Positions 1 to 57,635 of a stretch of 57,635 bases of DNA are shown here, in pieces. Within the stretch, counting starts at the first letter, position 1; each line of letters opens with the position of its first letter. The position numbers were made by a program, and so were the translations under genes. Source of the stretch: a virus. The notes beneath the pieces are model-generated. The model was not told the origin of the DNA, ran no database searches, and saw only the letters and a program-made list of their open reading frames with translations. The stretch covers positions 1-57,635 of the IMG/VR virus record IMGVR_UViG_3300042898_002419. The stretch is one strand, 5' to 3'.

Positions 1-612
1 TTGACCCATTGAAGTGTAAAACGACTGCACAATGCGTGTGCGAAACGCATTTTGCAACAGCATCATGATTGCAGCATTGGCCTCAATTGGACTGCACCAT
101 TCGTTCTTGCGCATGCCCAACAAGTACATGCCTGGCTGCTCAGGAACAATGTGTGGATCACTTTCATGAACACATTCAAACATAAATGTGTGGCCTTCAT
201 ACTGCTTGCAAGTGGCACGATAACGATCTATGTTGTCACCAATCATTTCACGTGCCATGTCAACATAAGGACTGTCAGTGCTACCAGTTGTGCTGATCAG
301 TACATCATCCCGATACCATGTGCAAGCCACCATGAAACCGTTGACCTTGCGATAAGCAGTCACATGAACATTGTCAGCCAGCACAGGTGCAGACTTTTCA
401 ATGCCGTAGTTGTAGATCTTGGTGAATGGATAAGCAACCAAGTTGAAGTCACGATCCACAATGCTTCCACGACATTCGGCAATGTATTCGTCCCAGAGGC
501 TGTCGTAGAACACTTTCTTCTTGTACTTGAGCACGTAGATACCATCGCCACATTCTCGGCGGTTCACCAGATTGGATGATTCCACATACTGTTTTAGTTT
601 TTCTCTAAACAT
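1..612 (-). CDS. T4 RNA ligase 1-like RNA ligase, 3' end missing
   Basis: The frame opens at ATG 612 and stays open to the left edge, so only the first ~204 residues are seen. They contain E-C-R-G-S-I-V-D near residue 46, then P-F-T-K-I-Y-N-Y, then K-V-N-G-F-M, which fits motif I (K-x-D/N-G) with the lysine that takes AMP, and later F-M-F-E-C-V, resembling motif IV. The order ECRG, PF-KF-N, KxDG, FE-V is that of T4 Rnl1, an ATP-dependent enzyme that reseals cleaved tRNA. The ATG overlaps the end of the upstream phosphoesterase by 8 bases. The substrate is not shown by the sequence. Another covalent nucleotidyltransferase is possible but less likely. Confidence 0.8.
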   Translation of the reverse strand, partial: MFREKLKQYVESSNLVNRRECGDGIYVLKYKKKVFYDSLWDEYIAECRGSIVDRDFNLVAYPFTKIYNYGIEKSAPVLADNVHVTAYRKVNGFMVACTWYRDDVLISTTGSTDSPYVDMAREMIGDNIDRYRATCKQYEGHTFMFECVHESDPHIVPEQPGMYLLGMRKNEWCSPIEANAAIMMLLQNAFRTRIVQSFYTSMGQ

Positions 613-1153
613 GATGACCCTTGATCTTGCCTTTTAGGGCTTGTGCAATAGCACGTTCCATGGTGATAGCAATTGCGCCAGTGGCATCCATGCCCACGTC
701 CAACGCACGATAATTTTCCAGGCTGCTGGTGCCACCGTGCAAGTGTCCGTGAAAATGAACAGCACCGCGATGCATCTGATCCCACTCTGCTATGGGATAA
801 TGAAACATCACTACCTTGGTTTCGTTGAACTGTGCATCCAGGTACTTGTGTATCTGTGCAAAGCAGTCACGGAAATCCTGATCTTGCAACAGCTTGCGGT
901 CGTGGTTGCCTTCAACCAGAATCTTGACTCCATTCAGTCGACGCACAGTTGCCACGGCTTTTTCCGCAGGCAAGAATGCCACGTCACCCAGAATGTACAC
1001 AGTGTCGTCTGCGCCAATCAAGTCGTTCCATTCTCGAATCATGGCCTCGTTCATGTAGGCCACATCGTTACGAAACCGTGCCCGTGACTCAGGGCAAAAT
1101 TTCATTATGTTCTTGTGTCCCCAGTGGAGATCACTTGTGATCCAGGTTGTCAT
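605..1153 (-). CDS. Calcineurin-like metallophosphoesterase
   Basis: This 182-residue protein has the full metal-binding series of the family: S-D-L-H-W-G-H at the N-terminus, G-D-V-A-F, G-N-H-D-R-K, F-H-Y-P and G-H-L-H-G-G. These bind two metals and hydrolyse phosphoesters. Phage relatives are usually annotated only as phosphoesterases. Overlap with the RNA ligase start suggests a joint RNA repair role, such as trimming phosphate ends before ligation, but that is inference from position. The start is ATG; I see no strong ribosome binding site. Confidence 0.85.
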   Translation of the reverse strand: MTTWITSDLHWGHKNIMKFCPESRARFRNDVAYMNEAMIREWNDLIGADDTVYILGDVAFLPAEKAVATVRRLNGVKILVEGNHDRKLLQDQDFRDCFAQIHKYLDAQFNETKVVMFHYPIAEWDQMHRGAVHFHGHLHGGTSSLENYRALDVGMDATGAIAITMERAIAQALKGKIKGHHV

Positions 1154-1165
1154 TCTTGTAGTCTC

Positions 1166-1390
1166 TTAATGTTTAGGTTGTTCTTTTTTTGCAGGTTTCT
1201 TTTCTCGTCGGGCTTTTTCTTCTTCAACTGCTTTTTTCTGTGCCTCTGTCATGACCAATACTGTTTTGCATGTTTTTTTGGCAGGTGCTTTTGAAGAAGC
1301 CTCGCTGGTTTCACACACCCGTTGAGTTTTGTAAGCCGGGCTGGGCGAAACCGCAATCAGTATCAATATACAACAGATGTATTTCTTCAC
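1166..1390 (-). CDS. Small exported protein with paired Cys and Lys/Glu-rich tail
   Basis: A GTG start gives 74 residues. The N-terminus (M-K-K-Y-I-C-C-I-L-I-L-I-A-V) is a signal peptide or membrane anchor. A short segment holds R-V-C and K-T-C-K-T-V-L-V, and the tail is rich in K, E and A. The two-Cys layout resembles the protein at 52350-52556 (K-V-C ... N-C-K-Q-V), so the two may be distant paralogues. Likely periplasmic or membrane-attached. No known family was recognised. Confidence 0.6.
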   Translation of the reverse strand: MKKYICCILILIAVSPSPAYKTQRVCETSEASSKAPAKKTCKTVLVMTEAQKKAVEEEKARREKKPAKKEQPKH

Positions 1391-1415
1391 TTGTCAACTT
1401 CTCAAATTTGTTCGT

Positions 1416-1721
1416 TCATTGTTCAACTCCGAATACTTGATTAATCCATTGTCTTGCTGTAATGTTTTGATATTTAACATCACTACCGTGCTTGCCGCCA
1501 GGATACACAACAAATACTTCGTTCATTACATCATCAATAATCAACTCGGCAAACTTTTTCAGTAAATCGCCTTCTAGCAATTTTACAGCGACTTCATAGT
1601 TGTTCGAAACAAAGTCGTTATCGCTTTCTAAATAGCCATCAGGCTCCTCGTCAATATACGGTCTCCGAGGAATGACATTGATACCAGCCTCTACAGCAAG
1701 TTGAGTAATTCTTTCATTCAT
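1416..1721 (-). CDS. MNERI/KFAELIV family small protein, copy 1
   Basis: Last and most divergent member of the left-hand paralogue array, 101 residues. Family marks are an M-N-E-R-I start, a K-F-A-E-L-I-V core followed by a Glu/Cys pair, and a C-terminal H-F-G-V-E. This copy has K-F-A-E-L-I-I-D-D-V and ends V-F-G-V-E-Q, with a longer acidic middle. No catalytic motif, signal peptide or membrane segment is visible. The family recurs in phage genomes, to my recollection, without a known function. Its ATG overlaps the stop of the upstream 39-codon gene as ATGA. Confidence 0.75.
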   Translation of the reverse strand: MNERITQLAVEAGINVIPRRPYIDEEPDGYLESDNDFVSNNYEVAVKLLEGDLLKKFAELIIDDVMNEVFVVYPGGKHGSDVKYQNITARQWINQVFGVEQ

Positions 1722-1837
1722 TCTTCATTTGCCTTAATAAGAGCCATTAGAAATTTCAATTCCGATAATTGCACTGGAATCTCTGATTCTATTTCCATCC
1801 CTGTAATAAGAGATTGTAGATATTCAATTGGGGTCAT
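1718..1837 (-). CDS. 39-residue coupled small protein
   Basis: Begins M-T-P-I-E-Y-L-Q-S-L and ends A-L-I-K-A-N-E-E. It is locked between neighbours by ATGA overlaps on both sides (1834-1837 and 1718-1721), which is the main reason to call it real. It has no Cys and no membrane segment, and looks helical. Function unknown. Confidence 0.6.
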   Translation of the reverse strand: MTPIEYLQSLITGMEIESEIPVQLSELKFLMALIKANEE

Positions 1838-2061
1838 TCTCCAACTCCGAAATGTTTTAAAATATCAGATTCATACCATTCACCATGATAATCACCGCAT
1901 CGACCTCTTGACTGTATATGGATTTGTTCCAAACATTCCTGCACAATCAACTCAGCGAACTTTTTTGTAAAGTTGTTGAATTCTTCCGCTGTAAATGGTC
2001 CATTAGGATCGACAGTGCCGTCAGCAGCCTGAAGTTCAAGTTCTCTAATTCGTTCGTTCAT
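1834..2061 (-). CDS. MNERI/KFAELIV family small protein, copy 2
   Basis: Starts at the ATG giving M-N-E-R-I-R-E-L, 75 residues; an upstream TTG extension is disfavoured because it would cover the neighbouring gene. Core K-K-F-A-E-L-I-V-Q-E-C-L and end L-K-H-F-G-V-G-E are both well kept. The segment between them (about 20 residues) is the variable part of the family. ATGA overlaps on both sides. Confidence 0.8.
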   Translation of the reverse strand: MNERIRELELQAADGTVDPNGPFTAEEFNNFTKKFAELIVQECLEQIHIQSRGRCGDYHGEWYESDILKHFGVGE

Positions 2062-2291
2062 CCTTCGACTCCAAAATGTTTTGCAATTGCATAGCCGACC
2101 CAAGATATACCTAGTTTTTCTGCATCATCCTCGCACACTTCATCTACTTTATCAACCTGTGCTAGACATTCTTGCACAATCAACTTGGCGAACTTTTCTT
2201 TATCAAACACTTCAAAGGTAAGTGGATTGTAAGGAGTGGGGCCTTGAATAGATGTAGCCTGTTCAGCAAGTTTTTGAATTCGTTCGTTCAT
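2058..2291 (-). CDS. MNERI/KFAELIV family small protein, copy 3
   Basis: 77 residues from M-N-E-R-I-Q-K-L. Core K-F-A-K-L-I-V-Q-E-C-L and end A-K-H-F-G-V-E-G. The variable segment is acidic (D-K-V-D-E-V-C-E-D-D). It overlaps copy 2 and the 39-codon gene at 2288 by ATGA, so translation is probably coupled along the row. Confidence 0.8.
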   Translation of the reverse strand: MNERIQKLAEQATSIQGPTPYNPLTFEVFDKEKFAKLIVQECLAQVDKVDEVCEDDAEKLGISWVGYAIAKHFGVEG

Positions 2292-2407
2292 AGAATCTCC
2301 CAAGTGATAGCAGTTGAATTTGTTGCCTTGCGTGCCTTCCAGTAAGGCAGTGCCCATGTCACATTCGATTCAACCACAATAAGTCGTTTGTTAAAATATA
2401 CTTTCAT
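2288..2407 (-). CDS. 39-residue coupled small protein
   Basis: Begins M-K-V-Y-F-N-K-R-L-I-V-V and ends A-I-T-W-E-I-L. The ATG overlaps the stop of copy 4 (ATGA at 2404-2407) and its TGA overlaps the ATG of copy 3. The sequence is basic and Trp-containing. No family recognised; the call rests on the double overlap. Confidence 0.55.
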   Translation of the reverse strand: MKVYFNKRLIVVESNVTWALPYWKARKATNSTAITWEIL

Positions 2408-2610
2408 TCTTCAACTCCGAAATGTTCATACAAATCTTGAGGGGTAGCATGACCTGAACGGGAATAAACAACTTCAGCACATTCCCGCACAATCATGTCA
2501 GCGAACACCTGTTTGATTTTGAGCACCTGGCTGTGACTCAGCCGGGTGTATGTTTCAGGCACTGCTGCATCCAGGGCCTGTGCCCACAGTTGATCAATTC
2601 GTTGGTTTAT
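2404..2610 (-). CDS. MNERI/KFAELIV family copy 4, apparent ATA start
   Basis: The frame is open for 68 codons and reads I-N-Q-R-I-D-Q-L at the point where other copies read M-N-E-R-I. The start codon is ATA at 2610-2608 instead of ATG, and the codon before is preceded by an in-frame TGA, so no upstream start exists. The core (V-F-A-D-M-I-V-R-E-C) and end (Y-E-H-F-G-V-E-E) are intact. It is either a copy that lost its start recently or one translated from ATA. The intact frame argues for recent loss or weak use. Confidence 0.5.
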   Translation of the reverse strand: MNQRIDQLWAQALDAAVPETYTRLSHSQVLKIKQVFADMIVRECAEVVYSRSGHATPQDLYEHFGVEE

Positions 2611-2613
2611 ACA

Positions 2614-2799
2614 TCAACTCCGAAATGTTTGCTTGACCAGTTGGCCAGTTTTTCGATCCACTGACTCAACCACAATCCCTTGCTTCAACATGTTCTCGTT
2701 CTGTGTGCCTGTTGTTTCACATTGCCGACAGAGTTTGAACACGCCCAGCAACATGATGAAATGTCCGTTGTGGGGTTTACCACAGTTAATACAGTTCAT
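2614..2799 (-). CDS. Small zinc-ribbon-like protein
   Basis: 61 residues with C-I-N-C near the N-terminus and C-R-Q-C at about residue 24, a likely four-Cys zinc site, followed by a basic C-terminal half (V-D-R-K-T-G-Q-L-V-K). Such ribbons usually stabilise small nucleic-acid or protein-binding domains. The ATG overlaps the stop of copy 5 as ATGA. The specific role is not visible. Confidence 0.65.
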   Translation of the reverse strand: MNCINCGKPHNGHFIMLLGVFKLCRQCETTGTQNENMLKQGIVVESVDRKTGQLVKQTFRS

Positions 2800-3026
2800 C
2801 GTTCAACTCCGAAATGTTTCAACAAATCTGTAATAGCAAATTCACAACCCATCTTTTCACTATCAGTATCACAATTAGTTTCAATTGTTTTCTCAATGGA
2901 TCGAGCACATTCTCTCACAATCAACTCGGCGAACTTTTCAGTAAACTCTTTAGGCAAATCAAAGTCTACATGGTCGGGAATTGCCTTAATAGCCTCAGAG
3001 ATAAGTTTTCCAATTTGTTCGTTCAT
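2796..3026 (-). CDS. MNERI/KFAELIV family small protein, copy 5
   Basis: 76 residues, M-N-E-Q-I-G-K-L at the start, core K-F-A-E-L-I-V-R-E-C-A, end L-K-H-F-G-V-E-R. One of the most canonical copies. ATGA overlaps with the genes on either side place it in the same coupled row. Confidence 0.8.
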   Translation of the reverse strand: MNEQIGKLISEAIKAIPDHVDFDLPKEFTEKFAELIVRECARSIEKTIETNCDTDSEKMGCEFAITDLLKHFGVER

Positions 3027-3229
3027 TCTGCTTCTCCTACAAATTCACGTACCCATTCAAATCTGGTGCTGGCAGGCACCCATCTGAACTGGCTCTTTCT
3101 GCGTTCAGATTGTTGCCAGTCCATGCATATCATCACCCAGTCGGGCTCAGTACTGAAGGCCACAGTTTCAGCAACCCGCACGACTTCTACAAATCGTCCG
3201 TCTGTTGTTTTTGCTACCATAACCATCAT
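3023..3229 (-). CDS. Conserved small phage protein, unknown function
   Basis: 68 residues beginning M-M-V-M-V-A-K-T. I chose ATG 3229 because GGAG lies seven bases upstream; a TTG at 3256 would run into the preceding gene. The protein is Trp and Arg rich in its second half (M-D-W-Q-Q-S-E-R-R) and ends F-V-G-E-A-E. No domain recognised. Confidence 0.6.
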   Translation of the reverse strand: MMVMVAKTTDGRFVEVVRVAETVAFSTEPDWVMICMDWQQSERRKSQFRWVPASTRFEWVREFVGEAE

Positions 3230-3239
3230 GTAGTGCTCC

Positions 3240-3422
3240 TTACTCTTTCTTGCCAATACGCTCGGCCAGTTTCATTTTAACAATGTGCAGTTCGTTGATG
3301 GCAGTGTTGCTGCCATGTTTGGCAATAGACTCTTCCCAGAACTTAATCAACTGCTCCAGTTCTTTTGTTGACTTGGAAGCATAGTGTGCGTCTTTGTCAA
3401 ATTTGGGTGAATTGTACGCCAT
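3240..3422 (-). CDS. Small helical protein, first gene after promoter P1
   Basis: 60 residues, M-A-Y-N-S-P-K-F-D-K at the start, Lys/Glu rich and likely a helical hairpin. ATG 3422 has an AAGGAG site six bases upstream and lies about 27 bases downstream of the P1 -10 box, so it heads its own transcription unit. Function not recognised. Confidence 0.7.
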   Translation of the reverse strand: MAYNSPKFDKDAHYASKSTKELEQLIKFWEESIAKHGSNTAINELHIVKMKLAERIGKKE

Positions 3423-3448
3423 GTTGTGCTCCTTGCTGCTATGTATGT

Positions 3449-3477
3449 ATTATAGCATTTCGGGCAATAAAGGTCAA
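3449..3477 (-). promoter_or_regulatory. Sigma70-type promoter P1
   Basis: -35 TTGACC (3477-3472), 17-base spacer, -10 TATAAT (3454-3449), reading leftward into the gene at 3422. One of four near-identical promoters in 3.4-5.3 kb whose spacers are also conserved (TTATTGCCC then AAATGC). Confidence 0.9.
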
Positions 3478-3478
3478 C

Positions 3479-3676
3479 CTAGGATTTTCTCGTGGCTTCA
3501 AACGAGCAATAGCCCACAGTAGCTGGTCGCCGCTGGGCCTGGATTTTGGCCCGTTCACAAGCGGCCTGACCAGCGTAGATGGCACTGCTAAATTGGGCAG
3601 GCTGTTCCCCTTGTGCCATGATGGTTATGACCAACAGCACCCACATGATTATCAATGCCACTGGCCTTGTAGGCAA
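3479..3676 (-). CDS. Small exported or membrane protein with two Cys
   Basis: A short frame with a strong hydrophobic N-terminus (V-A-L-I-I-M-W-V-L-L-V-I-T-I-M-A) then a 40-residue tail with two Cys and R-R-P-A-T-V-G-Y-C. It follows the exported HExxH protein and overlaps its end. The start is uncertain: TTG 3676, or a GTG five codons later overlapping the upstream stop. Probably a periplasmic peptide acting with its neighbour. Confidence 0.5.
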   Translation of the reverse strand: MPTRPVALIIMWVLLVITIMAQGEQPAQFSSAIYAGQAACERAKIQAQRRPATVGYCSFEATRKS

Positions 3677-3987
3677 TGCAAGAACTCATGGCCCACTGTT
3701 CGCATGTCTACTTTTTCCGGCAGGATTATGTAGCAGCGATCGGGCCAGTTCCAGGAGCAGGCCAGGGCACCACCCGGAAAACCGTTGAACCCAAACTCAC
3801 GACTTTGTGCATTGCATGCCTCCAGTAGTTTGGCTGCAGGAACGTATCGCACAGTGACCACGGTCTTTTCTGTTTGATTCTTGCTCATGTCAAATATTCT
3901 GCTGCCGGAATTGTTAAAATCCCAGGTCTGGGCCGGTACACCCACACACAGTAAACCACACATCAATAACGCAAGGGCTTTTTTCAT
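3652..3987 (-). CDS. Exported protein with HExxH-like metal site
   Basis: 111 residues. The N-terminus M-K-K-A-L-A-L-L-M-C-G-L-L-C-V-G-V-P-A is a signal peptide. Near the C-terminus is G-H-E-F-L-H-C-L-Q-G, which matches the zinc-protease HExxH signature with Glu as the base. Two further Cys lie in A-C-S-W-N-W and R-C-Y-I-I-L and could form a disulfide. A small periplasmic zinc protease or a catalytically dead relative is plausible; the substrate is unknown. The ATG overlaps the stop of copy 6. Confidence 0.65.
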   Translation of the reverse strand: MKKALALLMCGLLCVGVPAQTWDFNNSGSRIFDMSKNQTEKTVVTVRYVPAAKLLEACNAQSREFGFNGFPGGALACSWNWPDRCYIILPEKVDMRTVGHEFLHCLQGQWH

Positions 3988-4202
3988 TGTTCAACTCCAA
4001 AATGTTCTAGAATACGATCCATGTCATCATTGTGATTGCATTGCAACGCACATTCCCGCACAATCAGTTCGGCAAACTTTTCCAAACCAATCAAGGGGTC
4101 AACCATCATGCCAGTTTCTTTGTCCAACACACATAACCATTTTTGGTTTTCGATACGGGCAATACCAGCATCCAGTCTGAGTTCATTTAATTTGTTTTTC
4201 AT
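3984..4202 (-). CDS. MNERI/KFAELIV family small protein, copy 6
   Basis: 72 residues. The N-terminus has drifted to M-K-N-K-L-N-E-L, but the core (K-F-A-E-L-I-V-R-E-C-A) and end (L-E-H-F-G-V-E-Q) are exact. ATGA overlaps on both sides. Confidence 0.8.
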   Translation of the reverse strand: MKNKLNELRLDAGIARIENQKWLCVLDKETGMMVDPLIGLEKFAELIVRECALQCNHNDDMDRILEHFGVEQ

Positions 4203-4417
4203 TCTTCGGGCTCCTGCATACCAAAGTATTCCACAATGCTGTTATAAACTTCATAATTGCCGTCAGCCTTGAGCGCACCTATGTCAGCACATTTCTGCAC
4301 AATCAGTTCGGCGAACTTTTCTTGAACAATCTCAGCGTAATCTGAGCCGTCATAATCAAACACTTCATCGGCTAATTCACGAGCCTGGTCCAATAGTTTC
4401 ATAAATTGTTCGTTCAT
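4199..4417 (-). CDS. MNERI/KFAELIV family small protein, copy 7
   Basis: 72 residues from M-N-E-Q-F-M-K-L-L, chosen because this ATG overlaps the upstream TGA. Core K-F-A-E-L-I-V-Q-K-C-A. The usual H-F-G-V-E end is changed to E-Y-F-G-M-Q-E-P-E-E, so this copy has a remodelled C-terminus. Confidence 0.75.
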   Translation of the reverse strand: MNEQFMKLLDQARELADEVFDYDGSDYAEIVQEKFAELIVQKCADIGALKADGNYEVYNSIVEYFGMQEPEE

Positions 4418-4599
4418 AGTGATTTCCAATACATTCCCCAAGAAGAATACCCAGGAGGCAAAGGACCATATTCCTCGTTACGCATCTGTTCACGGGCTTG
4501 ATAAAAACTTTCGTTGTTTGTTTCTTTCATACGTTTTTTAACCTTTTTAATTGAAGGTTCTTTGCCCTGCTTTTTAAGTTCTTTAATTCGTTCGTTCAT
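4414..4599 (-). CDS. Basic small protein with an MNERI-type start
   Basis: 61 residues. It opens M-N-E-R-I-K-E-L-K like the paralogue family but then diverges into a Lys/Glu-rich helix and a Pro/Gly/Trp end (P-L-P-P-G-Y-S-S-W-G). The core and HFGVE end are absent. It could be a family N-terminus joined to another tail, or share only the translation-start region. GGAG stands six bases before the ATG, below promoter P2. Confidence 0.65.
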   Translation of the reverse strand: MNERIKELKKQGKEPSIKKVKKRMKETNNESFYQAREQMRNEEYGPLPPGYSSWGMYWKSL

Positions 4600-4629
4600 T
4601 CATGGCTCCTTGTTGCTGTGTATGTGTGT

Positions 4630-4658
4630 ATTATAGCATTTCGGGCAATAATGGTCAA
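4630..4658 (-). promoter_or_regulatory. Sigma70-type promoter P2
   Basis: -35 TTGACC (4658-4653), 17-base spacer, -10 TATAAT (4635-4630). Drives leftward transcription into 4599 and the row behind it. The spacer is identical to that of P3. Confidence 0.9.
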
Positions 4659-4663
4659 CCCGA

Positions 4664-4999
4664 TCAGCACCCACGAACATCGCTGTTCAAGTTGGGTCGA
4701 TGCTCACGTATGAGTTCGCGCTCTAGAGCGTGAGCAGCACTCTTGCCGCGCACCACGTCCACAATCACCACTGTGAAACTGTCTGCACCGCGCTCGCGCA
4801 TGCACTCATACAGTGCCCAACTCTTGTCTTCAGTTCTGCTGCGATAAACGTGCTTGTTGAAACGAGTCTGCACACTTCGGTTCACTGTGCTGGCAGTCTT
4901 GGCAGTGACGCCAATGTAGAAATCAGCACCAGATTGCAGCATGTATATTGCATGCATACGATCTGTTCGCTTTTTACGGGTGATGTTTTTTGCTTCCAT
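4664..4999 (-). CDS. GIY-YIG family nuclease
   Basis: 111 residues. After a basic 14-residue start comes H-A-I-Y-M-L then D-F-Y-I-G-V-T, the GIY-YIG signature, followed by R-F-N-K-H with the catalytic Arg, and a C-terminal [11 protein letters not shown] with the metal-binding Glu. Single-domain versions act in homing, repair or defence against other DNA. Unusually the ATG lies only about seven bases downstream of the P3 -10 box, so the mRNA would have little or no leader and no ribosome binding site. Confidence 0.8.
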
Positions 5000-5005
5000 G
5001 CGTGT

Positions 5006-5034
5006 ATTATAGCATTTCGGGCAATAATGGTCAA
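5006..5034 (-). promoter_or_regulatory. Sigma70-type promoter P3
   Basis: -35 TTGACC (5034-5029), 17-base spacer, -10 TATAAT (5011-5006). The expected start site falls on or next to ATG 4999 of the GIY-YIG gene. Confidence 0.88.
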
Positions 5035-5039
5035 CCGAA

Positions 5040-5240
5040 TTATTTCACCCCAAAATGCCTTGAAATCTTGTTGAAAAGCTCAAAGTTGCCAGTGGCTTGT
5101 CCATCAACTAGTGCAATTTCGGCACATTCAGCCACAATCAGGTTAGCGAACTTTTCTGGATCCAATTCACCACACACATAATCTCCACCATTTTCAATTA
5201 TGATAGCCTGGTCGTAAAGTTCTGCGATTCGTTCGTTCAT
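5040..5240 (-). CDS. MNERI/KFAELIV family small protein, copy 8
   Basis: 66 residues from [12 protein letters not shown] 5240 has GGAG six bases upstream, behind promoter P4. Core [11 protein letters not shown] and end S-R-H-F-G-V-K. First gene of the array in transcription order. The upstream extension of the frame is not used because it would include the promoter. Confidence 0.8.
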
Positions 5241-5267
5241 CTCCGGCTCCTTTTTGCGTATGCCCAT

Positions 5268-5296
5268 ATTATAGCATTTTGGGCAATAAAGGTCAA
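5268..5296 (-). promoter_or_regulatory. Sigma70-type promoter P4
   Basis: -35 TTGACC (5296-5291), 17-base spacer, -10 TATAAT (5273-5268). It differs from P1 by one spacer base (G to A) and leads into copy 8 at 5240. Confidence 0.88.
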
Positions 5297-5299
5297 CCG

Positions 5300-5665
5300 C
5301 TAGGTGCGTTCCAGATACCGCATGAATCTGTTCAAATCCCCATACATGGTCAGCATTAACGCCTGCTCGCTGCCAAACAAGGTGATCTGCGGTTTCTTTC
5401 CTGTCCTGAGATAATAAGGGCAATCTAGCTTTCGATCCATCAGCAGCAGATGTCGTGGCAGCAGAGCCATGCTCACTGGAATATCAAACACATACGCCGC
5501 AATATCAATTGTGGCAATGGCCTGATAACCTGCTGTGGTTAATCGCATACCGCCCCTGTCGCGAGAATCCATCCACCAGGCGGCAAATGCTTCGTCAAAC
5601 GCAGGGCAATCGTCTGTCGGCAAGCCTTGTAAGATTTGTTGGGTGAGTTGGGATTTATCGAGCAT
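5300..5665 (-). CDS. Conserved phage protein, unknown function
   Basis: 121 residues with G-G-M-R-L-T-T-A-G-Y, then L-L-L-M-D-R-K-L-D-C-P-Y-Y-L and L-F-G-S-E-Q-A-L-M-L-T-M-Y-G-D-L near the end. I recall this pattern from uncharacterised phage proteins but know no function. No signal or membrane segment. It overlaps the upstream gene by 11 bases and ends at the P4 promoter. Confidence 0.75.
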   Translation of the reverse strand: MLDKSQLTQQILQGLPTDDCPAFDEAFAAWWMDSRDRGGMRLTTAGYQAIATIDIAAYVFDIPVSMALLPRHLLLMDRKLDCPYYLRTGKKPQITLFGSEQALMLTMYGDLNRFMRYLERT

Positions 5666-5951
5666 CGGGGTATATCTTGTCCCCTTGCTTGAGTAGCACT
5701 ACTGAAAACTTGTCAGTGCGAAATTGCACATTCAATTTTCGTGCAAGATTGATTGCGTGTCCCGGGTTCGAAAACGAGACCTTTTTGTACTTGGGTCCAG
5801 GATACTGAGTCAGCAGATTAGAAGTCTTTAGGTTGATGGGCAAGTTGTCAAAAAACACCGCCCAGATACCTTCGCTGGCCAACACTTGCTCAGATTTGTA
5901 AGTTTGTTTGTTGGTGTTTTCTATCAACACCTTTGGCTTTGGGCGACTCAT
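5655..5951 (-). CDS. Conserved small phage protein, unknown function
   Basis: 98 basic residues: M-S-R-P-K-P-K-V-L-I-E-N, then Y-P-G-P-K-Y-K-K-V-S-F and G-H-A-I-N-L-A-R-K-L-N. The P-G-P-K-Y and G-H-A-x-N-L-A blocks look conserved and may bind nucleic acid, but no named family fits. A good GGAG site and a late-type promoter element lie just upstream. Confidence 0.7.
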   Translation of the reverse strand: MSRPKPKVLIENTNKQTYKSEQVLASEGIWAVFFDNLPINLKTSNLLTQYPGPKYKKVSFSNPGHAINLARKLNVQFRTDKFSVVLLKQGDKIYPDAR

Positions 5952-5970
5952 GCAGTAATACTCCTACATT

Positions 5971-5978
5971 TATTTATC
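5971..5978 (-). promoter_or_regulatory. T4-type late promoter element
   Basis: GATAAATA on the minus strand, one base off the T4 gp55 late consensus TATAAATA, 20 bases upstream of ATG 5951 in a short gap. Confidence 0.5.
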
Positions 5979-5993
5979 AGAAATGTATGTAGT

Positions 5994-6203
5994 TTAAAAG
6001 TCTTTGCCCGAGAGTTCCACGTTGACGATCTGTGAATTGTTTGTGTCCAGCAGTCGGCGTTGCAGTTCAGTGACTGCCAACAACATTTTGGTTATGTCAC
6101 TGTGCAGATCCTTGGCATCTCGCAGGCTCATGACAAAGTCCTTTTGCCCGCGAGATTCGTGTGCTTTTACTGAATCAACAAATCGATTTATATGTATGCT
6201 CAT
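5994..6203 (-). CDS. Small helical protein, unknown function
   Basis: 69 residues. F-V-M-S-L-R-D-A-K-D-L-H-S-D-I-T-K-M-L-L forms an amphipathic helix typical of a small coiled coil. TAATG overlap with the MazG-like gene couples their translation. Confidence 0.65.
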   Translation of the reverse strand: MSIHINRFVDSVKAHESRGQKDFVMSLRDAKDLHSDITKMLLAVTELQRRLLDTNNSQIVNVELSGKDF

Positions 6204-6592
6204 TAAGAGAACTTGTTGAATGCGCCTTTTCGCTCTAGGAATGATTTCAAGTTAGGTGCGACCCAGCCCACTGGCTTCAACACCTTGCCATCTTCACGCT
6301 TGCGCACCTTGCCATCTTCACCAATCTTGGCAAAGTTTGTGGCCATGACTTCTTTCCAGGCACCTTCACCGTCTGCACCCATGGAGTGAATGGCACCAAT
6401 GGTCACAACCAAGATATCAATCAAGGCGTCCAGTGTTTCCACTGCATCATCTGTGTCGCATGCCTGCGCTAGTTCCTTGCATTCTTCTTCGATCAAATTT
6501 CTATACAACATGAACTGTGCCATGTTGTGTTGTGCGACCGTTTGGTCGCAGGCCTTCATGAATTTTTCCTGATCACGGAAGAGGTTTGACAT
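6203..6592 (-). CDS. MazG-like NTP pyrophosphohydrolase
   Basis: 129 residues from M-S-N-L-F-R-D-Q. The helical core carries L-I-E-E-E-C-K-E-L-A and D-A-L-I-D-I-L-V-V, matching the E-E-x-x-E and E/D-x-x-D metal motifs of the all-alpha NTP pyrophosphatase superfamily. These hydrolyse NTPs or dNTPs to the monophosphate. Phage members may clear odd nucleotides or adjust alarmone levels. The tail has K-V-R-K-R-E-D-G-K-V-L-K-P, typical of phage versions. The start was placed here because the longer frame overlaps the upstream gene for 170 bases. Confidence 0.75.
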   Translation of the reverse strand: MSNLFRDQEKFMKACDQTVAQHNMAQFMLYRNLIEEECKELAQACDTDDAVETLDALIDILVVTIGAIHSMGADGEGAWKEVMATNFAKIGEDGKVRKREDGKVLKPVGWVAPNLKSFLERKGAFNKFS

Positions 6593-7031
6593 TGGCTTCT
6601 TCTTTGGTGTAAAATGGACCTTGGTATTGATAACGCTGCAAGGTAATAAGTTTGGGACTCTGCTCAATAGTCCATGTTCTGCGTTGTTTGACCTGATACC
6701 AGCCAGCAGCATACCAGGATCTGGATTTTTTATTCTTGGTGTACAGGGGCAACTTGTGCTGCACATCCCAGATGGGATTGTACACTCGTGAACCGGATGG
6801 ATAACCCTGCACCTGATAACTGGCAGGTTCCTTTGACGGTCGATTTCCTACCGCAGCAAATTCAATATCGCCTTGTTTACGGATCATGGCCATGGTCTTG
6901 AATGGCGTAATCTTGTTGTTGATCTTGACTGCAAAGCCATCATCAGTGGCTTCAATGTTGCCGACCTTGCGATCGTCCTGTTTCAAAATCCAGAACTGAT
7001 CTTTGACTATGGGTTTAGCTACTATGTTCAT
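6573..7031 (-). CDS. Conserved phage protein, unknown function
   Basis: 152 residues rich in Tyr, Trp and Lys, with V-Y-N-P-I-W-D-V-Q, L-P-L-Y-T-K-N-K-K-S-R-S-W and A-A-G-W-Y-Q-V-K. It looks like a compact beta domain and recalls uncharacterised proteins of T4-like marine phages. ATG 7031 has GGAG six bases ahead and overlaps the RNase H-like gene. Confidence 0.7.
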   Translation of the reverse strand: MNIVAKPIVKDQFWILKQDDRKVGNIEATDDGFAVKINNKITPFKTMAMIRKQGDIEFAAVGNRPSKEPASYQVQGYPSGSRVYNPIWDVQHKLPLYTKNKKSRSWYAAGWYQVKQRRTWTIEQSPKLITLQRYQYQGPFYTKEEANVKPLP

Positions 7032-8025
7032 TCAATACTCCTTTGTAGGTTTCATTCAACCAGCGTCCAAAGCTGTCTGCTGAGTCGCTGCACTTGACCA
7101 ATTCATACTTGCCACAGAATCTCAAAAAGTGACTGCCCACTTGTCCCACATCCTTGTGACTCACTTGAGCACGTATGGCAGCATCCACCAGATCCTTGAT
7201 CTCTTGTGGCTGTGCTGTGAGATCAATTAGGGCACGGTTGCGTTCATAATCATCCAAGACTCTGTGTTCCTCACCATTGTGGTCAATCCAACGTTGCAAC
7301 ATGAGATTGTTCCAGGCATAGCCTTTTTTGCCCATGTCGCCAAATGCTTCTTCCAGTCCAACCTTGTTCTTGGTGCCCTTGGTCCGCACACCAGGATATG
7401 CTGAGAACACATTGTCACTGGTATCGCCACGCATGCACTTTTCAAACAACAACCAGGCAGGATCAGGCACAGTCTTGGGCAGCTTGGTCTTTTTGTCCTT
7501 GATCAGTTGACCCTTGACATCAAAGATTCCATCTAGTGTGATCAGCTCATCAGTGATACCGTTATACTGTTTGACATTGGGTGCGATCAGCTGCACAAAA
7601 TCTGTGTCTGAGCTGACAACTATGTGTTCGTCTTGGGGGTGTAGGGCTATCCATCGTGCAATGATGTCATCCGCTTCGGCCTGGGGCTCACGAATCACAC
7701 TGCAATTGGTCTTGTTGCTGAGATATTTAGTCAGCTCATCATAGGTTTCCCAGAACAGCTTGTCTTCTTCGGCCTGTTCATCATTCATGGCCGCACGAGC
7801 CACAGCACGATTGGCCTTGTAGGGCTTGTAGTGATCTTTGCGCCAGCTGCGACCTTCGAGACAGAAAATCACATGATCTGCTTGGAATCGCCGCACAACC
7901 TTGTTGGCACTCATCAAGGTTAGATATAGTGCAAAGCCTAGTTTGGTCCAGGAGTCCGCAGCACGGTGTGCCTGATGCCGTGCTCGAAAGAACATGTTGC
8001 TTGTGTCAATAAGAAGGTATTTCAT
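7015..8025 (-). CDS. rnh: T4 RNase H-like 5'-3' nuclease (FEN family)
   Basis: 336 residues. The FEN acidic motifs are seen in order: L-L-I-D-T-S-N-M-F-F, E-A-D-D-I-I-A-R-W, S-S-D-T-D-F-V-Q-L-I and C-M-R-G-D-T-S-D-N-V. These Asp/Glu clusters bind two metals. T4 RNase H removes RNA primers and flaps on the lagging strand, which fits the polymerase and clamp genes elsewhere in the window. Length is close to T4 RNase H (305). A plain 5'-3' exonuclease role in recombination is the alternative. Confidence 0.85.
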   Translation of the reverse strand: MKYLLIDTSNMFFRARHQAHRAADSWTKLGFALYLTLMSANKVVRRFQADHVIFCLEGRSWRKDHYKPYKANRAVARAAMNDEQAEEDKLFWETYDELTKYLSNKTNCSVIREPQAEADDIIARWIALHPQDEHIVVSSDTDFVQLIAPNVKQYNGITDELITLDGIFDVKGQLIKDKKTKLPKTVPDPAWLLFEKCMRGDTSDNVFSAYPGVRTKGTKNKVGLEEAFGDMGKKGYAWNNLMLQRWIDHNGEEHRVLDDYERNRALIDLTAQPQEIKDLVDAAIRAQVSHKDVGQVGSHFLRFCGKYELVKCSDSADSFGRWLNETYKGVLNEHSS

Positions 8026-8734
8026 TAGGACTCAGTAGTTGGTTATCTTTAATGTATTGTAACACATGTTCCGCCCAAAAGCAATGGGCATCTTGCCCAA
8101 AATGCCAACTATCTGCACTTACTGTGCAAAATCCTCGACGTCTGAGTACCGAGTCATAGGTTTGATCAGCACTGTACGGACTCATGTAAGTGGCTTTCCA
8201 GTCCTGTTGCTGTGTGATATTGCCAAAATGACTGTTACCGTTGAACATCAAATGCCGTACACCTTGCTGTTCAAGTTCACAATGAAATTGCCAAATGTCT
8301 TCGTGTGCCTGTTTACTGCACTTGGCCCAGTCTATGTCAGTCACAAATTGTCGATATTGATCTTGTAATTGTTCAGGCACTTGATCTATACCGCTGGCGT
8401 TGACCTGCCACCAGGTGTGGTCATGCCACCATTCTTCGCGTTCCCAGGTGCTCCATTGAATCAGCACAAACAGGTCTGATACGTCTTGTTTGTTTTGTTT
8501 GATCCAGTCTCGGGTGGTTCGCATGATGCGTGAGTTGGATCCACCTGCTTGTGCATCAAGATACAGTATTGCCCGTAACCAATTGGCCAATTCGCAGCCA
8601 AAGCTCGCACGTTCGTTGTCAGGATGCGGCTGTTGCCCTAGACCCCAGTACATGCTGTCATCCTGTGCCCAGGCATGTGGGACTGCTGCTTCAGCGGCAG
8701 CAGCATGGCTGTCACCGTTGACGTAGAGAATCAT
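8006..8734 (-). CDS. SGNH/GDSL hydrolase-like protein, copy A
   Basis: 242 residues, Trp rich. It starts I-L-Y-V-N-G-D-S-H-A, giving the block I G-D-S nucleophile; A-G-G-S-N-S-R-I offers block II/III Gly and Asn; S-W-H-F-G-Q-D-A-H-C-F-W-A gives the late D-x-x-H pair. SGNH enzymes cleave acetyl or acyl esters from sugars. Its neighbour at 8712 has the same layout but little other identity. Host glycan or LPS deacetylation is plausible inference. Confidence 0.7.
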   Translation of the reverse strand: MILYVNGDSHAAAAEAAVPHAWAQDDSMYWGLGQQPHPDNERASFGCELANWLRAILYLDAQAGGSNSRIMRTTRDWIKQNKQDVSDLFVLIQWSTWEREEWWHDHTWWQVNASGIDQVPEQLQDQYRQFVTDIDWAKCSKQAHEDIWQFHCELEQQGVRHLMFNGNSHFGNITQQQDWKATYMSPYSADQTYDSVLRRRGFCTVSADSWHFGQDAHCFWAEHVLQYIKDNQLLSPNEIPSY

Positions 8735-9398
8735 TGATTACATTTTTTAATAGATAATCAGCAAACATTTTATGACCATCTTCATAGAGATGATATGTTG
8801 GTGTAGTGTTGAGATGGTTGTCCTTTGCCCATTTACCTATGTTAAATTCGTGTAGATTTACAATGTTTGAATCTTGACTAAGTCTTTGAAACATCTGCAA
8901 ATTTTTTAAACTATTCCAATTTAAATTTCTATAATCTGTATTGTTGGCTGCTGAAAAAATATAGTATGGAAGATCCATAGACTTCAAAGTCTGAACAAAC
9001 ATAAACAACTTGGTATAAAAATGTGTTACCTGTTTGTTGATATTCTGATCAATAATTGCATGCATAGTCGATTCATCAACCTTATCCATCCAGTTTGATG
9101 TAATCAATTGAGATCCAGGATAATCTTTTATTCTGACTGAATACTTTGCTATGTCCTCAACCCAAATTTCTTCTCTAGTTATAAAACTAAATCCAATAAT
9201 TATCAACGGGCGTTGATTTTGTTTTAAATTTGCACAGTATTCAAGGGCTGTTCGAAATATGCGATCGTTGCAAGATCCTGCCACTGCGTGATTTATTACA
9301 GGAATATCTATTATGTTAGCAATAAAACTGCTGTACGAAATTTGTCCTATAGGTTCTGCAGAATAACTATCACCATTGATATAGACTTCTGTGATCAT
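8712..9398 (-). CDS. SGNH/GDSL hydrolase-like protein, copy B
   Basis: 228 residues from ATG 9398 (a GTG one codon earlier is possible). Y-I-N-G-D-S-Y-S-A, A-G-S-C-N-D-R-I and Y-H-L-Y-E-D-G-H-K-M-F-A-D-Y match the SGNH blocks. The coding sequence is clearly richer in A and T than copy A and its other neighbours, so one of the two was probably acquired separately and not duplicated in place. It overlaps copy A by 23 bases. Confidence 0.7.
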   Translation of the reverse strand: MITEVYINGDSYSAEPIGQISYSSFIANIIDIPVINHAVAGSCNDRIFRTALEYCANLKQNQRPLIIIGFSFITREEIWVEDIAKYSVRIKDYPGSQLITSNWMDKVDESTMHAIIDQNINKQVTHFYTKLFMFVQTLKSMDLPYYIFSAANNTDYRNLNWNSLKNLQMFQRLSQDSNIVNLHEFNIGKWAKDNHLNTTPTYHLYEDGHKMFADYLLKNVINDSLRQR

Positions 9399-9401
9399 CA
9401 C

Positions 9402-9800
9402 TCAACTCACTTCTGAGCGACCGTCACCAATACTGGTACTGCGTACCCACACGCCTGATTTGTTTATGGCTTCTTCCTGTTCCCAGGTTTCCATCACAAC
9501 ATGTCTACACACATTCTGGAACCAACGATCCACAATCTCAGCGTCGGTATCGTCCTTCTTGATCATGTAGCCGGCTTTGACCAGTCGTGCCACAAAGATT
9601 TCATTCCAGTCCAGTTCAAACGCACCCTGATGCAGATTGTCAAGATCCACGTCTAGACTCAAGATGTTCACATATGGCTCATTGCTTTCGGTTGCCAGTT
9701 GTTTAGCACTCTTGACCGGTGCCTTGGGTTTGGGTGGAGCGGGTGCCACCGGTGCCTCAGCTGCCTTTTTTGGCTTGAAAAATTTATCAAACAGTCCCAT
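9402..9800 (-). CDS. Conserved phage protein, unknown function
   Basis: 132 residues. M-G-L-F-D-K-F-F-K-P-K-K is followed by an Ala/Pro/Lys linker, then a folded part with F-E-L-D-W-N-E-I-F-V and V-D-R-W-F-Q-N-V-C. The pattern is familiar from uncharacterised T4-like phage proteins. GAGG stands before ATG 9800. Confidence 0.7.
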   Translation of the reverse strand: MGLFDKFFKPKKAAEAPVAPAPPKPKAPVKSAKQLATESNEPYVNILSLDVDLDNLHQGAFELDWNEIFVARLVKAGYMIKKDDTDAEIVDRWFQNVCRHVVMETWEQEEAINKSGVWVRSTSIGDGRSEVS

Positions 9801-9801
9801 A

Positions 9802-10275
9802 TCAATCCTCTTTTATTTCCATCCAAGTATGATCGCCCATGTATTTTACCTGTGCCACATACTCGTAATCTTCCGGAGCACCACTGCTCCAATTTGTTGG
9901 ACCATTGGGTACCAACAACATTTTCTCTAATCTCTTTTCCCACACCAACCAGTAACTCTTACCCATGACCAATTTGAACTGAAACTCTGCGCCATGCACT
10001 GCATCTGTTATTTCCAGTCTGCGTTTGATCTGCTGTGCCTGTTCTTCCAGCACACGAACCAGGGTCATTATACGATCATATTCTTGCTGGGCATACATCC
10101 TGGCATGATTGATCATTAGATCTTTTTGTTCAGTAACTGGAACAAGATCAAATTTAGGACCTCCAGCTTCGGTAGCATAAGGAGTAACATTCCTGTTAAG
10201 GAATGGAATGATTGCTCCTGTACTAGTACTATCGTAGCTTTCGCGTCCTTTTAGTATATTTGGTTTGTCAGTCAC
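9802..10275 (-). CDS. DUF2452-like protein
   Basis: 157 residues from a GTG start. I-N-H-A-R-M-Y-A-Q-Q-E-Y-D-R-I then a Gln-rich helix, Y-W-L-V-W-E and G-D-H-T-W-M-E-I at the end. The helix and the G-x-x-Y-x-L-V element resemble the DUF2452 family, from memory. No function is known. It sits one base from the next gene. Confidence 0.6.
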   Translation of the reverse strand: MTDKPNILKGRESYDSTSTGAIIPFLNRNVTPYATEAGGPKFDLVPVTEQKDLMINHARMYAQQEYDRIMTLVRVLEEQAQQIKRRLEITDAVHGAEFQFKLVMGKSYWLVWEKRLEKMLLVPNGPTNWSSGAPEDYEYVAQVKYMGDHTWMEIKED

Positions 10276-10279
10276 TCTC

Positions 10280-10477
10280 TCAAGTGCCCCACTTTATTTT
10301 TAACCAAATTCTTTCGTGTATGTAATAATCAACACTTAACAGAATATGTAATACTGTAGCAAATCCGGTAGCACTACCAAGGTCTCCAGTAAACAAGTAT
10401 GTCCATAAGATAGTGAATATCCAGGCTGTCAGCCGATAGGTAATCATCCTAACCACTGTTCGTTTTTTAGTTTCCAA
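10280..10477 (-). CDS. DUF2061-type small membrane protein
   Basis: 65 residues with T-Y-R-L-T-A-W-I-F-T-I-L-W-T-Y-L-F as first membrane helix, F-A-T-V-L-H-I-L-L as second, and Y-Y-I-H-E-R-I-W-L-K-I-K-W-G at the end, the signature of DUF2061. The start is a TTG directly after the QueE stop with a G-rich site ahead. The role is unknown; its place right behind queE may be incidental. Confidence 0.7.
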   Translation of the reverse strand: METKKRTVVRMITYRLTAWIFTILWTYLFTGDLGSATGFATVLHILLSVDYYIHERIWLKIKWGT

Positions 10478-11335
10478 TCAAGTGCCCCATTCGTTCTTGA
10501 ACAAAGGTACCTGCAGCCGATCACTATAACGCAAACCATTCTTCATGGCAAAGTTTGCCACAGCACGGTTGTTCAAAGCATACACACTTTCTACACCACC
10601 AATGGGCATTAGATAAACATGTCCGGTAAATCCGGCTGCACGATAGATGTCAACGGTTTCCAGGGCTTCTTCAGCATCTTGCTCTGTGGCAATTACCAGT
10701 TTGAGATATGTGTTGCCAACGTCTTGGTACTCGCACACAATCTCTGGCTGAATAGCTTCATGTCTTGATTCACCAGAGCAACTGAGTTTGGCACTGACAC
10801 TAAATGTAATTTCTCTACAAAAATCTTTATCATGATGATGTGCCCAAGTATGTAGATACGCAGCAAATTCTGGAGTTAGCTTTTGAGTGCCATTGGTCTC
10901 AAATGTGATCTCTTTGAGTTTATTCATGCTAGCATGTGACAGCAAGTCAGGATAAGCACGTTGCCACCCCAACAAGGGCTCACCGCCTGTGATAACCAGA
11001 TGCTCATCTTCCCAACGCTTTTGCGGAAGTATTTCCATAATGCGATTTACAATAGCATTGCTTTCAAGCATTGGACTTAGATCTTTGAATCGCGGATCCC
11101 AGCTGGCGTAGCTGTCACAGCCTGTGCTGACAAGTGGAAGCTCAGTGTAATCTTTGAATTCTGTGATACGTGCAGCAATTGCTTCAACCTCTTGACTTGC
11201 TTTGCCTGTCGGCATTCCAAAGCCGGAACACTTAAAGTTGCATCCAAATGTTCTCAAGAACACACTGGGCACCCCCATGTAGCGTCCTTCACCTTGTATG
11301 CTGTAAAACAGCTCTGCTATTTTTAATTTGCTCAT
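10478..11335 (-). CDS. queE: 7-carboxy-7-deazaguanine synthase QueE, split Cys motif
   Basis: 285 residues. Radical SAM enzyme converting 6-carboxytetrahydropterin to 7-carboxy-7-deazaguanine. Seen: F-Y-S-I-Q-G-E-G near the N-terminus, E-H-L-V-I-T-G-G-E-P-L, and T-F-E-T-N-G-T. The cluster motif is odd: Cys32-x3-Cys36, then 36 residues before Cys73 in G-C-D-S-Y-A-S-W-D. In classic QueE the third Cys follows after two residues in C-D-T-x-Y. So a 34-residue insertion splits the iron-sulfur motif, but all three Cys are kept. It is the last deazaguanine gene of the run and overlaps the methyltransferase by ATGA. Confidence 0.85.
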   Translation of the reverse strand: MSKLKIAELFYSIQGEGRYMGVPSVFLRTFGCNFKCSGFGMPTGKASQEVEAIAARITEFKDYTELPLVSTGCDSYASWDPRFKDLSPMLESNAIVNRIMEILPQKRWEDEHLVITGGEPLLGWQRAYPDLLSHASMNKLKEITFETNGTQKLTPEFAAYLHTWAHHHDKDFCREITFSVSAKLSCSGESRHEAIQPEIVCEYQDVGNTYLKLVIATEQDAEEALETVDIYRAAGFTGHVYLMPIGGVESVYALNNRAVANFAMKNGLRYSDRLQVPLFKNEWGT

Positions 11336-12111
11336 ATTTTCCGTGCTTTAATCAACAAATGCCATCCCAGGTATTCTTTGACTGCTGCTCGCATGTCTTC
11401 GGGCATGGCAGCAAACCAGGGTTCTAGTTCGTACTCGCCTTGGCGGTAATTGGGTACATTATACATGAAACAATGATCTTGTCTAATCCTTAGGACCTCA
11501 AATTGTCCTTGTAGTAGATCGTAAATTTCTTCTCGGCTGTAGGCCTTGGCATACGGACAATCGGATTGTGCTTCAAATTGGTCCAGACCCTTCTGGATCA
11601 TGGCATACTTCCAGGAATTCTTTGCATACACCAGCATACGGAATTCACCCATGGGCCTCAATGCATTATGAATGTTGTCTAGACACGCAGTCATGTCTGG
11701 ATAGTGATGCAATACACCACATGAGTACACCAGATCAAACTGTCCTAGACTGGACACTGCTGCACCATCGGCAGCATCCATCACATGGAACTCTCCAGCT
11801 AGCCCGAACAGGTCGAATCGTTGGCGGCTCATGGCCACAGATTCTGCAGAAAGATCAATGCCCACATAGTCAGCACCGTGCCGTGCAAATTCCACAGCGT
11901 CAGATCCAATACCAGATCCTATTTCCAACACACGTTTGCCACGCCATGAGTGAAAACCCGCAAAGTCACGCAGATGTGGTTCTACAAAAAATCTACGCTC
12001 AGTAACTTCATTCCAGTACTGTTCTGTGCCAGGCACACCCAAACTGTGCTTGATGTTGCAGGGCTGTGCATTCCAGTACTGTTTGATTTTGTCTATTAGT
12101 TCAGTGGTCAA
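11332..12111 (-). CDS. Class I SAM-dependent methyltransferase
   Basis: 259 residues from a TTG start that overlaps the upstream glycosyltransferase end. V-L-E-I-G-S-G-I-G-S-D is motif I for SAM binding, G-I-D-L-S the acidic loop, and Y-S-C-G-V-L-H-H-Y-P motif IV. The N-terminal P-C-N-I-K-H-S block is typical of small-molecule or sugar methyltransferases. It lies between glycosyltransferases and queE, suggesting a role in modifying a sugar or a base; the target cannot be read from the sequence. Confidence 0.8.
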   Translation of the reverse strand: MTTELIDKIKQYWNAQPCNIKHSLGVPGTEQYWNEVTERRFFVEPHLRDFAGFHSWRGKRVLEIGSGIGSDAVEFARHGADYVGIDLSAESVAMSRQRFDLFGLAGEFHVMDAADGAAVSSLGQFDLVYSCGVLHHYPDMTACLDNIHNALRPMGEFRMLVYAKNSWKYAMIQKGLDQFEAQSDCPYAKAYSREEIYDLLQGQFEVLRIRQDHCFMYNVPNYRQGEYELEPWFAAMPEDMRAAVKEYLGWHLLIKARKI

Positions 12112-12943
12112 GTTCGTGTATCTTCCATTGTTTCATTAGGCCTTTTTTGTCCAGGGCTGCCATTTTTTCCCAGATATCTATTTTGTTCTCTAGGCCTAAC
12201 TTAAAGTGGGTTAGATCGTAGCCGAGTGGTGCTAGATAGTTGCCAATCATCATGGCTTCTTGCATACGACGTTTACGCCAGGTAACATGATTGAAGTCTC
12301 TGGGGTTGTTGGGATTGCCCTCCAGCATGGGACGATTCTTAAAAACGTCATCACCATTCTTGCCAGTTAGATCATAGCGTTGATGCTCAATCATTACAGG
12401 TATAGTGACCACAATATCCAACATCCATCCAATCTGACTGGTCCATGCATCATTGATTTGATGCGGAGAAAGGTGTCCAGTAATTTCTACCCACTTGCGC
12501 GGCAGGATGGGAAATATAGCATATGGATGCTCATGATTGGTTTCTGCTCTGAGCAATGCAAACTGATCATTGTGAGAGCGTATGACGTCATCCCAACCAG
12601 TTGTGGTCATTACAGCATCATCGTTCCAGAAGAACATCCAGGCACCTTGACTATTTTCAGCCAGCTTGTTGAGATATTCGTTGAGTCTGATATAGCCCAG
12701 GCGTTTGAATTGCATGGCAGTATATGTGACTTTTTTGCTGTCCAGATACGGAGCAATCACATCAACAAAATATTCAATGGTGTCTGTGTCGTCATTGTCA
12801 AACGCAATCAATACTTCAATTCGTTCTGGTGCCGATGCTGTGTCAATTAGAGTGCGTAGACAATCCTCCATGGGGCCCGGCCGTTCGCGGACCGGCAACA
12901 GTACACTGATATCTATGTTGGGGTTTTGTTCAAGTAAACTCAT
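12101..12943 (-). CDS. GT-A fold glycosyltransferase-like protein, copy A
   Basis: 280 residues. I-S-V-L-L-P-V-R-E-R-P opens the nucleotide-binding domain, I-E-V-L-I-A-F-D-N-D-D follows, and F-F-W-N-D-D-A-V-M is the likely metal-binding D-x-D-type site, as in family 2 glycosyltransferases. Copy B at 14862 shares the same blocks (A-E-N-S-Q-G-A-W and F-P-I-L-P-R-K-W occur in both). The two bracket the radical SAM gene, with ATGA overlap. Confidence 0.75.
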   Translation of the reverse strand: MSLLEQNPNIDISVLLPVRERPGPMEDCLRTLIDTASAPERIEVLIAFDNDDTDTIEYFVDVIAPYLDSKKVTYTAMQFKRLGYIRLNEYLNKLAENSQGAWMFFWNDDAVMTTTGWDDVIRSHNDQFALLRAETNHEHPYAIFPILPRKWVEITGHLSPHQINDAWTSQIGWMLDIVVTIPVMIEHQRYDLTGKNGDDVFKNRPMLEGNPNNPRDFNHVTWRKRRMQEAMMIGNYLAPLGYDLTHFKLGLENKIDIWEKMAALDKKGLMKQWKIHELDH

Positions 12944-14865
12944 GTTGTTACATATGTGATAGTGGTTTTTCCAAAGTTGCGTTTTCGACCAAAGTACATG
13001 TTCTCTAAAAATCGATCCTCGCTCATGGCAGGTGATTCTGTGGTGGCAAATTGATAAACAGTGGCATTTGTTAGTTCGGTATTGTCCAAAATATATCCCA
13101 GGAAGTCATAGTCAAATGCCTGTGTGATTGGCAGAGATTTTAGATCTCTGTAGTCAATCACATAGTTTCTTTGAAACTGCAACAGTTGACGTTTCACTTG
13201 TGAGTCTATATTATAGTGGTTGTCCAGGAATTTGTCAAGCGATTCAAACACATAGTTGATCATTTTGTCTTTGACCATGTACAAGGTAGTGCGGTGCATG
13301 AGGTTCCAGCCAAACACTTCGATGTTGCCAATTCTGGGATGATCAATACGACCCTTGGTCATCCAGTTCTCAAAGTAACTGCGTGTCTCAATAAATTGCA
13401 ACTGGAACCAAGGATCTTTTTGTACCCATGCATACAGGTCTTCGTAGAATTTACTGTAATCAATATTTTGATGCTTGGCCAGATATCTAGCAATGTAGGT
13501 CGAAAGTCCATTGATGTGAAAAGTTTGTATAAAACTTGACCATACTAGAGTATCCAACATGGTTTCTCGCGGTATGGTCTTGGTGCTTACTACCACATCA
13601 ATGCTTTCATTAAGATCAACATCACCGTAGCTGCCACTCATGTAATCATACACCGGCACCGATTCCAACTTGTATAATTTCTTCTGCAACAGGTTCATCT
13701 CAGCATTTTCCAACAGCTGACATTGCAGGATGTTGATACCACCGTGATTGCCTGCTCGGAAGATCTTCCAGAAAGCTTCTTTCCAGGATTCCACAGTCTC
13801 GCCAGGCAAGCCCAGAATCAGTTCTGTGTACACAGGAATATTGTTTTTGTCACACAAGGCAAAGATCTCGTCAATCTTGTGTTGATCAAGATTTCTACGT
13901 TTGATATTCTCTAGTACGTCATTGTCCATGCTCTGTACACTGACTGTGAGACCTTGGCCGAAGTTAGGCGATTCATCAATTAGTTTTTTCACAATGTCCA
14001 CAACTTCGTTCTTTTGATTCTTGGCCCAGGTCATGGAGAAACTTTCCAGTTTGCCCCAACGCTTCTGAACTTCAATCAGTTTGTCCACAATCATGTTGTC
14101 ACGTTCTACAAACATGCCAAAGTTGGCATCAGTGATTGTGACAAATCCGCAGTGTTCGCCAATCCAGTCCAGTTCGTCATACACACGTTCGAGTTCAAAC
14201 TTCTTGACCTTGTTGTAGGTAAGACTGCCCCAGTCGCAGAATGTGCATTGATACGGGCAGCCGCGATTTGTTTCCAGAGTGGCATTCCAGATAACATCAG
14301 GATTGTCGGCCATCATGCGATCAAATATGCCGGTTAGATATGGACTAGGAACTTCGTCTAGATCGTTGATACGTTTTGGATCTCCAGTGTCGACCAAGCC
14401 AGCAGGAGAGTTGATCAAGAGCCCAGGAATATGTGTGTAATCAGAGCCGTGATCTTCTAGAATGTGACGAAAGGTCATCTCGCCTTCCATCTTGATCACC
14501 AGATCCATGAACGGCTCTTTTGCAAACAAGTCAGGATCTTCAATAGCAGGCTCGGGTCCGCCGAACACAATCAAACACGTGGGATTAAGGGCTTTGACTC
14601 TTTGTGCCAACCGATAGTTGTATCTGTGATTCCATACATAGGTTGAAAAAGCAACCACATCACTGGTGCTGAGTTTTGCTGCCAGAGCCTCAATTGGCTC
14701 TCTGCGCCATACCAAGTGATCTAACTCCCAGGCTGCACTGACTTTTTCGCTGCCCAGTGCATAACTCAGGATTACACCAGCTGAATAAGGCAAGTAGTAG
14801 GCATTGAACTCCTTGGGGCCTTGCTGGAAGTTGGGTTGAACAAAGCTGATTTTCTTTTTTGTCAT
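12940..14865 (-). CDS. B12-binding radical SAM protein
   Basis: 641 residues. Residues ~1-150 look like a cobalamin-binding Rossmann domain (V-V-A-F-S-T-Y-V-W-N, I-V-F-G-G-P-E-P). Residues ~195-420 form a radical SAM barrel with R-G-C-P-Y-Q-C-T-F-C-D-W, the C-x3-C-x2-C cluster site. L-I-L-G-L-P-G-E-T is also typical. Such enzymes methylate unreactive carbons or rearrange rings. The ~200-residue C-terminus is not recognised. It is flanked by paralogous glycosyltransferases inside the QueD-QueE chain, so its substrate may be the deazaguanine base or a sugar on it. Confidence 0.85.
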   Translation of the reverse strand: MTKKKISFVQPNFQQGPKEFNAYYLPYSAGVILSYALGSEKVSAAWELDHLVWRREPIEALAAKLSTSDVVAFSTYVWNHRYNYRLAQRVKALNPTCLIVFGGPEPAIEDPDLFAKEPFMDLVIKMEGEMTFRHILEDHGSDYTHIPGLLINSPAGLVDTGDPKRINDLDEVPSPYLTGIFDRMMADNPDVIWNATLETNRGCPYQCTFCDWGSLTYNKVKKFELERVYDELDWIGEHCGFVTITDANFGMFVERDNMIVDKLIEVQKRWGKLESFSMTWAKNQKNEVVDIVKKLIDESPNFGQGLTVSVQSMDNDVLENIKRRNLDQHKIDEIFALCDKNNIPVYTELILGLPGETVESWKEAFWKIFRAGNHGGINILQCQLLENAEMNLLQKKLYKLESVPVYDYMSGSYGDVDLNESIDVVVSTKTIPRETMLDTLVWSSFIQTFHINGLSTYIARYLAKHQNIDYSKFYEDLYAWVQKDPWFQLQFIETRSYFENWMTKGRIDHPRIGNIEVFGWNLMHRTTLYMVKDKMINYVFESLDKFLDNHYNIDSQVKRQLLQFQRNYVIDYRDLKSLPITQAFDYDFLGYILDNTELTNATVYQFATTESPAMSEDRFLENMYFGRKRNFGKTTITYVTT

Positions 14866-15719
14866 GTGGTATTTACTCTTCGTGCTGTGGCATCAACTTG
14901 ATTGTTGATGTCGTTGGCTCGCATTTTGACCCAGGGATCCTGCCGGCCTTCCCAGGCATCAACAAAAAATGTCAGGTCCAGACCGTGATCTTGCATCCAG
15001 GTGGCCAGAGCAGCAGTGTCATGCCCACGCAATTTGATCATGTCAGGATGATTTAGATCCCCAGCCTGGCCAGGATCACCTTCCATCACACGACGTTGTT
15101 GATAGGTTGCATCATTGTTGATTCCAGTTATATCGTAACGATTGTGATCACAATACACTTCAATGCGTTCAAATATGTCTAGATAATAAGCAATCTGACT
15201 CACATACGCATCATTGCTGCTGTGTTGACTGATGTGTCCTAGAATTTCAAACCACTTTCTTGGCAGGATAGGAAAAATGCTGTAAGGATGTTCATTGTGA
15301 GTGTGTACACTCAACAGTCGAAACTCACCAGTACGCTCGCGTATGCGTGAGTCCCATCCAGTGGAGATCATTACAGCATCGTCGTTCCAGAAAAACAACC
15401 AGGCACCTTGACTATTTTCCGCCAGGCCATTTACATATCGATGTAGATTGTTGTAGCCGTAGGGTTCAAAAACAACTATCTTGTGATTGATTTTGTGAGC
15501 TTCAATCCAGGGAAGTACATTGTGCAGCATGTTCTCCATGCCCACGACATCGTCGTTGTCAACACCAAACAAGATTTCGATAGTGTCAAAATCTTCCGCA
15601 AGACTGCGTAGGCTTTCAATGCTGCTCATGAGAGCATCCGACCGCCCTCTAGTGGGCAGCAGGATACTGATATCAACTGGTTGAGTCAATGCAATCTCAG
15701 TTGCCGGAGTTTGCAGCAT
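14862..15719 (-). CDS. GT-A fold glycosyltransferase-like protein, copy B
   Basis: 285 residues. I-S-I-L-L-P-T-R-G-R, then I-L-F-G-V-D-N-D-D and F-F-W-N-D-D-A-V-M. A clear paralogue of 12101-12943 but diverged over much of its length, which suggests different donors or acceptors. It overlaps the YhhQ end by 23 bases and the radical SAM gene by ATGA. Confidence 0.75.
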   Translation of the reverse strand: MLQTPATEIALTQPVDISILLPTRGRSDALMSSIESLRSLAEDFDTIEILFGVDNDDVVGMENMLHNVLPWIEAHKINHKIVVFEPYGYNNLHRYVNGLAENSQGAWLFFWNDDAVMISTGWDSRIRERTGEFRLLSVHTHNEHPYSIFPILPRKWFEILGHISQHSSNDAYVSQIAYYLDIFERIEVYCDHNRYDITGINNDATYQQRRVMEGDPGQAGDLNHPDMIKLRGHDTAALATWMQDHGLDLTFFVDAWEGRQDPWVKMRANDINNQVDATARRVNTT

Positions 15720-16329
15720 CCAAGTGCAGTACTCGTTTTTGCAAGAAACTCAACAACACGCCGTATGCTGGCAAGATAACTGCAAGACTCACTGCGATCT
15801 TGGTAATAATATGATTGGTAGCAACAATGTGCCAGTTAGCAGCCATGAACTCATTGGCACCACCAGCAAACGCCACACCAAAGAATGTGTAAGTATCAAT
15901 GATGGTTGACACAATCGAACTCAACAACGGAGCAATGTACCACTGGGTATAGCGTTCACGAAAATACTGAAACACATACACATCCAACATTGTGGCAATA
16001 AAGTATGCACAACCTGATCCCAGACCAATACGGACTGCAACTGAATCAGGTGCGCCTCCTAGAGATACCACAGCCATGCTAACCAGGATAGCAGGAATAA
16101 ATGCCAGGGCAATTACTGCTCGACCCATCTCTTTGCCCAGCATGCGAACAGTCAAATCCGTTGCCACTACCACTAAGGGGAATGTAAACGCTGCCCAGGC
16201 CAGAGGATGACCAAAAACGTTGAATGTGAACTGAACGATATAATTGCTAAAAGCAATAATAAAAATATGGAAGGCCATAATTTTATACGCCAGCTTGCGA
16301 TCTAAATTTCCAAATAATTTGTCTAACAT
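15697..16329 (-). CDS. yhhQ: Queuosine-precursor transporter YhhQ family
   Basis: 210 residues with about six membrane helices (A-F-H-I-F-I-I-A-F-S-N-Y-I-V near the start). V-A-T-D-L-T-V-R, R-I-G-L-G-S-G and T-I-I-D-T-Y-T-F-F-G are typical of the YhhQ/ECF-type family that imports preQ0 and preQ1. I chose ATG 16329, with AAGGA six bases ahead; the longer frame overlaps queD. It would supply a ready precursor from outside the cell and bypass the missing QueC step. Confidence 0.85.
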   Translation of the reverse strand: MLDKLFGNLDRKLAYKIMAFHIFIIAFSNYIVQFTFNVFGHPLAWAAFTFPLVVVATDLTVRMLGKEMGRAVIALAFIPAILVSMAVVSLGGAPDSVAVRIGLGSGCAYFIATMLDVYVFQYFRERYTQWYIAPLLSSIVSTIIDTYTFFGVAFAGGANEFMAANWHIVATNHIITKIAVSLAVILPAYGVLLSFLQKRVLHLDAANSGN

Positions 16330-16339
16330 AGTGTTTCCT

Positions 16340-16822
16340 TTAAAATAAGTCTTCATTGTCTTCACGACGGCCTTGACGCCCCGCCATGTTTGAATCGGTT
16401 TCACGTACCTCTACTTTGGTACACCAAACACGAGCCGCCTCTTCAGTGCCACAGTTGGGCAAGAAAATACCATTTACATACTTGTACAAAAAGTCAGCAA
16501 TGCCTTCGCAGCCAGTGCGTTCAACTTCAGTAATCTTGGCCAATTTGAGTCTGCCCAGTTCCAACAAGTGTTCACGCATGGGATCATCTTGTGCCACCAG
16601 CAAGGTGTGGTCAAACCATTCTTCGAGACTGGCCTTGAGAGGCTTTAGACCGCCAAAGTCTGTGACCCAATTACGGGCATCTAATGTGTCTGCTTCGAAT
16701 TCAAAGTGAAAGCTCATGGCATAACCATGAATCAAATTGCAGTGGCTATCTGCACGCCACTGACGATAAGCAACAGGTCCAATTTGCTTGTATGTTTTTG
16801 TACTAAAGAATTTTTGTGCCAT
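16340..16822 (-). CDS. queD: 6-carboxytetrahydropterin synthase QueD-like
   Basis: 160 residues. C-N-L-I-H-G-Y-A-M-S-F-H, V-T-D-F-G-G-L-K and F-D-H-T-L-L mark the QueD/PTPS fold, which makes 6-carboxytetrahydropterin from dihydroneopterin triphosphate. The zinc motif is altered: the usual H-G-H reads H-G-Y, with other His at positions 27 and 39 that may substitute. The conserved Cys28 and the F-D-H base remain. GGAG precedes ATG 16822, and a promoter leaves a leader of only about ten bases. QueD heads the yhhQ-to-queE chain. Confidence 0.8.
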   Translation of the reverse strand: MAQKFFSTKTYKQIGPVAYRQWRADSHCNLIHGYAMSFHFEFEADTLDARNWVTDFGGLKPLKASLEEWFDHTLLVAQDDPMREHLLELGRLKLAKITEVERTGCEGIADFLYKYVNGIFLPNCGTEEAARVWCTKVEVRETDSNMAGRQGRREDNEDLF

Positions 16823-16838
16823 GATTTCTCCTATGTGT

Positions 16839-16867
16839 ATTATAGCATAGGCAGCAGAGTTTGTATA
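16839..16867 (-). promoter_or_regulatory. Sigma70-type promoter for queD
   Basis: Extended -10 TGCTATAAT (TATAAT 16844-16839), 17-base spacer and weak -35 TATACA (16867-16862). The ACACATAGGAG leader matches the region just after the -10 box. Expected start near 16832, directly at the ribosome binding site. Confidence 0.65.
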
Positions 16868-16906
16868 GCGGGAATGATGCCAGAAAGGCCGCTGTTAGAT
16901 CAGTAC

Positions 16907-17311
16907 TTATGCTGGCAATTGATAGCCGCCAGAATGATAGTTGGCTTGGCCATGGATCACTGCCCGCACTCCGCCCACAGGATCAGCACAGTCGCCGGTG
17001 CGTCTAGGAATCAAATGCACATGTGGATACATTACTGTTTGTCCAGCAGCAGCACCAGAGTTCATGCCCACGTTGAATGCATCGCATTCTCCGGCTGCAA
17101 CCATTCGGTTGCCTTCGGCCAGTGCAGATTCAAAACAGTCTCGGATCACTGCTGGTGTATTGATTCTAGGCACAAACAACAAGTGACCGTGGGTGACTGG
17201 AAAGAGATCACGAAACACCGCCACGCGAACGCTACTCAGTTCCGCTGCCACTTGACTCCAGGGTGCAGAACCCATTCGGGCAGCATGCCCTAGTGTGTCA
17301 TACTGAGTCAT
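16907..17311 (-). CDS. HIT-family nucleotide hydrolase/transferase-like
   Basis: 134 residues from M-T-Q-Y-D-T-L-G, whose ATG overlaps the upstream TGA. G-Q-T-V-M-Y-P-H-V-H-L-I-P-R-R matches the histidine-triad site, except that the first His is Tyr. G-H-L-L-F-V-P-R is the upstream conserved block. HIT proteins hydrolyse dinucleoside polyphosphates or AMP esters. It sits between folE and queD, so a nucleotide housekeeping role in base making is possible. Confidence 0.8.
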   Translation of the reverse strand: MTQYDTLGHAARMGSAPWSQVAAELSSVRVAVFRDLFPVTHGHLLFVPRINTPAVIRDCFESALAEGNRMVAAGECDAFNVGMNSGAAAGQTVMYPHVHLIPRRTGDCADPVGGVRAVIHGQANYHSGGYQLPA

Positions 17312-17427
17312 GCCACCTCCACCACGTGATATCGACTGTAGGGATAGTTGGCCTGCAACCACTCAATCATGCCCGGTTCCCAGGGCAAAAACACAGTGCG
17401 AGCTTGGTTGGAAATGTACTGTTTCAT
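17308..17427 (-). CDS. 39-residue coupled small protein
   Basis: Begins M-K-Q-Y-I-S-N-Q-A-R and contains T-V-F-L-P-W-E-P-G-M-I-E-W. Its ATG overlaps the folE stop and its TGA overlaps the HIT start, both as ATGA. No other frame explains the 113-base gap. Function unknown. Confidence 0.6.
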   Translation of the reverse strand: MKQYISNQARTVFLPWEPGMIEWLQANYPYSRYHVVEVA

Positions 17428-18122
17428 CGTGGTGCAAATTCCTGTTGCAGTTTGATGTTGTCAAAGAACTCTTTCTTGGTGCTTTGGTCAGTGTTGAATG
17501 CACCTTTGAGTACTGTGGTCTGTGTAAGACTGCTATGTGCCATGATGCCGCGATTCTCACAGCAGCCATGAATGGCCTGTATGTACACAGCTACATCGTC
17601 GGTGTCAGTAGCCTTCATTATTTCTCTGGCGATGTCGTTGCAAAGTTCTTCCTGGAGAGTCCCGCGACGAGCACACCACTGAGCAATACGAGTGTACTTG
17701 CTAAGACCAATAAGTTTTTGTGCGGCGATGATGCCAATGTAAGCGACCCCACTAACGGGCTGATGATGATGACTGCACATAGAGCGCAACTCGCTACGTA
17801 CCACCAACATACCTTCGTAACGGTCTGCTGAATCATTTGGAAATGCTGTTGCGTCGGGAGCTTGTTCATATCTTCCTGCCATAATTTCGTTGTAGTACAT
17901 CTTGGCCAAGCGTCTTGCTGTGCCTTGGCTATTGGGATCGTTTTCTCGATCAATTAGTAGACTGTCTAGCACACCTTCGAATGCCACAGTGGCTTCGTTG
18001 ACCAAGATTTCTTTGTCGTCTTCTTCAAGATAATCTGCAATATTATCGCCGGCCCAGAATCTTTTGCCGTCGTTGTTCATTCGATCGCGAATCACTTGCG
18101 ATAAATTTTTACTTGTGTCCAT
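17424..18122 (-). CDS. folE: GTP cyclohydrolase I
   Basis: 232 residues. Converts GTP to dihydroneopterin triphosphate, the first step to 7-deazaguanines. M-C-S-H-H-H-Q-P-V-S-G holds zinc ligands Cys116 and His119, and H-G-C-C-E-N-R-G the third (Cys187); the spacing equals E. coli C110-H113-C181. L-I-G-L-S-K-Y-T-R-I and A-R-R-G-T-L-Q-E-E-L are also present. It has its own strong promoter and GGAG site, and is coupled to the 39-codon and HIT genes. Folate supply is an alternative role, but the QueD and QueE genes nearby favour deazaguanine synthesis. Confidence 0.93.
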   Translation of the reverse strand: MDTSKNLSQVIRDRMNNDGKRFWAGDNIADYLEEDDKEILVNEATVAFEGVLDSLLIDRENDPNSQGTARRLAKMYYNEIMAGRYEQAPDATAFPNDSADRYEGMLVVRSELRSMCSHHHQPVSGVAYIGIIAAQKLIGLSKYTRIAQWCARRGTLQEELCNDIAREIMKATDTDDVAVYIQAIHGCCENRGIMAHSSLTQTTVLKGAFNTDQSTKKEFFDNIKLQQEFAPR

Positions 18123-18163
18123 TTTTTATTCTCCGATGATAGCGCAGTGGATTGCGTTTGTTA

Positions 18164-18192
18164 AGTATACACTATTTAGGTCGTAGTGTCAA
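18164..18192 (-). promoter_or_regulatory. Sigma70-type promoter for folE
   Basis: -35 TTGACA (18192-18187), 17-base spacer, -10 TATACT (18169-18164). It overlaps the end of the DegT-like gene. The -35 context CATCTTGACA is the same as in the promoter at 30403. Confidence 0.85.
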
Positions 18193-18785
18193 GATGTAAT
18201 AGTAATTTCTCTGCAATCAGGATAAACTACCAGAGGCATGTTGGGTGGTGTCTGCTCAAATCCTTGTAGTACAGTCAGAGCCTGTACAGCTTCTTCTATG
18301 GTGGGTTTATAGTGATAACCAACTCGAAATGTTCTTTGTGCAGGCCAGGGTGCGATAGAGAGATCGCGACCGTCGTAGCGTTGCTGAATCATGGTCTGAT
18401 ATGCATCACGATCGTCCAACAAGATAGCGCCACCACGACCCACGCTCAAGGGCTTGCCGTGCCCAAAGCTCACACACTGCATCTGTCCTTTGCGATACAT
18501 GTTGCGTTCCATGTGTCTAGCACTGTCCCAGATCCTGGTGTTGTGAAACTGATACTCAGTGGTCCAACGCTGCCATTCATGATCTAGGTAAGAGTATTCA
18601 ATGCCCAGCTTGTGCATCAGCATGGGAATACTTAGATAGGTGTAGGGCGTGAACGTGACCGTCTTTGTTTGGTCATGCCTCAAGCAAAGCTCAATGGCAT
18701 GTGTGCAACAATCAGTCATGATCGCATAAGGAGCACCGGTGTATTCAGCCAGTGCAGTTTCAAACTCAAGTATCTTGCAGAACAT
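18189..18785 (-). CDS. Minimal DegT/DnrJ/EryC1-like aminotransferase
   Basis: 198 residues from M-F-C-K-I-L-E-F-E, whose ATG follows the galE stop by one base. F-E-T-A-L-A-E-Y-T-G-A and T-P-Y-T-Y-L-S-I-P match the PLP-binding domain, and F-G-H-G-K-P-L-S-V-G-R-G-G carries the Schiff-base Lys. Full-length relatives have about 370 residues; here the C-terminal domain is absent though the frame ends cleanly. DegT enzymes aminate keto-sugars on nucleotides. A shortened but working enzyme or a relic are both possible. Confidence 0.7.
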   Translation of the reverse strand: MFCKILEFETALAEYTGAPYAIMTDCCTHAIELCLRHDQTKTVTFTPYTYLSIPMLMHKLGIEYSYLDHEWQRWTTEYQFHNTRIWDSARHMERNMYRKGQMQCVSFGHGKPLSVGRGGAILLDDRDAYQTMIQQRYDGRDLSIAPWPAQRTFRVGYHYKPTIEEAVQALTVLQGFEQTPPNMPLVVYPDCREITITS

Positions 18786-18786
18786 G

Positions 18787-19737
18787 TTATCGATTGTACC
18801 ATGCCCATGCATGCGATATCATGTCATGTAGATCATGCCGTCGCCATGCACCACCAGAGATCTCATCAATCTTGGCTGCACTAGCAGTCAGTACAGGAGG
18901 ATCGCCTGGTCTAGCTGGACCAATGGTCATGACCACAGCATGTCCAGTGACTTGTTGTGCTTGTGTGATAATTTCTTGATTGCTAACACCTGTGCTGGTG
19001 CCTAGATTGTACACACCTGGTTCCAGTTGAGGGTCCAGAGCCAGTCTGTGCGCCCGTGCAATGTCTTCCACATGCACATAGTCCCGAACGCAGGTGCCAT
19101 CTGGTGTGGCATAGTCAATGCCATTGAGTGTGAACTCTTGCCCCTGCATGATACTTTCTAGCACTCGAGCAATGATGTGTGTGGCTCCGGGTTCTTGTCC
19201 GTGGCGACCTTGACTGTCTGCGCCGCAGGCATTGAAGTAACGAAATGCCACATAGTCCAGTCCATACGCACGATGATAACTCGCCAAGATCTGCTCTACC
19301 ATCAGCTTGCTTTCACCATAGGGACTGATGGGTTCTTTGGGATCAACTTCGTGACACGGAGTCATAACAGGTTCACCATACACTGCTGCACTTGAACTAA
19401 AGATAAATCTGGCTCGGGGTATAGCAGCCATAACAATGTTCAACAGATTAAGAGTCTTGACCACATTGTTGTGGTAGTATTCAGACGGGCGCAGAATACT
19501 GGGACCAACCAAGCTGGTGCCTGCACAGTGTATGACGGCTGTGGGTTGTACAGAAATCAATTTACGATAAGATTCATCGCTGTCAAAGTCTGCTTGCACA
19601 AAGTCCATGACATCTTGAAGATGATGCGGCAGAGGTCTGCGATCAATGCCAACCACTGTGTGTCCTGCGTCTTTCAACAGCAGTGCAATTTCGCCGCCAA
19701 TGTAACCTGCGGCACCTGTAACTACAATGGTGCTCAT
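18787..19737 (-). CDS. galE: UDP-glucose 4-epimerase-like SDR
   Basis: 316 residues. V-V-T-G-A-A-G-Y-I-G-G-E is the G-x-x-G-x-x-G NAD site, F-S-S-S-A-A-V-Y-G the Ser region, S-P-Y-G-E-S-K the Y-x-x-x-K catalytic pair, and F-R-Y-F-N-A-C-G-A-D a GalE hallmark. It interconverts UDP-glucose and UDP-galactose or related sugars in the cytoplasm. It couples by ATGA to the upstream glycosyltransferase and feeds the aminotransferase behind it, so a small nucleotide-sugar pathway is likely. Confidence 0.9.
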   Translation of the reverse strand: MSTIVVTGAAGYIGGEIALLLKDAGHTVVGIDRRPLPHHLQDVMDFVQADFDSDESYRKLISVQPTAVIHCAGTSLVGPSILRPSEYYHNNVVKTLNLLNIVMAAIPRARFIFSSSAAVYGEPVMTPCHEVDPKEPISPYGESKLMVEQILASYHRAYGLDYVAFRYFNACGADSQGRHGQEPGATHIIARVLESIMQGQEFTLNGIDYATPDGTCVRDYVHVEDIARAHRLALDPQLEPGVYNLGTSTGVSNQEIITQAQQVTGHAVVMTIGPARPGDPPVLTASAAKIDEISGGAWRRHDLHDMISHAWAWYNR

Positions 19738-20939
19738 GATTGAGCCTGTTGTAGTCGATATTTGGCTGTGGCAGCATGATCGCGATATCGATTGCCATCT
19801 CTGGCCCAGATGTCGCCTTTGCCTTCGATGATATCAATCACACGATCCACTGTGCCATCTGTCCAGTCACTGATCCGGCCCATGTTCTTGTGTGGCACTA
19901 ACAATAACTTTTCCAGTTTGTTTAGAGCATCTTCTATGCTCCAGGGCACATACAGTCTTTCGTGATCGTTGGCAAACGTTTCAGGAAAACTTCTATACGC
20001 GGGATACAGCACATTGGCGCCTAGTGCGTCTGCTTCACTCACTGTGTTTGATACCCAGTCTTGCAGCGCACAGTTGAACACCACACGGCTGTCATTGACA
20101 ATGTTGTAGTATTCATTCTTGCCTAGATCTTGGTGAATAGTCAGTTTACCTGCTGCTTCTAGTTCATGGGTTCTGGCCATGTAGGAGTCATTGTTGGACT
20201 TTAACACACCGCCTGAGCAGATGCAAAACTCCACAGCAGTCAAGGGATGACGGCGATGATATGCTTCAATTAGATCCATGTAGAAATCCGGTTGCTTCTC
20301 CTGATCCCATCTTGCAGAAAATACCACACGATGACGGCGTTGGGCAAACGGAAGAATACCGGCTGCTCCGCCCACACGTTCTTGTACTTCTTCTTTGCCA
20401 AACGCCAGACCTGAGATGTTGTAGATAGGAGCCGTCCAGCCTGCAACACGCATGTGGGCAACCATCTCTTCGTTGGTGGCAAGTACTCCGGTTACAAACT
20501 CATTAACCATTTGCTCATAAAGTCCCATCCATTTAGCCATACCCCACACGTGAACAAAATCATCAGGGTCGATAGACTGAGCGAGACAACGCACGTAAAT
20601 GCGAGGCCGCAGCTCAGCAGGTACCTGGTCCAGTATGTACGGAAGTGATTCGATACCTGGCTGAAACATGTCTTCAAAATAGATAACGTCTTCATGTGTG
20701 ACCTCACCATTCTTCATGAGTTGCACCAAGTTCATCATCTGGCTCATACCAAAGTAACTGCGCCCGTGTGCGTCCAGAACTTGGCCAACACTGATGGCTT
20801 GTGTGTTATCTATAGTTATGCCAGGCACATAAACAACATCTAGTCCACGACGATCAAACACACGCCGATTCCATTCTGTTAGTTGTAGAGTGTAACGGGC
20901 TTTGTAACTTTCAAGTCCCATGTAGTATAGTTTTCTCAT
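19734..20939 (-). CDS. GT-B fold glycosyltransferase
   Basis: 401 residues. The N-terminal part has I-Y-F-E-D-M-F-Q-P-G, the C-terminal part V-V-F-S-A-R-W-D-Q-E-K-Q-P and S-E-A-D-A-L-G-A-N-V-L-Y-P-A-Y, the E-x7-E-like nucleotide-sugar region of family 4-type enzymes. AAGG lies before ATG 20939. With GalE and the DegT-like gene behind it, it probably transfers a sugar those enzymes make. DNA, virion or host glycan could be the acceptor. Confidence 0.75.
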   Translation of the reverse strand: MRKLYYMGLESYKARYTLQLTEWNRRVFDRRGLDVVYVPGITIDNTQAISVGQVLDAHGRSYFGMSQMMNLVQLMKNGEVTHEDVIYFEDMFQPGIESLPYILDQVPAELRPRIYVRCLAQSIDPDDFVHVWGMAKWMGLYEQMVNEFVTGVLATNEEMVAHMRVAGWTAPIYNISGLAFGKEEVQERVGGAAGILPFAQRRHRVVFSARWDQEKQPDFYMDLIEAYHRRHPLTAVEFCICSGGVLKSNNDSYMARTHELEAAGKLTIHQDLGKNEYYNIVNDSRVVFNCALQDWVSNTVSEADALGANVLYPAYRSFPETFANDHERLYVPWSIEDALNKLEKLLLVPHKNMGRISDWTDGTVDRVIDIIEGKGDIWARDGNRYRDHAATAKYRLQQAQS

Positions 20940-20954
20940 AAAATATGCCTTTGT

Positions 20955-21539
20955 TTATTTAAAATTTGGACCGTTCACCCAACCTACCAAACTGTATCGT
21001 ATGCCTTGAGTCACCGGAGTAACATCGTGAACCATCCAGGTTGGGAAGAAAATTATTTTTCCTCTAGTTCTTGGTGCAATCTCTGGTTGAGTTTTGATGT
21101 AGTGGAATCTTAGATCCCCACCAGTGTACTCGTTGTCGTCTGATAATTGAATACTAAAACTCAACTTCCTGTTAGGAAACGGTCGTCCAAGATCCATGTG
21201 TTTTTGATAATTGCTGTTATTTTTTCCATCGTACACTGTGAATTGTAACGCAGTCAGGTGGGTCAAGTCAAATTGAAAATACTCGTTATTGACTTTTTTA
21301 ATAGCATCGGTTAAAGTAGCGTACACCCAGTCAAAATCTGATTCTGTCTCGTCAGACTTTAACCATGCAATATCACAAACACGATAATCCGAAATTGAAC
21401 CGCTCACAGTACCGGATGTTTTTTTTACCCTGTTTCCTTGAATAACAATTTCATCCAGCTCTTGGTCAGTAAAAATATTTTCCAAAGCAACCCAACTGGT
21501 GTTATCCTTGGAAATACTAACCAATGGCCATTTGGTCAT
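20955..21539 (-). CDS. 2-oxoglutarate/Fe(II) oxygenase, prolyl-hydroxylase-like
   Basis: 194 residues. K-H-M-D-L-G gives the H-x-D pair, T-W-M-V-H-D-V-T-P-V the distal His, and G-I-R-Y-S-L-V-G-W the Arg for 2-oxoglutarate. Y-T-G-G-D-L-R-F matches the PKHD/P4H pattern. These hydroxylate proteins or bases using O2. T4-like aquatic phages often carry them. The last gene of the ATGA chain that starts at the polymerase, so a link to base modification is possible but unproven. Confidence 0.82.
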   Translation of the reverse strand: MTKWPLVSISKDNTSWVALENIFTDQELDEIVIQGNRVKKTSGTVSGSISDYRVCDIAWLKSDETESDFDWVYATLTDAIKKVNNEYFQFDLTHLTALQFTVYDGKNNSNYQKHMDLGRPFPNRKLSFSIQLSDDNEYTGGDLRFHYIKTQPEIAPRTRGKIIFFPTWMVHDVTPVTQGIRYSLVGWVNGPNFK

Positions 21540-21946
21540 TTGTTTACTAGTCCTTTTATATACTGATCTTTTATATACTGATCTCTCAAACTCTGTACCT
21601 GTTGATCTTGTGCCCAGGTCTCGTTGGGATAAAGTCTACTTTCAACTTGCCCAAATGTTGTGCCGTTGTACTTGGCTGTTGCGATAGCTCGGTCTCTTTC
21701 GGCCAACACACGATTTTCAACAACACCTAGTCTTCTATTTAGGTTGGTGACATCATTCACTAATCTTCTCAGCGGACCACGCTCAACAGAAGTCTTGGCT
21801 TCAGGTCTTGTTAGTGCAACAATCATCAACAAGCCCCGCAAGGCGTCAATCACTCGCGGGTCTTGACTGGTCAGTGCTTCATCAAACATGTTGATAAAAC
21901 GATCTAGATCAAAGTCTGCAGAATCTTTTTCTCTTGATCCACTCAT
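21536..21946 (-). CDS. Conserved phage protein, unknown function
   Basis: 136 residues. An acidic helical N-terminus (D-L-D-R-F-I-N-M-F-D-E-A-L) leads into a heptad-like coiled coil (L-N-R-R-L-G-V-V-E-N-R-V) and a charged end. The C-terminus repeats D-Q-Y-I-K twice in a row because of a 15-base duplication. ATGA overlaps on both sides. Confidence 0.65.
   Translation of the reverse strand: MSGSREKDSADFDLDRFINMFDEALTSQDPRVIDALRGLLMIVALTRPEAKTSVERGPLRRLVNDVTNLNRRLGVVENRVLAERDRAIATAKYNGTTFGQVESRLYPNETWAQDQQVQSLRDQYIKDQYIKGLVNK
21553..21582 (-). repeat. 15-bp perfect tandem duplication, in frame
   Basis: Two adjacent copies of CTTTTATATACTGAT (plus strand, 21553-21567 and 21568-21582) near the 3' end of 21536-21946. 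They add exactly five codons. The exact identity points to a recent slip event. Confidence 0.9.
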
Positions 21947-22170
21947 GCAGGACGAAATCCAGCCAGTCTACGAGCATCTTCCCACCACATGTTCTTGGCA
22001 TTCTTGCCCTGGTGCCACTTGTTGAACTGCTGCCATGCATAGCTCTTGAAGTTGTAGAGATCGCTTTCGTTGTAGCGATATCCGTATTCCTGACAAAAAT
22101 CCATATACGCTTCGAGGTCCTCGAAGATCTCAGTTACACGGGGATTGGATTTGAAAGACAATTTGGCCAT
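21943..22170 (-). CDS. Small conserved phage protein, unknown function
   Basis: 75 residues: N-P-R-V-T-E-I-F-E-D-L-E-A-Y, then Y-N-E-S-D-L-Y-N-F-K-S-Y-A-W-Q-Q-F and N-M-W-W-E-D-A-R-R. Aromatic and charged, mostly helical. The pattern is familiar from T4-like marine phages. An AAGGAG site lies before ATG 22170, in an 11-base gap after the PTPS-like gene. Confidence 0.7.
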   Translation of the reverse strand: MAKLSFKSNPRVTEIFEDLEAYMDFCQEYGYRYNESDLYNFKSYAWQQFNKWHQGKNAKNMWWEDARRLAGFRPA

Positions 22171-22181
22171 GATGGCTCCTT

Positions 22182-22634
22182 TTAGATATTGATAGATTGA
22201 ACAGGGCGGTGAGTTTCATACTTGACCAGTGCGCCGTTTTCACCATCTTCGGACACTTCGATCCAGATTGCACGATCTGGATATCGGGAGGCAATCTGAG
22301 CATAAAGATCATCTGCCATCATTTCGCAACTTTTGTAATCTAGACTCAGAGTGGAATCACGATACAGATTCTCAAGCCACCGTTTGAACTGGATGAACTC
22401 GATGTCCCGATCATTATGGAACACATCGACCCACACCCTGAAATGAAAGATGTGGCGGTGAGGACTAGCAAGAAACGATACATCATATTCATCTCCAGTG
22501 GCCAAGGCAGGATCTGTGGCAGCAGCTGGATATTTATGGATTCCTTCTTTTTGGAATGTGACCCAAATTTGTCGACGGGCATGCTGCATGATTCTGCTGC
22601 GGGTGTCTGCTAGTGATTGTTCTCGTTGATTCAT
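22182..22634 (-). CDS. PTPS/QueD-fold-like protein (tentative)
   Basis: 150 residues. S-P-H-R-H-I-F-H-F-R-V resembles the H-G-H strand of pyruvoyltetrahydropterin synthases, R-D-I-E-F-I-Q-F-K-R the D-F-x-x-L-K segment, S-C-E-M-M-A-D-D-L the S-C-E-N-x-A helix, and I-E-V-S-E-D-G-E-N-G-A the final Glu strand. These matches are by eye and partial. It is distinct from QueD at 16340 and sits two genes after the DpdA-like gene, so it may process or bind the deazaguanine base. A structural protein of unrelated function is not excluded. Confidence 0.5.
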   Translation of the reverse strand: MNQREQSLADTRSRIMQHARRQIWVTFQKEGIHKYPAAATDPALATGDEYDVSFLASPHRHIFHFRVWVDVFHNDRDIEFIQFKRWLENLYRDSTLSLDYKSCEMMADDLYAQIASRYPDRAIWIEVSEDGENGALVKYETHRPVQSINI

Positions 22635-23140
22635 AATGTTTTGTCCTTGGTATATTTAGACCAGTCAGTGAAGTGATCTCGATTTTGTAATTCATGCACA
22701 CTATGACACCATACTCCGGGATTGGTTGCGTCAAAGTCTCGGTCATCCAGTTTGAGTGTGGCATTGTAGCCCAGTTGCTGAATGTACGGCAACTTGACCG
22801 ATATCATGGGAATAAAGTTGTGGTGTTCGCACAATCCTGATTCCAGCAGGCCTTCTACACATCGAACATCTATGTCCAGGGTGCATAGATAGTCGCGATC
22901 AAGAAAGCCTTGGATCATGTCTTCCCAAGGTTTCCACGCAGCAGCATCATTTATATCTGGATTGGGAAAACTTTGATTAGCACCAAAGTAGATATGACGC
23001 CGTCCATTCAAGCGATACGCAATCCATTCCGCCTCTTGAATACCTACCACAAACAATGTGGGCATGCCATATGCTGGTGTGTGTTCTACTTCTGTTCCAG
23101 TAAAGAACTTTACTGATTCGTCGTGATCTGGTCTAATCAT
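22631..23140 (-). CDS. Conserved phage protein next to dpdA, unknown function
   Basis: 169 residues. E-H-T-P-A-Y-G-M-P-T-L-F-V-V-G, H-I-Y-F-G-A-N-Q-S-F, L-C-T-L-D-I-D-V and N-P-G-V-W-C-H-S-V-H are the blocks that look conserved. The strand-helix alternation suggests an alpha/beta fold. ATGA overlaps tie it to the DpdA-like gene and the PTPS-like gene, so the three may act together. Confidence 0.6.
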   Translation of the reverse strand: MIRPDHDESVKFFTGTEVEHTPAYGMPTLFVVGIQEAEWIAYRLNGRRHIYFGANQSFPNPDINDAAAWKPWEDMIQGFLDRDYLCTLDIDVRCVEGLLESGLCEHHNFIPMISVKLPYIQQLGYNATLKLDDRDFDATNPGVWCHSVHELQNRDHFTDWSKYTKDKTL

Positions 23141-24792
23141 GTTGCCTGCTCGTTTTCAAGTTGATCTAGTGCTGCTGTACTTAATTGTACTACATCATCT
23201 GTGATCATGTCAACCTCTTCCACGTCAAAAAGAGCATTGAACTTTGTGTTAGCATTCACGGTCTTTTTGCCTTTGAAACCACGTGTGCCAATGATGTCCA
23301 TCCAGTATTTGGAATAGTGTTCAATTATGGCTTCTGACTCGTCTCGATCAGTGGTAGCAAAAATTGCATCCACAATGTCTGCAAATCGTGCATGGTCACC
23401 ACTTTCATTCCACATCATGTATGGCCATTCGGCACCTGCGTCGAATGTTTGGTTTGCTCGTTGCACCGATTCTAAATGTGTCCACACATTGTGACCCATG
23501 AGCAAGGCATAGCTAAAACTATCCCAACTGGTCTTGCCATTCTTACCAATTTTGTTTAGATCTGGTGGCACATGAAAGTGAGTCATGTTGTTGGGATCAA
23601 ATATTTCACCATTCAATTCTGCATCAGTTTTGCGAACACCCGGTTTGTAAACACAAATATCCTTCATCTGCAACTGACTACTGATAGGGCTTTCGTCAAA
23701 GTGGTCCACAAATTTTTCTGCTACCACAGTTGGTCCATATGGGCGTGTGTCTGTGGAATATTTTTTGTCATCCACAATGGGGCTCATTCGATAGCTCCAT
23801 TTTTCATTGTGTGTTAGATCAATTTCGTGATACACTTGACCGTTTGCAGTGGCCAGGAACGGACTGGCACAATCAAAGCTGATGGTAAAGGTTGGATTCA
23901 CATATTTCCGTATGGCCCGTTGAATCACAGTGAGCAACACTGCCCACTCCAGTTTGCTTGTGCCCAAAAAGTGCATCCAATCGTGAGTGCCTGATTGCAA
24001 CAAGTTATCATGCCGTAGTGCTACCAGTCTGCGAAGTATCAGGTGGACGTCACACATGTTCTGCCCGCCCATGGCCCAGCCATCAAAGTGTGTGTCCGGG
24101 TATTTCACAGGGTCACAATAGTCCTTCATTTCCTGATACCAAGATTCTGCACTGGTGTGATTGTCGCCTTGCAGCACATTTAAAATCTTTGTTCCGCCGT
24201 CGTTCTTTCCTCGACGATTCTTCATAAAGTACTCGTTGTTGTACTTGGTTGCTGCCACAGCTTCAGGCAAGGTCTTGATGCCACATGCGTCGCTGGCTTT
24301 CTTGTCATGGATAACCCAGGTGGGAATATCCAGGGTCATTGCATAGTCACTGATACCATCCAGCCATTTGAGAATAGCGTCACGCTTCTTTTGTGCTTTG
24401 GCACAACCTGAGTTGGCCTTCCAGTCACCTTCCCACAAGCCCTTGGCAATCTGGAATCCGCCTGAGTCACCCAGCATGAATGTGCCAGGCTCGCGATTGC
24501 GAACCATGTCCTCCGACCAGTCCTGCTTGGTCAAATCCAGATTGGCATGACCACCGGAATACAGGCTCCACTTGTAGGGAAACAAGGCTTTAGAACTGTT
24601 GAGCCAATTCATTTGTTCCATGTCTGGTATACCGCTGGGCATACGACTGGGAGCAACATAAGGACCGTTTACAGGATCACGCTGTTTACCTATGTATGTT
24701 GCATAGAATCCAGAGATAGCCGGAAGGAACACAGCATATTGACTTAGTCCATCAGGACCCAGTTGTTTTTCAGTAAAATTATCTTGAGTCAT
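23137..24792 (-). CDS. dpdA: DpdA-like DNA 7-deazaguanine transglycosylase
   Basis: 551 residues of the tRNA-guanine transglycosylase superfamily. M-L-G-D-S-G-G-F-Q-I carries the D-S-G-G-F-Q base-binding motif, L-D-I-P-T-W-V and L-N-V-L-Q-G-D follow the barrel, G-W-A-M-G-G-Q matches the G-G-x-x-x-G loop, and S-F-D-C-A-S-P resembles the F-D-C-x-x-P segment near the nucleophilic Asp. The C-x-C-x-x-C zinc site of tRNA enzymes was not seen. DpdA proteins swap guanine in DNA for a 7-deazaguanine and so block restriction. Its place in the polymerase-clamp chain and the FolE, QueD, QueE and YhhQ genes nearby support DNA as the target. Confidence 0.82.
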   Translation of the reverse strand: MTQDNFTEKQLGPDGLSQYAVFLPAISGFYATYIGKQRDPVNGPYVAPSRMPSGIPDMEQMNWLNSSKALFPYKWSLYSGGHANLDLTKQDWSEDMVRNREPGTFMLGDSGGFQIAKGLWEGDWKANSGCAKAQKKRDAILKWLDGISDYAMTLDIPTWVIHDKKASDACGIKTLPEAVAATKYNNEYFMKNRRGKNDGGTKILNVLQGDNHTSAESWYQEMKDYCDPVKYPDTHFDGWAMGGQNMCDVHLILRRLVALRHDNLLQSGTHDWMHFLGTSKLEWAVLLTVIQRAIRKYVNPTFTISFDCASPFLATANGQVYHEIDLTHNEKWSYRMSPIVDDKKYSTDTRPYGPTVVAEKFVDHFDESPISSQLQMKDICVYKPGVRKTDAELNGEIFDPNNMTHFHVPPDLNKIGKNGKTSWDSFSYALLMGHNVWTHLESVQRANQTFDAGAEWPYMMWNESGDHARFADIVDAIFATTDRDESEAIIEHYSKYWMDIIGTRGFKGKKTVNANTKFNALFDVEEVDMITDDVVQLSTAALDQLENEQAT

Positions 24793-25460
24793 TGTTTTGT
24801 TCTAGCTATTAATTCGTAATCTTTTGCATACGCCTTGATCACACGTTGCGCAAGATCGGGTCGTTGCTGTAGTCGATCAACAAAGAATTTTTGCAACAGT
24901 CGCATATTGGCATTGTTGCCAGCTGAGTTTGAGTCTAGATCCGAGTATGGAGCAAATCCAAGATAGTCTGCAATTGCTGCATCAAAGTTGCGATCCAACA
25001 AGAAGTATTTTCTCTTGACTGCGGGCAACAGGTCCTCAACAAACTCATGCTGTGACCACACATGATCATCAAACCTATTGACAACATCAAATATCAAACG
25101 CTCAGTGGTCTGATTGTATCCGTCTATCCATTGCACTGCATCCATGGGCCAGTTGTGCGGCGAATATGGTTCGTCAGGAAACACAGGACCATTGGGACCT
25201 TGCGGCGAAAGTATATAGGTGTTTAGGTATTGCACTATTCCACTTACCCAGCGATCCAGTGGATCTCGCAGTATCACAATCATTTCTGTTATGGTGTCAC
25301 TGTGATCATCTGCCACTGCGGTCATCCACTGATGGCGTCTTGCCCAGTCCAACATGTAGCTACTGGCGTTCTTGGGAATGTTCACAATGAATTGTGACAG
25401 ATCCGGACTCAGTGTTCCGGAACCGTAACTAAACCCTCGATCAACCAGTTGTGGGATCAT
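24789..25460 (-). CDS. Sulfotransferase-like P-loop protein
   Basis: 223 residues. F-I-V-N-I-P-K-N-A-S-S-Y matches the P-K-x-A-x-T/S-S PAPS-binding loop, and I-L-R-D-P-L-D-R-W-V-S-G the R-D-P-x-x-R-x-x-S motif of sulfotransferases. They move sulfate from PAPS to sugars or lipids. It is unusual to find one between clamp and dpdA, coupled to both by ATGA. Acceptors are unknown. Confidence 0.7.
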   Translation of the reverse strand: MIPQLVDRGFSYGSGTLSPDLSQFIVNIPKNASSYMLDWARRHQWMTAVADDHSDTITEMIVILRDPLDRWVSGIVQYLNTYILSPQGPNGPVFPDEPYSPHNWPMDAVQWIDGYNQTTERLIFDVVNRFDDHVWSQHEFVEDLLPAVKRKYFLLDRNFDAAIADYLGFAPYSDLDSNSAGNNANMRLLQKFFVDRLQQRPDLAQRVIKAYAKDYELIARTKQ

Positions 25461-26179
25461 TTGGTCTGTGCAGGCAAAATGTAGTTGTACACGGCAAGAC
25501 CAGAATTCACTGTGATTTGCATGCAGCCATCATCAGATATCTGCATGGTTTTGTCTCCAGTCAGGCTCAGAATGCTCATGACCTGACTCACTGGCCATGA
25601 CCAGGCATGCTTTAATGCACCAGTAATGTCATGCTGGAACACAAAGTTACCACTGTGCGTGGAGTGATCACCAAAGAAGAATTTGAGATCCTTGCCATCA
25701 GTCTTGACTTGAAAGTTGAGTTCTTCTGAATTGGCCTGTGCTTGCATTCGCAAACGTTGGATAGCAGCCACAGTGGGTTCAAAAGTAATATGCCAGTTTA
25801 CACCTTTGAATTTCAGTGTCTTGAGTTTGTCATTCACAATATCACTTGCCATGAATCGATAGTTGTTTTTAAAGTCACCTACCTTGTTTTCAAAAGTAAT
25901 GCCGTCCAGTTCACCATTGGCTTTGCGTGTGACTGCCAGTTTGGCATCTTCTCTGTATTCTTGCAAATTCAACAGTGTCTTGAGTTTGCCAAGATTGGGC
26001 ATGCCAAATGTTCCAACAAAGTCAGCCATTGGATTGGCAAACTGTGCATCGATAATAACTGATTTGTCTTCGGCTAGTCCACCAACTGTGGTAGCAGAAT
26101 CAGTGCCAGTAATTTTGATTAAATCAATACAACCCAGGTCAAATGTGTGTTGTACAATATCTAGTAAATAGTCTTTCAT
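25457..26179 (-). CDS. 45: Sliding clamp, gp45-like
   Basis: 240 residues. V-G-T-F-G-M-P-N-L-G-K-L-K-T-L-L and the alternating strands resemble T4-type gp45 clamps, which tether the polymerase to DNA and activate late transcription. T4 gp45 has 228 residues. It overlaps the methyltransferase-like gene and the sulfotransferase-like gene by ATGA. Identity to T4 gp45 is low, so the call rests on the fold pattern and on being near the polymerase. Confidence 0.72.
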   Translation of the reverse strand: MKDYLLDIVQHTFDLGCIDLIKITGTDSATTVGGLAEDKSVIIDAQFANPMADFVGTFGMPNLGKLKTLLNLQEYREDAKLAVTRKANGELDGITFENKVGDFKNNYRFMASDIVNDKLKTLKFKGVNWHITFEPTVAAIQRLRMQAQANSEELNFQVKTDGKDLKFFFGDHSTHSGNFVFQHDITGALKHAWSWPVSQVMSILSLTGDKTMQISDDGCMQITVNSGLAVYNYILPAQTK

Positions 26180-27387
26180 GTTTCGGTCCTTTTGTTAAAA
26201 CGTATAATCAATCTTCGGAGTTTTTCATCCGACAATCCCATTGCTTCTATCTTGGCAGATATTGCTCTGCGGACTTTTTTAATGTTGAGTTGTCCCTTTG
26301 TGGTGGCATCCTTGAGATCCACCGGCAATATTGCAGCAATCTCAATCAGTGCCATTAGCTCTAGTTCATTATAGATATCTTTTGTTGATCTGTCAACTGA
26401 TTCTGGTGGTGTGGCATCAATTATTATGGGCGGTGCAGCATCAATATCTTCTTTTCTAAAAATTCCTGCCAGGGCTTGTCCGCCTCTAATACTTGCCAGA
26501 ACACCGGGTTTTTTTAGTTCTATCCAACTGGTGCTGCCGTTGTTGTTGTGCTCGTAGATGATCTCGTAGCCCAGTATCTGTGCATGCTCACGCACCAATC
26601 TACCAGGAGTATAGCAACAAAAGTGATGTTCCACAAGACTTACTGCACCTTGCTGATCGCAGTTGTTGTAACTGAATACAAAACTTCCACCGGGTCTCAA
26701 CAGTCCAAACACTTCGGTCATGTATTGCTTGACTATTTCCAAAGGCTTGAAGTTGAAGTAGTGAAATGAATACACAAATCCAAATTGTTGTTTTGGCAGG
26801 TTCCAAAATATCGGATCAGTGGTGTATTCCTTGACCACGTAATAGCGAAGTCTACGCTGATACTCTTCAGTAAACTGTGTTCGCATAGGCTCCAACAGTT
26901 CTGTGTCGGTGTCCACCAAGTACATGGGGTCAAGTGCTACCAGATCTTCTACACCGGGACTGTGTGCTGGCCTAATCACCATGCCTGGATAATGCCAATC
27001 AGTATACAGTTGCAATCGGCTTTGCAAAAACACCCAGGTCAAGGGTTCTATAGACAGTTGTCTTGATAGAATATATTCTGGCGTGTCTTTTTTCATACCA
27101 GTTTGATATAGGTCTGTGCTGTCAGCAAAATATGCAGGCTCTTGTTGCACAATTAAATCCTGTACACTATCCCTAAGTTGCTGTAGATTTTGATCAAACT
27201 GTCCAAGAAATTTCTCAGCACGACTCTTTGATTCGTTCAAACTGTCCAGGGCATCGGGCACCTGCACTCGACTGTCTTCAACAATTTTCACAATCTTTTT
27301 CAGCTCTCCGATAGTTTCAGTTGCAGTTGCCTGCACACTCAAGGTGTCCAGAGTATTTAGATATCCAACAAGGTCACTTAATTTCAT
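26176..27387 (-). CDS. Methyltransferase-like protein with N-terminal coiled coil
   Basis: 403 residues. Residues ~1-85 are helical. The middle has V-E-D-L-V-A-L-D-P-M-Y-L-V-D, F-G-F-V-Y-S-F-H-Y-F-N-F, a following G-L-L-R-P-G-G-S-F-V-F-S-Y-N, and R-L-V-R-E-H-A-Q-I-L-G-Y-E-I, the late motifs of class I SAM methyltransferases. The glycine-rich motif I is weak, so activity is uncertain. It sits between polymerase and clamp with ATGA on both sides. A DNA or deazaguanine target is inference. Confidence 0.6.
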   Translation of the reverse strand: MKLSDLVGYLNTLDTLSVQATATETIGELKKIVKIVEDSRVQVPDALDSLNESKSRAEKFLGQFDQNLQQLRDSVQDLIVQQEPAYFADSTDLYQTGMKKDTPEYILSRQLSIEPLTWVFLQSRLQLYTDWHYPGMVIRPAHSPGVEDLVALDPMYLVDTDTELLEPMRTQFTEEYQRRLRYYVVKEYTTDPIFWNLPKQQFGFVYSFHYFNFKPLEIVKQYMTEVFGLLRPGGSFVFSYNNCDQQGAVSLVEHHFCCYTPGRLVREHAQILGYEIIYEHNNNGSTSWIELKKPGVLASIRGGQALAGIFRKEDIDAAPPIIIDATPPESVDRSTKDIYNELELMALIEIAAILPVDLKDATTKGQLNIKKVRRAISAKIEAMGLSDEKLRRLIIRFNKRTET

Positions 27388-30047
27388 TCAAACGAAAACA
27401 AACTTGTGAATGTATTTTCAGTATTGGTTGCAGATGCAAGATCCCACTCCAGTACTCCCAGCAAGTTGTCAATCTTTTGATCCACAACCGTGGCCTCCAT
27501 CAGCCCATCATCGAACGGCAGTTCTGTAAACCAGACAGGCAAGCGTTGTTCATCTGTGGGATATCCAATTGATGTCCAACCCAGCGCATTTGACTTGAGC
27601 TTGCACACAATGGTCTTCATGCCGTCTACAATCTGCATGCTGTAGTTGTCGCTGTTCATTCGTCGCAGGTTGTTCCAGTTCATGGCTGCTCTAACATGTC
27701 CTGGCATGTTGGCTCGACCCTGGGCAGCTTCTGCAGCACCATACTTGGTCAAGTTGTTCACACGCTTGGGCGAACCCTTCTCCCAGCCCGGCCGCTCCAT
27801 GAATTCATACTTGAACTTGCGAATATGTTCAATCACGTCGTCACGTTGCACACCACTCAGTATCTTGTTTAGAATTTCCAACAAGAACTCTTGAATAACC
27901 TTGGGTGTGTCCGAACGTTTTAGATCCAGGCCAGTGGCCTTGGTCTTGCCAATCTTGCCGTTCACATCCAGTCGATTGCCTTCAAGGTCAATGATGTTCA
28001 CAGCATAACGCTTCTTGGTAATAAACAGGCTGCGGTCTGCTACCATCTCACGACCACACTTGATCAGTTCGCCCATATCCCGCGGACAATGGAATGCCTG
28101 TTCCATGAAGCCTGGAAACGAATCATTCACTTGATCAGCAATCGAATCATACAGTTGAATACAAGTTTCTTTGCTCCACTCCATACGACCTTCTGCAACT
28201 TCGTTTTTCAACACAGACCAAGCACTGAAATAACATGAATCTGTGTCACCATAGATAACTGCTGCACCCACATGATCATATTCACCAGTGATACATTCAT
28301 TGATGTATGCATCCATGTGTCTAGCAATAGCACGACCAGTCAGTGTGGTTGATTGTCCAATGCGCTTGTCAAAGAATCTGCAACCTGGATTCAAAATAGC
28401 ACCATACAAACTGTTCAAGTTGATCTTCTTGACCAGTTGTCGCTTGTCCCAGAACGCAATGTCCTTGGGATCTGTTGCTGCTTTTTTCTTGGCCTGCATG
28501 TCCTTGCGTTCTGAATACCAACGTTCCAGCAAGCCGGGAATGATACCTTTTTTCTCATAGGTAAGAATAGTGCCATTGGCAGTGAGTATCCAGGGCTGGT
28601 GGCTGTCAAAGATCAGTTTCCAGATCTCTGCTGCTGAGTGAGTGCTTTCAGAGCCGTCCTGCCAGTCAATGGTGATTTCAGTTCCTACCTCTGTGTTCAT
28701 CACAGCGGTATATTCAAGACTGCCAAACAGGTTCTCCCAGGCATCTGCAAACTTGCCTCCGTTCTTGGCCATCTTTTCTCGAATGTAATGATCAGTCATG
28801 GTCTGCCGCAACTGCCCCACAATGGTTTCCGGACCCATGTTCTGTGCTCTAATGGCCGAAGGATACAGACTGTTGATGTCAACTGACCCTACCCATTCAT
28901 GCAGACCTTTTTTGGGATATGCAACATAAGCACCTGCTGCTTGATTGTCTTCCGTGTCGTTGCGTTGCTTGCGGTTGGGCACAACAAATCCACGTTCATG
29001 TGCTTCCACAATGATGGCCTGTTCAGTCACTGCCACAGCACCCATTGTGGTCTGCAACAGCACAGTGTTGGCATGTGCCAGTTCATTGGCCAGTTCCAGA
29101 AAGCGCAGTTTCTTGTCCAGTTTGTCCAGCAGTGCAGTATCTTGACGATTGTATTCAATAAACTTCTTGAAGTGTTGATTATACAACTGATCCAGAGTGC
29201 CTTCGAACTGTGTCTTAGTCTCTCCCAGTTCGTATTCAGCAATGGCATCCAGACTGTAGCTGTGACGTTCTTCATAGGTGTACTTGCGATACAACTGCAT
29301 ATAGTCCATGTGTACTCGGCCCACTAGGTCATAGGTTTCTTGTTCAGCACCAAAGCGTTCAAACATACGCTTCTTGGGATGTTGCCCCCAGAGACAGAAC
29401 TTGCGAGTGTCATCCTTGCTGAGAACTCGGATGGTTCTATTGATAGTGTAAGGAATATCGTAGCCCTCTGAGTTCCAACCACTCAGCACGTCTGCATCGT
29501 CAATCAAGTCCAGGAACATCTTGATCATGTCACGCTCGTCTTCAAACAAGAACGTGTTTTCAAAGTCAGCCACCAGTTCTTGTGCAGTAGCCATGCTCAT
29601 GTGCTTGGGTGGCACAGCCATGGTGACCATTTGATCCAGCCAGTTCAGGTAAACAGAAATAGCAGTGATGGGATTGAACGGATCATCCACAGGTGAGAAT
29701 CCACGATCCTTGTTGAAGTCTACCTCAATGTCAAAAAATGCTGTGTGCAGATCCGGAGCATCCTGCCCCTTGTAGTTGTCCTCTAAACAACGAAAGATTG
29801 GATTGATGTCACTTTCATACAACTGCTTGCCTGAATGCATGCTGACTTCTTTGCGAAACTCTTTGTTGTTTCTTGTGCTGAACCTTGACACTGGTGTGTC
29901 ATAGATGCTGCGATGTTTGCCTCTGGGGTCATCGTAGTAGAACACAAAGTTTGCGGGGTATTCTCTGTAGACTCGAGTGCCATTGCGGCGTTCCACCACG
30001 TGAATGCGATCGTGGGCACGATCAAAAAGACTGTCAATATAACTCAT
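27384..30047 (-). CDS. 43: Family B DNA polymerase, gp43-like
   Basis: 887 residues, close to T4 gp43 (898). A-F-F-D-I-E-V-D-F is Exo I, W-N-S-E-G-Y-D-I-P-Y Exo II, D-I-N-S-L-Y-P-S-A-I motif A, K-K-I-N-L-N-S-L-Y-G-A motif B, and Y-G-D-T-D-S-C-Y motif C. It has both polymerase and 3'-5' proofreading sites. I chose ATG 30047 because GGAG lies four bases upstream; a longer frame would add 46 residues and cross a late-promoter element. The end F-S-F-E may carry a clamp-binding tail. It starts the coupled replication and modification run. Confidence 0.95.
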   Translation of the reverse strand: MSYIDSLFDRAHDRIHVVERRNGTRVYREYPANFVFYYDDPRGKHRSIYDTPVSRFSTRNNKEFRKEVSMHSGKQLYESDINPIFRCLEDNYKGQDAPDLHTAFFDIEVDFNKDRGFSPVDDPFNPITAISVYLNWLDQMVTMAVPPKHMSMATAQELVADFENTFLFEDERDMIKMFLDLIDDADVLSGWNSEGYDIPYTINRTIRVLSKDDTRKFCLWGQHPKKRMFERFGAEQETYDLVGRVHMDYMQLYRKYTYEERHSYSLDAIAEYELGETKTQFEGTLDQLYNQHFKKFIEYNRQDTALLDKLDKKLRFLELANELAHANTVLLQTTMGAVAVTEQAIIVEAHERGFVVPNRKQRNDTEDNQAAGAYVAYPKKGLHEWVGSVDINSLYPSAIRAQNMGPETIVGQLRQTMTDHYIREKMAKNGGKFADAWENLFGSLEYTAVMNTEVGTEITIDWQDGSESTHSAAEIWKLIFDSHQPWILTANGTILTYEKKGIIPGLLERWYSERKDMQAKKKAATDPKDIAFWDKRQLVKKINLNSLYGAILNPGCRFFDKRIGQSTTLTGRAIARHMDAYINECITGEYDHVGAAVIYGDTDSCYFSAWSVLKNEVAEGRMEWSKETCIQLYDSIADQVNDSFPGFMEQAFHCPRDMGELIKCGREMVADRSLFITKKRYAVNIIDLEGNRLDVNGKIGKTKATGLDLKRSDTPKVIQEFLLEILNKILSGVQRDDVIEHIRKFKYEFMERPGWEKGSPKRVNNLTKYGAAEAAQGRANMPGHVRAAMNWNNLRRMNSDNYSMQIVDGMKTIVCKLKSNALGWTSIGYPTDEQRLPVWFTELPFDDGLMEATVVDQKIDNLLGVLEWDLASATNTENTFTSLFSFE

Positions 30048-30115
30048 GTATCTCCGTTTATGGCCGGTAAGCCGTGTTGCTTGCCCGTAACGTGGGCGAC
30101 TCGTTGTAACGCAAT

Positions 30116-30123
30116 ATTTATAA
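30116..30123 (-). promoter_or_regulatory. T4-type late promoter element before polymerase
   Basis: TATAAATA exactly, on the minus strand, at the end of the dsbA-like gene and 69 bases upstream of ATG 30047. The leader between them has G-C-A-A-G-C and G-C-T-T-A-C repeats that could form a short hairpin. Confidence 0.5.
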
Positions 30124-30378
30124 TGTCTTGCCCACTGTGGTGAGAATTGTTTCCAACAGTTCATGATCTTGTTGTTCTTGCCCAAAGCTGGCCTTGTGTG
30201 CCATGCGAATTGCTTTTTTCAGCACAGCTGGCTTGATTTCCAGTTCCTCTGCAATGGCCTTGACTGTGTCGGTGAGCCCGCCTTGCAAGGTATCAATCTC
30301 GTGCATGACCTGCATGCCTTCATTGATGATCTGGGTGAGTTTGATTTTTTGGTCGCCGTTGAATGTTTTGTTTTCCAT
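30118..30378 (-). CDS. dsbA: DsbA-like late-transcription DNA-binding protein
   Basis: 86 residues, highly helical: L-T-Q-I-I-N-E-G-M-Q, then V-K-A-I-A-E-E-L-E-I-K-P-A-V-L-K-K-A-I-R, then an acidic tail. Size and arrangement resemble T4 DsbA (89), a DNA-binding protein of late genes, with the same A-x-E-L-x-x-x-x-x-x-L-x-x segment. A general helix-turn-helix protein is the alternative. It has a strong sigma70-type promoter and precedes the polymerase. Confidence 0.65.
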   Translation of the reverse strand: MENKTFNGDQKIKLTQIINEGMQVMHEIDTLQGGLTDTVKAIAEELEIKPAVLKKAIRMAHKASFGQEQQDHELLETILTTVGKTL

Positions 30379-30402
30379 GAGAATCTCCTAAAGTAGTCAG
30401 CT

Positions 30403-30431
30403 AGTATAACTGATACAGTAGGAGATGTCAA
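30403..30431 (-). promoter_or_regulatory. Sigma70-type promoter for dsbA and the replication run
   Basis: -35 TTGACA (30431-30426), 17-base spacer, -10 TATACT (30408-30403), 25 bases from ATG 30378 with GGAG in the leader. Confidence 0.85.
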
Positions 30432-30479
30432 GATGTTGTTGCTCACTTTAGGATTCCCAGTAGACGCGATAAATAAAAT

Positions 30480-31061
30480 ATGACAGAATTTAAACCTACC
30501 TTCCTATACGTTAAGCAACATAATGTCACCGGAATGAAATATTTTGGAAAAACTGTTGCCAATGACCCTATAAAATATAAAGGATCTGGGAAGCTCTGGC
30601 TGCGTCATATTAAGAAGCATGGGAATAATGTAACAACAATTTGGTATCAACTATTCACAGATAAGAAATCTATAGTAGAGTATGCTTTAAGTTTTTCTAA
30701 AGAACAACAAATAGTAGAATCTAAGGATTGGGCAAATCTAATGCCCGAAAATGGGTTGCTGGGCAGTGGCGTAAAGGGTATTAAGATAAATCGCACCCCG
30801 GAACATAATAAAAAAATAAGCGATGCAATGAGAAAGCGTAGTTTAGAAAAAAATGGATTTATAAAAAAAGATCAGCCTAAGGTTGAAAAAGGAAAATCTA
30901 AAGGTGGATGGAAATGGAAATCGGAAGTCAAGTTAAAACATTCCCAATTACAAGCAAGAATAGTTAAAAGAAGAATGTGCTGCATACATTGTCGAATCGA
31001 GAGCGGGATCGGTAACATAGATCAATGGCACGGTGATAAATGTAAAATGAAACCGGTTTAG
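30480..31061 (+). CDS. GIY-YIG homing-type endonuclease
   Basis: 193 residues and the only plus-strand gene. F-L-Y-V-K-Q-H-N-V and K-Y-F-G-K-T-V match GIY-YIG; Y-K-G-S-G-K-L-W-L-R-H-I-K-K-H-G follows with the catalytic Arg/His region. A nuclease-associated module region is K-K-I-S-D-A-M-R-K-R, and C-C-I-H-C ... G-N-I-D-Q-W-H-G-D-K-C is a zinc-finger-like C-terminus of homing enzymes (Seg type). It is AT-rich, unlike neighbours, and stands between two leftward units. No promoter room exists beyond a GATAAATA four bases from the ATG. Confidence 0.85.
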   Translation: MTEFKPTFLYVKQHNVTGMKYFGKTVANDPIKYKGSGKLWLRHIKKHGNNVTTIWYQLFTDKKSIVEYALSFSKEQQIVESKDWANLMPENGLLGSGVKGIKINRTPEHNKKISDAMRKRSLEKNGFIKKDQPKVEKGKSKGGWKWKSEVKLKHSQLQARIVKRRMCCIHCRIESGIGNIDQWHGDKCKMKPV

Positions 31062-31118
31062 ATCATCTGAGTAGCGAATTCATTTGATCAAGGCCCGGCT
31101 TCCCGCCTGCCCTCGCAA

Positions 31119-32273
31119 CTAGTGCGGTCCTAAGGGTGTTCTCAAAGTCATTTGTTCAAGTACGCTGGTTAATTTTGTTCGTGTTCTGTTTTCATACCAA
31201 CTGTATATATTCCTAATTGTATCAACATTGCTAATAAAGCGTGATCTGCACTGTTTCCATTGTGATTTGGCGTGTTCGGTATCAAGCAACAGTGTTCGAT
31301 TGAGTTCAATGGCTGCGACTATGCGGTCAAACGGGTTGGCAATAGTATCATAACTATGATCAACTACATCATCAAACATGTCAAACCCAAGTTCTCTAAG
31401 GTGAGATATGATACCACACCCACCGAGGATAATTGGAAAATTACAACCATAAAAACTATGTGCAGTTTTTTCAGTGATCATGAATGATGGCGCTGCAAAT
31501 ACAGACTCACTCACTATTTCTACAAAACTGTCCTGATACATGGCTCGCAATCTGTTTTCAAAATTCCCAGCATTGTCAGTGGCACCTTGGCCATATTCCT
31601 GATAGATATTGTAGCTGTCCAGATTGATAGCATTGTTATTTTTTACATGATCAAATCCACGGAGTATAGATTCTCGTATGACATCATGTGTTGGTCCAAA
31701 CTGCCAGCCCACTGTGTCTAAAAATGACTGCGGCATGCCATTGGGGTTGTTCAAATAGGTTATCACACCTGTGCGATTGTACTCCTGACCAAACAAATAA
31801 CTCAATGCAACCAATCTATGAGCACGTACATGTCTGTTTAGACTGATATAGGTGTTGTCACTGTCAAAGTTTTTGTCCAGCACCGGTTCTATCAAACTGT
31901 ATTCAGCACGTTGATTTGTCCAGTCACCGCCCCAGGCAATGATATGCAGATTAGGCTCACTGAGTTCGTTCTCTAATTGTTCTACACTGGTAAACAATAC
32001 TATTTGTGTGTCAGGATGACGACGAGCAAATCCTTCAATACTGATAACTCCTGATTGTTGACGATCCTGCCACCAGTTGAATTCACTCCATCCATGCAAC
32101 ATATCCTTGATTCCCACAAACACCACTGGAGACTGGCATTGTGCGCTTTGCAAAAATCTATCCATGGCCAGTGTATCACAACTCCACAGATAGTAACTTT
32201 CATTGTTGCCCACTAGTTCTTGAAATAGTGGTAAACTACAATCATCATACACTGCTTGGCTTATTACATACAT
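31119..32273 (-). CDS. Glycosyltransferase-like protein, fucosyltransferase-type C-terminus
   Basis: 384 residues. The N-terminal ~200 are not recognised. Later come P-S-F-M-I-T-E-K-T-A-H-S-F-Y, F-P-I-I-L-G-G-C-G and L-R-E-L-G-F-D-M-F-D, the T-E-K-T ... P-x-I-x-x-G-x-x-G ... L-R-x-x-G-F pattern of GT10-like phage proteins, then D-H-S-Y-D. It is coupled by TAATG to the upstream P-loop protein. A role in decorating virion or host glycans is plausible. Confidence 0.6.
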   Translation of the reverse strand: MYVISQAVYDDCSLPLFQELVGNNESYYLWSCDTLAMDRFLQSAQCQSPVVFVGIKDMLHGWSEFNWWQDRQQSGVISIEGFARRHPDTQIVLFTSVEQLENELSEPNLHIIAWGGDWTNQRAEYSLIEPVLDKNFDSDNTYISLNRHVRAHRLVALSYLFGQEYNRTGVITYLNNPNGMPQSFLDTVGWQFGPTHDVIRESILRGFDHVKNNNAINLDSYNIYQEYGQGATDNAGNFENRLRAMYQDSFVEIVSESVFAAPSFMITEKTAHSFYGCNFPIILGGCGIISHLRELGFDMFDDVVDHSYDTIANPFDRIVAAIELNRTLLLDTEHAKSQWKQCRSRFISNVDTIRNIYSWYENRTRTKLTSVLEQMTLRTPLGPH

Positions 32274-32911
32274 TAGATTTGTCCTGCCACACGAACTGAA
32301 TACCAGTCTTGCCGTAGCTGCCGCGCCTGCTCCAACATTGGTTCAATATTCATTTGATTGCACACCAACATGTATTCTTCCACAAAGGCCTGTTCACTTG
32401 CCAACATCTTGGTTAAATTTATAGATTTCATATGGTATTGTTTTTTGTAGTTTTCAAACAGTTGATTTTCGTTGCCACGTGTATCAAATCCTAATTTTTC
32501 TTGTTGACCGGATACCCATGCTCCCCATTGGTCTAAATCAAGGTCTACATAATAAAATTCAGTTGGATCTATGTTCACAAAATAATTTTCAAATTCTCCC
32601 GGATGTACCGGCAACACTATTCTAGAATAGTGCAGCCCACAAAATACATTGAGCAGTCTATACTGTGCATTTTCTAAAAAATCAGCATGAGCTCTATGAA
32701 ACTGTTGCCAACTGTCAAATTCTTGAGTTACTTGACCAAAGCGATAATTTTCCAATCTGTCAAAATTGTCAGGAACTGGCGTTCCTTGATCCAGGTGATG
32801 ATCCAGTTGGTCTTTTCGCAGCAGCGGCATGGTGTCTTCTCCTAGAGAAAACAATCTGGCTAGAAAGTTGCCTGCATGCCCGGGCAGATACAACAAGATC
32901 ACAGTCTTCAT
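32273..32911 (-). CDS. P-loop sulfotransferase-like protein
   Basis: 212 residues. V-I-L-L-Y-L-P-G-H-A-G-N-F-L-A-R-L-F is a sulfotransferase-like first strand and loop (x-P-G-x-x-G/S-x-F). The rest has Y-Y-V-D-L-D-L-D-Q-W and mixed helices, without a clear R-D-P motif. It shares this opening style with the protein at 32919. Function uncertain. Confidence 0.5.
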   Translation of the reverse strand: MKTVILLYLPGHAGNFLARLFSLGEDTMPLLRKDQLDHHLDQGTPVPDNFDRLENYRFGQVTQEFDSWQQFHRAHADFLENAQYRLLNVFCGLHYSRIVLPVHPGEFENYFVNIDPTEFYYVDLDLDQWGAWVSGQQEKLGFDTRGNENQLFENYKKQYHMKSINLTKMLASEQAFVEEYMLVCNQMNIEPMLEQARQLRQDWYSVRVAGQI

Positions 32912-32918
32912 GCTCTAC

Positions 32919-33542
32919 TTATAGGTGCATGAGCCGCAGAGATTTTTTAGATTGTAGCCGAATCCAGTGATCCAGGAATTTGAGTTGATGTGTATTGGGA
33001 GGATCTATTATATTTTTTCCGTGGGCAAACTCTTTGAGGTTTATAATCTGGTCTGGAGAATACTCTTGAATTATTTTGGGCACCGCCGGATCAACTGGCT
33101 GTCCGTTGAATGTGTCTGCATCCTTGATAATTTGTCTTAGGTAGACTTGATTGTTATCCGGAGCATGGGTGCATCGTCTAGTCTCATCTGTAAACCACCA
33201 GGCCTGTTTTTCCCAAGCCAGTCTCAGTTGCAGGTGCAGGTCGGCATATAGAAAAATCTTAAAGGTATCATTGGGTATTGACCGATTGTAATCACCCCAG
33301 AATGGATTGCACACCAGGAACAGCTTGCGGCCTGCTAGTTGTTTTAATTCATGATTGTTGGGCCAGATTTCTTGGGTTTTCCATTGGCTACGATCACGCA
33401 TCAATTCTGGTGAGAACTGATGGTTGATCATTTCCCACGTTTCATCGATGCTGTGTTGAAAATTGCCGGACAACAATAGATAGTAATACAACGCAAAACC
33501 GCCGGACCCACCTTGATAAAGGATGCAAACGTCTTGTGTCAA
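32919..33542 (-). CDS. P-loop sulfotransferase-like protein
   Basis: 207 residues. V-C-I-L-Y-Q-G-G-S-G-G-F-A-L-Y-Y-Y-L-L-L opens with a glycine-rich nucleotide loop. F-L-V-C-N-P-F-W-G-D and N-L-K-E-F-A-H-G-K are other blocks. The only available start is TTG 33542, four bases after the stop of the 1167-residue protein and in its frame, so stop readthrough would fuse the two. Another start could lie further in. Confidence 0.5.
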   Translation of the reverse strand: MTQDVCILYQGGSGGFALYYYLLLSGNFQHSIDETWEMINHQFSPELMRDRSQWKTQEIWPNNHELKQLAGRKLFLVCNPFWGDYNRSIPNDTFKIFLYADLHLQLRLAWEKQAWWFTDETRRCTHAPDNNQVYLRQIIKDADTFNGQPVDPAVPKIIQEYSPDQIINLKEFAHGKNIIDPPNTHQLKFLDHWIRLQSKKSLRLMHL

Positions 33543-33545
33543 AGG

Positions 33546-36500
33546 TTACTGTGTTTTGATAATGCTGGCCATGAGTCTGAGTCTACTTTCGTGGACTGCT
33601 TGGGCTGACTGTTTGGCATCCTGATCAAACTGTTTCTTTGTGGCCTTGACAATTCCGCTGAAGCGACGATCACCAGTTTTGCGATCACCTGCGGAATCAG
33701 CAGCAGTGGCAGCAGCACCGGCTTTGGTTTTGTATCTGGCAAGAGTAGCAGGGCTGAGTTCGTCTAGTTGTTTATTATCGGTTGCTGCGTCTTGCTGACC
33801 TGTTAGTGCTTGCAGCAATGCTCTAGCAACCACACGATCTTTTTCTTGTTCATCGTCAGGCAACTGATCATAGTCAATGTTCATCAACTTTGCTCGTTGT
33901 TGAAGTTTTGCTTCTAGTTTGCCAGCGGCTCGTAATTTTTCTGTGTCATCAAATTGTTCAGGATTTTGCACAAATGCTTGAGCAGTGGTATTCCAACCTT
34001 GGTGAATGGCATCGCTGATGGCTTCGATGTCTGTGACGCCTTGATCAATCATTTGTTTGGCATACGCAGCTGATTTCAAGTTTGCTTGCCATCCAAATGT
34101 GTTGCCAGGGCTACTACGACCATATCCGTATGCAGTATCCAGTGCTTCGTCACTGACAGTTGCCAGTTGTTGTACGCTTAACTGCTGGTCATTGCCTTCC
34201 GACACACCTCTACCTAGTTGTCTTAGATCAGATGTCAGCACTGTTTTTGTAGTGGCACTGGACGGAATTGTGATACGAGCATGCTCTCGGTCCCGGCTCA
34301 TGTCAACCACTTGTGCTTTTTGGTCAATGTACCGTACTGTGTCACCTATCTGTATCTTTTTCATGGACACACCGCCAAGATTGACTGGTCGATCACCTGC
34401 ATAGTTACCGTGGGCTTCTGAGATATCCTGTTCGGTCATTGAACTCATTTCAATGTAGCCTTTTTCTTGTGCGTCACTCCATCTGGCCCATTCACGATTA
34501 TCTATTGACACTGTGGTTCTACCTGTAGTACCGGAGTACTCTGAGTTGTCATCGTACTTGGAACTGTTGATATCATCTACTGCTTGTGACCACTGTTTCT
34601 TATCATCAAAGAATTTTTTAGTTGGTGCTGATGGCAAATTGATGCCACGAGTTCCACCCATGTGATCCACATCAAACGGGAAGCTGCCTTTGAAGTTGTG
34701 GGCTTCTGCTATGCCTTGCTCGGGCAGTTGACCCGCAGGGCCTGCCATTTTGTTTCTTGCGCCGCGCTTGATTTTGTATTCACGGTTGGGACTAGTCAAC
34801 TTCATATTACCCATGATCTCTCGGGCTTGGGCCACACTGTGATATGTTCCTTCTTTTTTGCCATCTCTATAAATGCTATACACATACTCTGCATCAGGAG
34901 TGTGTCCCAAGGTGTAGTTGACAGATCCATCTGCGGCTGAGCCTTCCGCCACACCTTGCTGTTTAAGTTTAGCAGTAACTACTGGATTCTTACTTGTACC
35001 AAATCTTGCTACTGCTTTCTTGATTGCTTGTTCTTTAGTGCCACTGAAAGTCATAGTGTGTGATGTGCCACCTGTCTTGGTGCCAACTGTAACTACCCAC
35101 TGTTGATCAGAGCCTTCCGCCACGCCTTGAGAAGCATTCTTTGAAATTTTGAAATACTTTTGTCCCTTGACAATATCAACTACATCCAACAGCCCTTTTT
35201 TATACAGGTAGTAATCAGTACCTTCCATTCCAGCGACCCCACCTGGGCTTCGGGGATTTGGATCAATACCTGCTGCTCTTAACATATCTGCACGACTGCG
35301 AACTTTTCCATCCTGCATCACTCTCAATACTTTTTTCATTTTATCATTGATTGTGTTTGGAACTTTGGACAACCAAGAATCATAATTTATCTTGAGTTTG
35401 CCTTCCGCCATGTCTTGCTCTCCATCAGAGCTAAGAATAGATTCTAATTCATCTACTATTTTATCATATTGAGGTGTGCCGTCAATTTCCTCGGGATTAG
35501 TGATAACTCCAGTTACATAAACCATTGCTCTATAGAACTCAGGGCTATCATCAACTGCGGCCTTTACTTCAGGAACAGTTTTATAGATTTGAACCATCTT
35601 TCTTGCCAAGCCACGGTATTTGTTATTAATGTCTATTACTGTGCCTTCCGCCACACCCTGCTCATCCAACTCATCATCTGTTCCCATGCGGTCATCTTCG
35701 AGTCCTGCTATGTCTGCTGCACCGCCTGCGTCTCCGGCTGTTTGTTGTATGGCCGACCATAGGCGCAGTGGAGCAACCAGATCATCACCGCGAAATTCAA
35801 TGTGGTCACCAAAGCGATCCATCACAGCATAGTAAGCAGGTTCAGAGTCAATGAAAAATTTCACTTCATCATCAGATCTGGCACCCTGCAGATTGTCTTG
35901 CGATTCAAATTGGTCTGCATCTTTAGCGACTCTACGCTCACTGCCTTGAGCAGGGAAACCTTGTTGTGATTGTTGGGTCGGTTGTTGAATTTTTTGTGCT
36001 GCTGGATTGGATAATTTTGCTGCTGCTGCTTTTGTTTGAGCGATGGTCATCCAGGTGTTTCGCTGTCTACTGTCCATGGGTTGACCTCGTTCTGCAACCA
36101 TTTGGGCGTAAATTTCTTTAGCCAGGGCATTTACATCTTGATTTTGTTGTATGCGAGGATCATCTCGACGCATATTAAAAAGGTCAGACGTGGTATCTTT
36201 GGCCATGACTTGCTCGTCTAAATTCCTAAAAAAGCCGTGCCATATTTTGTTGCCATTATTGACATGTATGTCTGTTATCATAAACCCTGTATTACTGATG
36301 CCCAGGTCTTCCAACCAAGAATCAAATTCAAAAATAGCACTATCTTGATCTCGACGAGCCAATTGAGTAAACCGTTTTTGGTCCACATCTGCCAGCCACT
36401 TGTTTCCCAGGCCAGATCTTACAGAATTTAGTAGTTTAATTAATTCTTCATCAGTTAGTTTAAAAACGCCACCGTCTCCACCGCCATTACCATCGTGATT

Positions 36501-37049
36501 GCTATCACTGCTGGGTGCAAATTCGTTTAATCGGCCTTTTGCCATACCTTGCTCTTTGAGAGCACCGTAATTTTTTAGTAGCATGTTAGCGCCCTGAACA
36601 AAATCAGCATCAATTTGATACAGCATTTTTACTAGTTCTTGGTGTTGGCGAGCAGCCAGGGCCGGTTCAGGACTGTAGGATCTGTTACCTGACATTATTC
36701 TATTAGATGCAGTGTCACGAGAACGTGCAATACGATCATATTCTTTTCTAAATTCTGGATTTGAAAAACTGAATTTATCTGCTGTGCTCCGCACTCGTTG
36801 ATATTCAGCTCTTGCTGCTGGGTTTTGAAGCTGTGCGGGACCACCTGCTGGTGCTACTGGAGTTGACCCCATTGGCGGTTCTGTTGCGTCATCATCATCA
36901 TCTGTTGCTGTTGCTGGTGCTGCTGCTGAAGTGTTTACACCTGGTAAGTTTTGCAAGTTTGGGTAAATTGGATTACCGTTGGCGTCAAAGGTCACACGTT
37001 CCGTTAGGTTGTCGGTGGAGTTAGGTTTGAAAAATTCGTCAAGTATCAT
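33546..37049 (-). CDS. 1167-residue modular protein with repeated QGVAEG-type linkers
   Basis: Starts M-I-L-D-E-F-F-K-P-N. Residues ~35-60 are Ala/Asp rich. Eight linkers divide it: E-Q-G-M-A-K-G (166), E-Q-G-V-A-E-G (463), E-Q-D-M-A-E-G (544), S-Q-G-V-A-E-G (640), Q-Q-G-V-A-E-G (697), E-Q-G-I-A-E-A (777), E-Q-D-I-S-E-A (873) and G-R-G-V-S-E-G (946). Most segments between them are 50-90 residues and unrelated to each other. No enzyme motif was recognised. V/M/I-x-Glu before Gly/Ala fits the T4 prohead protease rule, so this may be a polyprotein cut during capsid maturation. Internal ATG/GTG starts were not needed. It ends I-I-K-T-Q. Confidence 0.75.
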   Translation of the reverse strand: MILDEFFKPNSTDNLTERVTFDANGNPIYPNLQNLPGVNTSAAAPATATDDDDDATEPPMGSTPVAPAGGPAQLQNPAARAEYQRVRSTADKFSFSNPEFRKEYDRIARSRDTASNRIMSGNRSYSPEPALAARQHQELVKMLYQIDADFVQGANMLLKNYGALKEQGMAKGRLNEFAPSSDSNHDGNGGGDGGVFKLTDEELIKLLNSVRSGLGNKWLADVDQKRFTQLARRDQDSAIFEFDSWLEDLGISNTGFMITDIHVNNGNKIWHGFFRNLDEQVMAKDTTSDLFNMRRDDPRIQQNQDVNALAKEIYAQMVAERGQPMDSRQRNTWMTIAQTKAAAAKLSNPAAQKIQQPTQQSQQGFPAQGSERRVAKDADQFESQDNLQGARSDDEVKFFIDSEPAYYAVMDRFGDHIEFRGDDLVAPLRLWSAIQQTAGDAGGAADIAGLEDDRMGTDDELDEQGVAEGTVIDINNKYRGLARKMVQIYKTVPEVKAAVDDSPEFYRAMVYVTGVITNPEEIDGTPQYDKIVDELESILSSDGEQDMAEGKLKINYDSWLSKVPNTINDKMKKVLRVMQDGKVRSRADMLRAAGIDPNPRSPGGVAGMEGTDYYLYKKGLLDVVDIVKGQKYFKISKNASQGVAEGSDQQWVVTVGTKTGGTSHTMTFSGTKEQAIKKAVARFGTSKNPVVTAKLKQQGVAEGSAADGSVNYTLGHTPDAEYVYSIYRDGKKEGTYHSVAQAREIMGNMKLTSPNREYKIKRGARNKMAGPAGQLPEQGIAEAHNFKGSFPFDVDHMGGTRGINLPSAPTKKFFDDKKQWSQAVDDINSSKYDDNSEYSGTTGRTTVSIDNREWARWSDAQEKGYIEMSSMTEQDISEAHGNYAGDRPVNLGGVSMKKIQIGDTVRYIDQKAQVVDMSRDREHARITIPSSATTKTVLTSDLRQLGRGVSEGNDQQLSVQQLATVSDEALDTAYGYGRSSPGNTFGWQANLKSAAYAKQMIDQGVTDIEAISDAIHQGWNTTAQAFVQNPEQFDDTEKLRAAGKLEAKLQQRAKLMNIDYDQLPDDEQEKDRVVARALLQALTGQQDAATDNKQLDELSPATLARYKTKAGAAATAADSAGDRKTGDRRFSGIVKATKKQFDQDAKQSAQAVHESRLRLMASIIKTQ
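34941..34961 (-). repeat. QGVAEG linker repeat, copy in 1167-residue protein
   Basis: Plus-strand GCCTTCCGCCACACCTTGCT begins here; encodes Q-Q-G-V-A-E-G. It is the reference form of the repeat. Confidence 0.85.
35112..35132 (-). repeat. QGVAEG linker repeat
   Basis: One base from the reference form over its first 16 positions (CACGCC for CACACC); encodes S-Q-G-V-A-E-G. Confidence 0.8.
35400..35420 (-). repeat. QGVAEG linker repeat, DMAEG variant
   Basis: GCCTTCCGCCATGTCTTGCT; encodes E-Q-D-M-A-E-G. The outer bases are kept and the middle codon pair differs. Confidence 0.75.
35643..35663 (-). repeat. QGVAEG linker repeat
   Basis: GCCTTCCGCCACACCCTGCT; encodes E-Q-G-V-A-E-G, one silent change from the reference. 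Confidence 0.85.
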
Positions 37050-37050
37050 G

Positions 37051-37731
37051 TTATGCTTCTTCTATGTAATCTGCTGAGGAATTTCTGGCAGCATTTTTTC
37101 TATGTGCCTGAAACATTCTCACGGCCATGTCTGCTTCATCCAGACTTCTGAACCGACTGGGCAACACCCGACCCAGATGACGGATTTCAAAACCGCGCAC
37201 CTGATCGCCATAACATTCCAGGCATGTGCCATCTTCCAGAGTGATAGTTTTTACAGGACCAGCTTCGGCCATCACAGGGTTGATTGTGGGCGGCGGAACA
37301 TAGTCTTCACCGCTGGGTTCGTCTTGAGTGGGGTCTTCCGACACTTCTTGATCGTCGGCCTTGGCTGGATTACGGTCTTGTATTTCTTTGCTGGCCTTGC
37401 GTTCTAGTTCTTTTTTCTTGTCTTCCAGTTGATCCAGATACTGTGTAAGGTCTTTTCTGACCCGGCTCAGCATGTCTTCGTCAATCTCGGCCATGCGTTC
37501 GGCCAGTGCAGTCTGAGTGGGTACCACATCATCTCCTACCATGTACCGGCCAAAGGGTTTGGATTGCTTGTTGCTGCCCAGCACCGGAGACACCGTTTCA
37601 GGCTTGAACAAGGCCGGCAATTGTGGCACTGATTTTTGTTGTGCGTTGAGTCCCGATTTTGTTTTGACAGGAGTAATGTCTGACTCTATCACAGCCAGAC
37701 GTTTTAGTATATTGGCGATGCTGTTGCTCAT
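37051..37731 (-). CDS. Charged virion-type protein with linker-like sites
   Basis: 226 residues. I-L-K-R-L-A-V-I-E-S near the start, a Lys/Glu coiled coil at ~75-120, D-D-Q-E-V-S-E-D-P, V-M-A-E-A-G-P-V, and a folded C-terminus (G-D-Q-V-R-G-F-E-I-R-H-L) ending Y-I-E-E-A. The V-I-E/S, V-S-E/D, M-A-E/A and I-E-E/A sites all fit hydrophobic-x-Glu cleavage. No family recognised. It is coupled by ATGA to the Dps gene and sits two bases before the 1167-residue gene. Confidence 0.65.
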   Translation of the reverse strand: MSNSIANILKRLAVIESDITPVKTKSGLNAQQKSVPQLPALFKPETVSPVLGSNKQSKPFGRYMVGDDVVPTQTALAERMAEIDEDMLSRVRKDLTQYLDQLEDKKKELERKASKEIQDRNPAKADDQEVSEDPTQDEPSGEDYVPPPTINPVMAEAGPVKTITLEDGTCLECYGDQVRGFEIRHLGRVLPSRFRSLDEADMAVRMFQAHRKNAARNSSADYIEEA

Positions 37732-38168
37732 GCTCTATTGTCTTTCAGATAACTACGCAATTGCCAATGATATTTTCCATGCTGACTTAGACGTCCTGCC
37801 ACAAAGTCAGCAATACCCTGTTGATTTTCTTGTTCTGCTTCGGCAAAGCACTGATTCAACAGATCAATCATTTGTTGATTGTTGGCCAACAGTTCTTCAA
37901 TCATGAGTCGAGCACGTGGTATTTTGGTCTGACCTGAAATTTGTGTAAGCTCGCCAAAACGTTCAAAACTGGCCGGTGCATACTCGTCAAGATATCTTAT
38001 GTACTCGGCAACAGGATCTACGGCTGAATACGCATCTTGGTAGATGTTCTGGAAAAAATCATGCAGTTCGCCAAAGTCCGGCCCTTCCACATTCCAGTGA
38101 AAGCCCTGGGCTTTTAGATAGTAGGCAAAGTTAGTTGCCAATAGAGTTTTTAAACTGTCCGCGAGCAT
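37728..38168 (-). CDS. dps: Dps-family ferritin-like protein
   Basis: 146 residues of a four-helix bundle. N-F-A-Y-Y-L-K-A-Q-G-F-H-W-N-V-E-G is the Dps first-helix signature with the His/Glu iron ligands; F-G-E-L-H-D-F-F-Q-N-I-Y and V-D-P-V-A-E-Y-I-R complete the ferroxidase site. Dps stores iron and shields DNA from oxidants. AGGA precedes ATG 38168. Placed among probable packaged proteins, it may protect DNA in the virion or the injected genome; that is inference. Confidence 0.85.
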   Translation of the reverse strand: MLADSLKTLLATNFAYYLKAQGFHWNVEGPDFGELHDFFQNIYQDAYSAVDPVAEYIRYLDEYAPASFERFGELTQISGQTKIPRARLMIEELLANNQQMIDLLNQCFAEAEQENQQGIADFVAGRLSQHGKYHWQLRSYLKDNRA

Positions 38169-38343
38169 TCTTGTTCCTTTTGTATTCCTTGGGCGTGTTA
38201 GGCGTAGGATCTGTAGAGTATTTACCTGTCAACAAGGAACCACCTGATCTTGCGACCATGCCCATGGGCTGGCTTACAGTGGCCATGCTGCCCGTCCCAC
38301 TGGTACCCACCGAGATGTCTTCCATTATTTCATATGCTCTCAT
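38131..38343 (-). CDS. Small protein with capsid-targeting-like start
   Basis: 70 residues starting at ATG 38343, M-R-A-Y-E-I-M-E-D-I. The start resembles the T4 capsid-targeting peptide (M-K-T-Y-Q-E-F-I-A-E), as do 40419 and 39344. The remainder is Gly/Ser rich, then P-T-P-N-T-P-K-E-Y-K-R. It overlaps the Dps start by 38 bases. Function unknown. Confidence 0.6.
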   Translation of the reverse strand: MRAYEIMEDISVGTSGTGSMATVSQPMGMVARSGGSLLTGKYSTDPTPNTPKEYKRNKNARGQFKNSIGN

Positions 38344-38632
38344 TTTCAATCCTTAACAGTGAGTTTTTTACTATGCGTGAGTTTACTGGACCTTCTGCAA
38401 TTCTCACGTTTTTCACTTCAATTGTGCCGCATGCTGGCGGAACTAATTCCCAACGCAGTTCGTACTTGCCTGGCGCAGCCCAGATCTGCAGAAATTCTTC
38501 CAGATACTGTTCTCTCCAGACCCAGGTTCGTTCTGCAAACAGTTCATTGTTCACATACACTCTGTAGTTGGGATCAGCTCCAGTCCAGTCCACACTCACG
38601 TCTGCTTTGACTATCACAAACTGGCGGGTCAT
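38330..38632 (-). CDS. Small beta-rich protein, possible carbohydrate-binding fold
   Basis: 100 residues. Y-R-V-Y-V-N-N-E-L-F, Y-E-L-R-W-E-L-V and V-K-N-V-R-I look like beta strands of a jelly-roll. It resembles 47530-47964 in plan (G-M-E-I-W-I-D-N-Q-K-L-F). I recall similar small proteins from aquatic phages, possibly virion decoration or ligand-binding. No enzyme motif. Confidence 0.6.
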   Translation of the reverse strand: MTRQFVIVKADVSVDWTGADPNYRVYVNNELFAERTWVWREQYLEEFLQIWAAPGKYELRWELVPPACGTIEVKNVRIAEGPVNSRIVKNSLLRIENESI

Positions 38633-38652
38633 TGCGACACAGTCAGATCAAA

Positions 38653-39342
38653 TTAGGCCGCAGCGGTATCAGACGGTGCCAAAGCCACTGCGTTGGCCAC
38701 ACGACGGTCAGTATGCAGTCCAGCACTGCGTTCATAGAATTTGTCCATTATTTCAGCAGCAGCGGCTGCTGATTGTGCAGCTTTTAATTTATTGCCCGCT
38801 GCTTTTTCTGTGTTGTTGAATTCCCACTGTATGAATTCCAATTGATCTTGAAGACTGGATCCTTTTATAGGCCTGCCCATTTGTGCTTGAAAATCTTTCT
38901 GCCGTGGTGGGTGCCATTGAGCAATACCGTATGCTTGGCCGCCATCGCCCACGGCTGCTGGATTGATATTTTTGCCTGACTCGGCCTGCAGATTGCCAAC
39001 AATGCCCGCGGCCTGTGCTGCTGACCAACCCTGTTGTGTAAAGAACTTCAGGGCCGTGGCTGCATTGGCCGATGATCCGGCTGCTGTGGCAGGTGCAGTT
39101 GTTTGTCCGCGAGCAAATTCTCCCAGATTGGGCAATTTTATTTTGCTGCCCACAGTTATCTGCCCAGTGGCAGGAATGTCCGGATTCATGTAAAGCAGGC
39201 CGGACACAGTGGTGTCAGAGGCCTTGGCCAATTTTTCCAGAGTGTCTCCTGCTTGCACAGAATACATTTTGCCCGGCACACTAGGATCCACAGCCTCGGC
39301 TAGAACTCTACTGCTGCGAGGCAAAAAATCACAAGATTTCAT
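38653..39342 (-). CDS. LysM plus phage-tail-type lysozyme protein
   Basis: 229 residues. V-L-A-E-A in the first 20 is a possible cleavage site after a leader. Residues ~26-72 form a LysM domain (Y-S-V-Q-A-G-D-T-L-E-K-L-A ... I-K-L-P-N-L). From ~95 F-T-Q-Q-G-W-S-A-A-Q-A-A-G-I-V-G-N-L-Q-A-E-S and Y-G-I-A-Q-W-H match the Phage_lysozyme2 family that cuts peptidoglycan. Probably virion-associated, opening the wall at entry. GGA lies seven bases before the ATG. Confidence 0.85.
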   Translation of the reverse strand: MKSCDFLPRSSRVLAEAVDPSVPGKMYSVQAGDTLEKLAKASDTTVSGLLYMNPDIPATGQITVGSKIKLPNLGEFARGQTTAPATAAGSSANAATALKFFTQQGWSAAQAAGIVGNLQAESGKNINPAAVGDGGQAYGIAQWHPPRQKDFQAQMGRPIKGSSLQDQLEFIQWEFNNTEKAAGNKLKAAQSAAAAAEIMDKFYERSAGLHTDRRVANAVALAPSDTAAA

Positions 39343-39343
39343 G

Positions 39344-40375
39344 TTATCCTTTTAGCAAGGTGCTCAGGCGACGCATGCGGCTCACACTCTCTTCAAAATT
39401 TGATTCACGCACTGGGTTTGCCGGTGCTGCGGCATTCTGGCGATCCCATGCAGCCTGTGCAGCGTAACCAGTACTTGGTCTCGGAGTAGCTGGTTTTGGT
39501 GCACCGCTGGTGCTGTGTGTTTTACCATACTGTTGATCCCATGCCATCTGTGCAGTATAACCAGTGCTTGGTCTTGCTGGCGCATACATGGGGTTGCGAG
39601 GCATTGTATTAGTAGGGCCTAGTTTTTCGTTTGCCGGTGGTGTGGCATTCTGTGCCATTTGTGTAGCTGTAGGACCACCGGCACCACCACGACCGCTGCC
39701 TGCATCACCAGGTTTTGCAGCAGACAGAATAGCACCGGAAGTGTTGGGTCCAATTTTACCGTCAGCAGGGAGGCCATTCTTTTGTTGAAAGGCCTTGATA
39801 GCTGCTGTGTCAGGTTGGCCATTCTTGTAAAGTCCCATACTGCTGGCATATCCCAGGATGGCTGGGCTGATTGTGGAACGGGCAGGTGCTTTGGCAGGAG
39901 GTGTAGTGGTTTGCACAGTATTTGCAGTATTTGCAGCATTTGCTGCCACGGCTGCATCCACACCAGTCACATTGTCAGGCTCACCACTGGCTGCCACAGC
40001 ATCAGCAACCGGAGTTGCTGCTGGTGCCGCTGCTGGTGCTGCTGCTGGTGCTGCTGCGGGTGCTGCTGCGGGTGCTGCCGCAACTGTTTCACCAGGTAAT
40101 GGTGCAGGCAGTCTTGCCATGATATATTTGTCCATGGGATCCGCACCACCCAACCACTTTAGTTGGCTTGGTGTGAGACTGGCTCTTGCTGTGGCTGCAT
40201 CAGGATACGGTGTTGCTGCCTGGGCTCCACCACCAAGTGCGCTGGCAATTTTTCTACCAAAGCCCTTGATGGAATCCAGGTTTTTTGCACCTTGTGCTTG
40301 TTGTGCTGCAAATTCAGCATCTGTCATTGGTGTGCCATCGCGCCCGGCTTCGTTTAAAAATTCACTTGATCTCAT
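39344..40375 (-). CDS. Ala/Pro-rich protein with peptidoglycan-binding domain
   Basis: 343 residues from M-R-S-S-E-F-L-N-E-A, a capsid-targeting-like start with cleavage likely after L-N-E. AGGA precedes ATG 40375; the longer frame is rejected. Residues ~130-170 form an A-A-P tandem linker. G-Y-A-S-S-M-G-L-Y-K-N-G-Q and A-I-K-A-F-Q-Q-K-N-G-L are a PG_binding_1 fold. Two near-identical R-P-S-T-G-Y segments follow. It lies next to the lysozyme and likely works with it. Confidence 0.75.
   Translation of the reverse strand: MRSSEFLNEAGRDGTPMTDAEFAAQQAQGAKNLDSIKGFGRKIASALGGGAQAATPYPDAATARASLTPSQLKWLGGADPMDKYIMARLPAPLPGETVAAAPAAAPAAAPAAAPAAAPAATPVADAVAASGEPDNVTGVDAAVAANAANTANTVQTTTPPAKAPARSTISPAILGYASSMGLYKNGQPDTAAIKAFQQKNGLPADGKIGPNTSGAILSAAKPGDAGSGRGGAGGPTATQMAQNATPPANEKLGPTNTMPRNPMYAPARPSTGYTAQMAWDQQYGKTHSTSGAPKPATPRPSTGYAAQAAWDRQNAAAPANPVRESNFEESVSRMRRLSTLLKG
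39442..39574 (-). repeat. Direct repeat, two 40-bp imperfect copies
   Basis: Copies 39442-39481 and 39535-39574 share most bases and encode R-P-S-T-G-Y-x-A-Q-x-A-W-D twice, in the tail of the PG-binding protein. Confidence 0.8.
40020..40079 (-). repeat. 12-bp tandem repeat coding A-A-A-P
   Basis: About five units of GGTGCTGCTGCT and close variants (plus strand) encode a flexible Ala/Pro linker. Length is prone to change by slippage. Confidence 0.85.
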
Positions 40376-40410
40376 AGTTTTTCCTTTTTCGGATAGTCCG
40401 ATTTGTTGTT

Positions 40411-40418
40411 TATTTATT
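40411..40418 (-). promoter_or_regulatory. T4-type late promoter element
   Basis: AATAAATA on the minus strand, right after the stop of 40419-40856 and 36 bases before ATG 40375. Confidence 0.45.
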
Positions 40419-40856
40419 CTATTTGCCCTGTGCTGCCAATCTTGCACCATTGTTAAAGCTGTTGCTGTAGCTCAGGGCACTGCGGTTACCTCGGGCCTTG
40501 GACCAGGCATAACCGGCTCTGTGACCCGAACAATCCTTGGTACAAGGTGAGCCCAGGAAACTGAGTTCATCCAATGGTGTAATCATTGGTTCCCAAGATT
40601 CCCCAGCGTCCCCGGCCTTTTGCTGGACTGCTTGAATAGTTGCCATGGGATATTGTTTTTCAATTTTTTCCATGGCTTGATTATACATCTGAACTTGACT
40701 AACAACATCTGCTGCAGCCAGTGCGGTGTTTAGTCCGGGTATGAAGTAAAGCAATGTGGACAACAGTGGAAATTTATCCTTGAGTTCTGTGTAGGCATTT
40801 CCCTTGACTTCTTGCCCAGCAAATTTTGTTTCATGAATGAATTCACTGGCTCTCAT
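40419..40856 (-). CDS. Small virion-type protein, capsid-targeting-like start and C-S-G-H motif
   Basis: 145 residues. M-R-A-S-E-F-I-H-E-T is close to the T4 targeting peptide, with I-H-E as the likely cut. A central hydrophobic helix (T-L-L-Y-F-I-P-G-L-N-T-A-L-A-A-A) follows. The C-terminus has S-P-C-T-K-D-C-S-G-H-R-A-G-Y, R-S-A-L-S-Y-S-N-S-F-N-N-G, a compact Cys/His/Arg motif I do not recognise as a named family. ATGA couples it to the 1345-residue gene. Confidence 0.65.
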   Translation of the reverse strand: MRASEFIHETKFAGQEVKGNAYTELKDKFPLLSTLLYFIPGLNTALAAADVVSQVQMYNQAMEKIEKQYPMATIQAVQQKAGDAGESWEPMITPLDELSFLGSPCTKDCSGHRAGYAWSKARGNRSALSYSNSFNNGARLAAQGK

Positions 40857-43800
40857 TTGGCTGCTCCAAATACAGGACCGCTCACATACTGTCCCTGTTG
40901 ATTCAGCACGCCAGATCTTAGTTGATCTACCATGGCATCAGTGATGTGTCTGCGACGCATGTGTGGGACAATGATGTGTACTTCCACAGGATCGTTGCCT
41001 TCTTGCTCCAGAATACTGTGCATTCTGTGGCGGCCGTCATGATTACTCACATGTGCCATCTGGCTAAAATCTTCTGATTCCCAGGCTTCAGGAATCACCA
41101 CTGTGAGCCAGGGTGCGCCCACGCCTTTTTCGTCCAGATTCTTTTTGATGTATTCAATGGTCTCACGCTCGTCTGCAGATTTGACATCTAGAGGCAACGC
41201 CAATTCCAAAAACATACTGGGACGCATGACCACTTGCAGGCCTTGATATCCAATTTGTTGATTGTTGGGCACTGCTCCAATGCCCGAGGCATTGTTGATT
41301 TTTAGTTCATTTACAATCTGTTCGTTGGTATCTGAGCCATCGCTCTGAACCGGATACACCTCAGTTGGCACACTGATGCTGTTGGTTCTAACCCATTCAC
41401 CTGCAATTCTATTGGCATCCACTTGACTGTTGCCTATGCCGCCAAATCTATACAATTCTTCTCCGGTGTTGCCATCTACAATTTTCCATTGGCCGTTCCA
41501 GAAGCCTCTGGGTTGTGCTATGGGGATATCTATGTCAATGTCTTGCACTCCAGGAATTGGAGTGGGTGCTGCGGCTGCCTGGCGTTGGCGTTGTAGATCC
41601 AGGGTGCTGCCCGGGATCGGTGCACCAGGCTCTGTTACTGTTGTTCCATCCTCGCGTTCCAGTCGGTACCCGCCTTCACTTGGGTGACTGTAATTGTATA
41701 TTTCCCATCGATCCAGGGCTTCCTCATCACTACCAGCACGGAACGCCATGCGAGCCACGCTGCTTTGTGCATCGCTGATATAATAGTTTTGTGTCTGAAG
41801 AACGGGTCCTGCTAACTCAACACTGAACTCATTGGTATTGATTCCAGGATTTTGTTGTTGCAAGTAACGATTAGCCAGGATCCGTGCTGTGTCGGCATCT
41901 GATGCTGCCACTGTGGTCACTGGCGTGCCTGCTGCATTTTTGACCACATAGCGTTGTCTTGATCCTGAGGTTGCTGCTGGCTCCTTGGTTGCTGCCGGCT
42001 CCGGAGCAGGATTCTTTTTCAGGCCACGTTCCAGCTGTGCCTGTTTCACAAAACTGCGCAGAGCAGCCTTGGGTATTTTGCCAGCCACATAGTCCACAAA
42101 GTAACGGATTGTGCTGTCGTCCTTGCTGTCAGCAGTCAGCAACTTGTACAATTTCTTCTGATACTCTTGACGATACTTTTCAGGATCAACCGCAGCATCC
42201 AGAGCCACAACAAATCTCAACAGGGTAGGTTCAATCAGGTCAAAGTTGTCACCCAACCAGTCGCCGCCGGGACTGCGGAATTCCACATAGCCGTCTTTGG
42301 TATTGATACTGGTGTACTTGGCAGTGGTGCCCGAGTGAATGGCCTTGGTAGCAAGACTATCCATGTTGGCTTTCATCTTGGTCAACAGTGCAGCCGCAGG
42401 GCCAGGATTTGATCTTATGTTGTCCTTGACAATCTTCATGGCACTCTTGGCATAGGTATTGCCTGCACGACCAAAATTTTCCAGCACTCGCTCGTCACCC
42501 AGCAGCACAGCCAGTTTCACAAAGTCCAGTTTTTCTTGGCTAAAGCCCGGCACACTCACGTTGATGTGCAGACCAGTTGAGTCATTGGTATAACAGCCTG
42601 TGCGATTTGCCCAGGCACGGACCTTGTTCAGATCACTCAGCATTTCATCTATGGGCAAGGGCGGACTCACAAACTCCAGGCCTTGGTCGTCATCACTGTC
42701 AGGATCAAGACTGCCATCGGGTTCAACCACATAGCGTCCGGCCTCGCGGCGCCCACCATGATATCGATCACTGGCATTGACCGGACGGCCAATTGCGTCA
42801 CTGAAGTCGTCGCCTACCTGATTGATGTCAACATTGGATTCGGGGTCAGTGTAGTAGGGCCATGAAATGGTGTATTCACGCAACACATCACTCATTTGGT
42901 CAATACCAATATCATTCAACCAGGTGGATTCTGTCCAGTCACCTTGCATGTCGGATTCGTATACTTCTCGGGCAGATTCATAGATCGAGCTGTCGTCTTG
43001 CGCCAACCATTGTTCTTCAACAAATTCTTCCAGCATTGCACCTGTGCGCTTTTCAATCATTTGATCACGTTCTGCTTCGGGCAGCTCTCGATAGAACAAA
43101 TCTTGTTCCAGTTCTTCACGGGCAGTGGCTTCGGCTTCGCCGCCATCAAACTCGCTGTTGTTCACAACATAGTCACGCAAGAAATCGCGGCCTTCTTCAT
43201 ACCAGCCTTCACTGATCTTTTCAAATTGCCACTGGCGGAAGTCTTCGTACAACTTGTCGTTGAGTCTGCGAATGTCGCCCCTGCTGTTGTAGTCGCCGTC
43301 GTCAAAAAAACGAACAATGTCGTCAATGTCATTGGCAGACTCGTCACGATCCATGTCCTCTTCAGCGTCACCGCCGCCTTCTCCGGGCACAATCATTTCA
43401 AATTCCATACCTGCCAGGGCACCTGTCTTGGCAGCTTCTCGTCGTAGATTCTTGCTGCCCATGTTGATTTCAAACAGGTCCTGTTCTTCAAATAATTCTA
43501 GCTCACGTGCCAGACTTTCTGCCAAGGTGTTGGTGGGTTTCATCAACAGTGCAGGATGTCCCTGTGCGTCTGTTTGCAATCCAAGTTTGTTGGCTTCTTT
43601 GCCCACAGCACCTGGACGCACGTCTCGGGTCAGGGCCATGACAAAGCGAGGATCGCGGGCTTGTTTCTTTGTAGGGATGTAGCCTGATGCTTCTTCTAGT
43701 GTGACACCATCAAACATCTCAGGTTGCTCATCGGCCCAGTCTCGCATGATACGACCTGCCATGGCATTGGCTTGATCTTCATACGGGCTACCTGTTGCAC

Positions 43801-44890
43801 CAGCATCCAAGGGCAACGGCTCGCGCTCGTCCTGTTGACGATGTGTCATTTCATGTGCCATGGTGCGAAGTATGTCCAGCACATGGCGACCCGATGTGGC
43901 CAAGATCAAGGTGTTTGAGTCTGGATCATACTGTCCAAAGCTGCCATTTTCTTGACTCCATTCAGGAGTGGTTTCCAGTCTCAGCTCGGGTGGATTTTCC
44001 AGTTGCAGTTTGTTCACACAGCTGGAATAGAAGCGATTCAAGATTTTTCGAAGTTGATCAGGATCTGTGCTTTCGTCCACCTGTTCGGCTTCGGTGCCAG
44101 CAGGATGATCTTGGCCAGCATAGGCCGTGCCCGGATACCAGTAATCACGCATGCCATAGTTGACTGTTTTTCGTTCACGAGGTCGTGTGTTGAGACTGAG
44201 TTCTTGATCTCTAGCTGCTGTCTTGGCAGCCAGCAGGTCGGCAATGCAGCCTTTATTGCGTAGCAGTTTGAACGCAATGTTTTCGCAGCCAAACTCGCCG
44301 TTTTTCTCCAGACCTGTCTGGCGCATGGTCTTGATCTTGTTCCAGAGCGAGTCTATGGCTTCGAGATTTTTTGTTTTTATGGCAGCATGAATTCTGGCGT
44401 CAAGGTCAGCTGTTTTGCTTTGCACACAGTTGTCATCAATCTTGGCTCGTCGGCGTTGTGGCACCTGCAGCCAGTCAGAGTTTTTTACACTGTAGATGCC
44501 CTGTGAGTGATGTGCTTGATCAGCAGGTTGCACATAGAGTTCTACATCTGCGCCGCCAATGCGAATGTTGTGCGTGTCGTTGTATTGATATTTCTTGGCA
44601 TCAAACAGTTCTTGATACACAGGATCATCGGGCATTTCTACCACCAGATGCAGGTCAATGTCTGAATTTGCAGTGTAGGAATAAGCAGCGTTGGAGCCGC
44701 TGAGTGTGATGTCTACCAGCTTGAGATCATCCACACCCAGAAACTCTCGGAAGTCATCGGCCACTGCCAGCAGTTTTTGTTGAACCTCAGGCAGCAGGTG
44801 CTCGTCTGTGCCCCACAATGCAGGGTTCAGACGGCGATGGAATTTTACAGCATCTGCAAGATTAAAGGAGTTCAGTTCGTTGATGTTCAT
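40853..44890 (-). CDS. 1345-residue multi-enzyme protein
   Basis: Domains by eye: ~60-85 a polymerase-beta-type nucleotidyltransferase (L-S-G-S-N-A-A-Y, then S-D-I-D-L-H-L-V-V); ~343-380 a zinc-protease helix (M-A-H-E-M-T-H-R-Q, third ligand likely Glu371 in Y-E-D-Q-A-N); ~492-900 an amidoligase-like domain (G-M-E-F-E-M, G-L-E-F-V-S-P-P-L, T-G-L-H-I-N-V, V-E-F-R-S-P-G-G); ~1215-1310 a ParB-like segment with N-H-D-G-R-H-R. Between are Glu/Asp-rich and Ala/Pro linkers, with hydrophobic-x-Glu sites at L-E-E/A, V-D-E/S and L-F-E/I. The whole may be packaged and injected. Function is unknown. Confidence 0.7.
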   Translation of the reverse strand: MNINELNSFNLADAVKFHRRLNPALWGTDEHLLPEVQQKLLAVADDFREFLGVDDLKLVDITLSGSNAAYSYTANSDIDLHLVVEMPDDPVYQELFDAKKYQYNDTHNIRIGGADVELYVQPADQAHHSQGIYSVKNSDWLQVPQRRRAKIDDNCVQSKTADLDARIHAAIKTKNLEAIDSLWNKIKTMRQTGLEKNGEFGCENIAFKLLRNKGCIADLLAAKTAARDQELSLNTRPRERKTVNYGMRDYWYPGTAYAGQDHPAGTEAEQVDESTDPDQLRKILNRFYSSCVNKLQLENPPELRLETTPEWSQENGSFGQYDPDSNTLILATSGRHVLDILRTMAHEMTHRQQDEREPLPLDAGATGSPYEDQANAMAGRIMRDWADEQPEMFDGVTLEEASGYIPTKKQARDPRFVMALTRDVRPGAVGKEANKLGLQTDAQGHPALLMKPTNTLAESLARELELFEEQDLFEINMGSKNLRREAAKTGALAGMEFEMIVPGEGGGDAEEDMDRDESANDIDDIVRFFDDGDYNSRGDIRRLNDKLYEDFRQWQFEKISEGWYEEGRDFLRDYVVNNSEFDGGEAEATAREELEQDLFYRELPEAERDQMIEKRTGAMLEEFVEEQWLAQDDSSIYESAREVYESDMQGDWTESTWLNDIGIDQMSDVLREYTISWPYYTDPESNVDINQVGDDFSDAIGRPVNASDRYHGGRREAGRYVVEPDGSLDPDSDDDQGLEFVSPPLPIDEMLSDLNKVRAWANRTGCYTNDSTGLHINVSVPGFSQEKLDFVKLAVLLGDERVLENFGRAGNTYAKSAMKIVKDNIRSNPGPAAALLTKMKANMDSLATKAIHSGTTAKYTSINTKDGYVEFRSPGGDWLGDNFDLIEPTLLRFVVALDAAVDPEKYRQEYQKKLYKLLTADSKDDSTIRYFVDYVAGKIPKAALRSFVKQAQLERGLKKNPAPEPAATKEPAATSGSRQRYVVKNAAGTPVTTVAASDADTARILANRYLQQQNPGINTNEFSVELAGPVLQTQNYYISDAQSSVARMAFRAGSDEEALDRWEIYNYSHPSEGGYRLEREDGTTVTEPGAPIPGSTLDLQRQRQAAAAPTPIPGVQDIDIDIPIAQPRGFWNGQWKIVDGNTGEELYRFGGIGNSQVDANRIAGEWVRTNSISVPTEVYPVQSDGSDTNEQIVNELKINNASGIGAVPNNQQIGYQGLQVVMRPSMFLELALPLDVKSADERETIEYIKKNLDEKGVGAPWLTVVIPEAWESEDFSQMAHVSNHDGRHRMHSILEQEGNDPVEVHIIVPHMRRRHITDAMVDQLRSGVLNQQGQYVSGPVFGAAK

Positions 44891-44907
44891 ACGAACTGTA
44901 TTTACCG

Positions 44908-45831
44908 TTACTCAACAGTAGCAGTTTCTTGCTTGATTTTCTTTCGGCTGCTGGCAATGACCGTGGCTTCCACAGCCACTTCTGGCGCAGCCACTGGTGT
45001 TGCACTGGTGTCCACGATTTGCGGCTGTGCTGCTGCCTGATTGCTCAGAGCCATTTGATGCAGATCTTGATAGAGCTTGTCCTGTGTTTGATAGTCAAAC
45101 ACATAGGTGCCTGTGTGTTTGAGCAACACACGCTTGTCAACCCAGACTTGTCCACCAATATCACGCCAGTTTTCACAGAATGTCCAGTCTTCTGAGTAAT
45201 AGCGATTTTCACGCACTGCTGTGTCAAAGTAGGTTTTCATGTAGATATTCAACACAGGATCAAGTCCAATGTCATTGGTAAAGGATTTTACCGCAGGGTG
45301 AGCATTGAGTTTGTCAAATACATCACGTTTGATCAGCAAAAAGCCTGTGCCAGTTTTGGTAACTTCGATCAGGCCCGACGGATCGTTTTGATCAGCATCA
45401 GGAATACCGTTCACACACCACTTGATTGGCAGGCTCTTCATGGGGTACAGGCCGCCGATCACGTCTTTTTGTGCATTCAACATCACCAACAGGTGCCAGG
45501 GTTCCCAGCCAATGTCAGCGTCGATAAACATCAGGTGTGTGCTTTCTTTGGTGTGCAGGAACTTGGCAGTGAGAGTGTTTCTGGCACGGCTGATCAGACT
45601 TTCATTGGTCATTGTTTCCACTGTCCAGTCAATGCCAAGTTGTCTTGCAACATTGGCCCACTTGATAAAGCTCATGAATGTGCTTTCAGTCAACTGGCCA
45701 CCATAGCAGGGCATGCATATGTGGACTCGGGTGGTTTTCAAGTAGTCAATGTTGACTTGAATACTTTGTTGACCACCATTTTGGTCCACAGGTGATGCGT
45801 TCTGATAAGGTAATTGTTGTTCGTCTGCCAT
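44908..45831 (-). CDS. GT-A glycosyltransferase-like phage protein
   Basis: 307 residues. V-H-I-C-M-P-C-Y-G-G opens, N-E-S-L-I-S-R-A-R-N follows, and M-F-I-D-A-D-I-G-W carries the D-x-D metal site. D-V-I-G-G-L-Y-P and S-E-D-W-T-F-C-E-N-W are typical of phage GT-A proteins. The tail is disordered. It has an upstream promoter and a hairpin covering its ribosome binding site. Confidence 0.8.
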   Translation of the reverse strand: MADEQQLPYQNASPVDQNGGQQSIQVNIDYLKTTRVHICMPCYGGQLTESTFMSFIKWANVARQLGIDWTVETMTNESLISRARNTLTAKFLHTKESTHLMFIDADIGWEPWHLLVMLNAQKDVIGGLYPMKSLPIKWCVNGIPDADQNDPSGLIEVTKTGTGFLLIKRDVFDKLNAHPAVKSFTNDIGLDPVLNIYMKTYFDTAVRENRYYSEDWTFCENWRDIGGQVWVDKRVLLKHTGTYVFDYQTQDKLYQDLHQMALSNQAAAQPQIVDTSATPVAAPEVAVEATVIASSRKKIKQETATVE

Positions 45832-45837
45832 TTGTTA

Positions 45838-45871
45838 CTCCGTAAAATAGTATTTCTATTTACAGAGTATA
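45838..45871 (-). promoter_or_regulatory. Extended -10 promoter and hairpin over the RBS
   Basis: TGTTATACT (-10 TATACT 45871-45866) lacks a clear -35. Arms 45838-45850 and 45856-45867 pair with a few mismatches; the lower arm contains the CGGAG ribosome binding site of 45831. Read-through mRNA could fold it shut, while mRNA started here would lack much of the upper arm. Confidence 0.45.
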
Positions 45872-45891
45872 ACAGGCCACCAGATTTTTTT

Positions 45892-47514
45892 CTACCTGGA
45901 TTCGTCCAGATAATCTGCAGAATCGTCAGCCTGTTGTTTCAGCGACTGAATCTTTGTTTTCAAGCTGGCAATCTCTGCGGCCATGCGTCGAATCTTTTGA
46001 TCCATCTCATGATCATCCACATTGCTGTGCATGAGACTGCGTTGCACCCACTTGTCAAACGCTGATTCAGGGTCTGCTGCCAGGTTGGGATAGTGGCGTT
46101 TGGCATAGTTCTTGATGGCATTTAGTTCAGAGTCATTGGTTTGATTGCTGGCTTCGTTGACACCTTGTGCAATTGCTTCTCTGGCCTGGCGTTCATTTTC
46201 TGCTTTGAATTTTTGTATAGCTTGACTGTCAGTGAGTTGTCCACGATCCAATGCTTGCCAAATTGATAAATCAAATGTAAGAAGTTTTTTTTGTACGGCT
46301 TGTGCAAAACTAAGTTCATTGGTGCCGCGGCCCTGCCAATCAGGCTTCTGGCCCCATACAACTGATATAGACCTATCGTCGGGCAGTGTAATCCTCATAC
46401 GCTCGCCGTAAAATACATATTTACTACCTTGCCAGGTAAAAGCAAGATCGCCATTCACTGTTCGTCCCATGCTCCAGCCATGCTTTTTAATCAAAGCATC
46501 AACTGCGGCTTGATCTGCATTTTCAGCCACATGTGTGTTAGAGACTTCCGCCACACCTTGCTCTTTTATATTAAATATTTTCTTTGCTTTATCATTGAGA
46601 TTGCTGGGTCTAATAAGTTTAGCAGGTATTGTTTTTGCTTGGGACTGTATTGCCTTATGTAGTCTATGGTTGCCATCGAGTATCCAGGCTATTTGATCTT
46701 GCTCATCTACCATTATTAAAATAGGAAATTGTTTAGACACTGTTACTTGATTAACTCTTTCCATTTCTTCTGGGTTACCGTCCCAATGAAGTAGTTTACT
46801 CTTTAGATTATCGTTTATCGGTAAATTTATTTGTTTAATGTGTTTGGTTAATTCTAAAATATCCTGTAGTGTAATTTTATCTGTGCCTTTGGACCAACTT
46901 GAGTCGGCACCGCCTTCCGCCATATCTTGTGCTTCTGCACCCATGGCAGTGTCCAGCATGTCAACCACATTGGCCGCCAACTTGGGATTGCTTTGTGTCT
47001 CAGGATACAGGCTCATCACCAGGGCTGTCTTGCGTTTGGGGTTGAGAGTGGGCCATGCCGATCGTATTTCTGTGGCTGATGTCATACCGGGCCCAAACTC
47101 CACTGTGGGCAGGTAAGCCATGTAGGCATGCTGAGTCATTGGAGCCATGTCATCACTGATGGGTTGCAGATATGCAGGCGTGCCATCTTTCTTGGTAGCA
47201 CCTGCCACAGGAGGCTTGTCAGCGTCTTTTTCACTGCGAACAAAGATCAACTGTGTGTCTGCAGGATTGTAACTCTTGGTAATCTCATCCGCACGGAATG
47301 GGCTTTTGACTTGATAGAACTTTCCAGGAGGAACACCGGCCAGTTGTGCTAGTTTTTCTTTGAGTTTGAACGGAAATGGTCGAGCAGAAGTGTCGTTGGT
47401 GGCCGCTACCTTGACATCAGCGCCAGGAAAAGCCTGCTCAGCAGATTGATACAGTGCTAGGTGGCCTGCGTGAAAAGGGTGAAATCCACCAGGCATGATG
47501 ACTAATTGTTTCAT
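45892..47514 (-). CDS. Cytidylyltransferase-like plus ParB-like protein with QGVAEG linkers
   Basis: 540 residues. Residues 1-~190: M-P-G-G-F-H-P-F-H-A-G-H-L holds the H-x-G-H of nucleotidylyltransferases (NMN or phosphopantetheine type). Linker A-Q-D-M-A-E-G at 195. Residues ~200-315: a ParB-like W-I-L-D-G-N-H-R-L-H-K-A. Linker E-Q-G-V-A-E-V at 318, then a W-G-Q-K-P-D-W segment, linker A-Q-G-V-N-E-A at 449, and a coiled-coil end. The linkers coincide with domain borders. It may be cut into separate proteins after packaging. Confidence 0.7.
   Translation of the reverse strand: MKQLVIMPGGFHPFHAGHLALYQSAEQAFPGADVKVAATNDTSARPFPFKLKEKLAQLAGVPPGKFYQVKSPFRADEITKSYNPADTQLIFVRSEKDADKPPVAGATKKDGTPAYLQPISDDMAPMTQHAYMAYLPTVEFGPGMTSATEIRSAWPTLNPKRKTALVMSLYPETQSNPKLAANVVDMLDTAMGAEAQDMAEGGADSSWSKGTDKITLQDILELTKHIKQINLPINDNLKSKLLHWDGNPEEMERVNQVTVSKQFPILIMVDEQDQIAWILDGNHRLHKAIQSQAKTIPAKLIRPSNLNDKAKKIFNIKEQGVAEVSNTHVAENADQAAVDALIKKHGWSMGRTVNGDLAFTWQGSKYVFYGERMRITLPDDRSISVVWGQKPDWQGRGTNELSFAQAVQKKLLTFDLSIWQALDRGQLTDSQAIQKFKAENERQAREAIAQGVNEASNQTNDSELNAIKNYAKRHYPNLAADPESAFDKWVQRSLMHSNVDDHEMDQKIRRMAAEIASLKTKIQSLKQQADDSADYLDESR
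46543..46563 (-). repeat. QGVAEG linker repeat in 540-residue protein
   Basis: CTTCCGCCACACCTTGCTC matches the reference for 18 of 19 bases shared; encodes E-Q-G-V-A-E-V. Confidence 0.8.
46912..46932 (-). repeat. QGVAEG linker repeat, DMAEG variant, 540-residue protein
   Basis: GCCTTCCGCCATATCTTGTGC; encodes A-Q-D-M-A-E-G. Weaker copies lie at 34194, 34413, 34701, 36534 and 46150. Confidence 0.7.
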
Positions 47515-47529
47515 ACCCAGTATTTAGCT

Positions 47530-47964
47530 CTACATGTTTTCTAGCATCCAGATATAGATCGGGGTAGTAAACTTCAGAGTCACAGTGCCGTTGCAGCCCA
47601 GTTCGCCATAGAACTTGTGAACCGATAGTTCTCCTGAGCCGTTGAAATTGTGTTGATATTCAGCGAGATCTGGCACCAGTTGATTCAGTGCAATGCCATC
47701 AAATTCAATGTCGCTCACAGAAATTCTAGCGTCGCTGATAATCGTGTTGTTGGCATCCACCTGGGTGTGTTCACTCAGTTTGTTTTTTAACACCAAGCGC
47801 AATTCGTGCTCACCGTCATTGTCTGAAATATCTGCACTGAATTTGTGACTTTCTTGAACATGTGCCTGATCAAACAGTTTCTGATTGTCTATCCAAATTT
47901 CCATGCCCAAGGGCACAGCAGCCGTGGTAGGTGTAATAGTGCAACTAAAACTAACAGTGGTCAT
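47530..47964 (-). CDS. Beta-rich virion-type protein
   Basis: 144 residues from ATG 47964 after the upstream stop. Strand pattern includes G-M-E-I-W-I-D-N-Q-K-L-F, H-E-L-R-L-V-L-K-N and G-T-V-T-L-K-F-T-T-P-I-Y-I-W-M. Similar in style to 38330-38632; perhaps a carbohydrate-binding or tail protein. No enzyme motif. Confidence 0.6.
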   Translation of the reverse strand: MTTVSFSCTITPTTAAVPLGMEIWIDNQKLFDQAHVQESHKFSADISDNDGEHELRLVLKNKLSEHTQVDANNTIISDARISVSDIEFDGIALNQLVPDLAEYQHNFNGSGELSVHKFYGELGCNGTVTLKFTTPIYIWMLENM

Positions 47965-47965
47965 G

Positions 47966-48340
47966 CTAGTAGGTGGCCTGTACAGTTTCAATAATGCCGT
48001 CAGTGAAATTTGTTACCACGGCCCGTAGCCATGTGAAATTTCCCGTGACTGTTTGATAGTAGGTATCAGTTATTGTGGTAGAGTCAGCAGTGGATCCATC
48101 GCCGTATGCAGCAACATCAAACCAGCGTGAATCTGCAGGATCAGGATCCAGCGTGGCCTGCACAGTTACTTCGCCTTGAACGCCGCGAAATACCCAACGC
48201 AGAGTTTGTACGCCGCCACGTCCGCGATAGTAATTGGCTGCTTTTTGTGGCGTGCCAATAAAATCTTCAGAGCTGCCATCGTAGTTGCCTGATGGCACAC
48301 CGTATTCGGTATAAGACAGCAGGGCAACAGTAGTAGTCAT
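47966..48340 (-). CDS. Probable virion structural protein
   Basis: 124 residues of beta pattern: V-A-L-L-S-Y-T-E-Y-G-V, R-W-V-F-R-G-V-Q-G-E-V-T-V-Q-A-T-L-D and W-L-R-A-V-V-T-N-F-T-D-G. The V-Q-A-T-L-D-P-D-P-A-D-S-R-W-F-D phrase looks like small phage structural proteins that bind surfaces. Its ATG overlaps the next stop (TAATG). Confidence 0.6.
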   Translation of the reverse strand: MTTTVALLSYTEYGVPSGNYDGSSEDFIGTPQKAANYYRGRGGVQTLRWVFRGVQGEVTVQATLDPDPADSRWFDVAAYGDGSTADSTTITDTYYQTVTGNFTWLRAVVTNFTDGIIETVQATY

Positions 48341-48507
48341 TATGCAGGTACAATTTCTACAATGGTACCGTCACCAGCTAGAGCTTCTACCACTGAAGCA
48401 ATTTCAGCGAGATTTTCCGGGGTCAGGGGTAGTGCAGAGGATTGGTCCGTGTTGGGCACCAATTTGCTCACAGTAATCACAAGGGTTTGTTCAATAAGTT
48501 TTGCCAT
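48340..48507 (-). CDS. 55-residue small protein
   Basis: Begins M-A-K-L-I-E-Q-T-L-V-I-T-V and ends D-G-T-I-V-E-I-V-P-A. Found in the gap between 48340 and 48514; stop TAA overlaps the next ATG as TAATG. Beta-type content suggests a small virion or accessory protein. Confidence 0.6.
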   Translation of the reverse strand: MAKLIEQTLVITVSKLVPNTDQSSALPLTPENLAEIASVVEALAGDGTIVEIVPA

Positions 48508-48513
48508 AGTCTT

Positions 48514-49188
48514 TTATTTAGCCTGTATAGGTAGGGTTTTGTTGATAATTCCCGGACACACCAGACTCAACATCAACAAGAGATCTGGGTCGTCGTGATC
48601 TACAAAATGATGGTCGCGTGTGGCCAATCTGCCGGGACGTTCAAGTTTTTCGCAAAATGCTCTGGGAATTCTAAACAAATCTTGTCGCCCCAGCAGGAAC
48701 TTTTTGACTCGAGCACTGGTGTCCGGATCCCACCATCGACTCTTCAAAAACGTGCGGTACTGATTCACAGGGTTCACCAGCATCACAGTGTCTTTGGGGT
48801 ACACTACCACCGCTTGACCAATCAACCACCGATCAATATATTCAACTTGACTCATGTACTCTAGGGTGGTCAGTTCGTTGGTGTACAAAAACACATGATC
48901 ATACTGAATCATTATTTTGCATGACTTGGGCAAGCCTCGCAGCAGATCGCACATGTTGTGCAAATCACCACGCTGCTGAGTATCTGCCAGAGACGGAGCA
49001 TTTGTGCCAATCCCAATGACATCACCACGGTAGCGACCATAGTAATTTTCCAAGCGGCGGTCAAGATCCGCATGATCAAAACTGCGCATGCACCAGGCAA
49101 ACCTCAGGTAAAACTGCATGCGATACTGATACTGATCAAAAAACAGTCGATCGCGTGGTTCCTGACGGATATCTTTAATCTTGCTCAC
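48514..49188 (-). CDS. Unknown phage protein
   Basis: 224 residues if GTG 49188 is used; TTG 49212 would add eight. GTG overlaps the clpA end and has GGA ahead. It is rich in Arg, Tyr and Asp with a mixed alpha/beta plan: V-I-G-I-G-T-N-A-P, C-K-I-M-I-Q-Y-D-H-V-F-L-Y, V-V-V-Y-P-K-D-T. No known family was recognised. It is translationally tied to clpA. Confidence 0.6.
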   Translation of the reverse strand: MSKIKDIRQEPRDRLFFDQYQYRMQFYLRFAWCMRSFDHADLDRRLENYYGRYRGDVIGIGTNAPSLADTQQRGDLHNMCDLLRGLPKSCKIMIQYDHVFLYTNELTTLEYMSQVEYIDRWLIGQAVVVYPKDTVMLVNPVNQYRTFLKSRWWDPDTSARVKKFLLGRQDLFRIPRAFCEKLERPGRLATRDHHFVDHDDPDLLLMLSLVCPGIINKTLPIQAK

Positions 49189-51445
49189 TGACTGGATCCA
49201 GTAATCTAACAATGTTGTCTGCTGTCACCACAGGAATCACATCAAACTGCACCACATCATCTGTTACACCTACTGTGATGTCGCAGTCACTGAGACGATC
49301 AAACAAGATTCTCTTGCTCAAGGGCACACGAATCAGTTCATCAATCTTGCGACTCAGAGGCCTTGCACCCATTTTGCTGTCGTAACCCTTGATGGCCAGT
49401 AGTTCAATCACAGGCTCTGAGAAAAACAACCGAATGTTCTTGGATGCCACTGATGTCTTGAGTTCGTCCAGGAACTTGACCACAATCTTCTTGATGGCCA
49501 AGGTATCCAGTTTGACAAACTTGCAGATCTTGTCAATACGATTACGCAGTTCAGGTTTGAAGAACTCTTTCAATGCACGATCTTCTTCACCAGATTTTTC
49601 CAACTCACTGGAGAATCCAATGTTGTTGTTTTCATTGTCTCTGGCACCCAAGTTTGAGGTCATGATAATGATGGTATTTTTGCAATCTACCCGTTTGCCA
49701 TTGGCACCTGTGAGATGCCCTTCGTCCAGCATCTGCAACAAGATATTGGTAACGTCAGCATGTGCCTTTTCAATTTCGTCAAACAGGATCACAGCAAATG
49801 GATGTTTGCTCAGATCCGAGATCAGTTTGCCACCACCCACATTGCCATCTTCAAAGCCCACATAGCCCGGAGGTGCACCAATCAAGCTGCTGACTGAATG
49901 CTTTTCCTGAAACTCACTCATGTCGTATCTCAACAGATGCATGTCTAGATTTTCACTCAACAGCTTGGCCAATTCAGTTTTGCCTGTGCCAGTTGGGCCC
50001 AGAAACAAAAAGCTGGCCATGGGCTTGTGTGTGCTGCCAATGCCCGAGAAGTTGATGTACACTCGCTCCAGCACAGCATCCACAGCACCTTCTTGACCAT
50101 AGAGTTTTTGTTTGATGTTGCTTTCAAGTTCCACAATCTTGGTTGAACGCTCGTTTTGCAATCTATCAGTGGGCACACCGGTGACCCGGGCCACCTGCTG
50201 TTCAATCATGCTCTTGTTCACTGTGACCATGCCTGCATCCTTCACACGCTCTCTAGCACAGGCAGCATCCAACAGGTCAATTGATTTGTCTGGATTCTTT
50301 TTGTCATGAATGTATCGGCCCGCCAGTTCAACTGCTGCGGTCATGGCCTCTGTGTCGATCATCACATTGTGGAATGCTTCCAGTCTGGGGCTGAGTCCGA
50401 TCAGAATCTTTTCTGTAGTTTCGGTGTCTGGTTCATCTATGGTGAGCCTGTAGAATCGTCTCATGAGTGCGCGATCCTTTTCAAAGCTCTCGTAGTATTC
50501 TTCCCAGGTGGTGCTGGCAATAACCTTTAGATTGCCCTTGGTGATTGCGGGCTTCAGCATGTTGGCAAAGTCCAGGCTACCTGAACTGCCGGCACCTGCA
50601 CCCTTCATGGTATGCGCTTCGTCTACAAACAAGATACATTTCTTCTTGGATTCCAGTGCAGCAATCACAGCCTTGAACTTTTCTTCAAAGTCTCCGCGAT
50701 ACTTTGATCCTGCTACCAGAGCACCGATTTCCAGGCTCCAGACTTCGTAGTCCTTCAAGAACGCAGGCACACGTCCGGCCACAATCTCCTGTGCCAGACC
50801 TTCAATGATGGCAGTCTTGCCCACACCAGGATCGCCCACCATGAGCACGTTGGCCTTGAAGCGGCGGGCCAGCACAGCAATCATTTCTTCCAGTTCTGTT
50901 GTGCGCCCAATTAGCGGTTCCAAAGTATCCGACTTGGCCAGGGCTGACAAACTGGTGCAGTATTCTTCCAGGATCTCAGTGGCCTGCTGATCATTGAGAC
51001 CAGCCACAGGATCCATCTTGTAGTTCTTTCTCCAGAAGTCCACAAACTCGGCTTTTTGCACGCCAAACTTCAGCAAGAAGTAGTGTGCATGGCTGTTGGT
51101 TTCGCCCATGATGGCCAGATACAGGTCAATGGTCACAATTTGTCTGCGTCCACTAAACAACACCTGTGTTATTGCACGATTGAATACTCGTTCCAGGCCG
51201 GATGTTTTTCTAGGAGTAAAATCTGGAATGTCGCTGATTATGCCTATCAGGCTGTCCAGGTAGCCGCAGAGTTCGTTTTCCAGCATGGCCACATCGCAAC
51301 CGTACTTGGTCAAGGTGTTTCTAAAAGGCACATGTCTGATCAGGCTCAGCAACAGATGTTCTGTCATCACGTATTCGTGTTTCCAGGTCTGCGCAATTTT
51401 TATAGAGCCATCAATGATGGCTTCAATTTCGGGGTTGTCTTGCAT
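49175..51445 (-). CDS. clpA: ClpA-like AAA+ unfoldase
   Basis: 756 residues, about the length of E. coli ClpA (758). The N-domain has H-E-Y-V-M-T-E-H-L-L-L-S-L. D1 has Walker A G-D-P-G-V-G-K-T and I-L-F-V-D-E-A-H; D2 has G-P-T-G-T-G-K-T and I-L-F-D-E-I-E-K-A-H with L-R-N-R-I-D. An I-G-F before F-F-K-P-E-L-R-N-R resembles the ClpP-contact loop of ClpA. It probably unfolds proteins for host ClpP or remodels virion proteins. I chose ATG 51445 because its start aligns with ClpA and the promoter start site falls near ATG 51472. Confidence 0.9.
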   Translation of the reverse strand: MQDNPEIEAIIDGSIKIAQTWKHEYVMTEHLLLSLIRHVPFRNTLTKYGCDVAMLENELCGYLDSLIGIISDIPDFTPRKTSGLERVFNRAITQVLFSGRRQIVTIDLYLAIMGETNSHAHYFLLKFGVQKAEFVDFWRKNYKMDPVAGLNDQQATEILEEYCTSLSALAKSDTLEPLIGRTTELEEMIAVLARRFKANVLMVGDPGVGKTAIIEGLAQEIVAGRVPAFLKDYEVWSLEIGALVAGSKYRGDFEEKFKAVIAALESKKKCILFVDEAHTMKGAGAGSSGSLDFANMLKPAITKGNLKVIASTTWEEYYESFEKDRALMRRFYRLTIDEPDTETTEKILIGLSPRLEAFHNVMIDTEAMTAAVELAGRYIHDKKNPDKSIDLLDAACARERVKDAGMVTVNKSMIEQQVARVTGVPTDRLQNERSTKIVELESNIKQKLYGQEGAVDAVLERVYINFSGIGSTHKPMASFLFLGPTGTGKTELAKLLSENLDMHLLRYDMSEFQEKHSVSSLIGAPPGYVGFEDGNVGGGKLISDLSKHPFAVILFDEIEKAHADVTNILLQMLDEGHLTGANGKRVDCKNTIIIMTSNLGARDNENNNIGFSSELEKSGEEDRALKEFFKPELRNRIDKICKFVKLDTLAIKKIVVKFLDELKTSVASKNIRLFFSEPVIELLAIKGYDSKMGARPLSRKIDELIRVPLSKRILFDRLSDCDITVGVTDDVVQFDVIPVVTADNIVRLLDPVSEQD

Positions 51446-51477
51446 AGCGTTTTGTCCGTGTGGTGTGCTCATAGTTT

Positions 51478-51506
51478 AGTATACAATAAATTAAGGATTA
51501 GATCAA
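51478..51506 (-). promoter_or_regulatory. Sigma70-type promoter for clpA
   Basis: -35 TTGATC (51506-51501), 17-base spacer, -10 TATACT (51483-51478). Expected start near 51471, on top of the first possible ATG, so the second ATG at 51445 is favoured. Confidence 0.8.
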
Positions 51507-51518
51507 CCTATTAGGTAC

Positions 51519-52301
51519 TTATTCGGCAGATTCTTGTTGAATAGCAGCCATTAATTCTGGGGAAATTTTACCTGGGATTCTAGCAGCCACACGAATCAGC
51601 ATGTCTCCGGGTTGTCCTGAACGATCCGGTAATCCACGCCCTTTTGCTCGCAGCATGCTGCCAGGTTGTGTGCCCGGAGGCACAGTGATTTCAATCTTGT
51701 TGCCCCGTATGTCCAGCATGGTAATGGTGCCACCCGCAATCAGTTTCCAGACCACTGTGGTGGCTTCGGTCACCACACTACTGCCATTTCGTTGCCAGGC
51801 TCGATCCGGATGCACACGAAAGGTCACCACTAGATCCAGGCCATCAGGACCAATGCCACTGAACTGCACATTGTCGCCATCTTCGATGCCTGTGGGTATG
51901 TTGATCTCAACATTGTGTGTGCCAGTTGGTGTGCCAATGCTGACCACTCTGGGTCCAGGTGTGGCCACGTCCTGGATGCGTATCCACAGTGTCATCCTGG
52001 AGTGAGAACTGCGTTGTGGCTGCTGGAACTTGGCTCCAAACATGTTGAATATTTCATTGAAATCAAACTGCCCACCGGGGCCCTGTCCAGGATGCCCGCC
52101 AAACTGTGGTCGTGGGTGGTCGTAGTCTGCTCGCTTTTGTGCATCTCCCAGCACAGCATATGCTGACTGGATCTCTTGAAATTTCTTTGTGTCACCGCCC
52201 TTGTCCGGGTGATGGGTACTGGCCAATTTTCTAAAAGCCTGTTTGATTTGGTCTGCGGTGGCTGTTCGGGCTACACCTAGCGCGGCATAATGATCGGTCA
52301 T
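51519..52301 (-). CDS. DnaJ/CbpA-type co-chaperone
   Basis: 260 residues. J domain at the start: Y-A-A-L-G-V-A-R, then T-H-H-P-D-K-G-G with the essential H-P-D. A Gly/Pro/Phe linker follows, then C-terminal substrate domains ([19 protein letters not shown]). It lacks the Cys-rich zinc domain, as in CbpA. It would steer host DnaK. It sits directly upstream of clpA, so a phage chaperone set is suggested. Confidence 0.88.
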
Positions 52302-52306
52302 GAAAA

Positions 52307-52333
52307 AGTCCTGTACAGTAATTATACAGGACT
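52307..52333 (-). promoter_or_regulatory. Hairpin with TATAAT loop before dnaJ
   Basis: Perfect 9-bp arms AGTCCTGTA and TACAGGACT around a 9-base loop. On the minus strand the lower arm holds AGGA just before ATG 52301 and is followed by five T. TATAAT (52326-52321) lies in it, with TCGACT 18 bases up. It could work as terminator, promoter or RBS lid. Confidence 0.5.
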
Positions 52334-52349
52334 AGGTGCATGAAGTCGA

Positions 52350-52556
52350 TTACTTCTTGCCCGGAACCACAGTGCCTTCCAGCTTCTTGTGCTGTTTGAC
52401 CTGTTTGCAGTTTTGTTTGATTTTGCCTGTTTTGGGATCGGTAACTGCTTTGCCGGCTTTGTCTTTGACGTCAACACAGACCTTTCGGGTCTCTGTGTCT
52501 GCGGCTGTGGCTGTGAGTGCGAATAATGCTGTGGCTAAAACGATTGCGTATTTCAT
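52350..52556 (-). CDS. Small exported Lys-rich protein with two Cys
   Basis: 68 residues. M-K-Y-A-I-V-L-A-T-A-L-F-A-L-T-A-T-A-A is a clean signal peptide. The mature part is basic with K-V-C-V-D-V-K and N-C-K-Q-V-K, a possible disulfide. Similar layout to 1166-1390. A GGAG site precedes the ATG. Function unknown. Confidence 0.65.
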   Translation of the reverse strand: MKYAIVLATALFALTATAADTETRKVCVDVKDKAGKAVTDPKTGKIKQNCKQVKQHKKLEGTVVPGKK

Positions 52557-52559
52557 ATG

Positions 52560-52703
52560 TTATCTCCAAAAGAACAAAATTGTTTTCAGTCGATCAATCG
52601 ACTTTTGCAAATACTTGGTTTGAATCGTTTTGGCAAACTCGGGCTGTGGAAAGTTCCAGCCGACGAATGCTCCTAGTGCTATCCAAAATAATGTTTCTAA
52701 CAT
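52560..52703 (-). CDS. 47-residue small membrane protein
   Basis: Begins M-L-E-T-L-F-W-I-A-L-G-A-F-V-G-W-N-F-P-Q-P, a single membrane helix with the W-N-F-P-Q-P end I recall from T4-like marine phages, then a basic tail. A GGAG site is present in front. A lysis or membrane-regulatory role fits its neighbours. Stop TAA lies three bases from the next start. Confidence 0.65.
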   Translation of the reverse strand: MLETLFWIALGAFVGWNFPQPEFAKTIQTKYLQKSIDRLKTILFFWR

Positions 52704-52712
52704 GATATCTCC

Positions 52713-53216
52713 TTATCTTTCTGGGAATGGTGGAATCACAGGAGCAGCCTTGCCGCCGAATCCTGACACAACTTGTGATGGATCTACTGCTGGTGCAGAG
52801 TTCCAACTGGGTGCAGGTGTGTATGTTGTTGCTGGTGCACTGCCAAACATGCCACTGCCAAAGCTGGGTGTGGCTGGTGTATTAGGCACTGGGAATCCAC
52901 CGGGTGTGGAAGCTCCTGCTCCGCCATTGTTGGCTCCTGCTATTTTTTCTTGGGTACGCCCCATTGCTGCAATACCCAACACTGCACCCATGGCAATGTG
53001 GAACAGGCCTGCACCTTGTAGCGTGAGTGGTTGCCATTGTGCCATGGTACCCACTTTCATCACTGCCTGCAACAGGCTCCAGAGCACAGGAAACAGCATG
53101 AAGTCACAGGCACATACTGCCATGTACATCCAGCCCATCATGGGGCGCCATTTGGAATTCATCCAGTCTTCTTTTTTCTTTTCTGATTCACTTGGTTGTT
53201 TTTGTTCTTCTGCCAT
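52713..53216 (-). CDS. Holin-like three-TM protein
   Basis: 167 residues. Acidic start, then W-M-N-S-K-W-R-P-M-M-G-W-M-Y-M-A-V-C with helices at ~25-45, ~50-70 and ~75-90, matching the 3-TM holin family used by gene transfer agents. The tail is Gly/Pro/Ala disordered. Holins form pores that let the endolysin reach the wall. AAGGA precedes ATG 53216, behind a late promoter. Confidence 0.7.
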   Translation of the reverse strand: MAEEQKQPSESEKKKEDWMNSKWRPMMGWMYMAVCACDFMLFPVLWSLLQAVMKVGTMAQWQPLTLQGAGLFHIAMGAVLGIAAMGRTQEKIAGANNGGAGASTPGGFPVPNTPATPSFGSGMFGSAPATTYTPAPSWNSAPAVDPSQVVSGFGGKAAPVIPPFPER

Positions 53217-53243
53217 GAGTTTCCTTTGAATATGTTGTGAGAT

Positions 53244-53251
53244 ATTTATGC
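53244..53251 (-). promoter_or_regulatory. T4-type late promoter element before holin
   Basis: CATAAATA on the minus strand, 27 bases before ATG 53216, in the 37-base gap after the previous gene. Confidence 0.5.
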
Positions 53252-53253
53252 TG

Positions 53254-53736
53254 TTATCGTGTGACTATGGTCCAGGTTATTGCTATAACAGGCACAATTA
53301 CTGACACGGCTCCAATTGCCAGCAGTGTGTTCATTATAGTATTGTACATGGCTTCACGGTCACGCTGTTGTTGGTCTATAACGGCCTGTTCCGCAGCACG
53401 CCGTTCTTTGGCCATTCGGGTGCGTTCTGCCATCATTTCATTCCAGACGTCAGCGTTGCCCGACCAAAACAGTATGTCTTTGAGTTCTTTTTCGTTGTCC
53501 CTGAGAGCCTTGCTAGCCATGGCAATTTCAAGTGCATCCGAACTGATTTGGGCGTCAGTTTTGTTGACAGCAGCAATACGCATCCGAGTGCTGGCCACGT
53601 GCACCTGATCTGCTGCATGATAAAACTGGCTGAATTCTTTGTACAGGCCCGAAACATCTTTGCCCAGTTGTACCGCTGCTTTGATGCCCTTGACTGCACC
53701 TTGAGCCATGGCAAATGCTGTGAATGGGTCTATCAT
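53254..53736 (-). CDS. Membrane-anchored coiled-coil phage protein
   Basis: 160 residues. I-D-P-F-T-A-F-A-M-A-Q-G-A-V-K at the start, a long charged coiled coil, and a C-terminal membrane helix (L-L-A-I-G-A-V-S-V-I-V-P-V-I-A-I). It looks like a spanin- or tape-associated accessory protein of aquatic T4-like phages. ATGA couples it to the gene upstream. Confidence 0.65.
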   Translation of the reverse strand: MIDPFTAFAMAQGAVKGIKAAVQLGKDVSGLYKEFSQFYHAADQVHVASTRMRIAAVNKTDAQISSDALEIAMASKALRDNEKELKDILFWSGNADVWNEMMAERTRMAKERRAAEQAVIDQQQRDREAMYNTIMNTLLAIGAVSVIVPVIAITWTIVTR

Positions 53737-53987
53737 TTTTCAGCTCGTCGTTCAGCTGCTCTAGCAGCGTCCCAGGCTGCACGGTCTACAGGCCAATATG
53801 GCACCATGACCCAGCGACAAATCTGTCCATTTTCCAGGAATTCATTTGTGCCATAGGTTTTTCTACCTACATCACACACTTTGTCTAGGCGTTGCCAGTG
53901 ACGATAATTTTGAGGCGGCAACACATACTGGTCAGCGGATGCTGATAGTACTGTTGTTAGAATAATTATTGACCATCGTGCATGCAC
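53733..53987 (-). CDS. Small exported protein, GTG start
   Basis: 84 residues. GTG 53987 has GGAG seven bases ahead and no in-frame ATG. H-A-R-W-S-I-I-I-L-T-T-V-L-S-A-S-A is a signal peptide. Mature part has V-C-D-V-G-R-K-T-Y and Q-I-C-R-W-V-M-V-P-Y-W. Two Cys suggest a periplasmic disulfide. Near the stop D-R-A-A-W-D-A-A-R. Unknown function. Confidence 0.6.
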   Translation of the reverse strand: MHARWSIIILTTVLSASADQYVLPPQNYRHWQRLDKVCDVGRKTYGTNEFLENGQICRWVMVPYWPVDRAAWDAARAAERRAEK

Positions 53988-54054
53988 TGTTATACTCCGG
54001 GCAAAAGTTGCCCAGTGTATTTACAGATTCTTTGCGTTAGAGCAAATTGGGTGG

Positions 54055-54603
54055 TTAGATCATCCAGGTGGCCCAGAGCCAAATGCCCTGGCTCATCAGC
54101 ACTGCACCTACTAGACCCACACCAATGCTGGCCCAGAACATGCCCATGCTCACGGCCAATATAGACGCACTTAATAGCACAATGCTCAACTGGAATGCAC
54201 TGCCAGCAAATGTCAGCCATGGGCTGTGCAGTTTTGCCTGGTCTCTATCTGCTTCTAGACCTCTAGCACGAGCCATGAGTTCTTGTTTGCCTTCGCCGGT
54301 CTTGGGGTCGCTTTCGTAGCGATCAATCTTGGCAGTCAGTGCCGCAACTTTCTGACTATCTCGACGAGCCACTGCTTCGTCACGAGCATTTTCAGCAATG
54401 GTTTGTTTGATACTCTTGGCCTGATAAAAGTTCCAGGTGTCGTTGGCACGGATTGTGTTGGTCAGCACACTGCTGCTGATACCGTTGGCAATGTAGGTGT
54501 TCACTGCCAACAAGGCTGCCACCACTGTGATTACCCAGCCGGCTCGGTCCTTGATATGTGCTTCACGTTCTGATCTTGATTGAATTGGTTTTTGGTCGGC
54601 CAT
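54055..54603 (-). CDS. DUF4337-type membrane protein
   Basis: 182 residues. One helix at ~24-42 and two near the C-terminus (L-S-I-V-L-L-S-A-S-I-L and G-V-G-L-V-G-A-V-L). N-D-T-W-N-F-Y-Q-A-K-S-I-K-Q is the family block. The middle is a charged periplasmic or cytoplasmic helix. AAAGGAAAC lies in front of ATG 54603. Role unknown. Confidence 0.75.
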   Translation of the reverse strand: MADQKPIQSRSEREAHIKDRAGWVITVVAALLAVNTYIANGISSSVLTNTIRANDTWNFYQAKSIKQTIAENARDEAVARRDSQKVAALTAKIDRYESDPKTGEGKQELMARARGLEADRDQAKLHSPWLTFAGSAFQLSIVLLSASILAVSMGMFWASIGVGLVGAVLMSQGIWLWATWMI

Positions 54604-54618
54604 GTTGTTTCCTTTGAA

Positions 54619-55206
54619 TTATTTACCAGCCAGGGGATTGTCAATGGCCTTCTGAATCTTGACATCAACTTCGCGTTTGAGTGCATCTACTTCACGACCA
54701 ATTTCTCTACGGGCATCTGCCATTTCCTTGCGGATGGCATTTACTTCGCTGCGAGCTTTTTCTAGATCTTCTTGAACACCTTTACGAGCTGCTCGCATTT
54801 CTGCCTCGGTCTCTCTTTGTGCTTGTTTTACACTGCGTTCAACTGCTTCTGTTACTGACTCGTTGCGGCGAATATCGTTCTTTAGATCATTCTTGATGTC
54901 ACGAGTGTAGTCGCTGGTCTTGCCTGAATTTTCTTCAATCACTGCCAGTCGTTTGTCAAAGCCCGATAAGTCTGGTGCAGAGTATTCAGCAATCTTTTTC
55001 TTCATGCCCTGATAGTCCTTGTACACTTCAAATGCACCGTACAGTCCGCCCAGCAATGAACTGGCCAGTGTGACTGCTACCATGAGTTTGGCCGGTGTAA
55101 ATTCATATCCGCCAATTGAGATCACGGTATCCTTGCTGGCATACTTCTTGACCGCTGCTTCAGCTTGATCAATTGTGGCATTAACATCTTTGATTTGTTC
55201 TGTCAT
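54619..55206 (-). CDS. Single-TM coiled-coil protein
   Basis: 195 residues from ATG 55206 with AGGA ahead. N-terminal D-V-N-A-T-I-D-Q-A-E, one membrane helix (L-M-V-A-V-T-L-A-S-S-L-L-G), then a long coiled coil of E, K, R and A. The shape resembles an inner-membrane spanin or a structural rod. No motif is decisive. Confidence 0.65.
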   Translation of the reverse strand: MTEQIKDVNATIDQAEAAVKKYASKDTVISIGGYEFTPAKLMVAVTLASSLLGGLYGAFEVYKDYQGMKKKIAEYSAPDLSGFDKRLAVIEENSGKTSDYTRDIKNDLKNDIRRNESVTEAVERSVKQAQRETEAEMRAARKGVQEDLEKARSEVNAIRKEMADARREIGREVDALKREVDVKIQKAIDNPLAGK

Positions 55207-55207
55207 T

Positions 55208-56821
55208 TTATTGTTCCTTGTTGTATTGACTGTCAACTATTTGTTTCCAACGAGTTTCATTGGCTCCGCTGAGTTGACGCTGTGCGGATCTGTTGTCTAC
55301 TGTGGCCTTGTAGTATTGTTTTGCTACTGTGGCGCCCAGAGCATCAGGCACTGTACTGTTTTGATATGCACTAAAGCCCGGCACATATCCTATCAAGCCC
55401 ACCAGCAGGCCTTGTGTGGCTGTTTGTGCTTCCATGGTTGCTGCTCGGCCAATATCTTTGGCCAGTTCCTTGGCTTTTTCTGTGGCTGCTGCTCTAGCTG
55501 CTGTGGCATTGCCGCCGGCTTTCTTTTCCACACTGGCCACAGCACCTTCTGTTTTTTTGGCATCAGCCTTTTGTTCTGCTGCTGCACCAGGAGGCGGTGG
55601 TGGGGGTGGTGCAGACGCTGAGTTCATTGTGCTGGCACTGGGCGGTGCATTGATCACTGATACAGGAGAAGTTGCTGATGTTGCAGCCGGTGTGGCCACA
55701 ACTGAATCCACAGTGGCATCGCCTGTGGCCGAAACCACATTGGCAGGATCATTGCGTTGAACTTCCGCTGTGGTGGTCAGGGACGAATTAACAGCAGTGG
55801 TCACAGCAGGGTCCAGGTTCACAAGATACTTGATAGCATAAGCAGTCTTGTATCCTGTACATTTGTTGCTGAACAAGCTGTCCAACAAACACTGTTGGTT
55901 CAAGTATGCTTCTGCATAGCCCGGGCAGTCAGTAGCATACAATGGACTCAATGAACACTGTTGTGTTTTATATGCTGCTGCATATCCTGCACAGTCACTC
56001 ATGTAAAGTGGACTGATACTACATTGTTGGTCGTGATAGGCCGCAGCATAGCCAGGACAATCTGTTGCGTAAAATGGGTTGGCATCACACTGCTGTGTTT
56101 TGTAGGCAGCAGCATATCCAGGACAAGTGGTTGCATACAGGGGATTTGCTGCACACTGTTGGTCATAGTAGGCCTGTTGATACCCGGGACAAGCCGAATT
56201 ATACAAAGGATTAGAACTGCATTGCTGTGAAAAATATGCTTGAGCATAACCAGGACAAGCACTGTCCGACAAGGGGTTAGAATTGCATTGTTGAGCAAAC
56301 ACAGCCGCCGCATAACCTGAGCAAGTGGTAGAACTCAATGGATCGGCAGCACACGGATCAACAGTGTATACTGCGTTGCTATACATATTATAAATGCTGG
56401 CATTGCCACTTACTGATGGCGTCATTTTAAATGTGCCCAGGGTTGTTATATCTCGTGTGTTGTTAAATCTATATTGGTAACTTTGATTACTAGATTGCCA
56501 TACGCCCTGATGAGACCAGGTTTGATTAAGGATACTGATGTTTTCACTGTCCCTGATGTTTACGTTGACACTGGCATAGTTTGCCATCCACCAGGAGCAA
56601 CTACCGTCCTGATTGGTTGCTGTGCATTGAGTATCGCCAAATGAATATCTGTATCCATAATTAAAACCGTGTATTTGTACACCCGCCCCCACTGAACTCA
56701 GTGCCTGATTAATAGCATAGATTTGAGTTCCTGTTGTTCCGGACAGCAGATTGCCGCTGACAGTTTGTGCTGTTGTGCAGCCAATCCAGAGCATTAGCAG
56801 TAATGCTGCCAGTTGCTTCAT
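55208..56821 (-). CDS. Exported Cys-repeat protein
   Basis: 537 residues. M-K-Q-L-A-A-L-L-L-M-L-W-I-G-C-T-T-A-Q is a signal peptide, perhaps with lipoprotein Cys15. Residues 20-150 form a beta domain. Residues 157-332 hold eight 22-residue repeats, consensus C-x9-C-P-G-Y-x-x-A-Y-x-x-Q-Q. Then T/A/V-rich, a seven-Pro run, a charged helix and a globular end with G-Y-V-P-G-F-S-A-Y-Q. It overlaps neighbours by ATGA and a two-base gap. Paired Cys within each unit probably form disulfides outside the cytoplasm. Adhesin-like or envelope role is possible. Confidence 0.75.
   Translation of the reverse strand: MKQLAALLLMLWIGCTTAQTVSGNLLSGTTGTQIYAINQALSSVGAGVQIHGFNYGYRYSFGDTQCTATNQDGSCSWWMANYASVNVNIRDSENISILNQTWSHQGVWQSSNQSYQYRFNNTRDITTLGTFKMTPSVSGNASIYNMYSNAVYTVDPCAADPLSSTTCSGYAAAVFAQQCNSNPLSDSACPGYAQAYFSQQCSSNPLYNSACPGYQQAYYDQQCAANPLYATTCPGYAAAYKTQQCDANPFYATDCPGYAAAYHDQQCSISPLYMSDCAGYAAAYKTQQCSLSPLYATDCPGYAEAYLNQQCLLDSLFSNKCTGYKTAYAIKYLVNLDPAVTTAVNSSLTTTAEVQRNDPANVVSATGDATVDSVVATPAATSATSPVSVINAPPSASTMNSASAPPPPPPPGAAAEQKADAKKTEGAVASVEKKAGGNATAARAAATEKAKELAKDIGRAATMEAQTATQGLLVGLIGYVPGFSAYQNSTVPDALGATVAKQYYKATVDNRSAQRQLSGANETRWKQIVDSQYNKEQ
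55826..56353 (-). repeat. Eight 66-bp coding repeats, Cys-rich
   Basis: Each encodes C-x9-C-x-G-Y-x-x-A-Y-x-x-Q-Q. First and last units are the most divergent; the middle ones are closest, as expected from slippage growth. Confidence 0.88.
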
Positions 56822-57294
56822 TTTTCACGCACACTAGCAGGAATACGACTAGGGTCAGCGTCCCAGATTGCCTTGGCTTCTGCACCAATTTTGCCGTCGA
56901 CCGGGCAGGGTGTTCCGGCATTCATCATGGCGTCAAACACTCTACGGTCCTGACACATGGCAGCAACAGCAGCCACTTTCATGCCCATGTCATACAGAGT
57001 CTTGCTTATCTTCAGGCGTTCGCAGTTGTAGTCCACTTGTGTGTTGCCAAAGCTGAGGCCAAAGATTTGTGTTTGAGCTGCTCCGCTAACGCCTGTCACA
57101 CAGATGTCTGAGTTGATGCTGGTGATGCTGGGTGCAATAGCACTGGGAGGAGGACTAACCACTGTGGTCTTGCTGTCACTGATGCTGGAGGTCTTGCTGT
57201 CACTGGTGGATTGAGTCACAATTGGGTCTGTTTGTGCCTGGGCCATCACACAGATGCCCACGGTCAATGCTGCCAATAGTTGTTTTAGATTCAT
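56818..57294 (-). CDS. Exported conserved phage protein
   Basis: 158 residues. Signal peptide M-N-L-K-Q-L-L-A-A-L-T-V-G-I-C-V-M-A-Q-A. After a Ser/Thr/Pro linker, S-D-I-C-V-T-G-V-S-G, I-F-G-L-S-F-G, N-C-E-R-L-K, Y-D-M-G-M-K-V-A-A-V-A-A-M-C-Q-D and T-P-C-P form a Cys-rich domain I recall from aquatic T4-like phages. No function is known. Its promoter carries an operator-like palindrome. Confidence 0.7.
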   Translation of the reverse strand: MNLKQLLAALTVGICVMAQAQTDPIVTQSTSDSKTSSISDSKTTVVSPPPSAIAPSITSINSDICVTGVSGAAQTQIFGLSFGNTQVDYNCERLKISKTLYDMGMKVAAVAAMCQDRRVFDAMMNAGTPCPVDGKIGAEAKAIWDADPSRIPASVREK

Positions 57295-57308
57295 TATTGA
57301 TCCTTTTT

Positions 57309-57337
57309 ATTATAATAATCTTGCACAGTCTGTGCAA
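57309..57337 (-). promoter_or_regulatory. Sigma70-type promoter
   Basis: -35 TTGCAC (57337-57332), 17-base spacer, -10 TATAAT (57314-57309), driving 57294 and the row to the left. Confidence 0.75.
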
Positions 57338-57338
57338 G
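57320..57338. promoter_or_regulatory. Operator-like perfect palindrome over the -35 box
   Basis: CTTGCACAG, one central base, CTGTGCAAG: 9-bp perfect arms. Flanks ATAA and TTAT extend the symmetry. With a one-base centre it cannot form an RNA hairpin loop, so a dimeric repressor site is the better reading. Confidence 0.65.
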
Positions 57339-57385
57339 TTATCATATTTAATCTGGATTAATGAATCATTATCTTGGTAGAAAAG

Positions 57386-57635
57386 TTACACGCCCATCAC
57401 ATGCAGAGCATGTTCATAGTGACTGATTCTATCTTCCAGGCCAATGTAGCCACCATTGATGGCTCGGGTCAGTCCCTTGATATCGCCGGAATCAGCATAG
57501 CGATTCAGATTGTTGGTTTCCCAGAACCAGCAGGCGCTTTGTGCAGCACCTTCAAATGTGGCCAGATACTCTGCTGCTTCTTCCACGGGGATATCCATGC
57601 TGCCCGCAAAGAATGTGTAGTTGTCTCGACCAGTG
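57386..57635 (-). CDS. GH19 family endolysin, 5' end missing
   Basis: Only the C-terminal 82 residues are inside the window and the frame is open to the right edge. T-G-R-D-N-Y-T-F-F-A-G, S-A-C-W-F-W-E-T-N-N-L-N-R-Y-A-D and T-R-A-I-N-G-G-Y-I-G-L match the C-terminal half of GH19 chitinase-type endolysins. It would cleave peptidoglycan at the end of infection. The catalytic Glu lies in the missing part. Confidence 0.85.
   Translation of the reverse strand, partial: TGRDNYTFFAGSMDIPVEEAAEYLATFEGAAQSACWFWETNNLNRYADSGDIKGLTRAINGGYIGLEDRISHYEHALHVMGV

Follow-up and report, generated by a model that had tools for sequence, protein, structure and literature searches.

Why would a phage keep the same 20 nucleotides of DNA, and the same short peptide, between the modules of its long proteins? 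The question is raised by two proteins encoded in a viral stretch of 57,635 nucleotides (henceforth the window), in which the first-pass annotation had counted eleven copies of a QGVAEG-like linker and had proposed that one repeat acts both as a cleavage site and as a shuffling point. Both reading frames are present, with eleven in-frame copies, eight in the 1167-aa and three in the 540-aa protein (Table 1). The claim that six copies retain the 20-mer at the DNA level also stood (six matches at no more than three mismatches, against 0.01 expected from shuffles), with the restriction that three copies differ from the core by 5–7 bases, so that within the window the DNA is conserved only partially.

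Table 1. Features of the linker-protein region. Positions refer to the window; differences are from the 18-nt core.
Feature	Position	Strand	Details
1167-aa modular protein	33546..37049	-	N-terminus MILDEFFKPNS (T4 capsid-targeting-like); eight linker copies
Linker RGVSEG, aa 947 of 1167-aa protein	34194..34211	-	3 differences; L173 homology ends here
Linker QDISEA, aa 874 of 1167-aa protein	34413..34430	-	7 DNA differences
Linker QGIAEA, aa 778 of 1167-aa protein	34701..34718	-	5 DNA differences
Module SAADGSVNYT...	34722..34940	-	Different left neighbours in relatives; AlphaFold: folded centre, unstructured ends
Linker QGVAEG, aa 698 of 1167-aa protein	34941..34958	-	Identical to consensus; right border of L174/L175 indel
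702-nt segment, three modules and one repeat	34941..35642	-	Absent in L174; another 981 nt instead in L175
Linker QGVAEG, aa 641 of 1167-aa protein	35112..35129	-	1 difference
Linker QDMAEG, aa 545 of 1167-aa protein	35400..35417	-	3 differences
Linker QGVAEG, aa 464 of 1167-aa protein	35643..35660	-	1 difference; left border of segment absent in L174, replaced in L175
Linker QGMAKG, aa 167 of 1167-aa protein	36534..36551	-	3 differences; P1 Glu lost
229-aa protein, LysM and phage tail-lysozyme	38653..39342	-	Start MKSCDFLPR fits CTS pattern
368-aa ORF	39344..40450	-	Internal Met gives T4-CTS-like start MRSSEFLNEA; peptidoglycan-binding domain
145-aa protein	40419..40856	-	T4-CTS-like N-terminus MRASEFIHET
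1345-aa neighbour	40853..44890	-	Nucleotidyltransferase-like start, amidoligase domain
540-aa modular protein	45892..47514	-	Nucleotidyltransferase-like domain, ParB/sulfiredoxin-like cassette, more modules; three linker copies
Linker QGVNEA, aa 450 of 540-aa protein	46150..46167	-	5 DNA differences
Linker QGVAEV, aa 319 of 540-aa protein	46543..46560	-	1 difference; right border of ParB/sulfiredoxin cassette
Exchangeable cassette, ParB/sulfiredoxin-like fold	46564..46911	-	LDGNHR motif; AlphaFold pLDDT 91
Linker QDMAEG, aa 196 of 540-aa protein	46912..46929	-	2 differences; left border of ParB/sulfiredoxin cassette

Across relatives, conservation of the DNA beyond the need of the peptide is very strong, as had been suggested from the window alone. 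A scan of viral contigs gave at least 103 true carriers among the 120 stretches listed, and in these the linker DNA is a sharp-edged 20-nt core between unrelated flanks. The carriers are T4-like phages of lakes, most of them metagenome contigs. One identical 18-mer encodes 103 of the 177 QGVAEG peptides in ORFs of the family. Alanine is encoded by GCG in 166 of the 177 (94%, against 6% elsewhere in the same genes) and valine by GTG in 166 (against 17% elsewhere), while [VIL]AE[GAS] motifs outside the repeats have GCG in only 4 of 45 cases; comparison of synonymous change at orthologous junctions was confined to a single usable pair. A cellular or prophage origin of the repeat was rejected: in GTDB genomes totalling 257 Gb the exact 20-mer turned up just three times, where chance alone predicts about 0.5, and each time as one exact copy in an open frame of a bacterial contig, read as QGVAEG. 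Also rejected were an internal ribosome start at the Shine-Dalgarno-like repeat, in-frame ATG not being in excess downstream, and a DNA hairpin, none being found. QGVAEG was not found in the literature searched, and the 1167-aa protein had no match among named phages. In tblastn searches of INPHARED with single short modules, two gave no match and one matched cyanophages, and a defence-protein library yielded nothing beyond three weak single matches.

Modules are shuffled at the repeat. When genes for different proteins were aligned at 85% DNA identity or more, 75 of 153 internal breakpoints fell exactly at the repeat in both genes, where the shifted-position control had a mean of 1.07 and a maximum of 7 in 1000. 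Nearly all recurrent flanks had two or more partners (49/53 on the left, 36/40 on the right), and the ParB/sulfiredoxin-like cassette has some ten different left and right neighbours across relatives. In close relatives of the gene for the 1167-aa protein whole modules have recently been cleanly lost or replaced at the repeat; on both sides of the 702-nt segment this gene is 95–98% identical between the window and L174 or L175. Breakpoints, flank partners and indels all place the relatives' module borders at the repeat, the check that the first-pass annotation had proposed for its conserved swapping junction. Exchange maps inside the repeat itself: variants of its left edge go with the left module (13/17) and those of its right edge with the right module (23/47), and variants of the core follow neither.

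The peptide is constrained as well. Hydrophobic-x-Glu is intact in 248 of 252 independent linker copies, and the hydrophobic P3 and Glu P1 are the most constrained residues, P1 most strongly (omega 0.03, against 1.53 for Q at P5), all changes at P3 being to M, I or L. The T4 prohead protease rule, claimed at the outset, is followed in part: P3 is V or M, unlike the L/I-X-E preferred by T4 gp21 (PMC9026906), and Glu is missing from QGMAKG in the window and from QGMPKG and QGMTKG in a few relatives, so that at least some linkers would stay uncut. Of the proposed double role, then, the shuffling half is borne out by the borders, and the data are compatible with the cleavage half; that a prohead protease cuts at the linkers we infer.

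Such a protease is encoded by large carriers. Seven large contigs (G001, G002, G004, G005, G023, G024 and G026) have both an S77 (gp21-type) prohead protease and Gp23. The protease was not found within the window, and neither gene was found in the sequenced part of a near-identical 262-kb relative, G021, an incomplete contig that, as synteny with G024 suggests, probably ends just before the head genes. N-termini resembling capsid-targeting sequences (CTS) occur in 33 of 83 carrier ORFs against 3 of 121 conserved genes, by a pattern written after looking at the data, and the three exceptions are themselves cargo-type proteins; the 540-aa protein has no obvious start of this type. Virion packaging of the linker proteins is supported by virion data on homologues. 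The N-terminal 230 aa of the 1345-aa neighbour match a virion protein of Synechococcus phage S-CREM2 detected by mass spectrometry (36% identity, 229 columns), and module homologues are found among the virion proteins in the published proteomes of the cultured cyanophages S-CREM2 (PMC10665884) and S-SCSM1 (PMC9602691), where module borders read ISEG or VSEG.

Marine cyanophages, isolates included, have a parallel linker with the same behaviour, YEPEGE-x-I-x-E. Unrelated to that of the lake phages, it keeps [ILV]-x-E in 107 of 111 copies, and whole segments at this linker distinguish the genomes of the isolates S-CAM9 and S-PRM1. Homologues of a YEPEGE-linker protein occur in 487 phage records, and of three EPEGE-type text matches in the literature none was on phages.

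The explanation that we favour, with a probability of about 0.7, is that the two proteins are polyproteins packaged in the head of a large T4-like phage, and that their prohead-protease sites serve at the same time as recombination junctions. The polyproteins would enter the prohead by way of a short capsid-targeting-like sequence at the N-terminus, or else by assembling with other core proteins; the gp21-type (S77) protease would cut after the linker Glu, between [VMI]-x-E and G/A, and free several small folded domains that would be packed with the DNA and then ejected into the host, where this cargo would presumably have its function. The 20-bp linker DNA would give every module border the same homology in the same frame, and the phage recombination system would join modules within the ~14-bp core AAGGTGTGGCGGAA, whether they come from different genes or from co-infecting phages. 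Joining there would allow modules to be gained, lost or replaced with frame and cleavage site kept.

Alternatively, the chains might be multidomain ejection proteins that stay uncut, the linker being a flexible spacer with DNA identity owed only to junction use. Neither shuffling nor DNA identity needs cleavage, and the copies without Glu and the V at P3 sit well with this account; we nevertheless judge it unlikely, since a mere spacer would not be expected to hold P1 Glu so tightly beside a free P5, to confine P3 changes to M, I and L, or to keep [ILV]-x-E in the unrelated cyanophage linker. We see very little room for a dedicated site-specific recombinase or endonuclease that reads the 20-bp sequence and promotes the swapping of cassettes, with only a secondary part for protein function. 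It would account for the sharp conservation reaching synonymous sites and for exchange inside the core, and a GIY-YIG-like ORF lies near the linker genes (30480–31061). However, the core shows no symmetry, no inverted half-sites and no fold, and none of the scanned window proteins looked like a recombinase. Near matches to the repeat sit in an open frame inside ORFs in 389 of 392 cases, in loci chosen for in-frame hits, unlike in-frame mobile coding elements, which would be expected to insert in any context, intergenic DNA included. Moreover, a second lineage behaves alike with another sequence, and 6–10 bp of microhomology already suffice for T4 recombination (PMC9391042); recombination at the repeat would then be homology-based rather than site-specific. 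A translational pause, with GCG and GTG slowing the ribosome between domains and kept by selection, is highly improbable: GCG, rare in these genes, is indeed fixed in the linker, but so are the common codons CAA, GGT and GAA, one exact sequence being kept and not rarity alone, and the breakpoints would be left unexplained. False joins of unrelated genes by assemblers at a shared 20-mer, conceivable for metagenome contigs, can practically be dismissed, as the same junctions recur in separate metagenomes, those of the window's protein in 3300042890, 3300021141 and 3300001282 and others in L141/L142/L144/L145, and isolates S-CAM9 and S-PRM1 differ by whole segments at the parallel YEPEGE linker.

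We lean towards a broader claim, of a general and previously undescribed device by which T4-like phages evolve. Each lineage would have its own DNA linker (AGCAAGGTGTGGCGGAAGGC in lake phages, TATGAACCAGAAGGTGA in cyanophages), a prohead-protease site and a recombination junction at once, and the linkers would turn head-packaged polyproteins into a shared cassette system of injected effectors. Phage internal proteins are a main source of immediate counter-defence and their diversification is poorly understood; with parts interchangeable at the repeat, a phage can change the cargo that probably enters its host. As the exchange borders are recognisable from sequence alone, cargo modules can be excised from metagenomes as discrete units, and cultured Synechococcus phages can serve to test the claim. 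The linker would also show plainly how two selections can act on one short sequence, on the peptide as a protease site and on the DNA for recombination.

Among known systems, the linker proteins resemble the T4 ejection (internal) proteins IPI-III and Alt in the diversity of the cargo, in [hydrophobic]-x-E sites, in an N-terminal targeting-like peptide with Glu near position 9–10, and in genomes that also encode gp23 and a T4-type protease. There each protein stands alone and is processed mainly at its N-terminal CTS, whereas here many sites join several modules per chain and the DNA of the site is conserved as a junction. In polymorphic toxins (CdiA VENN, Rhs DPxGL) a conserved peptide junction likewise combines a cleavage region with the edge of the exchanged sequence, with one C-terminal cassette and its immunity gene; the cassettes described here are serial and internal, in a phage head protein and with a different protease. 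Rickettsia palindromic elements are also short DNA repeats found within the open frames of unrelated genes, but our repeat is no palindrome and lies at exchange borders, not inserted into intact domains. Polyvalent proteins of phages and conjugative elements (Iyer et al. 2017, PMC5512222) are similarly large and multidomain, with ParB-like, nucleotidyltransferase and other enzymatic domains, and are thought to be injected with DNA. The carriers and their neighbours share the trait of several unrelated domains per long polypeptide, conflict-related ones included (ParB/sulfiredoxin, nucleotidyltransferase, GNAT, amidoligase and others). Processing of polyvalent proteins is ascribed to built-in metallopeptidase domains, unlike the head-protease linkers proposed here, and the available text of that paper has no mention of linkers or shuffling and describes no conserved DNA junction; the linker proteins have no metallopeptidase domain, and the 1345-aa neighbour has a weak match to DUF6782, a putative metallopeptidase (E 7e-4, below cut-off). 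Finally, T4 microhomology recombination (PMC9391042) also uses short exact repeats as its substrate, there for deletion and amplification; those repeats are incidental, whereas the linker is a single sequence kept for many borders, genes and phages.

All eleven linker copies that the first-pass annotation had placed in two ORFs were found at the locus, and a DNA 20-mer matched six times in the window (0.01 expected). A scan of IMG/VR with the peptide EQGVAEG fixed and third codon positions free matched at least 120 stretches, the DNA of which was nearly one sequence, CAAGGTGTGGCGGAAGGC, between mutually unrelated flanks (among the matches listed). Family ORFs, i.e. those with at least one repeat copy at no more than one mismatch, occurred in 102 of 120 loci among the matches listed, plus the window. 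In these ORFs, among the matches listed, 103 of the 177 QGVAEG peptides shared an identical 18-mer, and GCG (Ala) and GTG (Val) were each used in 166, as against 6% of Ala and 17% of Val codons overall in the same ORFs; in [VIL]AE[GAS] tetrapeptides away from the repeat, GCG was used in 4/45. The DNA is conserved beyond what the peptide needs, as had been claimed. The conserved block is sharp-edged and about 20 nt long (229 junctions with mutually unrelated flanks, among the matches listed); near matches lay in an open frame in 389 of 392 cases among the matches listed, a count informative for extra copies only, since loci were picked by in-frame matches.

When the DNA of carrier ORFs from different contigs was aligned, the alignment ends gathered at the repeat, as the proposed shuffling role had predicted: 75 of 153 internal ends (at least 85% identity, among the matches listed) fell at a repeat in both sequences, against a mean of 1.07 (maximum 7 in 1000) with randomly shifted repeat positions, a control that carries the same dependence as the counts, in which pairs share contigs. 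At least two partners were seen for 49/53 recurrent left and 36/40 recurrent right flanks (369 distinct junctions, among the matches listed), such flanks being far scarcer at positions shifted by 150–300 nt. Variants at the first base of the repeat follow the left module in 13/17 cases, those close to its 3' edge follow the right one in 23/47, and core variants follow neither, which places the exchange between modules within the repeat core.

Recent events in the 1167-aa gene are likewise located at repeats. In contig L174, the module before 35643 is fused directly to that after 34941 at about 97.5% identity, and exactly 702 nt and one repeat are missing; L175 has the same flanks with a different 981 nt between them. 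In relatives, the cassette of the 540-aa protein stands next to about ten different neighbours on the left and on the right, mostly joined via the repeat or a variant; in homologues further removed (62% and about 28% identity) the repeat is absent. The AlphaFold model of the cassette is a compact domain filling the inter-repeat space (pLDDT 91), with Foldseek matches to sulfiredoxin and ParB at modest TM-scores. Elsewhere in the window, the QueE-like protein and GTP cyclohydrolase could be a sign that the phage's DNA carries 7-deazaguanine modification.

Linker proteins, modules and other genes (window positions unless a contig or scan locus, L, is named; G021 is the near-identical relative of the window)
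Position	Strand	Feature	Remark
10478-11335		QueE-like radical SAM protein
17424-18122		GTP cyclohydrolase
30480-31061		GIY-YIG-like ORF (by eye)	opposite strand, adjoins cargo cluster
33546-37049	-	1167-aa linker protein
33761-33769		further module border at QLDELSP (L-D-E), common to window and L173-L175	not the DNA repeat, yet fits hydrophobic-x-Glu
34703-34442		module of 1167-aa gene	absent from L174 and L175, present in L173
37728-38168		146-aa Dps/ferritin-type-looking protein (by eye)	within cargo cluster
45892-47514	-	540-aa linker protein
46564-46911		ParB/sulfiredoxin-like cassette	within 540-aa protein, between two repeats
49175-51472		full-length Clp-type ATPase	phrog_4871, E 5e-232
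L207:14172-16148		repeat-bearing protein, same phage	just past window's end, with adjoining repeat-bearing 769-aa ORF
G021:151862-156148		region of these two extra proteins
L217:2758-4857; L218:2767-4881; loci L219-L298		YEPEGE-x-I-x-E proteins	module-border behaviour as window's repeat

T4-type head proteases cut after Glu at L/I-X-E (PMC9026906). The suggested fit of the linker to this rule stands for hydrophobic-x-E, kept in 248 of 252 independent copies among the matches listed, with a reservation at P3, here V or M. P1 Glu is strongly constrained (omega 0.03) and P5 Gln is not (1.53); P3 substitutions are limited to M, I or L, and G, A, E and D predominate at P1'. In G024, a more distant relative (323 kb), the linker DNA has drifted and [VM]-x-E is retained. 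Some copies lack Glu, so cleavage need not occur at all linkers.

A second linker, YEPEGE-x-I-x-E in cyanophage proteins, is probably a parallel system. DNA breakpoints lay at it for 130/480 ends (at least 85% identity, among the matches listed; control mean 1.04, maximum 9), and [VILM]-x-E was kept in 107/111 copies among the matches listed, an upper bound since the search pattern itself requires one I-x-E in each locus. Two isolate genomes, S-CAM9 and S-PRM1, are set apart by entire segments at this linker, and homologues of the S-CAM9 protein occur in 487 phage records. That a second sequence combines the same peptide rule and exchange behaviour favours one repeat acting as both cleavage site and shuffling point, and speaks against a recombinase dedicated to one sequence as the driver of exchange. 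T4 recombines at 6–10 bp of microhomology (PMC9391042); a repeat of 20 bp therefore suffices as substrate, and a special enzyme is unnecessary.

Seven large carriers encode both gp23, the T4 major capsid protein, and an S77 (T4 gp21-type) prohead protease; where compared, their gp23 genes are 70–80% identical in DNA, which shows that these carriers do not form a single recent clone. Neither gene was found in G021 (262 kb), but the G021 contig begins where G024 has the stretch just past its head genes. N-termini resembling the T4 capsid-targeting sequence (e.g. MRASEFVSE, MKINDILES, MILDEFFKP) start 33/83 carrier proteins versus 3/121 conserved genes, by a pattern defined after inspection. Virion mass spectrometry of cyanophage S-CREM2 detected ORF156, ORF160 and ORF154 (PMC10665884): ORF156 is homologous, at 36% over 229 columns, to the N-terminal part of the 1345-aa protein in the window, ORF160 has a module in common with a G021 repeat protein (80% over 41 aa) and ISEG at the module border, and ORF154 is a cytidylyltransferase starting MKNFSSFLTEAD. 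The virion protein list of S-SCSM1 includes ORF91 (MKSFLQFLKEAAES) and ORF29, whose module borders carry VSEG/MTEG/VSEG, with its authors' caveat that the suspension may retain leftover non-structural proteins (PMC9602691).

We infer that the repeat's DNA identity is best explained by upkeep through use, in which each exchange would reassemble the junction out of two copies, and a copy that had drifted would drop out of exchange. The predicted cleavage at the linkers would release single modules, which may then act in the host. A search of literature outside most subscription journals turned up no serial internal cassettes joined by a single protease-site linker with conserved DNA. Head-packaged cargo and polyvalent proteins are already known kinds, and in polymorphic toxins the region that is swapped is bordered by a cleavage motif.
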